Assembly: GCA_021812425.1 (NCBI GenBank)
Contig: JAKANM010000005.1
Location: 1-32,355, forward strand
Reading direction: 5' to 3'
From: a bacterium
GTDB taxonomy: Bacteria > Patescibacteriota > Patescibacteriia > Magasanikbacterales > GWA2-37-8
DNA: 32,355 nt
Made by a program: the position numbers and the translations under genes
Part shown: piece after piece, positions 1 through 32,355 of the stretch
Numbering within the stretch: position 1 is the first letter of the stretch
Layout: the number at the start of each line of letters is the position of its first letter
The notes under the pieces: generated by a model
Seen by the model: only the letters and a program-made list of their open reading frames with translations
Database searches by the model: none
Told to the model about the DNA's origin: nothing

Positions 1-129
1 ATTATATTTAAACAAATACAGCAATTAAAATATGCTGCTTACGTGGCATCCGAATCTAAATATTTATTAATTCAAAGGTAAAAAAAGTGTCTTAAATTTG
101 GGGTACTTGCCAAAGAGTGCTAGATTATC

Positions 130-158
130 TTGAAAAAGCGTGCAAATTGACGTATACT
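130..158 (+). promoter_or_regulatory. Putative sigma70-type promoter, TTGAAA-N17-TATACT, for the downstream HEXXH ORF
   Basis: TTGAAA at 130-135, 17-nt spacer, TATACT at 153-158; 54 nt upstream of the ATG at 213. Confidence 0.55.
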
Positions 159-212
159 AAAAGTATTAAAAATCTCTAGAAGATTACTTCATCGTTATAC
201 TAAATATTAAAT

Positions 213-1385
213 ATGGGTGAACGTTTAAATCGCAGTGTGCACTCAAAAACAGAGCAACCCGATATAAAAATTTATGAAAAGGAAAGAGAACTAGAGCAAT
301 ATCCTGAAGAAAAACTGCATGCACAGGCCATAGAACACACTGGAGTTAAGGAATTGTCTAAGAATAAACTTGAAACTAAGATTTGCAATGATATTCTCAC
401 GGCGACAAGGAGACTGTTAGCTGACTTAAAACTAGGAAATATTGGAAAAAGCATTGACTTGGATCCCGGTAGCGTTCACCTATTAAGCGAAGAAGATGCC
501 CGAGTGCTTTATCCTGAGGGATATGGAGTCGAAGGCTGGCATAATCTAGGAGGAGTGTACATTCTACGAATGTCGGATCGTGTTGAATTTGCCAGAATTT
601 TGAGTCATGAAATTAGCCATTATATTTCTTACCTAGAAACCAGCTTTAAACATGAAACGGATGTCTTGGAGGAGCCACCTAAATTTGAATATCCTAGTAC
701 GGGCGTAGCATATTTTGAAAAAAATGAAATCAATTTTAAGGGAATCATGGAAGCGGCAACAGAACTATTAGCAGTCGAGATACGCAAACGCTTCATTGAA
801 CTGGGTGCTATTTTTGATTTACGAGAGGAGAATGATTTAAAAAGTGAAGGTGGGTATACTTTCCAAGTAAGACTTCTCGAATATATTATTCGGGATGTCG
901 CTTCCACGAATCAAGAATACGATGATTGGCAAAAACAACTATTTAAAGATCACATTGTCGGTACAACTGTGTTTCTGAATCAAGTTAAAAATAAACTTCC
1001 CGAAGCGTATGCGTTGCTCAAAAATATGGGCACAGACCCAACGGAAGTGCTAACAATTGCCCAAAAACTTGGTTATACTGAACTTGCCGATGAAGTAGAA
1101 AGATATTTAACAGCCGATGATAATGAAAAAAAGGAAAATACAAATAGAATTATACAAGAAATGGTAACTCGTTTTAAAAAATACTTTCCCGATGACTACA
1201 CCCTGCTTAAGCAAGGAGGTTTTAATAAAAATTTTATTCGTATTTGGGACAAGAAAAAAGATCGATGGGCGTTACGAGAGCTAAAGGATCTGGGAGAACC
1301 TATCCCAAATATGGATAATTACAATTTTCAACATATGCGACTTGTCCTGAGTGAGGCTATAAAAGAAGATACTAATAAGTTATAG
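213..1385 (+). CDS. Hypothetical protein with HEXXH-type metalloprotease-like motif
   Basis: 390-aa ORF; contains ILSHEISHYISYLE (HEISH matches HEXXH); no other recognised domain. Confidence 0.75.
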   Translation: MGERLNRSVHSKTEQPDIKIYEKERELEQYPEEKLHAQAIEHTGVKELSKNKLETKICNDILTATRRLLADLKLGNIGKSIDLDPGSVHLLSEEDARVLYPEGYGVEGWHNLGGVYILRMSDRVEFARILSHEISHYISYLETSFKHETDVLEEPPKFEYPSTGVAYFEKNEINFKGIMEAATELLAVEIRKRFIELGAIFDLREENDLKSEGGYTFQVRLLEYIIRDVASTNQEYDDWQKQLFKDHIVGTTVFLNQVKNKLPEAYALLKNMGTDPTEVLTIAQKLGYTELADEVERYLTADDNEKKENTNRIIQEMVTRFKKYFPDDYTLLKQGGFNKNFIRIWDKKKDRWALRELKDLGEPIPNMDNYNFQHMRLVLSEAIKEDTNKL

Positions 1386-1459
1386 TCGCTAATCTTAGCT
1401 TTAAAGAGCCTTATTATCTGCTCTCTAAAATTGAAGATAAAAGCGATTTTTTATCGGTG

Positions 1460-1548
1460 CGGAGAGGGCGAGATTCGAACTCGCGAGGGTTTTTGAGGCC
1501 CTGCCACGTTAGCAGTGTGGTGCCTTCGACCAACTCGGCCACCTCTCC
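1460..1548 (-). tRNA. tRNA-Ser (anticodon GCU)
   Basis: Reverse complement GGAGAGGTGGCCGAGTTGGTCGAAGGCACCACACTGCTAACGTGG...GTTCGAATCTCGCCCTCTCCG: 7-bp acceptor stem, GTTCGAATC T-arm, long variable arm, CTGCTAA anticodon loop; no encoded CCA. Confidence 0.93.
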
Positions 1549-1601
1549 AGTCTGCTTTGGATAATCAGGATTATAGCCAAAAAAATTGTAATAGTCAAGA
1601 T

Positions 1602-2252
1602 TTATCCGTGCGCGAGGACCAGCGCCTCAATATGTTCTGCGCCGTGATGTCGCAAGACCTTAGCGCATTCCTCCATGGTAGCGCCGGTTGTGAAGACATC
1701 ATCAACCAAGACAACATGTTTTGGCGCCTTCAAATCACCTACCCACGCGAACGCGCCGAGGATATTTTTCAACCGCTCTTCACGCGTCATCCCCGCCTGC
1801 TGGAGAGTCGCTTTGGTCCGGCATAAATTGTTCCCGATCTGGGGCCGATGATATATATCCGATAAAATTCGCGACAAGATTTCTGCCTGATTAAATCCCC
1901 TCGCTCTAAGTCGCTTCTCATGGAGCGGCACCGGTACGAATACAATATCAGAAGAAAATACTAATCGCGCCTCACTCAATATCTCCTTCCATAAATCGGA
2001 AATATTCTGCACATAGTTATATTTGAATTCCCGAATCAACTTTTCAAGCGGCGGATTATCGCTATAACTAAAAAGAGCTGTTGCTTTCTGAAACGACGTG
2101 CCTTTAACCTCAAATAATTTTATTTCTTTTCGACAATCCTTGCACCACCACTCCCCTTCTCTCCCGCAGGAAACACAAAAAAACGGAAACAAACAGTCCT
2201 TCAGGAAATTAACCACATCCACATGTTTATTTGCTTTCGGTCTGATTGGCAA
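1602..2252 (-). CDS. comF: ComF family phosphoribosyltransferase-like protein
   Basis: N-terminal Cys motif CVSCGREGEWWCKDC and PRPP-binding motif VVLVDDVFTTGATMEEC typical of ComF. Confidence 0.9.
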   Translation of the reverse strand: MPIRPKANKHVDVVNFLKDCLFPFFCVSCGREGEWWCKDCRKEIKLFEVKGTSFQKATALFSYSDNPPLEKLIREFKYNYVQNISDLWKEILSEARLVFSSDIVFVPVPLHEKRLRARGFNQAEILSRILSDIYHRPQIGNNLCRTKATLQQAGMTREERLKNILGAFAWVGDLKAPKHVVLVDDVFTTGATMEECAKVLRHHGAEHIEALVLAHG

Positions 2253-2814
2253 TGAGCCAGTTCGAACCGGATTTGACGAGCGACACGTTGTAGTCGGCGT
2301 TGCTGATTGATGTCAGAGCGCCGTTAGTGCTGATTTTTTGCGCCTTCAAAAGCACGGTGGCCGACGATGCCTGCACTTCGCTCGAAGTAATAGCCATAAC
2401 CTTGGTCGTAAGCGCGACAAAAACGGGCGGAGGAGTTACCGTCCGCGACAATGGCGCGCCGATCTTTTTCCAATACTCATCTGTTACCATCACTTGCACA
2501 TCCCGGATGTTCTGGTAGATATCATCACTAGAATAGGTATTGAAACGTTCCACGAAAATTTTAGCAAGCTGACGGACCGTATTTTCTGTGACTGCGGCGC
2601 TATCGGACGGCTTTACTACCAGGTTTTGCGGGATAACGGTCGCCGGTGTCCCGGGGATCACGACATTACCCTGATTAAAATTAGTAGACTGGTTACTTAC
2701 CGGAACACTTACTGCCGGCTTCTTGCCAAACTTTACGATAAGCAAAAGACTGACCCCCAAAACGATCAGGACAACGATGGTCACTAAAATAAATATACGG
2801 GTACGAAGTGGCAT
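2227..2814 (-). CDS. Membrane-anchored hypothetical protein of the T4SS-like locus, possibly VirB8/NTF2-like
   Basis: 195 aa; single N-terminal TM helix, Pro/Ser linker, then a compact alpha+beta-looking domain ending YNVSLVKSGSNWLI; overlaps comF start by 26 nt. Confidence 0.7.
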   Translation of the reverse strand: MPLRTRIFILVTIVVLIVLGVSLLLIVKFGKKPAVSVPVSNQSTNFNQGNVVIPGTPATVIPQNLVVKPSDSAAVTENTVRQLAKIFVERFNTYSSDDIYQNIRDVQVMVTDEYWKKIGAPLSRTVTPPPVFVALTTKVMAITSSEVQASSATVLLKAQKISTNGALTSISNADYNVSLVKSGSNWLIANQTESK

Positions 2815-2816
2815 AA

Positions 2817-4694
2817 TTATTTTACATTAAATTTTTCATCAAATTCTTTTTTTGCGCGCTCAATTTCGAGGAGCTGTTCCGGATTGGTAGTCACGAGCTG
2901 ATCTTCGGTATAGGAAGCCACAACTTTAATCGCCGCATGCTTAAAACCGGCAAAAAATATTCCCTCACCGACGCCGCTTTCAAGAAGCAAATACTTTTCG
3001 CTATCGGTCAAAAGAAAAACTTTCTGAACAAGATCAATAGCTGAGGGCGACTGTTTCATCAGTAACAAGAGAGCCGAGTTGGTCACGATCGCCTGACCAT
3101 ATTGTGATTTCAAAAAGTCATTGACGTCCTGAGTAATCGTAGTTACGCCGAGATAATACTTGCGACAGCGTTTGACGAGAGCATAAATAAATCGAGCGCT
3201 ATCTTCATGCTGCATCAGCCACCACGCCTCGTCGATAATCATAATGCGCTTTTTTGTTTCGGAGCGAACCACATTCCAAATATAATTTATAATAGAATAA
3301 ATGGCGATCGGGCGGAGCTCATCCTCAAGATCGCGCACACTAAATATCACCAGCTGATTATGAATATCCACGTTAGTAGGCGAATTAAAAAGACCGCTAA
3401 ACGTACCCTCAGTAAATTTTTTCAGTTTCAATACTAACTCTTCCGAACCTTCCATACCCTCAAGTATTTCCTGCAAATCTTGCATCAAGGGCGGTACCGC
3501 CGTACTAAGATCGGCATCGGCCGTGATATCTTTCTTGGCATAAGTCTCGATAAGCGCGCGATCAACCAGTGAATCCTGGCTGGTCGTTAGGCCGCCAAAA
3601 ATAATTCGAAGCAGTCCCTTGGCCGTGATGATCGCTCCCCGAATTACATCTTCGACGGAAATTGACTTACCGACCGGGCGTGGCAAATCAAAAGGGTTAA
3701 TTTTACTCTCCGAAGATAAGGAAATGTTGATATAGGTGCCGCCAACCGCATCGCTCAGATGTTTGTATTCCATTTCCGGGTCAATCACGATTACATCGGT
3801 CCCCATCATCATGGTGCGCAAAACTTCCAGCTTGACGGCATAACTTTTGCCGGCGCCACTGGTCGCGAATACAGACATGTTGGCATTCTGAAGAGAAAAC
3901 CGATCAAACAATATCAGACTATTATTATGCCGGTTGATTCCGTAGAGAATGCCGCTGTCGGAAGTAAGCTCGGCTGAGATAAACGGAAATGACGCCGCGA
4001 TCGGACTTGAATTCATGTTAAAGGAAATCATTAGCTCGTCGATCCCGAGCGGTAAAGTCGAATTAAATCCTTGCTCGGCCTGGAACAAAACCTTGCGGCT
4101 GGAAATAAGTTTGCCGCCAAAAATACTCTCAATATCCGCGGAAACTTTATCTAACTTCTCTTTGCTTTCCGAATATACCGTTACATAAAATGCAAATTGG
4201 AAAAAATGTTCCGTACCTTGAGTCAGATCGTCACGCAATTTTTCGATATCACGTAAAGCAGTCTCCCGAATCGGATCACGCGGGGCACCTTTCTCCGAGT
4301 CAGCCGTAATCTGCGCCTCAAGCGCACCGACTTTATTTCTGAGTTGTTTCAAAATAATTTCAGATTTAACCGGATAAAAAAACATCGCAATATCCATGGT
4401 AATCGACAGATTTATAATCGGCGATGCCCAGCCAATGGAAATGTAGCGAGGATAGGAACTAACAAAAATCGTCCGGCAATAAACATTGCCGATTTGTAGA
4501 AAATTCGATTCAACATTAAAAGCCGCGGGAGCGATCAAATCGCGAATGGAGACCACGCCCTCACGATAAATCCGCTCCTCTTCAAGAGAAACTAATTCCG
4601 TCTCCGCCGTCGCGACCATTTTTTTCTGCTCTGCCGTCGCGAATGATGCCGACGCTTTGGATTCTTTCTGGTTGATAGTCGGTTTGAATGCCAT
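2817..4694 (-). CDS. VirB4/TraC-like type IV secretion ATPase
   Basis: Walker A ATSGAGKSYAVK, Walker B IMIIDEAWWLM, VirB4-like N-terminal segment VYCRTIFVSSYPRYISIGW. Confidence 0.9.
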   Translation of the reverse strand: MAFKPTINQKESKASASFATAEQKKMVATAETELVSLEEERIYREGVVSIRDLIAPAAFNVESNFLQIGNVYCRTIFVSSYPRYISIGWASPIINLSITMDIAMFFYPVKSEIILKQLRNKVGALEAQITADSEKGAPRDPIRETALRDIEKLRDDLTQGTEHFFQFAFYVTVYSESKEKLDKVSADIESIFGGKLISSRKVLFQAEQGFNSTLPLGIDELMISFNMNSSPIAASFPFISAELTSDSGILYGINRHNNSLILFDRFSLQNANMSVFATSGAGKSYAVKLEVLRTMMMGTDVIVIDPEMEYKHLSDAVGGTYINISLSSESKINPFDLPRPVGKSISVEDVIRGAIITAKGLLRIIFGGLTTSQDSLVDRALIETYAKKDITADADLSTAVPPLMQDLQEILEGMEGSEELVLKLKKFTEGTFSGLFNSPTNVDIHNQLVIFSVRDLEDELRPIAIYSIINYIWNVVRSETKKRIMIIDEAWWLMQHEDSARFIYALVKRCRKYYLGVTTITQDVNDFLKSQYGQAIVTNSALLLLMKQSPSAIDLVQKVFLLTDSEKYLLLESGVGEGIFFAGFKHAAIKVVASYTEDQLVTTNPEQLLEIERAKKEFDEKFNVK

Positions 4695-4718
4695 ACGTTA
4701 TCTATTGTACCTTAAAAC

Positions 4719-5405
4719 CTATTCATTTTCTACTCGTAGTTCCTCAATCGGTGCCAGTTCCTGGGTTAGAGCAATATCGGTATTATAGGTTGAATAATAA
4801 AGTTCGATAAGCGATTGGGTGTTTAATCGGACCACGGTCAGGCCGATACTGGTAAGACCGGACTCAATCTGACGAACTCGACCGTCCAACTCTTCTTTTC
4901 GGCTGGTAAACCTTTCACCTTTCAGATTGATCGCCCTGGCCGGATTCAATACCTCCTTAACGCGACTCCAAAAACTTTTGCTCTTGTTTGATAATGGATC
5001 ATAAGGAACAATCACATAAAACTGCTTGCTCATAATCTCACCAAGTTTAACAAGTTCGGATACGAATGAGCGATAATCGGCAGTTTGAATTTTGAGCAGG
5101 TCATTGGTCTGATTTTTTTCCTGTTCAATAAGCCGATCGATGTATGGTTTGATCTGCAACTTGCGCGATTGCACCACCACCTGCAGAGGATGACCAAGGG
5201 AATTCAAAAAAGAAACGTACCCCGAAATAATCGCGTTTTGTTCGTCCTCATTTTTGAGAGCAAAATTTATACTTGAGACCATCAGTGCCGCCCGCAGAGT
5301 TCCATCTTTCAAAACAACCGTATCCTGCTTGATCTCCGAAATCATCAGATGATTCTGCGTAGTAACGACGCCCCGTTTTTTTCCTTTTTGTTTTTTGTTT
5401 GGCAT
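4719..5405 (-). CDS. TraC/VirB4 N-terminal-like protein, standalone
   Basis: 228 aa; TTQNHLMISEIKQDTVVLKDGTLRAALMVSSINFALKNEDEQ; lies between PrgI-like and VirB4-like genes. Confidence 0.7.
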   Translation of the reverse strand: MPNKKQKGKKRGVVTTQNHLMISEIKQDTVVLKDGTLRAALMVSSINFALKNEDEQNAIISGYVSFLNSLGHPLQVVVQSRKLQIKPYIDRLIEQEKNQTNDLLKIQTADYRSFVSELVKLGEIMSKQFYVIVPYDPLSNKSKSFWSRVKEVLNPARAINLKGERFTSRKEELDGRVRQIESGLTSIGLTVVRLNTQSLIELYYSTYNTDIALTQELAPIEELRVENE

Positions 5406-5408
5406 AAA

Positions 5409-5843
5409 CTATTCTGGTTTATAATATCCACCCGTATTTACCATCAACGATAGATCACGGATGCGAGTGCCAGAGACGCTTTTGCGTTCCTGTTTAGCTT
5501 CACTGGACGGCTTTTTCGCCTCCTCAGAAGCCTTGATAAAACCGCGCAATTCACCCGCCGAATAATTTTTGTACCACAATCTTCGACTCGGGCGGCGCAA
5601 CGTCTGAACGATATTCAGGATAAAATAATGAAATGCCTGGCCGTTAATTCTAACAAAGGCCAACATTACCGCGAGGCCGCCGATCAGAAACGCCAAAAAA
5701 ACAAACAACGCGGTATCAGCCAATTTGTAGGCGACCAAGATTGGTCCGACCGCGGCAATGAGAATAATAAACTGACGCGACGTGATCGGCCCGAAAATTT
5801 TGTCTTCTACATCGATGAATTGCGGGACGGTGAACTGATCCAT
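5409..5843 (-). CDS. PrgI family protein (VirB3-like T4SS inner-membrane component)
   Basis: MDQFTVPQFIDVEDKIFGPITSRQFIILIAAVGPILVAYK with two hydrophobic segments; synteny with VirB4-like gene. Confidence 0.85.
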   Translation of the reverse strand: MDQFTVPQFIDVEDKIFGPITSRQFIILIAAVGPILVAYKLADTALFVFLAFLIGGLAVMLAFVRINGQAFHYFILNIVQTLRRPSRRLWYKNYSAGELRGFIKASEEAKKPSSEAKQERKSVSGTRIRDLSLMVNTGGYYKPE

Positions 5844-5860
5844 AAACGAAATGAGTGAAT

Positions 5861-5888
5861 AAAATATTAAAATTTATTTTAATATTTT
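5861..5888. repeat. Perfect AT-only hairpin, 12-bp arms with TTTA loop
   Basis: AAAATATTAAAA-TTTA-TTTTAATATTTT in the intergenic gap between the PrgI-like gene and the next upstream ORF. Confidence 0.8.
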
Positions 5889-5927
5889 CGAGCGAATGAG
5901 TTTATATGTGGCGGAGCCCATATACTT

Positions 5928-6944
5928 TTAAAAATCTTTTTCCATCATCAATATTGCCGCTATCTCCGGCGATTGAATCTTAAGTTTATCTTGAGAGCGC
6001 GCAAGAGGGGTCCGCTTGGATAACGACTCGCTGACCGACGAAAGATAATCCAGATAAAGCGGCGAACTTCGCCAGGCCTCGAGCGCCTCAAAAAATAATA
6101 AAATCGATTCCTCCCTGAGATTCATAAATTTTTGCTTAAGGCGCGCGGCGGCATCAGTTGGATTGCCAGCGATCCGACGAAAATCCGTAAGGGAAAAATA
6201 ACGAATTTCGTCGACCGGAGCGTATTCAAATGGCGTTTTCACATCACTCATGGTTGTTTTCACGCGTTCGGAGCTAATTTTGAATTCTGTTTTGGGCGCG
6301 GCCGGGATTGGCATCTTTTGCGGCACAACTGGAATTGCTTTCAATTTTTGCATCGACGGCATCGCGCGAATAAGGGCAGGAACTTCCTGCTCCAACCGTA
6401 TACTTTCCCTCGGATCAAATTTAGGTGGCGGTGTCGACACATTTTTTTGTTTTGCTTTTTGCACCGCTTCCTCAGCCTGCCCCTCGGACAAACCAACACC
6501 CCCTTCGATTTCTTTCCGCGTCAAAATTTCGATTGTTTCCCTTTCACCTCGAATATCTTTCAAAAATAACTGGATGACGGTACGAAATCGACTTACGTTA
6601 CCAACCGGAACCTTAAAGCTAAGAGATTTCATAATACTCTCAATCTGATCTTCCCTTCCCGAACTACGAAGCGGCATGGCCGGATGAATGGCTGGTGCCG
6701 GTTCTTCGAGCGGAGAAGATAAGTCATGCTTCACCGGTTCTGGGAGTTTGGTGGCCTTTGGCCCGTCGGCCATGTTTACGCCGACGGCACGCCGAACGGG
6801 CGATATACTTTGCTCCGGCAATTTAGCAACACGTACCGGCGCGACCGGAGGCTTTGGTGCCGGTTTTTTATCCAATTCCGAAAGCGGCACGTGCACAAAA
6901 CTGCCATCGGATTTTTTGACTAAAATTTTCAAGTTGTCGTCCAT
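5928..6944 (-). CDS. Hypothetical protein of the T4SS-like locus
   Basis: 338-aa ORF; Pro-rich N-terminal half, helical C-terminus (IRYFSLTDFRRIAGNPTDAAARLKQKFMNLREESILLFFEALEAWRSS); colinear with the locus. Confidence 0.7.
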   Translation of the reverse strand: MDDNLKILVKKSDGSFVHVPLSELDKKPAPKPPVAPVRVAKLPEQSISPVRRAVGVNMADGPKATKLPEPVKHDLSSPLEEPAPAIHPAMPLRSSGREDQIESIMKSLSFKVPVGNVSRFRTVIQLFLKDIRGERETIEILTRKEIEGGVGLSEGQAEEAVQKAKQKNVSTPPPKFDPRESIRLEQEVPALIRAMPSMQKLKAIPVVPQKMPIPAAPKTEFKISSERVKTTMSDVKTPFEYAPVDEIRYFSLTDFRRIAGNPTDAAARLKQKFMNLREESILLFFEALEAWRSSPLYLDYLSSVSESLSKRTPLARSQDKLKIQSPEIAAILMMEKDF

Positions 6945-6945
6945 A

Positions 6946-8022
6946 TTATTTATTTAACAGTTTGCTGTTCCATTCAAATTTGCTGTCCTTTTCACTAAAA
7001 ATATAAAGATCACGGACCTGATCATCACCAAATTTAGCGGCAAGACGCTGTAGTTCCCGTAGCACTTCGGAAATATTAATAAATTGCCCGTTTTGATCTT
7101 TCCTAAATTGACTTTCAATCTTGGCCCTCATTTCTGCATACGATATCTTACTATTTTTTTCAACTTTGACTTCTGAAACTTTCTTTTGAAAAGGAGGATT
7201 TATGATGGCCTGCGGCGGAGTGATGACGGGCACGGCTGGAGTTGATTTGATGCTGGGCGCAGGAGAGGACGAGGTTGGCGCAATTTGATCAGATTTTACC
7301 ATTGTTGCACTTAATTTTATCTCTTCTCCAGGAACAGGAGATTCAATTTCTTCTGGATGTGCGAAGGTGTCGACCACAAACCAAATTGTATCCGACGTAA
7401 TACCGGTAAAAAAGTTTGCCAGATCAACAAACCTTATCACCGCATTGTTTGGATCAACCAAGACATACTTCGATAATTCCGGATCATTTTTTGCCGACAT
7501 AACAACCTTTAATTTGGCGTTGTATTCCGCAACTTCTAGAGAATTGTTACCACGATCGTTAATCGTCTTTAATTCATTCACCAATTGATAAACCGCGATC
7601 TCTTTTCCTTGCCAATAACCAACGATTGCTCTCGATTCCAAAAAACTTTTTTTAATTTTTTCATAAAATTCCTCCAAATCTTTTTCATCATCCGCAATCC
7701 ATTCTGCCAAATACCACATCATCTCACGCCACACATCAATACCCAATAACATTGCCAGTGGTAACTGGCGCGCGATTGCAATATTCAGAAAAATATCGCG
7801 AGGCTGCGAGTTGAGACGACGCCAAAGTAATTCTGTGTACCAGCGAAAATAACTCGCTCGATTTTCCCAATCCTTGGTCGGTCCGGATTTTTCAAAAAAA
7901 GCATGCAATTCTTTCAATGTTGCCTCCGCCGCAACAGGATTACTAAAAACATTTTCACGAAATTGCTTTTCCTTCTCTTCTATTTGCTTTCCATTAATTG
8001 TGCCTGGTGTTACGAAAGCCAT
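6946..8022 (-). CDS. Hypothetical protein of the T4SS-like locus
   Basis: 358-aa ORF, stop 2 nt from the start of the next ORF; no recognised domain. Confidence 0.7.
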   Translation of the reverse strand: MAFVTPGTINGKQIEEKEKQFRENVFSNPVAAEATLKELHAFFEKSGPTKDWENRASYFRWYTELLWRRLNSQPRDIFLNIAIARQLPLAMLLGIDVWREMMWYLAEWIADDEKDLEEFYEKIKKSFLESRAIVGYWQGKEIAVYQLVNELKTINDRGNNSLEVAEYNAKLKVVMSAKNDPELSKYVLVDPNNAVIRFVDLANFFTGITSDTIWFVVDTFAHPEEIESPVPGEEIKLSATMVKSDQIAPTSSSPAPSIKSTPAVPVITPPQAIINPPFQKKVSEVKVEKNSKISYAEMRAKIESQFRKDQNGQFINISEVLRELQRLAAKFGDDQVRDLYIFSEKDSKFEWNSKLLNK

Positions 8023-8048
8023 ACTCAGTAACTATATTCATTCTTATT

Positions 8049-10817
8049 TTATGTTTCATTTGGCTCAGGTTCTTCTTCCTCTTCACCCTTAACCGTGATT
8101 TCGCCTAGCTTCTCCCTTAAATTTTTTGCAGCTACTTTATTTTCTTTTGCCAATGCCTTTATTAATTCCCCTCTTACTCCACTGTTCATGGTTTTTAACT
8201 GATCCACCAGCCTGCTGTCCAGCTGCGTTCCTTTAGTTACCCTACTAAAGACAGAGGCAAAATTTTCCAGACTCTGTTGATCAAGCTTTGAGACGTCCTT
8301 AGTGATCCCTTCATTATTGCTGGTAATTAAGCCATCCAACGAAATGACCTTCGAGATTGGAGTCGAACCGCGCCAGTATCGCTGTTGATCTTTTGCCCTC
8401 ATTATGCCGTCCGCGTCGTTCGATTCTAATTTATACTTCGAGAACCCAGTTTTTGAATCAACTTCTTTACTATTTAGCAAACCCTTCATGACGGGTGCTC
8501 CGTCTCTTGCAACATTCTTCATCGACTCATCCAAACTTCGAAGCATCGCCTGCGCTTTCGCTTCTCCATGCATTTCTGTAAACTCACCCATAGCCTTTTC
8601 CAACCCACCCTTTTCAACTCTTTTGCCTACTAAAACTGAAAAAAGTTTTCGCTGTTGCCCTTCCAAGTCGCCAGCTCCCACCTCATCATTAAAATGAGCT
8701 GCCGTAGCCGCTTTATTAAGCGCCGTCATACCTGCCTCCGCCCCTTGCTTCATACATGAAGTCAACGTGGCAACCAAATTTTCTCCCAATCTTCTTCTTT
8801 CTTCACGATACTGCACCGGACTTAATTCCTTTTGACCTGGCCGATTAAATTTGGCATCTAAATTTGCAATATCATTGGCTATATCCGCATTCCGCTGAGT
8901 AATTTCATTAAATGTTAGATTGGCGAGACGATCCTGTTTAATTTTTGCCTGTCGCGCTACCTCCGCGGCCGCATACACCGGTTTATCACCTCTTCGTATA
9001 GCCTCATCATCCATCTTATTGGCTACCAACAATGACTTTACGGACTCCAACTGATCTTTTTGATAATCTGCCGAAGCTTTAGCAGCATATAAATCCTCCT
9101 GACGTTTTCTAAATTCCGGACTGCTCTCCAACAATCTATTCTCTTCCTCGGTTGATTTTTGTACTTTCTTCGCTTCACTTATACCTTTAGCTTGCTGTAA
9201 CCGAATATCAGCAGTTAATTTTGCTTTACCGCCGGCATAATGACCAACGCTGTAACTAGCTTCCACGGTCTCCTTTTGTGATTTAGCCGCGGTTTGCCAG
9301 TCTTCCGCTCTTTTCATCGCACGTCCCTGAGTTTCTACCACACCGGCGAGCAAACTTTTTCCGAAACGTCGCAGACCCGCTCCTTTTTCTTCCCATTTCT
9401 CAGCTTTGGCCTTGGCCTCCAATTTTTCTTTTTGGGCAATCTCTTCCGGCCTCAAAGGCTCTTTTCTTTCTCTAAGTTTCTTCAGCTCACCCAATTCCTT
9501 GCCTTCTCTCTCAAATTTTTTGGCAGCCTCCACTCTTGCTTCAGAAACCTTACCCATAGCCAGACCAACCCGTCCGGAGATTCCTTTTCCATACCTTTCC
9601 AGCGCCTCGCCGCCGATAACCGGCATCTTACGCTTCGCCAACTCCACACCCTTGCCTGCTAGTTCGTAGCCTTTTGCCGCAGTCTTCCGTACCGTACTCA
9701 CTCCACTCACCGCCATAGTCACTCTCTTTCCAATATCCACCGCCTTGCCAGTCCACTCCGCGCCGATGCCGCCGAGTTGCTGGGTAACTTTTATCCCAAC
9801 GAGGAGCATTCCGATCGCAATCACAAAATTGACGAGATTGTCCCATTTCATAGCCTTGCCAATACCGGAATCCTGGTCACACACATTCACACCAGTACCG
9901 GAGGCCTGACAAAATTGTTTATTTACCATTCCATTTCCAACCGTAACCAAAGTCAGCCATAAAAAGAAAACCAACACCGGACCGGTAATAACATTTTTAC
10001 CAAATTGACTCCACCACTCGCTGGCATACGACTTAGTCTGATCCAAAACTCCCAGCACAAAAGCGATCGGCGAAAGTACAATCAATACCCACAGCACGAT
10101 CACACGCGCGACTAACATCGCGAGTAATATTCCGCTAGTGACTAATATCGTAACTGAAATAAATAATGAAGCCAGCGCTGACAACCAAACACCCTCTGAA
10201 TTTATAGGCACACTGGTGGCGCTACTGAAACTTCTAATACTGTCCAAACTAAAAGCACGGATAAAATTACCGCCGACCGTCGAAGCGATACCGTTCACAA
10301 AAGTGATCATCACGACCTGGGCGACGTCGATAATGACCCCGCAAATAACGCGGCTGAAATTTACAAGCACCGCCGCCGCGACCAATTTGAACAACATGTG
10401 CTTCCATTCATAATGTTCAATGCCGAGTATAGTGCCGAAAGCGATGATGAGAAGGGCGACCACAAAAACCATGTTGGTCAGATCCCGCACCATAACCCAA
10501 CCGACGTTGACCGCCTCTGAATTTAAATAATTATTATAACTTGCGACCTGAACAATAAAAGTCAAAACAAAAAGCATGAGTGATAGCGCGAGGCGGGTCA
10601 CCGCCAACATTATCCTGGTCGATAAATCGAAAATAAAATCTGGAACAAACGCCACCGTGAGGGGGCTCGCCGAGCCACCGGTCTGAGCCAAAGCTTGATG
10701 AGCAAAGAGTCCAAAACTAAAAACAGAAACCAGCAAAAAAACCATGGCCAAAAAGAACACTCTTCGACCGCGTTTATTTATTTTCTCGGCGATTTTCTGA
10801 AAAAATTTGTGCACCAT
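8049..10817 (-). CDS. VirB6/TrbL-like polytopic membrane protein with long charged C-terminal region
   Basis: 922 aa; N-terminal part has several TM segments (VFVVALLIIAFGTILGIEHYEWKHMLFKLVAAAVLVNFSRVICGVIIDVAQVVMITF...), then a Lys/Glu-rich coiled-coil-like tail. Confidence 0.8.
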   Translation of the reverse strand: MVHKFFQKIAEKINKRGRRVFFLAMVFLLVSVFSFGLFAHQALAQTGGSASPLTVAFVPDFIFDLSTRIMLAVTRLALSLMLFVLTFIVQVASYNNYLNSEAVNVGWVMVRDLTNMVFVVALLIIAFGTILGIEHYEWKHMLFKLVAAAVLVNFSRVICGVIIDVAQVVMITFVNGIASTVGGNFIRAFSLDSIRSFSSATSVPINSEGVWLSALASLFISVTILVTSGILLAMLVARVIVLWVLIVLSPIAFVLGVLDQTKSYASEWWSQFGKNVITGPVLVFFLWLTLVTVGNGMVNKQFCQASGTGVNVCDQDSGIGKAMKWDNLVNFVIAIGMLLVGIKVTQQLGGIGAEWTGKAVDIGKRVTMAVSGVSTVRKTAAKGYELAGKGVELAKRKMPVIGGEALERYGKGISGRVGLAMGKVSEARVEAAKKFEREGKELGELKKLRERKEPLRPEEIAQKEKLEAKAKAEKWEEKGAGLRRFGKSLLAGVVETQGRAMKRAEDWQTAAKSQKETVEASYSVGHYAGGKAKLTADIRLQQAKGISEAKKVQKSTEEENRLLESSPEFRKRQEDLYAAKASADYQKDQLESVKSLLVANKMDDEAIRRGDKPVYAAAEVARQAKIKQDRLANLTFNEITQRNADIANDIANLDAKFNRPGQKELSPVQYREERRRLGENLVATLTSCMKQGAEAGMTALNKAATAAHFNDEVGAGDLEGQQRKLFSVLVGKRVEKGGLEKAMGEFTEMHGEAKAQAMLRSLDESMKNVARDGAPVMKGLLNSKEVDSKTGFSKYKLESNDADGIMRAKDQQRYWRGSTPISKVISLDGLITSNNEGITKDVSKLDQQSLENFASVFSRVTKGTQLDSRLVDQLKTMNSGVRGELIKALAKENKVAAKNLREKLGEITVKGEEEEEPEPNET

Positions 10818-10853
10818 GGAAACAATTATAATTTACACCACGGGCGTGTCATT

Positions 10854-10882
10854 ATTATACCACAAAAATAGAGCACCAACAA
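10854..10882 (-). promoter_or_regulatory. Putative promoter TTGTTG-N17-TATAAT for the VirB6-like operon
   Basis: On minus strand TTGTTG (10877-10882), 17-nt spacer, TATAAT (10854-10859), upstream of ORF start 10817. Confidence 0.6.
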
Positions 10883-10917
10883 TCAAAATGGGGATAAAAA
10901 AATTACCTTACACCCTC

Positions 10918-10946
10918 TTGACAAAACCTCAATTTTGGTGTATAAT
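10918..10946 (+). promoter_or_regulatory. Perfect consensus sigma70-type promoter TTGACA-N17-TATAAT for the lipoprotein gene
   Basis: TTGACA 10918-10923, spacer 10924-10940 (17 nt), TATAAT 10941-10946. Confidence 0.85.
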
Positions 10947-11116
10947 TAACTGTTTTTCACATGATAGATTCTGAGCCTGAAAAACGATGGCTTTCAGCTA
11001 TTTTGCTCATTTAAAAGCGAAGAAGTTAGTAAAACCCCCGCCTGCAACGCCTGCTAGCAGTCTAGCATGGCGGGCAGGCCCAACCGGCCATAAGGCCAGA
11101 AACAAGGAGCTGCACC

Positions 11117-11956
11117 ATGTTGATGAGAAAATTGAAGCATGAGGCGATGTTCGCATTCGCGAGGTGGTTCCCCCTGTTCGTAGCCCTCGTCGGCTGCGTT
11201 CAGCCGGGGACGAGAATCGACGACGGAACGTCGTGTGTGGTGGTAGTCGACGGCGATCAGCCGACCGACAGCGGGTACCAGACCACCGATGGTGGGAATC
11301 AAAACACCGACGGCGGCCTCAAGCTCGAGACCCCGACCGACCTGGTCGCGGTGGAGCAGAACGACATCAACGCCGTTCAGGTCACCTGGACTTCCCATTC
11401 GACTGGCGATACTGTCAGCTGGGTCGAGCAGGCCTGGGTTTTCCTGAACGACCCCACCAACAAGGTCAACTCCCGGCTGGAGAAGCTCAACAACGGAGAC
11501 ATCCTCGGGAGTTCGCTCGATGTCAGGGAGATCAAGGAATTGAAGTTCCGAGTCAAGGATTGTCTGCGGAACGACGCCAACACCTGCTCGAGTTACTCTG
11601 GAGCCATTTCGGTGCCGATTCTCCCCCTTGATGTGAAAGCACCGACTAACGTCATCGTTACCGAGATCCCATCGGAAAAAGGTCCCACCTACCGGGCGAT
11701 CCACATCAGCTGGACCGATAACTCCTACGGCGAGCTCTACAATGAGATCTACATTTGCACAAATCCGGCATGGTGTCCATCTGGCGGTCCCCTTTTCGCC
11801 ATCATTCTTTCGGCGCCATCTGTACCACCTACCACCATGACGGATGTTGACTTTTTGCCGTCGAACACCCCTTTGTGGATTCTTGTAGGTATGAGCGTGG
11901 ATCAAGGCCACCTACTGGCTTATCCTCAACCGGTCAAAATCACCACCTCGCCCTAA
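11117..11956 (+). CDS. Putative lipoprotein with fibronectin type III-like domains
   Basis: Signal peptide plus lipobox LVGC; AAGGAG Shine-Dalgarno upstream of ATG; FnIII-like strands (PTDLVAVEQNDINAVQVTWTSHS; APTNVIVTEIPSEKGPTYRAIHISWTDNS). Confidence 0.75.
   Translation: MLMRKLKHEAMFAFARWFPLFVALVGCVQPGTRIDDGTSCVVVVDGDQPTDSGYQTTDGGNQNTDGGLKLETPTDLVAVEQNDINAVQVTWTSHSTGDTVSWVEQAWVFLNDPTNKVNSRLEKLNNGDILGSSLDVREIKELKFRVKDCLRNDANTCSSYSGAISVPILPLDVKAPTNVIVTEIPSEKGPTYRAIHISWTDNSYGELYNEIYICTNPAWCPSGGPLFAIILSAPSVPPTTMTDVDFLPSNTPLWILVGMSVDQGHLLAYPQPVKITTSP
11264..11326 (+). repeat. Three-copy 21-bp tandem repeat (7-aa unit TDxGxxx)
   Basis: Encodes TDSGYQT-TDGGNQN-TDGGLKL. Confidence 0.7.
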
Positions 11957-11993
11957 CTTCTTTCACGACTAGATTTCCCCTCACCTCAGGGGA

Positions 11994-12030
11994 ACAAAAA
12001 ACCCGCCCCGACGTAACGTCGGGGCGGGTT
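11994..12030 (-). terminator. Rho-independent terminator of the 2649-aa gene, possibly bidirectional
   Basis: CCCGCCCCGACG-TAA-CGTCGGGGCGGG; on the minus strand the stem is followed by TTTTTTGTT; the plus-strand T-run is poorer. Confidence 0.88.
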
Positions 12031-12037
12031 CTTCATT

Positions 12038-15000
12038 TTATTTTATATACTTAACAACAACCTGCCCAGCAAAAGGCGTCCAAGGCCTTTGACTAGTAAT
12101 TCTACAACTGTCTCTTCCCGTGCTCCCAGCCCAACTCGAATCATAAAAACCACTGTTGACGCCAGTACTCCCACCGTTGCACCAACCCCAATTGTCTTTC
12201 ACCTGCACTTTGGGTTTAAAAATACAACAACCGTCAGGAAAATCTTTTACAGAACCACAATTCCCTGTTCCATTATTATCATAACGAAGCGGTTTGGGAT
12301 CACCTGAACAGAAGTAAGTATTTTTGGCTTCATAATAGGCATTGTCACAGGTAACATCTTTGATATGCCCATAATCACTCGCGCTGGCGATCGGCTGACA
12401 GGCCACGACCGGCGTGCTACTTGGCACTGCCCCGCGTTGATTTCGGAAGTAACCGCTACGCAAACTGACATCACTGCCGTCATCCCAATCAATAGCAACC
12501 TGGCGGATCGGCATTTGATTCTTATCCGCAAACATAAAGAAATTAAGTGAAACTGGCAAGAACGAGTCCTGAGTAGTACTTACTGCATTGATGGAATTGT
12601 TTATCGAAAAACCAAATTCAGTCGGTTCCAAATAACTTAACGCCCCATTTAACATAATTCGAGCGCCCAGCGGATGGATCTCTGGGGGAACATGTTCTAC
12701 ACCTCCCGTGATATTTGGCAACAAACCATATCCTGGAGTCAATCCATATTGCGTGCCGAACCATAAATAATTGCTGGCGTTGGCATACAACTTTGACAGA
12801 CTAACGACACCGGACTGGATGGCAGGAATAGATGAAGGAAAACTGTAGGTCTGACCATCAATTTTTGTTATTGCTGACAAATTATATTTAGCCGAACGGT
12901 CTATACCATCTGCGGCCGCGGCGGTATCATCGGCAGGGCATCCTGTTATGGCGGGTATAGCAGGATTTTTTGTGCATCCTGGTAGTGTGTATGGTGTGAA
13001 AATCAATAAATTCGACGATGGTGGTGTCGTAATATCAATACTGCCGAATGGTGACACGTTCGTGGAGTAATCATAGTTAATACCGGCGACAGGGCTAGGC
13101 ACTGTGTATGCATTTAACCCCTTCCCGTTTATATTCCAAAGACGATCGGTCCACGGTACGGTTCGATATTGTTTGGAGAAATCGTTAGCACTACCGACTA
13201 AATTAATCCTGGCATCAACCGCCACTTTACAGGTCTGACGCAATTTATAGGTAATCCGGTAGCCGATTTCATCAGTATTGCCGTATGCAACCGTTGCACC
13301 ACCACATGCTGTAGCGACGGCTAAAGGAACGTATATATTTGAACTATTATTAGCTTCATTATTCCAACTGCCACAAAAATATGTGTCTATACTCTTAAAC
13401 GTTGGCGCAAAATCAATGTTTATGGCATGCGATAACACCGGTTCACTAGCATAAGAAAAATTAGGTCCAGAAGAAGGAGGAATTGGACAAGCTTGAGTTA
13501 TACTATTATTCGGAAGAACCCACAAACTTCTACCTTGTAACCAGGGTAAGGTTAAGTTAGTATTAAAATTTGCGTAAAGAAGCGGATATGGAGCAGAAAT
13601 TTTGTTCCCCATCTCACCTGCCAACCCACTGTAGTTTGCCCCCCCATAACTCCAGTACGACGAAATCTGCTCGTTGTCTGGTAGATGAATACCGGTTCCG
13701 CCGTCTGGATTAGCAAAAGGTGACGGCGTAGCCAGATAAGTATAAAACATAATAAAATGCGAACCGCCGGTACTGTCTTTATAAAAACCTCCTACCACTC
13801 CGCCGGTAGTGTTGTCCTTATTCAATACCTTATAATAGGGTTGCCAATCATTCGTTAGCGTTAGGTTTGGAAATTTAAACGTTGCCCCACTCGTTATATT
13901 TTTATCTCCACCGCTACTTATTACTTGAACGTCGATCTCTTCGATATCATCAATATTAATATCCCTCATCGTATTATCCGTTAGTCCACTATATTGGACG
14001 CTGCTATTTCCGATGTTGAACGTTTTTTGAACTTGATCATAATTTATTTGGCTATGGTTTCCCCAAAAGTCATACCAGCACTTTCTAGCCGTTCCAGCCC
14101 CTCCGGTTTTTAATATCGCCTGATATTGCGGCACGCCAAACCCTTGGTCGATAGTCGGGTCATAGCCGGTAGGGGTACTGTAATTTTTAATACCACCGGG
14201 GGAGAAAACTAGATCAAATGTTTTGTTAGTAGCCGGATCATTGGCCGGAGCAGAGCTATTTAAACAATATTGTCCACCATTTTTTTGTGTAATCTGCCAA
14301 TCACTTAGCGCCTCGGTATGCTGAGCATTGATATCTGCCACACCAGCAAGCGATTCAATCGGATACCAGGTAAGGCACACATTCTGAGCTACGTCACTAT
14401 TTAGATGCCTGGTGCTATCGGTCTCCAGACAAAAACCTTTGAGACCAACAAAGGCGTGTGAGCTCTTCAATACTTCACAAACTCCACCAAGACCGCAATC
14501 CCCATCAACTTTGCACTCTTCCCCATCCAGAGGTTTACTACCGCCACTAACTCCGCCAAGACAAATACCCGCTGGCGGTTTGTCCAACGTCGGGTTTTTT
14601 GACTTCTGACTTGCGTTTAAAATCAAATTTCTGTCAGTAGAACTCGCTTCATCATATTTCCAATATTTTGTGAAAATATCACCGTACTGCACTTTGCGAT
14701 AATCACATTCACATTGATTATTTCCCTTGTCTCCGCTATTATTCTCATCACAAATATGGGCATTCCTGAAGAATGATGAACCGCCCCTTCCGGAGACACC
14801 CACGATCTTCTGCGTACTCGGGAATGGTGAATCAACCTCCGGGTAGGCACGACACGATTGTGGGTTGGCGGAAATAGCTGACTTACCATCGGGAGATTGG
14901 ACGCATTTATGATTGACACAATCACCGGAATTTCCGACGCCGCAATTGGCCTTCCCATCGGTTGCGCACGGGCTAGGATCGATGCGTTTTACCAATCTCC

Positions 15001-18000
15001 AATCAGGCGTACTGGTCGTAGTAGAAGCAAAATTCATTTGCTCTAGATTGTCGACGGCATAAATACCAGGAATTGAGAACCCGTCATAGTCCAGATCATA
15101 CCAGCTGGTGCCGCGCTGACGATAGGTGCTAACATCCAAAATCGAACTAGTAGCATTTTGAACGCAACGACTGACGCTATTGCAACGACCCAAATTACCC
15201 TGAGTGGTTTCTTTGTAGGAATTGCTTTGATCATCGTAAACAGAATATGACAACATCGGTTTCAACCATTCACCACACTCGCGATCCTGGGCAACTTTCA
15301 TAATGGTATTGGCGTCATTACCACCGTCGTTAACCGGATTCACAAGAGCGCCGCTGTTATCGTTGCTATCCTTGTAGGTAGTGGTGGTATGCCAGGATTT
15401 GGTAGGAACATCAGTCTGATCAAACAACGCACAGCCGGCTTTCTGACTCACCTGTCCGCTACAGTTGCCCTCATTAACCTTGTCATTCTTGATCAGATAG
15501 TACGATTTGCCTTTTCCACTACTATCAACATCGGCATGATCGACGAACTCAGTACATCTATTTTGATCGGCGGGACAAAGTCCAACAAAATTTTTATAAT
15601 CGGTCGCTCCGGAAGAAACCAATCCGAAATCCGAGTAGCATGGCTGATTGTCTCCATAAAGAACGCAAGTATCACCAGCGCCGCAATCCGCCGAAGCTGA
15701 AGCTTTAGTACATGATATACCCTTATCCTTATAACAATATCCAATCGGATTTGTCCTGAACCAGCCATCAACGCGAGCCAGACCCCACTGCACGCCAGTT
15801 CGGTATTCACAAAGCTGACTGCTGATCTCGGGGTCTTTGAAATAATTCGTTTCCGCCCCATCAGAAAATGCGCTGCACCCTACTGCCTCAGATTGGCAAA
15901 GTGTTGAGCTGTATTTGCTTGGATCATTTTTTATAGTGGTTGTAACGTAAGCCGTAACACCTGCATTATTAATTTTGACACCGGCGTAAGAACAGCCTAT
16001 ATCCGCCTGACTGCACGACGCGCTCTGATTTGCTACGAGATAAATCGGGGTGGTTGACGGGGTATCAGCCGGGATGATAATCGCGGAATTTGTAATCGCT
16101 GAATCCCCAATCGCGGCTCGAATCTCTTCCGGCGTATGTCCCAATATATCCACATAACAACCGCTCCGACCGGACGGTACTATACAAGAATAAGTATCGC
16201 CGTTGACAGCAGGAACCGTATGGCTGAGGGTCGCGACGGCAGTGCCACCCCGATCGCCGAGCTGCGGCACTGACGTAGAAACAGCAAACCAAACATTGTA
16301 AACATCAGCGAGCGGACTCACGGTATTGTGTGTATCAAACAAACCGGTACAACCGATCGCGCCCTCGCGGCAAAGTGAACTAAAATTCGTCAAATCCAAA
16401 ATATGATTTTGCGGATCGGTATAGGCCTGACAGCCGAGCGCCTCCCCCGGAAGCCCGTCGCCAGGATGGCTGTTGCAGACCGGATCAACGCTGAGGGACT
16501 TCTTCACTAGATAAAGATAATCAGCGACTTTGACGAGCCGGATATTATCTAAGTAAGTTGTAAGAGTGATGCTAGATTTGAAATCCAAACTTGCAGTAGT
16601 CGTATTCGCCAAATATTCTGCCGGCCCGAGGTGGTATTGTTGCCAAACACCCTTCTTTATACTGACAGTGTTCAGGGTACCAAAAGGAATTTCCGACGAT
16701 CCGTCGGCGGGGATAATTTTAACTGTTACCGTGGCATCGGAATCCGAGTAGGCCCAGAAAGTTAGATCATACGTTTTGCCAATGTCGAAGCTGACCCTAC
16801 GCCCAACTTCACCAAGAGCATAAGTCGCATCGCCAAAATTAAATGCTAACGAATGTTCGCCAACATGAGTTGAAACGCCTGACAGGCTCATAGCCACACT
16901 GGCGTGCGCCACCCAATTATTGATCGAACTTGGGTCTTCAAAAGTATCAGTAAAAATATTTTGAATATTATTACCGGCGTTACCTTTGTAGGCCCTGCAG
17001 GTATCGGCCGCGGCGGAACAAGACTGACTGGCGCCGGCATTATTTGTCACTCCAGAGGCGAGGCCTTCATAAATACAGACGCCATTTTGGTATTTTCCGT
17101 TGCTTAAACACTTTTTACAAACTCCAGACGGCTTTTCGCTTGTATCCCAAAAACCATATTGATTTAAGCATGCCCCCTCGGTAGACGCCGTTGAATCGTT
17201 ATAGAAAGCTGCTTCACTTATCCGATATGGAGTGCAGGCGTCAGTAACCGGAATCGTCTTTGAAAGCAAACGATAATAAATGTTCCCAGCTTCATCATTA
17301 AACTGGCGACAATCAAGGGAAGCAGTCCCAGCTTTGTATCGAAGCTCCGTACACTCCGCGTTAAGCTGAGCGAGTTCAACCGGGTCCTTGAAAAAATATT
17401 TAGGGGCGTTAAGCGGTCCGTTCACAAGATCATCATTTGGAAGCAAACTATAAGTCTTCAACTGAAATCCGACTTTAGCTGATCCTTCATAGGTGATATA
17501 GGTTTTTCCTTTACCGTCCGGCGTCTCATCTGGCTTCAGACAAGTGCGTAGGCTGGTAAAATATTCAACCCGCTCACTTTTGCCGGTGGTGGTAGAAAGG
17601 TTCGTGAAGCTAGTGCAGCCCTGATCCTGGATGGTGCAGGCATTACCCGAGGCAGGGATAATATACGCAAGGTCTTGCCCGTTCGAATAATTCGCCGGCA
17701 TTTCACGATAAACATTGTAGCCAACGCATTTCGCGTCGCACTGATCATTCCAAATCACTTGATTGCCGGAAATTTCCGCCGGCTTAAATTTACCAGGGAT
17801 TCTAGATCCTCCGCCGCTCTTCGGTGTGTACCAATTACAACCGCGCTCCTCCGCCGTACAAACTCCAGCATAATTGGAACAAGCGGCATCACCCTTGATG
17901 TTTGCAAGGGAGGCGGTGCTCGTCGGCCAATCAATCGCCGGAGTAGTTGGGTTGCTGTCATAACATTTTAGGTAATCCGGAGCTTTTTTCAAATTAAGTT

Positions 18001-19987
18001 GAACAGAAGTTGACGAGGCGACCTGAAAAGCCGAACATCCGACCGCGCTCACCGGACAATTTTTTTCGACTTGATTATTTAGGAAGACGCCGGAATTTAT
18101 AATCGGAGAAACACTGAGGTTTACACCCGGATTTTTCCATTTCCCAGATTTATCCAAACTGTAAGCCTGACAGCCGATATTTTGGCTGGTACAAAAACTT
18201 TTATCCACCGTGCTGAGCAGATAACTCACCGTCTTGTCATTAATATCCTTAAAGGAACGGCAGGTAGCGAATTGCCCGCTGCATGTATCAGCCGGAAACT
18301 TCCAGGTATTTTTTTCTCTAGTGCAATAAGCATAGTCCGCGCAACTACCGTCGGCATTGGTCTGGACGCAAGTTTGCAGATCAACACAATCTTGCAGACG
18401 ATTCGGCACGTCAGCACTCGCAAGGCTGGCGCTATTTACGAGAGCTTTGCATTTAGCGAGCGGGGCTTTCAACACCCAATTCGGATCGATCAAATGGCAG
18501 TACGGATGAGCTGGATCCTCCACGGCCAAATTCGGTCCGCAATCCGAAAATCCATTCACTACCTGGCTCAATTTCCAAGGCTGGCTGACATCGCTTCTTT
18601 GCGCGGCCAACTCAAACCCGAGCGGCAAAATACGAACCTGGCGTAGAACGCGAGCGTTATTCAAACAATATCCGGTGCGGTAACAATTAATATCATTATT
18701 TTTTGTTTCGGCAAGAGGAGAAACAAAAGTTTTGTTGCCGTCTAATATCCCGGCCTTAATCGCCGCGCCAATCGTCATTTGCTGGTTGATGGCATTGACC
18801 AAATCGTCACCAAGGCGGCAATTGTAAATGCCAGGACTATCAGGGCAACTATTTAATTGTGAGACCAAATCATATTGTGTCGGCTCTTGAATTTTAACGG
18901 CCGTCAAATAGCTAAAAAAACTCTGCGCCGCCGCCCGACCCAAAGAAGAAAGACCTGCGCCCTCGTAACTCAGAGGATTTCCGGTGCTTCCAAAGCCGCC
19001 ACCCGCTCCGGCACCTCCCGCTCCCGATGTACCGCTACAGCCGGCGCCGCCGAGACCGCCAACACAAAGCCCGAAAGGAAGGATACCTTTAGTTTGAAAA
19101 TTATTGATGATGTTGCTACCGAGGGTGCTTAGAAAAATCGAAAGAATAGTCGGAAAAACCTTAACGTCGCCTGAGGCAAGCGCGGCATTCAAGGTCGCTT
19201 CGTTTGATTTGACAGTCTCATCCGGAGTCTGACTGCCTGCGACTTTCTTCACATCCTGAGCTGGGGTCGTAATATCGCCGCTCACCTTAGTTTCAGCTGA
19301 TTTGAAACCCTGGCCTTCGGTTCGACTAAGGGTGGCGGATTCCCTTTGCGACCTGACAAGATTACCGATTTTTTCTGTTTGCTGGGCATAAATTCCAAAA
19401 TCACTGTCATCCGCCTTAAGACTAACATTGAACGCCCCTGTCAAGGCACCGGGTTCGGAAAATTTACTAAGACCACTTTTCCAGGCGTCAAAAAATTGAC
19501 GAGTATTACAAGCTGGTTTAGGCGGAGGACTGCCGCCAAATTCAGTTCTGAGACCTACTTTCAACGCGAGGTCTACTTTGATATCCGGAACTTTACACAA
19601 ATTCAGACCATTAGCTTCTCCTAACGCTCCGATTGCAGTGCCACCGGCATCATTGGCAACGTCTTCCAGATAACTGCCGAAGCCCTTTTGGAAAGCCATC
19701 GCTCCCTGGCCTTTTCCGCCAGAAGCGACCCATACTGCCGAATCATACGCAACTTTACGTAAAACGAAAGAAGCAGTCTTGACACCGGCGTTGAGGAGCG
19801 CCGCTTTAAGAAAGCCTAAAATAGTATCGATTATCTTATTCGTCACATCTGGGACACTCGCATCAACTAATACCGGCATACCGGCCTGCGCCGCCTGTGG
19901 CAAGAATACCCCCGCCGTCCCCACGAACAAAAAAATCGCGACTATCACGCCGAAACTAAATTTTTTGAATCGTGAAAACATAATCAA
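12038..19987 (-). CDS. Giant Cys-rich putative secreted/surface protein of the T4SS-like locus
   Basis: 2649-aa ORF; N-terminal signal/TM (FSFGVIVAIFLFVGTAGVFLPQAAQAG), recurrent GCxxY/F motifs, CBM4/9-like jelly-roll segment, PKD-like segment (AIDWDDGSD...VQVKDNWGWC). Confidence 0.88.
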   Translation of the reverse strand: MIMFSRFKKFSFGVIVAIFLFVGTAGVFLPQAAQAGMPVLVDASVPDVTNKIIDTILGFLKAALLNAGVKTASFVLRKVAYDSAVWVASGGKGQGAMAFQKGFGSYLEDVANDAGGTAIGALGEANGLNLCKVPDIKVDLALKVGLRTEFGGSPPPKPACNTRQFFDAWKSGLSKFSEPGALTGAFNVSLKADDSDFGIYAQQTEKIGNLVRSQRESATLSRTEGQGFKSAETKVSGDITTPAQDVKKVAGSQTPDETVKSNEATLNAALASGDVKVFPTILSIFLSTLGSNIINNFQTKGILPFGLCVGGLGGAGCSGTSGAGGAGAGGGFGSTGNPLSYEGAGLSSLGRAAAQSFFSYLTAVKIQEPTQYDLVSQLNSCPDSPGIYNCRLGDDLVNAINQQMTIGAAIKAGILDGNKTFVSPLAETKNNDINCYRTGYCLNNARVLRQVRILPLGFELAAQRSDVSQPWKLSQVVNGFSDCGPNLAVEDPAHPYCHLIDPNWVLKAPLAKCKALVNSASLASADVPNRLQDCVDLQTCVQTNADGSCADYAYCTREKNTWKFPADTCSGQFATCRSFKDINDKTVSYLLSTVDKSFCTSQNIGCQAYSLDKSGKWKNPGVNLSVSPIINSGVFLNNQVEKNCPVSAVGCSAFQVASSTSVQLNLKKAPDYLKCYDSNPTTPAIDWPTSTASLANIKGDAACSNYAGVCTAEERGCNWYTPKSGGGSRIPGKFKPAEISGNQVIWNDQCDAKCVGYNVYREMPANYSNGQDLAYIIPASGNACTIQDQGCTSFTNLSTTTGKSERVEYFTSLRTCLKPDETPDGKGKTYITYEGSAKVGFQLKTYSLLPNDDLVNGPLNAPKYFFKDPVELAQLNAECTELRYKAGTASLDCRQFNDEAGNIYYRLLSKTIPVTDACTPYRISEAAFYNDSTASTEGACLNQYGFWDTSEKPSGVCKKCLSNGKYQNGVCIYEGLASGVTNNAGASQSCSAAADTCRAYKGNAGNNIQNIFTDTFEDPSSINNWVAHASVAMSLSGVSTHVGEHSLAFNFGDATYALGEVGRRVSFDIGKTYDLTFWAYSDSDATVTVKIIPADGSSEIPFGTLNTVSIKKGVWQQYHLGPAEYLANTTTASLDFKSSITLTTYLDNIRLVKVADYLYLVKKSLSVDPVCNSHPGDGLPGEALGCQAYTDPQNHILDLTNFSSLCREGAIGCTGLFDTHNTVSPLADVYNVWFAVSTSVPQLGDRGGTAVATLSHTVPAVNGDTYSCIVPSGRSGCYVDILGHTPEEIRAAIGDSAITNSAIIIPADTPSTTPIYLVANQSASCSQADIGCSYAGVKINNAGVTAYVTTTIKNDPSKYSSTLCQSEAVGCSAFSDGAETNYFKDPEISSQLCEYRTGVQWGLARVDGWFRTNPIGYCYKDKGISCTKASASADCGAGDTCVLYGDNQPCYSDFGLVSSGATDYKNFVGLCPADQNRCTEFVDHADVDSSGKGKSYYLIKNDKVNEGNCSGQVSQKAGCALFDQTDVPTKSWHTTTTYKDSNDNSGALVNPVNDGGNDANTIMKVAQDRECGEWLKPMLSYSVYDDQSNSYKETTQGNLGRCNSVSRCVQNATSSILDVSTYRQRGTSWYDLDYDGFSIPGIYAVDNLEQMNFASTTTSTPDWRLVKRIDPSPCATDGKANCGVGNSGDCVNHKCVQSPDGKSAISANPQSCRAYPEVDSPFPSTQKIVGVSGRGGSSFFRNAHICDENNSGDKGNNQCECDYRKVQYGDIFTKYWKYDEASSTDRNLILNASQKSKNPTLDKPPAGICLGGVSGGSKPLDGEECKVDGDCGLGGVCEVLKSSHAFVGLKGFCLETDSTRHLNSDVAQNVCLTWYPIESLAGVADINAQHTEALSDWQITQKNGGQYCLNSSAPANDPATNKTFDLVFSPGGIKNYSTPTGYDPTIDQGFGVPQYQAILKTGGAGTARKCWYDFWGNHSQINYDQVQKTFNIGNSSVQYSGLTDNTMRDINIDDIEEIDVQVISSGGDKNITSGATFKFPNLTLTNDWQPYYKVLNKDNTTGGVVGGFYKDSTGGSHFIMFYTYLATPSPFANPDGGTGIHLPDNEQISSYWSYGGANYSGLAGEMGNKISAPYPLLYANFNTNLTLPWLQGRSLWVLPNNSITQACPIPPSSGPNFSYASEPVLSHAINIDFAPTFKSIDTYFCGSWNNEANNSSNIYVPLAVATACGGATVAYGNTDEIGYRITYKLRQTCKVAVDARINLVGSANDFSKQYRTVPWTDRLWNINGKGLNAYTVPSPVAGINYDYSTNVSPFGSIDITTPPSSNLLIFTPYTLPGCTKNPAIPAITGCPADDTAAAADGIDRSAKYNLSAITKIDGQTYSFPSSIPAIQSGVVSLSKLYANASNYLWFGTQYGLTPGYGLLPNITGGVEHVPPEIHPLGARIMLNGALSYLEPTEFGFSINNSINAVSTTQDSFLPVSLNFFMFADKNQMPIRQVAIDWDDGSDVSLRSGYFRNQRGAVPSSTPVVACQPIASASDYGHIKDVTCDNAYYEAKNTYFCSGDPKPLRYDNNGTGNCGSVKDFPDGCCIFKPKVQVKDNWGWCNGGSTGVNSGFYDSSWAGSTGRDSCRITSQRPWTPFAGQVVVKYIK

Positions 19988-20580
19988 CGAGTGGAAGTGG
20001 CAGTAAGAGTGCTGCTAGCCATCAGCTGAGCAACCATCGACAACAATTCTTGATCGGTAAGTTTGTTTAAAATTTCTTTTTTCATCCCGGATTGAACAAG
20101 GAGTTCCCTGATCTGAGCCGGATCGCTTACAATTTGATTTATATTCTTCGGAATATTTTCAGCGCTGGACGGAAATGCGATGGTAGTCGTCGGTCCAAGC
20201 GGAGTACCGGCGTCAGAACAATTCTTGCCGGCGTTGGCGCAACGCGCCAATCCTTTCGCAACTACTTCCTTATCACTCATGCCGTAACCAAAAGTATCAT
20301 ACAGATATGGACTGGTACCATAGGTATACAGCTCATCAAAATCTGAGAGGCCGTCGCCGTCCGTGTCTCGATAACGAAGCGCGTCGACATCGTTGACCTG
20401 ATCTTTGAGTGAAGCAGGAATTTTACTGTTGAGGGCAAAAGGCGCAAGCATCGTGTTGCGAATTTGTAACACTCCGAGCGTCAGCCCCATCACCGCAAAA
20501 ACTAATAATAACACAAAACCAGTCTTCTGCTCAGCAGTAAGACTTCGCTTCGCTGAACCCGCTGGTTGTTCGTCCGGCAT
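19984..20580 (-). CDS. Membrane-anchored protein with thrombospondin type 3-like Ca-binding motif
   Basis: TM TGFVLLLVFAVMGLTLGVLQI; DTDGDGLSDFDELYTYGTSPYLYDT; 4-nt overlap with the 2649-aa ORF. Confidence 0.75.
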   Translation of the reverse strand: MPDEQPAGSAKRSLTAEQKTGFVLLLVFAVMGLTLGVLQIRNTMLAPFALNSKIPASLKDQVNDVDALRYRDTDGDGLSDFDELYTYGTSPYLYDTFGYGMSDKEVVAKGLARCANAGKNCSDAGTPLGPTTTIAFPSSAENIPKNINQIVSDPAQIRELLVQSGMKKEILNKLTDQELLSMVAQLMASSTLTATSTR

Positions 20581-20610
20581 ACGGCGAAAAGTAGATTTTT
20601 GCTTGTCGTT

Positions 20611-20639
20611 ATTATATCACACTACGGTCGGAGTGGTAA
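20611..20639 (-). promoter_or_regulatory. Putative promoter TTACCA-N17-TATAAT with extended -10 (TGATATAAT) for the 20580-12038 operon
   Basis: Minus-strand TTACCA 20634-20639, 17-nt spacer, TATAAT 20611-20616. Confidence 0.6.
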
Positions 20640-20649
20640 GTGGATAACT

Positions 20650-20722
20650 GGTCATTCTGAGCAAAGCGAAGGATCTCTTACGGTTGAGATATAAAGGATT
20701 CTTCGTTTCACTCAGAATGACA
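20650..20722. repeat. Palindromic element copy 1 (TCATTCTGAG family)
   Basis: GGTCATTCTGAGCAAAGCGAAGGATCTCTTA ... AAAGGATTCTTCGTTTCACTCAGAATGACA; contains the rsmA stop codon. Confidence 0.88.
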
Positions 20723-21692
20723 GTTGTCGAAACAATTCAATCCAATCATTCACTGATAATTCCTGCGCTCTGATGGTCGGTAAAAAATTCAATTCTTCAA
20801 AAATTTTCCGGAGTTTCTCCTTATTTTCTTTACCAATGAACGGCTCAAGATTTTTCGTCAACAACTTTCTCCGATTCGCAAATCCTGCCTTCACCAGGCT
20901 AAAAAAATTTTTATCGTCGCTCCAAATGTCATCCTGAGGCGTAGCCGAAGGATCCCTTAAACCACCAGACACAAGGGATTCTTCGCTCCGCTCAGAATGA
21001 CAAGTGTGCTGTCTTGGTATGATCGATATCACCGCCGAATCCACCCGCGGCGACGGCCAAAAGCTCTCCCGAGGAACAATAAACTCCAGCTTTGGTTCAG
21101 CATAATATTGCACCGATACCGAGAGCAACGACATCTCCCCAGGCTCGGCGCAAATCCTCTCCGCCACTTCCTTTTGGACCATGAGCACCATCGCCTCTGG
21201 GGGGGGTGCAGTTTCAAGAAATAAACGAATGACCGCCGATGTGATCTGATATGGTAAATTCGCCACGACTTTGAATTTTGGAAATTGGAAATTAGGATTT
21301 AGGAATTGCTTCAAAACGTTTCCCCAAACAATTTCAATATTACGCTCGTCATTTCGAGCAGAGCGAGAAATCTCTGTCATAATTGTCGAATCGGACAGAG
21401 ATCTTTCACTTCGTTCAAGATGACAACCATGTTCTTCCCAATACGGCTGAAGTTTTTTTTCAATTTCAAAACTAATCACTCTACCGGCTCTTTCTGCGAG
21501 CGGAAAGGTAAGAACACCGAAGCCGGGACCGACCTCGACGATTGTCTCATCTTTTGTAACCGCGGCGACCTCTAAAATTTTATTTAGAATCTCTTCATCA
21601 ATTAAATAATTCTGACCATATTTCTTGGATGGATTCAGATTATATTTCGACGCGAGGTGAAATAGGTAATCTGGATTGTACAAATTTGGCAT
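20712..21692 (-). CDS. rsmA: 16S rRNA (adenine1518/1519-N6)-dimethyltransferase RsmA/KsgA with two in-frame palindrome insertions
   Basis: YGQNYLIDEEILNKI, ETIVEVGPGFGVLTFPLAERAGRVISFEIE, VVANLPYQITSAVI; extra peptides CHLERSERSLSDS... and CHSERSEESLVSGG... Confidence 0.92.
   Translation of the reverse strand: MPNLYNPDYLFHLASKYNLNPSKKYGQNYLIDEEILNKILEVAAVTKDETIVEVGPGFGVLTFPLAERAGRVISFEIEKKLQPYWEEHGCHLERSERSLSDSTIMTEISRSARNDERNIEIVWGNVLKQFLNPNFQFPKFKVVANLPYQITSAVIRLFLETAPPPEAMVLMVQKEVAERICAEPGEMSLLSVSVQYYAEPKLEFIVPRESFWPSPRVDSAVISIIPRQHTCHSERSEESLVSGGLRDPSATPQDDIWSDDKNFFSLVKAGFANRRKLLTKNLEPFIGKENKEKLRKIFEELNFLPTIRAQELSVNDWIELFRQLSF
20927..21002. repeat. Palindromic element copy 2, in frame within rsmA
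   Basis: TGTCATCCTGAGGCGTAGCCGAAGGATCCCTTA ... AAGGGATTCTTCGCTCCGCTCAGAATGACA; encodes CHSERSEESLVSGGLRDPSATPQDD. Confidence 0.93.
21347..21425. repeat. Palindromic element copy 3 (TTTCGAG...GACAGAG subfamily), in frame within rsmA
   Basis: CGTCATTTCGAGCAGAGCGAGAAATCTCTGTC ... GACAGAGATCTTTCACTTCGTTCAAGATGACA; encodes CHLERSERSLSDSTIMTEISRSARNDE. Confidence 0.9.
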
Positions 21693-21700
21693 ATTTTGTC

Positions 21701-22048
21701 TGTCATCCTGAGTGAAACGAAGGATCCCTTATGTCCACTCATCACTCAAGTCTTTCCATGTTGGATTAACCATTTTTATAAGCGAAACCTTGAACAATCG
21801 TTTTTTTCCTTTTAAATATTTCTCCCGATTTATTGCTTGATTTATATCTGAATAATCTTCATAATAAACCAACTTTTTGCAACCATATTTTTTTGAAAAA
21901 TCGTCAACTAATTCTAGTCTATGTTCAGAAATCCTTCTTTGCAAATCGTTCGTAACACCAATATACAATGTACCACTAAGACTAGCTAGAATATAAACAT
22001 GATATGTTTTCATAGTTTAAGGGATTCTTCGCTCCGCTCAGAATGACA
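21701..22048. mobile_element. Putative GIY-YIG-bearing palindromic element A (348 bp)
   Basis: 31-nt inverted arms 21701-21731 (TGTCATCCTGAGTGAAACGAAGGATCCCTTA) and 22018-22048 (TAAGGGATTCTTCGCTCCGCTCAGAATGACA), 26/31 matching, enclosing a GIY-YIG ORF. Confidence 0.8.
21729..22013 (-). CDS. GIY-YIG nuclease family protein
   Basis: YHVYILASLSGTLYIGVTNDLQRRISEH...NREKYLKG; stop codon lies at the inner edge of the left arm. Confidence 0.9.
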   Translation of the reverse strand: MKTYHVYILASLSGTLYIGVTNDLQRRISEHRLELVDDFSKKYGCKKLVYYEDYSDINQAINREKYLKGKKRLFKVSLIKMVNPTWKDLSDEWT

Positions 22049-22090
22049 CTGTTGCCTGTTCAGAATGACAATTTTATTTCTCTTTCACCC

Positions 22091-22106
22091 GTCACTCGCG
22101 AGTGAC
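22091..22106. repeat. Perfect 16-bp palindrome GTCACTCGCGAGTGAC
   Basis: Self-complementary; contains the stop codon of ORF 22092-23252. Confidence 0.8.
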
Positions 22107-23252
22107 AGGTTTCAGCCCAGCGCTCGTATACCGATTCGACGCGTTCCAAAGCATCCAGCCGGCGGAGGTATACTTTTCCACCGCGTTAATTTCCGCCCTG
22201 ATCATCTCGCCATCGTAAACTGCTCCAAGATCAAACGCCTGAAGCCAAGGCCGAAGTTCGGCGCGGCTGTTTTTGAAACGAGGAACGCCCAACGTCATGC
22301 CATGGGTAATAACCAAATCAGGGTGAGCGGCCGGATTCTGAAGCCCGAGGTGGCCGGGCGGATAGTGCGAGGGATACATCATCGGAGAAATATAGTCCGC
22401 TACCGGAAGCGCGTCATCAAGCCGCTGGCCGATATTCATATCATCCTCGCCCGTCTTCTCCATCACAAACCCAAACATATCAAACGAAATCCAGGCCGAC
22501 AGAAAACGCAACTCCGAGGTTAAATAATTATAAAATTTTGCCAGCGTATGGTATTTTTTTTGACCGATGTCGCTATAGACTACCGTCGCCATATTGCCGT
22601 CGGAAGGAAAACGAATATAATCAAAATTTATTTCATCAAAGCCATATTTTATCGCATCCTTCGCGATCGCCACATTATACTCCCAGACTTCCTTTTTGGT
22701 GGCGTCTACCCAGGCAAGTCCCTTGTGATCGCGCCACAGTCCGCCGCCTTGTCTTTTTAGCGCCAAATCAGGATTTCTCTCCGCCAAAATCGGATCCTGG
22801 AACACAGTCTGACGGGCAATAACATAAATATGATGGGCATGTAATTTTTTAATCGTCGCGGCGAGGTCATAATACCGATTGTCCACCAAATGCATTTTTA
22901 TCGCGAGCGGCACCTGAGTTTTGAACAATACCAGGCCGCTATAATCCTTGATATCCATCACCACGGCGTTGAGTTCGGTGCGATCTATAAGATTAATTAT
23001 CTCATCAATTTTTTTCGGGCTGCCGGCGGAGTAAGCCGTCAGATAAACGGCTTTAACAATTTGCTTTGGAGTTTTATGCCGCCTTGATAAGACCGCAATC
23101 GAACTTGATGTAGATCTGCCGACAATATCAATGGTGATCCGATCGAGATCAGTGTTGACCGATTGCCAAGTATAAACAATGCAAAAAAAAGCGGCGACGC
23201 TGGCGATTGCAACGGCTGAAATAAATATTTTTGGGTTTATAATCCGATTCAT
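22092..23252 (-). CDS. Putative glycoside hydrolase (DUF4015-like)
   Basis: AVYLTAYSAGSPKKIDEIINLIDRTELNAVVMDIKDYSGLVLFKT...GFDEINFDYIRFPSDG. Confidence 0.85.
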   Translation of the reverse strand: MNRIINPKIFISAVAIASVAAFFCIVYTWQSVNTDLDRITIDIVGRSTSSSIAVLSRRHKTPKQIVKAVYLTAYSAGSPKKIDEIINLIDRTELNAVVMDIKDYSGLVLFKTQVPLAIKMHLVDNRYYDLAATIKKLHAHHIYVIARQTVFQDPILAERNPDLALKRQGGGLWRDHKGLAWVDATKKEVWEYNVAIAKDAIKYGFDEINFDYIRFPSDGNMATVVYSDIGQKKYHTLAKFYNYLTSELRFLSAWISFDMFGFVMEKTGEDDMNIGQRLDDALPVADYISPMMYPSHYPPGHLGLQNPAAHPDLVITHGMTLGVPRFKNSRAELRPWLQAFDLGAVYDGEMIRAEINAVEKYTSAGWMLWNASNRYTSAGLKPVTRE

Positions 23253-23863
23253 AACTCAACCTTTAATTCGCCCTGCCTCAAAACCGAAAATTTTCCGCCG
23301 ACAACTCCTATTATCGTGGTCGGCTGGCGTTTTGGCAAAACGCCATAATTCAAAATCAGATCCGGTTGAGCGGGGCGATTTTCAAATGTTTTATAAATTT
23401 CATCAGCGTCGTAAATTTCACCGACATCGGAAATGTTCGCCGACGTTGCCACCAGCGGGCGGCCGATCTTCTCGGTGATTGATATAAGCAGTGGAAAATC
23501 CGTAACTCTGACTGCCAGCGTCCCATCCCGCGACACGACACCGTTGGCCAAACTTTCGCTCCGCGCTTCTCCAACTATCGTCACCGCTCCCGGCCAATAT
23601 TTTATTGCCAATTTGTTCAACGTTTGATTCCATTTTAGATATTTCTTCGCCATCTCTATCGTCGGCACGACGACGAGCATCGGCTTATCGGATTTTCTGC
23701 CTTTAATTTTGAAAATTTCGTCGACGGATTTTTGATTCGTCGCGTCACAGCCGAGGCCATAGGAAGTTTCGGTCGGAAATACAATAATTTTACCGTTCAA
23801 AATCTCAACGATAATTTCGGATAAATTGCATTCGGAAAGTATTTTCATATTCGATTTGTCCAA
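23249..23863 (-). CDS. Sua5/YciO/YrdC/YwlC family, threonylcarbamoyl-AMP synthase-like
   Basis: KIIVFPTETSYGLGCDATNQKSVDEIFKIKGRKSDKPMLVVV; PLVATSANISD. Confidence 0.92.
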   Translation of the reverse strand: MDKSNMKILSECNLSEIIVEILNGKIIVFPTETSYGLGCDATNQKSVDEIFKIKGRKSDKPMLVVVPTIEMAKKYLKWNQTLNKLAIKYWPGAVTIVGEARSESLANGVVSRDGTLAVRVTDFPLLISITEKIGRPLVATSANISDVGEIYDADEIYKTFENRPAQPDLILNYGVLPKRQPTTIIGVVGGKFSVLRQGELKVEL

Positions 23864-23875
23864 CGCCGTTTGTTA

Positions 23876-24256
23876 TGTCATTCCCGGCCATGACCGGGAA
23901 TCCACAATTACCCAAATGGATTTAATTCACTATACAAATCTTTCCACTCTGGATTCTCTTTAGTAATTAAATCAATTTTCCATTCTCGATTCCACTTTTT
24001 AACTTGTGTTTCTCTGGCAATGGCAACATTTACATCATTATATTCTTCGTAATAAACCAAATCGTGTACTTGATATTTTTTTGTAAATCCATCTTTTTGA
24101 TCATTTTTGTGTTCGTAAATTCGGCGAATTAGACTATTGGTAACGCCGACGTATAATGTGCCATTTCGACCGCTTGCTAAAATATATAAATAGTAATTGT
24201 TGCCCAACATAAACAGAAAACGAATTGTGGATTCCCGATGCTGCTCGGGAATGACA
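23876..24256. mobile_element. Putative GIY-YIG-bearing palindromic element B (381 bp)
   Basis: 34-nt inverted arms 23876-23909 (TGTCATTCCCGGCCATGACCGGGAATCCACAATT) and 24223-24256 (AATTGTGGATTCCCGATGCTGCTCGGGAATGACA); each arm has its own internal hairpin. Confidence 0.8.
23908..24210 (-). CDS. GIY-YIG nuclease family protein
   Basis: YYLYILASGRNGTLYVGVTNSLIRRIYEHK...AIARETQVKKWNREWK; stop codon overlaps inner edge of the left arm. Confidence 0.9.
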   Translation of the reverse strand: MLGNNYYLYILASGRNGTLYVGVTNSLIRRIYEHKNDQKDGFTKKYQVHDLVYYEEYNDVNVAIARETQVKKWNREWKIDLITKENPEWKDLYSELNPFG

Positions 24257-24260
24257 TCGC

Positions 24261-25334
24261 TTACTTTTTAATCCATTTCAAATAAGCCTCACTTAACGGC
24301 AACAACTCACCCTCCAACACGGACTCCGGATCCGTCGATTCATAGTCGGTCCGATGATCCTTCACGAGATGATACGGATGCAGAACATACGACCGGATCT
24401 GATTTCCCCACTCTGCGGATTTATATTCGCCGCGGAGCTCCTGCCTTTCCTTCGCGCGTTTCTCTTCCTCAAGCCGATGCAAGCGCGCGCGCAAAATTTT
24501 CATCGCCATTTCTTTGTTCTGTTGCTGAGAACGTTCGTTCTGACACTGAACGGTGATATTGGTCGGCAAGTGCACGATGCGCACGGCGGAGTAGGTCGTA
24601 TTCACGCTCTGACCGCCTTTACCGCCCGACATAAAAGTATCGATCCGTAAATCCTCGGGCTTGATTTCGATCTCGGCAGTCTCTTCGATTTCCGGCAGCA
24701 CCTCGATGAGAGCAAACGAAGTGTGCCGCATTTTCTCCGCGTCAAAAGGTGAAATTCGCACCAATCGATGCACCCCGTGCTCGGACTTCAAATAGCCGAA
24801 TGCGTAAGCTCCTTTTACTTCAAACATGATCGATTTGTATCCAGCTTCCGCGCCGCGAGATTCATCGACAATGCGGGTCGTCCAGCCTTGCTTCTCCGAA
24901 AAACGCATCACCATCCGCGTCAACATCTCCGCCCAGTCCTGCGCTTCGGTCCCGCCGCTACCGGCGTGAATCGCGATAATCGCATTGCTCCGGTCGTACG
25001 GACCGTTGAGCAGGAGCACAAACTCATAATCCGAAAATTGCTTTTCGAGTTCCGAAGTCTGCGCGTCAACCTCTTTTTTTATTTCCGCGTCTCCAGAAAT
25101 CGCCAGCTCCTCCAAATCTTTAACTTTTTGCTCGATCTCATTCCACCTCTCAACTTCCTTTTTGATATCCTTGTAATCCTCCGAAATATTCTGCGCCTCG
25201 GCCTTGCGTGACCAAAAATCAGGCGCGTTCATTTCCTCTTCAAGCGCTGACATTTTTTTTTCTAAATCCGAAAATTTCAAAAGTTTCTTGATTTTTTTTA
25301 TTTTTTCGCGAAGATTCTGCAGACGCTCCGACAT
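24261..25334 (-). CDS. prfB: Peptide chain release factor 2
   Basis: SPF motif (VRISPFDAEKMRHTSFALIEVLPE), GGQ motif (SGGKGGQSVNTTYSAVRIVHLPT). Start assigned to internal ATG at 25334 (MSERLQNL) instead of the ORF-track start 25367, which would overlap the upstream gene. Confidence 0.92.
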   Translation of the reverse strand: MSERLQNLREKIKKIKKLLKFSDLEKKMSALEEEMNAPDFWSRKAEAQNISEDYKDIKKEVERWNEIEQKVKDLEELAISGDAEIKKEVDAQTSELEKQFSDYEFVLLLNGPYDRSNAIIAIHAGSGGTEAQDWAEMLTRMVMRFSEKQGWTTRIVDESRGAEAGYKSIMFEVKGAYAFGYLKSEHGVHRLVRISPFDAEKMRHTSFALIEVLPEIEETAEIEIKPEDLRIDTFMSGGKGGQSVNTTYSAVRIVHLPTNITVQCQNERSQQQNKEMAMKILRARLHRLEEEKRAKERQELRGEYKSAEWGNQIRSYVLHPYHLVKDHRTDYESTDPESVLEGELLPLSEAYLKWIKK

Positions 25335-25344
25335 AACGGAAAAC

Positions 25345-25830
25345 TTAAAAAATCCGAACCGCGCCAAGTACGAGCGCCAGTGTCAAAGAATTGCCGACGA
25401 TAACTCCGGCAAATAGGTATGGCAAAGCTTTATGCATCGGAAAACCCAAAATAAAAGCGATGAGGGAGGCGGTAAAAGCGCCATTTAACGGGTGAGGAAC
25501 GCTGAGAAAAATCATCAGGCCAATCAGACCATACTTTTCATATTTAGCGAATTTGGCTTGCGCGTGCTCGACGGATTTAACCCAAGTTCTGCCGAAAATA
25601 CTATCGTGCTTCGAGAGCCAGAGATGAAACTTATCTGCCAACAAAAGGATCAAAACCACCGGCACCATGTTCGAAAGAACCACAATCACGAATGCTTCAA
25701 CTACCGGGAGGTGGTATTTCAAGACAGCAATCGGGAGAGCAAAACGCTCAAGAACAGGCAAAATGGCCATCAGCATTACGCTGACGGCCGGGGGAAATCC
25801 GGAGAAAAAATGTAGAATTGCTCCTGTCAT
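25345..25830 (-). CDS. Small multidrug export family (COG2426-like) membrane protein
   Basis: MLMAILPVLERFALPIAV...SVPHPLNGAFTASLIAFILGFPMHKALPYLFAGVIVGNSLTLAL. Confidence 0.8.
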   Translation of the reverse strand: MTGAILHFFSGFPPAVSVMLMAILPVLERFALPIAVLKYHLPVVEAFVIVVLSNMVPVVLILLLADKFHLWLSKHDSIFGRTWVKSVEHAQAKFAKYEKYGLIGLMIFLSVPHPLNGAFTASLIAFILGFPMHKALPYLFAGVIVGNSLTLALVLGAVRIF

Positions 25831-25928
25831 GCGGCGTATGTTACAGGAAAAATTAGTTTTTTACAAGCGCCGAAAAGAGAATAAAAAATCCCCTACATTT
25901 CTGCACGGGATTTTTATTTTAATTCTAT

Positions 25929-26948
25929 CTAATATTTACTAAGAACCTCGATAACATTATTAGTTAAAGAGTCAATTTCCTTTACTGCTTTTTCTTGAAG
26001 TTGTTTTGTACCTTCCAAATTAAGCTCATTGACTCTAGTCCTATCAAACTCTTGAATTGCAAGATGATTTTCCATTGAAATAGCCGGCAGTTGCCCATAA
26101 TCCTGTGTCAATCCTATGGAACTTTTCCAACTTTTTTCAACAAGACCATTCCGACCATGTTTCTCAGATAAATACTTCTTGACTTCTTCAGGAATAATAT
26201 CCGTCCAATCTCTTTGTCTTCTAACGACTCTTTGACTATAAATATTAAAGGCATTATTTATATAACCAATAAAAAGTGCATCTCCTTTAAGTACGTGATC
26301 ACTTGGTGTGCTCCCTGAAACTGCCACTGCCTTCGCAGTATTGTGCCACTGTTTTTTCCAACCTTCAAAGACTGTGCCCAAATTTTTTATACCTTGAACA
26401 CTATAACTATCAGGGGTAAGAGGAAAAATAAAATATTCAGCACCCAAAAATACTATTCTGTTCAATATTCCAAGACTAGGAGAGGTATCAATAACAAATA
26501 TGTCTATACCATCCGCCGCTCCTCTTGTATTCAAATATCTATCAATAGCACTCGTATCCGAGTAACCTCTTAAATTTCCAGCAGCAGCTTCAGTAAACCC
26601 GTTAATAAGAAGATTTTCAAACAACGAAAGTTGCACATCACCGGGTAATATAAACAAATTTTCACGTACGTGCTGCAGTGGTATTCCGGTATCAACGTCC
26701 CCTTTGCCTTCAATTTTTGGTTTCAGAACATCAAAAATTGTCTTGATTGTACCAGAGAATAAATTCTCTTCATAAAAAGTATGTCCCAACGTCTGCAAAG
26801 TTAAATTACATTGAGGGTCTAAATCAACCAACGCTGTTTTGTAACCTTTCTTTGAAAAATCAACCGCACAATGAAAAGCAAGCGTTGTTTTTCCAACACC
26901 ACCTTTGTTATTGCAGAAAACTAATTTTTTAGGCCTTGCGAATTTCAT
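25929..26948 (-). CDS. ParA/Soj family ATPase (no ParB in window)
   Basis: Deviant Walker A NNKGGVGKTTLAFHCAVDFSKKGYKTALVDLDPQCNLT; FVIDTSPSLGILNR. Confidence 0.9.
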   Translation of the reverse strand: MKFARPKKLVFCNNKGGVGKTTLAFHCAVDFSKKGYKTALVDLDPQCNLTLQTLGHTFYEENLFSGTIKTIFDVLKPKIEGKGDVDTGIPLQHVRENLFILPGDVQLSLFENLLINGFTEAAAGNLRGYSDTSAIDRYLNTRGAADGIDIFVIDTSPSLGILNRIVFLGAEYFIFPLTPDSYSVQGIKNLGTVFEGWKKQWHNTAKAVAVSGSTPSDHVLKGDALFIGYINNAFNIYSQRVVRRQRDWTDIIPEEVKKYLSEKHGRNGLVEKSWKSSIGLTQDYGQLPAISMENHLAIQEFDRTRVNELNLEGTKQLQEKAVKEIDSLTNNVIEVLSKY

Positions 26949-26970
26949 GGACTTTTTATTTCTTACTTTT

Positions 26971-26989
26971 ATTAATATAACATATTAAT
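26971..26989. promoter_or_regulatory. Inverted repeat ATTAATAT-AAC-ATATTAAT over a putative parA promoter
   Basis: Perfect 8-bp arms; minus-strand TTGTAT-N17-TATATT overlaps it. Confidence 0.5.
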
Positions 26990-27084
26990 CAATCATATAC
27001 AACAACAAGCGATGGTAAATTTCAAGAATAAAACTATCCCAATGGATACCGACGCAATTGTTTAGTTCTGGTTGTTATTAATTT

Positions 27085-28728
<1,644 letters not shown>

Positions 28729-29016
28729 TTATTTTTCAATCACGCCGAGGATGTCGTCCGCGGAGACAATCTTAAATTCCTCTTTATCCATTTTCACCGC
28801 TTCGCCGCCCCAATTTTTGAGAATCACATGGTCCCCTACCTTCACTTCCATTTTTGATCTGGTGCCGTCGTCGAGCATTTTGCCCGGGCCGATAGCGATC
28901 ACTTCCCCTTCTGGTTTCTTTTCGTCCTTTTCAGGAAGAACTAGGCCAAAGGCGGTGACTTCGTCAGCCTTTTTCTGGCGAACGAGAATATTGTCGCCGA
29001 GCGGTCTGATACGCAT
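28729..29016 (-). CDS. groES: Co-chaperonin GroES
   Basis: [44 protein letters not shown]. Confidence 0.97.
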
Positions 29017-29042
29017 ATTTTTTTAATTTATTGTAATTAATT

Positions 29043-29069
29043 TTATCACTCAGTAAATTAGAGTGATAA
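29043..29069. promoter_or_regulatory. CIRCE-type operator (HrcA site), variant TTATCACTC-N9-GAGTGATAA
   Basis: Perfect 9-bp arms and 9-nt spacer just upstream of groES; differs from TTAGCACTC-N9-GAGTGCTAA by one symmetric substitution. Confidence 0.9.
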
Positions 29070-29085
29070 TTCATTCGTAAGTGTC

Positions 29086-29114
29086 ATTTTAATCTCAGAC
29101 ACAAAAAATGTCAA
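29086..29114 (-). promoter_or_regulatory. groESL promoter TTGACA-N17-TAAAAT
   Basis: Minus strand TTGACA 29109-29114, spacer 29092-29108, TAAAAT 29086-29091; CIRCE immediately downstream. Confidence 0.85.
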
Positions 29115-29162
29115 GCCATCCTGACAGCGCAAAGTAACGGATCCGATAGACGAGAAGAAAAA

Positions 29163-29774
29163 TTACACCAAAACTTTATCAGACTTAATTCTTTCGAGAA
29201 GTTCTTCAAAATGATTTGACTCCTTGAAATCCAAACCATCGCGATCGATCACTACCACATTTCTTTTGCTTTGCTGTCCCTTAAAAAATTTTTCCTGTAT
29301 CGCATTGATCGGCAAAATCGTCCGCTGAATATATTCCTCCGAATTATCGAATTCGCGCTTACCTTTTTTGACGAATTCTCTGATCCCTTCTTCAGAATTA
29401 TGAAGTAAAATTACCAAATCCGGCCAGCCAAACATCTGTCGGTCGATCTCGGCGAGCTCATCCACCACTTCACGTTCAAATCCAGTCGTGGACTCGAGAT
29501 AAAGCTGATAGCTAATCCAAAAATTATCAAGAATCACAATTCGTCCCTGGCGTTTTAGTTCCTCTGCCTCAAGATAAATTTTTACCTGTTGATTTCTAAA
29601 CCACAGGTGCCGCTCAATATCCCTCATCCCCTTCTTCAAATTTTCCTGAATCCGAATCGGCAATTCCTCTTCGATGAACGGCGTACCGCCGTAATATTCC
29701 GCGAGTTTTTTTGTTAAAAAAGATTTCCCGCTTCTCGGTCCTCCAACCACAGCGATTATTCTTCCTTCAGACAT
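29163..29774 (-). CDS. P-loop nucleoside/nucleotide kinase-like ATPase
   Basis: IIAVVGGPRSGKSFLTKKLAEYYGG; start set to MSEGR at 29774 because the track start 29867 overlaps the neighbouring gene. Confidence 0.75.
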   Translation of the reverse strand: MSEGRIIAVVGGPRSGKSFLTKKLAEYYGGTPFIEEELPIRIQENLKKGMRDIERHLWFRNQQVKIYLEAEELKRQGRIVILDNFWISYQLYLESTTGFEREVVDELAEIDRQMFGWPDLVILLHNSEEGIREFVKKGKREFDNSEEYIQRTILPINAIQEKFFKGQQSKRNVVVIDRDGLDFKESNHFEELLERIKSDKVLV

Positions 29775-29785
29775 AATAAAAAAAA

Positions 29786-31105
29786 TTATAAGGCCTCCGA
29801 TTTGTTTCTGATACAAAGTCCAAACACCACCCACCATAAAATAATGCCGGCATAAAGACTCCACCAATAATGATCAAACGCGCCGATGATGAGCGGCACG
29901 AACACGACCGGCAACATTTCCGGATTTCGCGCGCGAACCAACAAAATAAGTCTCCCGAAAACTGCCAGCCAAACGATTGCGCCCAGTATACCCCATTCTG
30001 TCAAAATTAGCACGTAGATATTGTGGACGGGCTGATATGCATAGCCCGGGAGGGATGGATTGGCGCGGAATAACGCGAGCGTGTAGGCCCCGGGACCAAC
30101 GCCTAGAAACGGATGCTGACGAAAAAAATTCGCGGAGTCGGAGTACTGCTCGGCGCGTTCAGAAACAGAAACGTCTTCCAGATGATTTGAAAAATTAAGT
30201 CTGGCAGTGAATAAAAATTCAAAATTATAAAATAAAACCGTGAAAACTAGCAGGTAAAAAATTGATTGCTTGATATACATGCCATAAAGATGCAACCGAT
30301 TGAAAAAATTAAATTTCCTGACGAGCAAAAATAACCCTATCAAAACCCACCCGAATAAAACCGCGAGATAGGCGGAACGTGAAAAAGACAAAATGAGCCC
30401 GGTCAAGATTATTGCCTGGCCAAGCGTCAAAAAAATCTTGTGTGAGGGCCGGCTATTCAGATACATGAGGAGACCAAGAATAAAAATAACCGCGAGGTAT
30501 CCCCCCAAAATATTCGGAGAGCCAAAACTTCCGTAAGCCCTGAGCCATCGTCCCAACCCTGAATCAATCACAAAACTCCCCGGCTGGTTCGCGGCCTGCG
30601 CCGCGAGGCCTAGCCATTTGTTGGCAAAAATATTTTGCGTGAAAAATTGATATGAACCAAGCAGGGCCTGCGCCACGCCGCCACCCCAGAACGCGAGGAG
30701 AAGATGCCTCGGTCTTTCAAAATTCACAATCAAGAGAAAAAGACAAAACCCCTCGAGAAGAAGAAAAACAAAATTTAATGATATGCCAATATCAATACTA
30801 TGCAAGACTTCGACGCTAAGAAAAAACAAAAAAATTAACGTGAGAAAAAAATCGCGTCGGTGAGCTTGCCAATGCAGTTTTCCAAACAAATGCGCTAATT
30901 TCCGCTTATAAATCAGATCAACCAAAAATAAAATTATTATTATCCAAAGGAAAATCTCCGTGCCATACCAACTAGCGCTACCATATTCCCAAAAATCTCC
31001 ATTCAAGAATTTCGAATCATACATCCACCGTGTCTGCCACGGCATGAGGAAGAGAAAGGCAAGCAGTAAAATTCGATAAAATTTTGAAATCATATAAAGT
31101 GTCAT
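29786..31105 (-). CDS. O-antigen ligase/polymerase (Wzy/WaaL-like) membrane protein
   Basis: Multiple TM segments and FLGVGPGAYTLALF...YQPVHNIYVLILTEWGILGAIVWL; real start may be the Met at 31093, since 31105 lies in a repeat. Confidence 0.87.
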   Translation of the reverse strand: MTLYMISKFYRILLLAFLFLMPWQTRWMYDSKFLNGDFWEYGSASWYGTEIFLWIIIILFLVDLIYKRKLAHLFGKLHWQAHRRDFFLTLIFLFFLSVEVLHSIDIGISLNFVFLLLEGFCLFLLIVNFERPRHLLLAFWGGGVAQALLGSYQFFTQNIFANKWLGLAAQAANQPGSFVIDSGLGRWLRAYGSFGSPNILGGYLAVIFILGLLMYLNSRPSHKIFLTLGQAIILTGLILSFSRSAYLAVLFGWVLIGLFLLVRKFNFFNRLHLYGMYIKQSIFYLLVFTVLFYNFEFLFTARLNFSNHLEDVSVSERAEQYSDSANFFRQHPFLGVGPGAYTLALFRANPSLPGYAYQPVHNIYVLILTEWGILGAIVWLAVFGRLILLVRARNPEMLPVVFVPLIIGAFDHYWWSLYAGIILWWVVFGLCIRNKSEAL

Positions 31106-31174
31106 TTCGAGTGAAACGAGAAATCTCTGTCACAAACAATCGGACAGGGATCTCTCACTGCGTTCGAGATGACA
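31100..31174. repeat. Palindromic element copy (TTTCGAG...GACAGGG subfamily)
   Basis: TGTCATTTCGAGTGAAACGAGAAATCTCTGTC ... GACAGGGATCTCTCACTGCGTTCGAGATGACA. Confidence 0.9.
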
Positions 31175-32096
31175 AATTGGAACTGCACCTTGCTAGCCAC
31201 TTTTCACGCATGCCAAGACGCGCGTCATTTTCATGAAATTTTAATATGCCATCGGTCAAAACAACATCCACCCCGCCCGCTTTGGCTTTTTCCTTAATAT
31301 TGGAACGTAGTTTCGCCCACTGAAATTGTTTCAACTGCCGCTCAACAAAATTTCCAAGCCTGCCGCTAAGGCACCATTCTTTAAATTTCTTGACCATGCC
31401 GTCGGCCGAATAAATCCCGGATAAATATTTATAATCATCAAAATCCGCGTTCCGTAAAAATTCCGACACCCACGCATTTTCACTTTGAATTTTTTGTGAA
31501 ATCTTCTGCCCTGGATCATAGAGCGGATACAGTTGTCGAAGCCAGATTGCCAAATAGATATCATCGCTCGCCACGCGCCAAGGCGCCAGATTCAAATCAT
31601 TTACGGAAGCAAAAAAAGACAAGCAGATATGCCCCGCGCTGTGTTCAGCGTTTGTCCTTAGCCCGAATATTTTTAAAATGATATTAGTACAAAAACGCAC
31701 CAGCCAAAGACGGCCCGCTTCAGCCACAACGAAAAAATCAATATCACTTTTTTCAACGGCCATTTCCGCGGCGACCGAATTACAGACAAAGATCGCTCGG
31801 ACAAACGGCAGCCAACCGATCAACCGCGCGCCGAGCTCCGCGCGCCTCAGCCGCTCCTCCGTCGGGATCACTGACTCCTCTCGGCGGCGTAAGGTGGAAG
31901 ATCTTCCAGGAAAAAAATAAAAACCATCTTTTGTTTCCAAGGTTTGATTATTTGAGAGCCGGTGGAGACTGCCGTAGCAATCCTGAAGTTCCGCTTTATC
32001 TTTCCAAAGGAACGCAAAAATTTCCTCTGGCGTCAGAGCAAAATCAAAAGTGTCAAAATAGGCAATAGTGGCGAGGATGGCGGAGTCGGTAGACAT
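31155..32096 (-). CDS. Nucleotidyltransferase-like protein
   Basis: FVCNSVAAEMAVEKSDIDFFVVAEAGRLWLVRF (NT-fold SDIDFFVV); N-terminal helical region. Confidence 0.75.
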   Translation of the reverse strand: MSTDSAILATIAYFDTFDFALTPEEIFAFLWKDKAELQDCYGSLHRLSNNQTLETKDGFYFFPGRSSTLRRREESVIPTEERLRRAELGARLIGWLPFVRAIFVCNSVAAEMAVEKSDIDFFVVAEAGRLWLVRFCTNIILKIFGLRTNAEHSAGHICLSFFASVNDLNLAPWRVASDDIYLAIWLRQLYPLYDPGQKISQKIQSENAWVSEFLRNADFDDYKYLSGIYSADGMVKKFKEWCLSGRLGNFVERQLKQFQWAKLRSNIKEKAKAGGVDVVLTDGILKFHENDARLGMREKWLARCSSNLSSRTQ

Positions 32097-32148
32097 AGTG
32101 ACTGATAGTATATCCCGATTTTGCTTTGGCGCAAAATCAAAACAAAAA

Positions 32149-32196
32149 AAGCCCGCTGTTGGCGAGCCTGCCTGCCGGCAGGCAGGCCTTTTTAAA
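32149..32196. terminator. Terminator-like region containing perfect palindrome GCCTGCCTGCCGGCAGGCAGGC
   Basis: A-run + GCCCGC ... GCCTGCCTGCCGGCAGGCAGGC + CTTTTT between yidC 3' end and the nucleotidyltransferase. Confidence 0.6.
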
Positions 32197-32209
32197 TTGA
32201 GATAAAGTA

Positions 32210-32355
32210 TTATTTGGTGATTTCTTTTACCACTTCATTCACGGCCTCAGGGTTGCTTTTCTTGAACACGTACCACTGCTGTAATACCATGAGTACAGTG
32301 CTGAAAAACCAATACAACGAAAGCCCCGCCGGCAAACGGAAGCCGATCAAAGCGG
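32210..32355 (-). CDS. yidC: YidC/Oxa1 membrane insertase, C-terminal fragment (truncated by window edge)
   Basis: Minus-strand translation ...LIGFRLPAGLSLYWFFSTVLMVLQQWYVFKKSNPEAVNEVVKEITK*. Confidence 0.85.
   Translation of the reverse strand, partial: ALIGFRLPAGLSLYWFFSTVLMVLQQWYVFKKSNPEAVNEVVKEITK

Follow-up and report, generated by a model that had tools for sequence, protein, structure and literature searches.

A giant cysteine-rich secreted protein encoded before virB6 in a patescibacterial type IV secretion operon: a candidate host-contact component

The window (the whole 32,355-nt stretch of DNA analyzed) contains an operon of type IV secretion system (T4SS) genes on the minus strand, and within it lies the gene for a giant Cys-rich secreted protein (12038–19981). 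The conserved upstream neighbor rsmA/ksgA (20712–21692) is followed by a gene for a 198-aa transmembrane protein with a TSP3-type calcium-binding repeat (19984–20580), which is conserved directly upstream of the giant gene and ends 2 nt from its ATG. Beyond the giant gene are genes for a polytopic 922-aa VirB6-like protein (8049–10817), assigned from topology and conserved gene order with no Pfam family, and for two operon proteins of 358 aa (6946–8022) and 338 aa (5928–6944) without a known family. These are followed by a gene for a PrgI/VirB3-like protein (5409–5843; Pfam PF12666, E = 6e-9). VirB4 is encoded by two genes (window positions 2817–5405), one for a TrsD-like N-terminal part (VirB4N, 4719–5405; NF041427, E = 7e-10, below the cut-off of the model) and one for the ATPase part (2817–4694; NF045971, above the cut-off, E = 3e-106), and the split is kept through the class. 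Judged from the NF045971 match, the VirB4 assignment is certain. A gene for a ComF-like phosphoribosyltransferase, identified by sequence reading (1602–2252), marks the end of the operon.

Wherever the contig allowed a check, the order rsmA, TSP3-repeat gene, giant gene, virB6, one or two unnamed genes, prgI, virB4N, and virB4 was conserved in the taxonomic order and in most of the class. A first-pass annotation, made from the sequence alone, had named association with T4SS genes in relatives as a test of its proposal, and the conserved VirB6/PrgI/VirB4 neighborhood bears that association out. By the company of its gene with those for VirB6, PrgI, VirB4N, and VirB4 across the clade, the giant protein is a probable component of a patescibacterial T4SS. 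The gene is present in 56 of 57 close-relative genomes (its own counted) and as a single copy in its own 742-kb genome, and its N-terminal profile was detected in 263 of the 287 genomes of the class and in 229 of the 242 that are near complete. The class is probably ABY1, because the comF–virB4 neighborhood matches the one described for ABY1 in the accessible part of a 2025 T4SS survey (PMC12102498). In the same part of that survey, patescibacterial T4SSs are described as widespread and mostly missing a relaxase, and Patescibacteria have elsewhere been described as monoderm (PMC12857230). The system in the window is a relaxase-poor, monoderm-type T4SS of the kind outlined in those sections of the survey; it has in common with the systems described there, and with that of Ca. 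Southlakia epibionticum, the core of PrgI, TrsD-like VirB4N, and VirB4, and arrays of VirB2-like pilins. The genome contains many VirB2-like T4SS pilin genes (genome G000, contigs C41, C14, C10, and C46; loci L175–L182), about nine of them in tandem on C41; Thioredoxin_4 proteins lacking CxxC are encoded close to the pilin matches on C10 and C46. The accessible text of the survey makes no mention of a giant Cys-rich component.

Architecture and cysteines of the giant protein

The open reading frame spans 12038–19987 on the minus strand, and the plus strand there is full of stop codons. An open reading frame of 2649 aa had been annotated at this position with the strand left unstated; it exists as described if translation begins at the TTG at 19987. 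The start is, however, likely to be the ATG at 19981, two codons after the TTG. Because the TGA of the upstream gene (19986–19984) leaves a gap of 2 nt before this ATG, a product of 2647 aa, translated together with the upstream neighbor, is most likely. Residues 1–33 (19883–19981) form a predicted signal peptide, FSFGVIVAIFLFVGTAGVFLPQAAQA, which ends in AQA before a G. Its hydrophobicity, together with an A-x-A cleavage site kept in relatives in the family alignment, marks it as a cleavable signal for the general export route, in agreement with the secretion proposed earlier from the N terminus. A hydrophobicity scan of the protein found no other segment to match the signal peptide and no C-terminal anchor or terminal transmembrane segment, and no LPxTG sorting signal was found at the C terminus (...PWTPFAGQVVVKYIK). 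Searches with Pfam, NCBIfam, and PHROGs found no effector domain.

The signal peptide precedes an N-terminal domain (N-domain; residues 36–300, 19082–19876) that contains invariant Cys129 and Cys158; AlphaFold predicted it to be mostly helical at low confidence, with blocks at pLDDT 33–77. Two Cys-rich regions, I (residues 370–1000, 16982–18874) and II (residues 1166–1910, 14252–16486), were delimited by motif occurrence, alignment, and window comparison; both contain C-x6-C-x2-[YF] repeats, and parts of the Cys-rich sequence, including parts of region I, were modeled at pLDDT above 90. Between them lies a predicted jelly-roll domain of CBM4/9 type (residues 1009–1116, 16634–16957). The isolated segment scored 29.3 bits against PF02018, over the Pfam cut-off of 25.9, and the whole protein scored 22.9 bits, under it. 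In a profile search against the PDB the segment matched carbohydrate-binding modules, best 1gui (E = 1.8e-8), and the matches included S-layer-associated enzymes. The domain is present in 37 of 55 homologs. It resembles CBM4/9 modules such as that of laminarinase 16A (1gui), although the protein around it is Cys-rich and has no recognized enzyme domain.

The next 530 residues (1911–2440, 12662–14251) are poor in Cys, poorly modeled, and hypervariable, with 27–49% identity within genera versus 40–85% in other regions of the protein. The C-terminal domain (residues 2441–2647, 12041–12661), about 200 residues long, is conserved and was delimited in the family alignment; it again contains Cys and may be PKD/Ig-like, by the pattern DWxDG...VQVxDNWGW only. 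Foldseek searches of two AlphaFold models against the PDB returned no match for residues 36–1005 and only weak matches for the C-terminal third, the best to a streptococcal serine protease (E = 0.011).

The protein contains 92 Cys residues. Seven Cys peptides had been quoted in the first-pass annotation under the pattern xxGC(Q/S/T)(A/S)(Y/F); all seven are present, but two, GCNWY and GCALF, do not fit that pattern, and the actual recurrent motif is C-x6-C-x2-[YF]. Its looser form, C-x5-7-C-x2-[YF], occurs 9 times versus 0.68 expected (maximum of 4 in 200 shuffles), and CxxxxxGCxx[YF] occurs 5 times versus 0.02 expected. When non-overlapping motif windows were compared as profiles, 69% of pairs exceeded a probability of 50, versus 3% among control windows with other Cys residues and 0% among Cys-free windows. 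The excess over shuffles and the similarity among windows indicate that the repeats read in the sequence are real, though degenerate, as had been proposed.

An alignment of 39 relatives shows conservation of at least 80% at 78 of the 92 Cys residues, and 50 residues reach at least 95% in a class-wide set of 58 relatives, despite sequence identities that drop to 25–35%. The number of Cys is even in 54 of the 58, and of 70 Cys columns present in only some relatives, 35 appear and vanish together with a partner column (none in shuffles), although the sequences are related by descent and the trials behind both counts are thus not independent. The correlated presence concerns neighboring Cys pairs. 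Because the residues are conserved and their number is even in nearly all relatives, intramolecular disulfides are very likely, in keeping with the disulfide-stabilized repeats first envisaged. A Dsb or VKOR oxidase, which the same annotation had suggested seeking, was only partly forthcoming: VKOR was not found in the protein's own assembly (94% complete), and the best DsbA-like protein of that genome reads CPFS and has no CxxC, yet VKOR was detected in 37 of the 54 genomes of the relatives search.

The slot before virB6 and comparison with known systems

A broadened profile of the N-domain also found N-domain proteins in other classes. The confirmed examples (loci L119, L155–L163, L169, and L174) have a signal peptide and occupy the slot after rsmA and before virB6, mostly with the TSP3 gene between rsmA and the N-domain gene; in L158 the contig starts at the N-domain gene, and in L157 the TSP3-type match lies downstream of it. 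Most of these proteins are 280–880 aa long and have no Cys-rich extension, the shortest being about 280 aa (L157, L159, and L174). The simplest history starts from a secreted ancestral component of the T4SS whose gene preceded virB6 and which would have been extended in this class by about 2300 residues, or about eightfold.

Further genomes encode a secreted protein of 430–750 aa in the slot; its profile match to the N-domain had a probability of 47%, at which homology is not claimed. Weak N-domain matches (E = 0.01–0.1) in family f32 and similar genomes were discarded as TsaD-like proteins. In other classes, secreted proteins of 781 aa (L199, 6219–8564) and 1002 aa (L204, 3824–6832), with 28 and 33 Cys residues, follow runs of small open reading frames upstream of virB4; they were rejected as relatives of the giant protein and by sequence look like lysozymes or transglycosylases of VirB1 type. 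In another class, an open reading frame of 1435 aa with 23 Cys (L197, 12093–16400) lies upstream of a gene for a VirB6-like protein that is itself Cys-rich (22 Cys).

The VirB6 platform of diderm systems is the docking site of VirB5, which caps the pilus (PMC12857230). VirB5/TrbJ proteins have a signal peptide and are encoded directly before virB6, and both features are found in the giant protein. Because the N-domain is shared with the slot proteins and the gene order is kept, the giant protein is assigned a VirB5-like position, which its predicted helical N-domain would occupy. A VirB5/TrbJ relationship at the sequence level was nevertheless rejected, as profile searches with VirB5/TrbJ models gave no sequence match to the giant protein. 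In a check for a helical bundle of the kind that docks on VirB6 as a pentamer, the N-domain model was helical at low confidence and had no Foldseek match. The roughly eightfold extension with Cys repeats also sets the giant protein apart from VirB5/TrbJ.

TraN, of which the first-pass annotation had suggested the giant protein may be an analogue, has 22 conserved Cys residues and a variable tip that binds outer-membrane proteins of the recipient; like the giant protein it is secreted, Cys-rich, and T4SS-encoded, combines a conserved body with a variable part, and has a proposed role in contact (PMC9246713). TraN is, in contrast, a ~600-aa outer-membrane protein of diderms, and the giant protein, with its 2647 aa and 92 Cys residues, differs from it in N-domain and gene order. 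The TraN family model (PF06986) matched neither the giant protein nor anything in its genome, although the control search found the E. coli protein, and Foldseek searches of two AlphaFold models gave no TraN fold match. Kinship with TraN was therefore rejected; the giant protein may work like TraN, yet it falls outside the TraN family on present evidence. PrgB, from monoderm MPF-FATA conjugation, is likewise a T4SS-linked surface protein proposed to join donor and recipient, but it is anchored to the cell wall through LPxTG, whereas the giant protein has no C-terminal anchor. The accessible part of the 2025 survey reports that Patescibacteria yielded no PrgB-type adhesin (PMC12102498).

Candidate roles

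With a probability of roughly 0.6, the giant protein is an extracellular host-contact component (adhesin) of the lineage's chromosomal T4SS, with its N-domain docked on VirB6. The contact role fits because the protein has both a jelly roll and a hypervariable segment, features that favor the part of the first-pass proposal concerned with contact and adhesion; the part that invoked TraN gives way to a putative VirB5-like position. In the proposed mechanism, the Cys residues would pair intramolecularly after export and so lend rigidity to an extended series of small modules. By docking on VirB6 in the manner of diderm VirB5, the helical N-domain would keep at the mouth of the channel a protein that is itself anchored in neither the membrane nor the cell wall. 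The N-domain is proposed for this task because it is secreted, predicted to be helical, and in the VirB5 position, and because the genome contains arrays of VirB2-like pilins. The Cys-rich part would then extend outward, the jelly roll and hypervariable segment would bind a glycan or protein on the host-cell surface, and binding would clamp the two cells together for transfer, a function resembling that of TraN or PrgB. A more specific and tentative extension of this proposal is that the N-domain is the patescibacterial equivalent of VirB5, fused in this class to a giant disulfide-rich adhesin; the T4SS or a VirB2-type pilus might then have a covalent host-recognition tip, with the hypervariable segment setting the host range of the epibiont. 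Relaxed constraint can be another source of the rapid divergence of that segment.

Most members of the very large phylum Patescibacteria are uncultured, and those in culture live on other microbes. The giant secreted protein, near-universal in the T4SS operons of one class, is a specific candidate for the means by which the machine makes contact with the host. Its N-domain, common to slot proteins of other classes, is a testable candidate for a VirB5-like component, and its hypervariable segment gives access to host specificity at the sequence level. The available part of the survey reports T4SS genes to be essential for epibiotic growth in one genetically tractable species (PMC12102498), and the giant protein is a good candidate for a host-gripping part not found by earlier T4SS surveys, as far as that part represents them.

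The protein could instead be a structural part of the conduit, a rigid extracellular scaffold that crosses the cell wall or S-layer and replaces the outer core proteins (VirB7/9/10), which are nearly absent in Patescibacteria according to the accessible sections of PMC12102498. Its size, its Cys-stabilized structure, and the presence of its gene alongside virB6 in the T4SS operon at every locus that could be checked suit such a scaffold. A jelly roll and 530 hypervariable residues would be odd in a conserved conduit, however, and other classes manage with slot proteins of mostly 280–880 aa, so that a conduit role is considered rather unlikely. Less probable still, the operon may simply house the gene of a general cell-surface protein or of one resembling an S-layer protein. 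A large secreted protein with a carbohydrate-binding-type domain, one whose matches include S-layer-associated enzymes, would suit that description, but members of the N-domain family that have nothing of the remaining protein still occupy the slot before virB6 in other classes, and the gene order is preserved over the whole class. The position of the gene and the variable C-proximal part might also suggest a giant effector secreted by the T4SS; this is improbable for a protein with a general-export signal peptide, no effector-domain match in the three databases searched, near universality in the class, and a conserved C terminus unlike that of variable-tip toxins. That the giant protein is a true, divergent TraN homolog is the least credible reading: the shared secretion, Cys content, T4SS linkage, and variable region (PMC9246713) are outweighed by the negative PF06986 search with its working control, an about fourfold greater length, and an N-domain common to slot proteins that are not Cys-rich.

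Other features of the operon

Among relatives, the length of the VirB6-like protein ranges widely, from about 820 to 1830 aa. Between the giant gene and virB6, on the opposite strand, a higher-GC stretch contains an open reading frame for a predicted lipoprotein of 279 aa with an LVGC lipobox (11117–11956, plus strand), for which no family match and, in the fetched loci, no relative were found. Two small GIY-YIG open reading frames (21729–22013 and 23908–24210) each lie between inverted copies of a palindromic repeat (window positions 20650–24260), and a related one is situated between the giant gene and virB6 in L034. Together with their repeats, these are possibly small mobile elements. Copies of the repeat also occur within the rsmA open reading frame, where they are translated in frame as SERSEES-type peptides.
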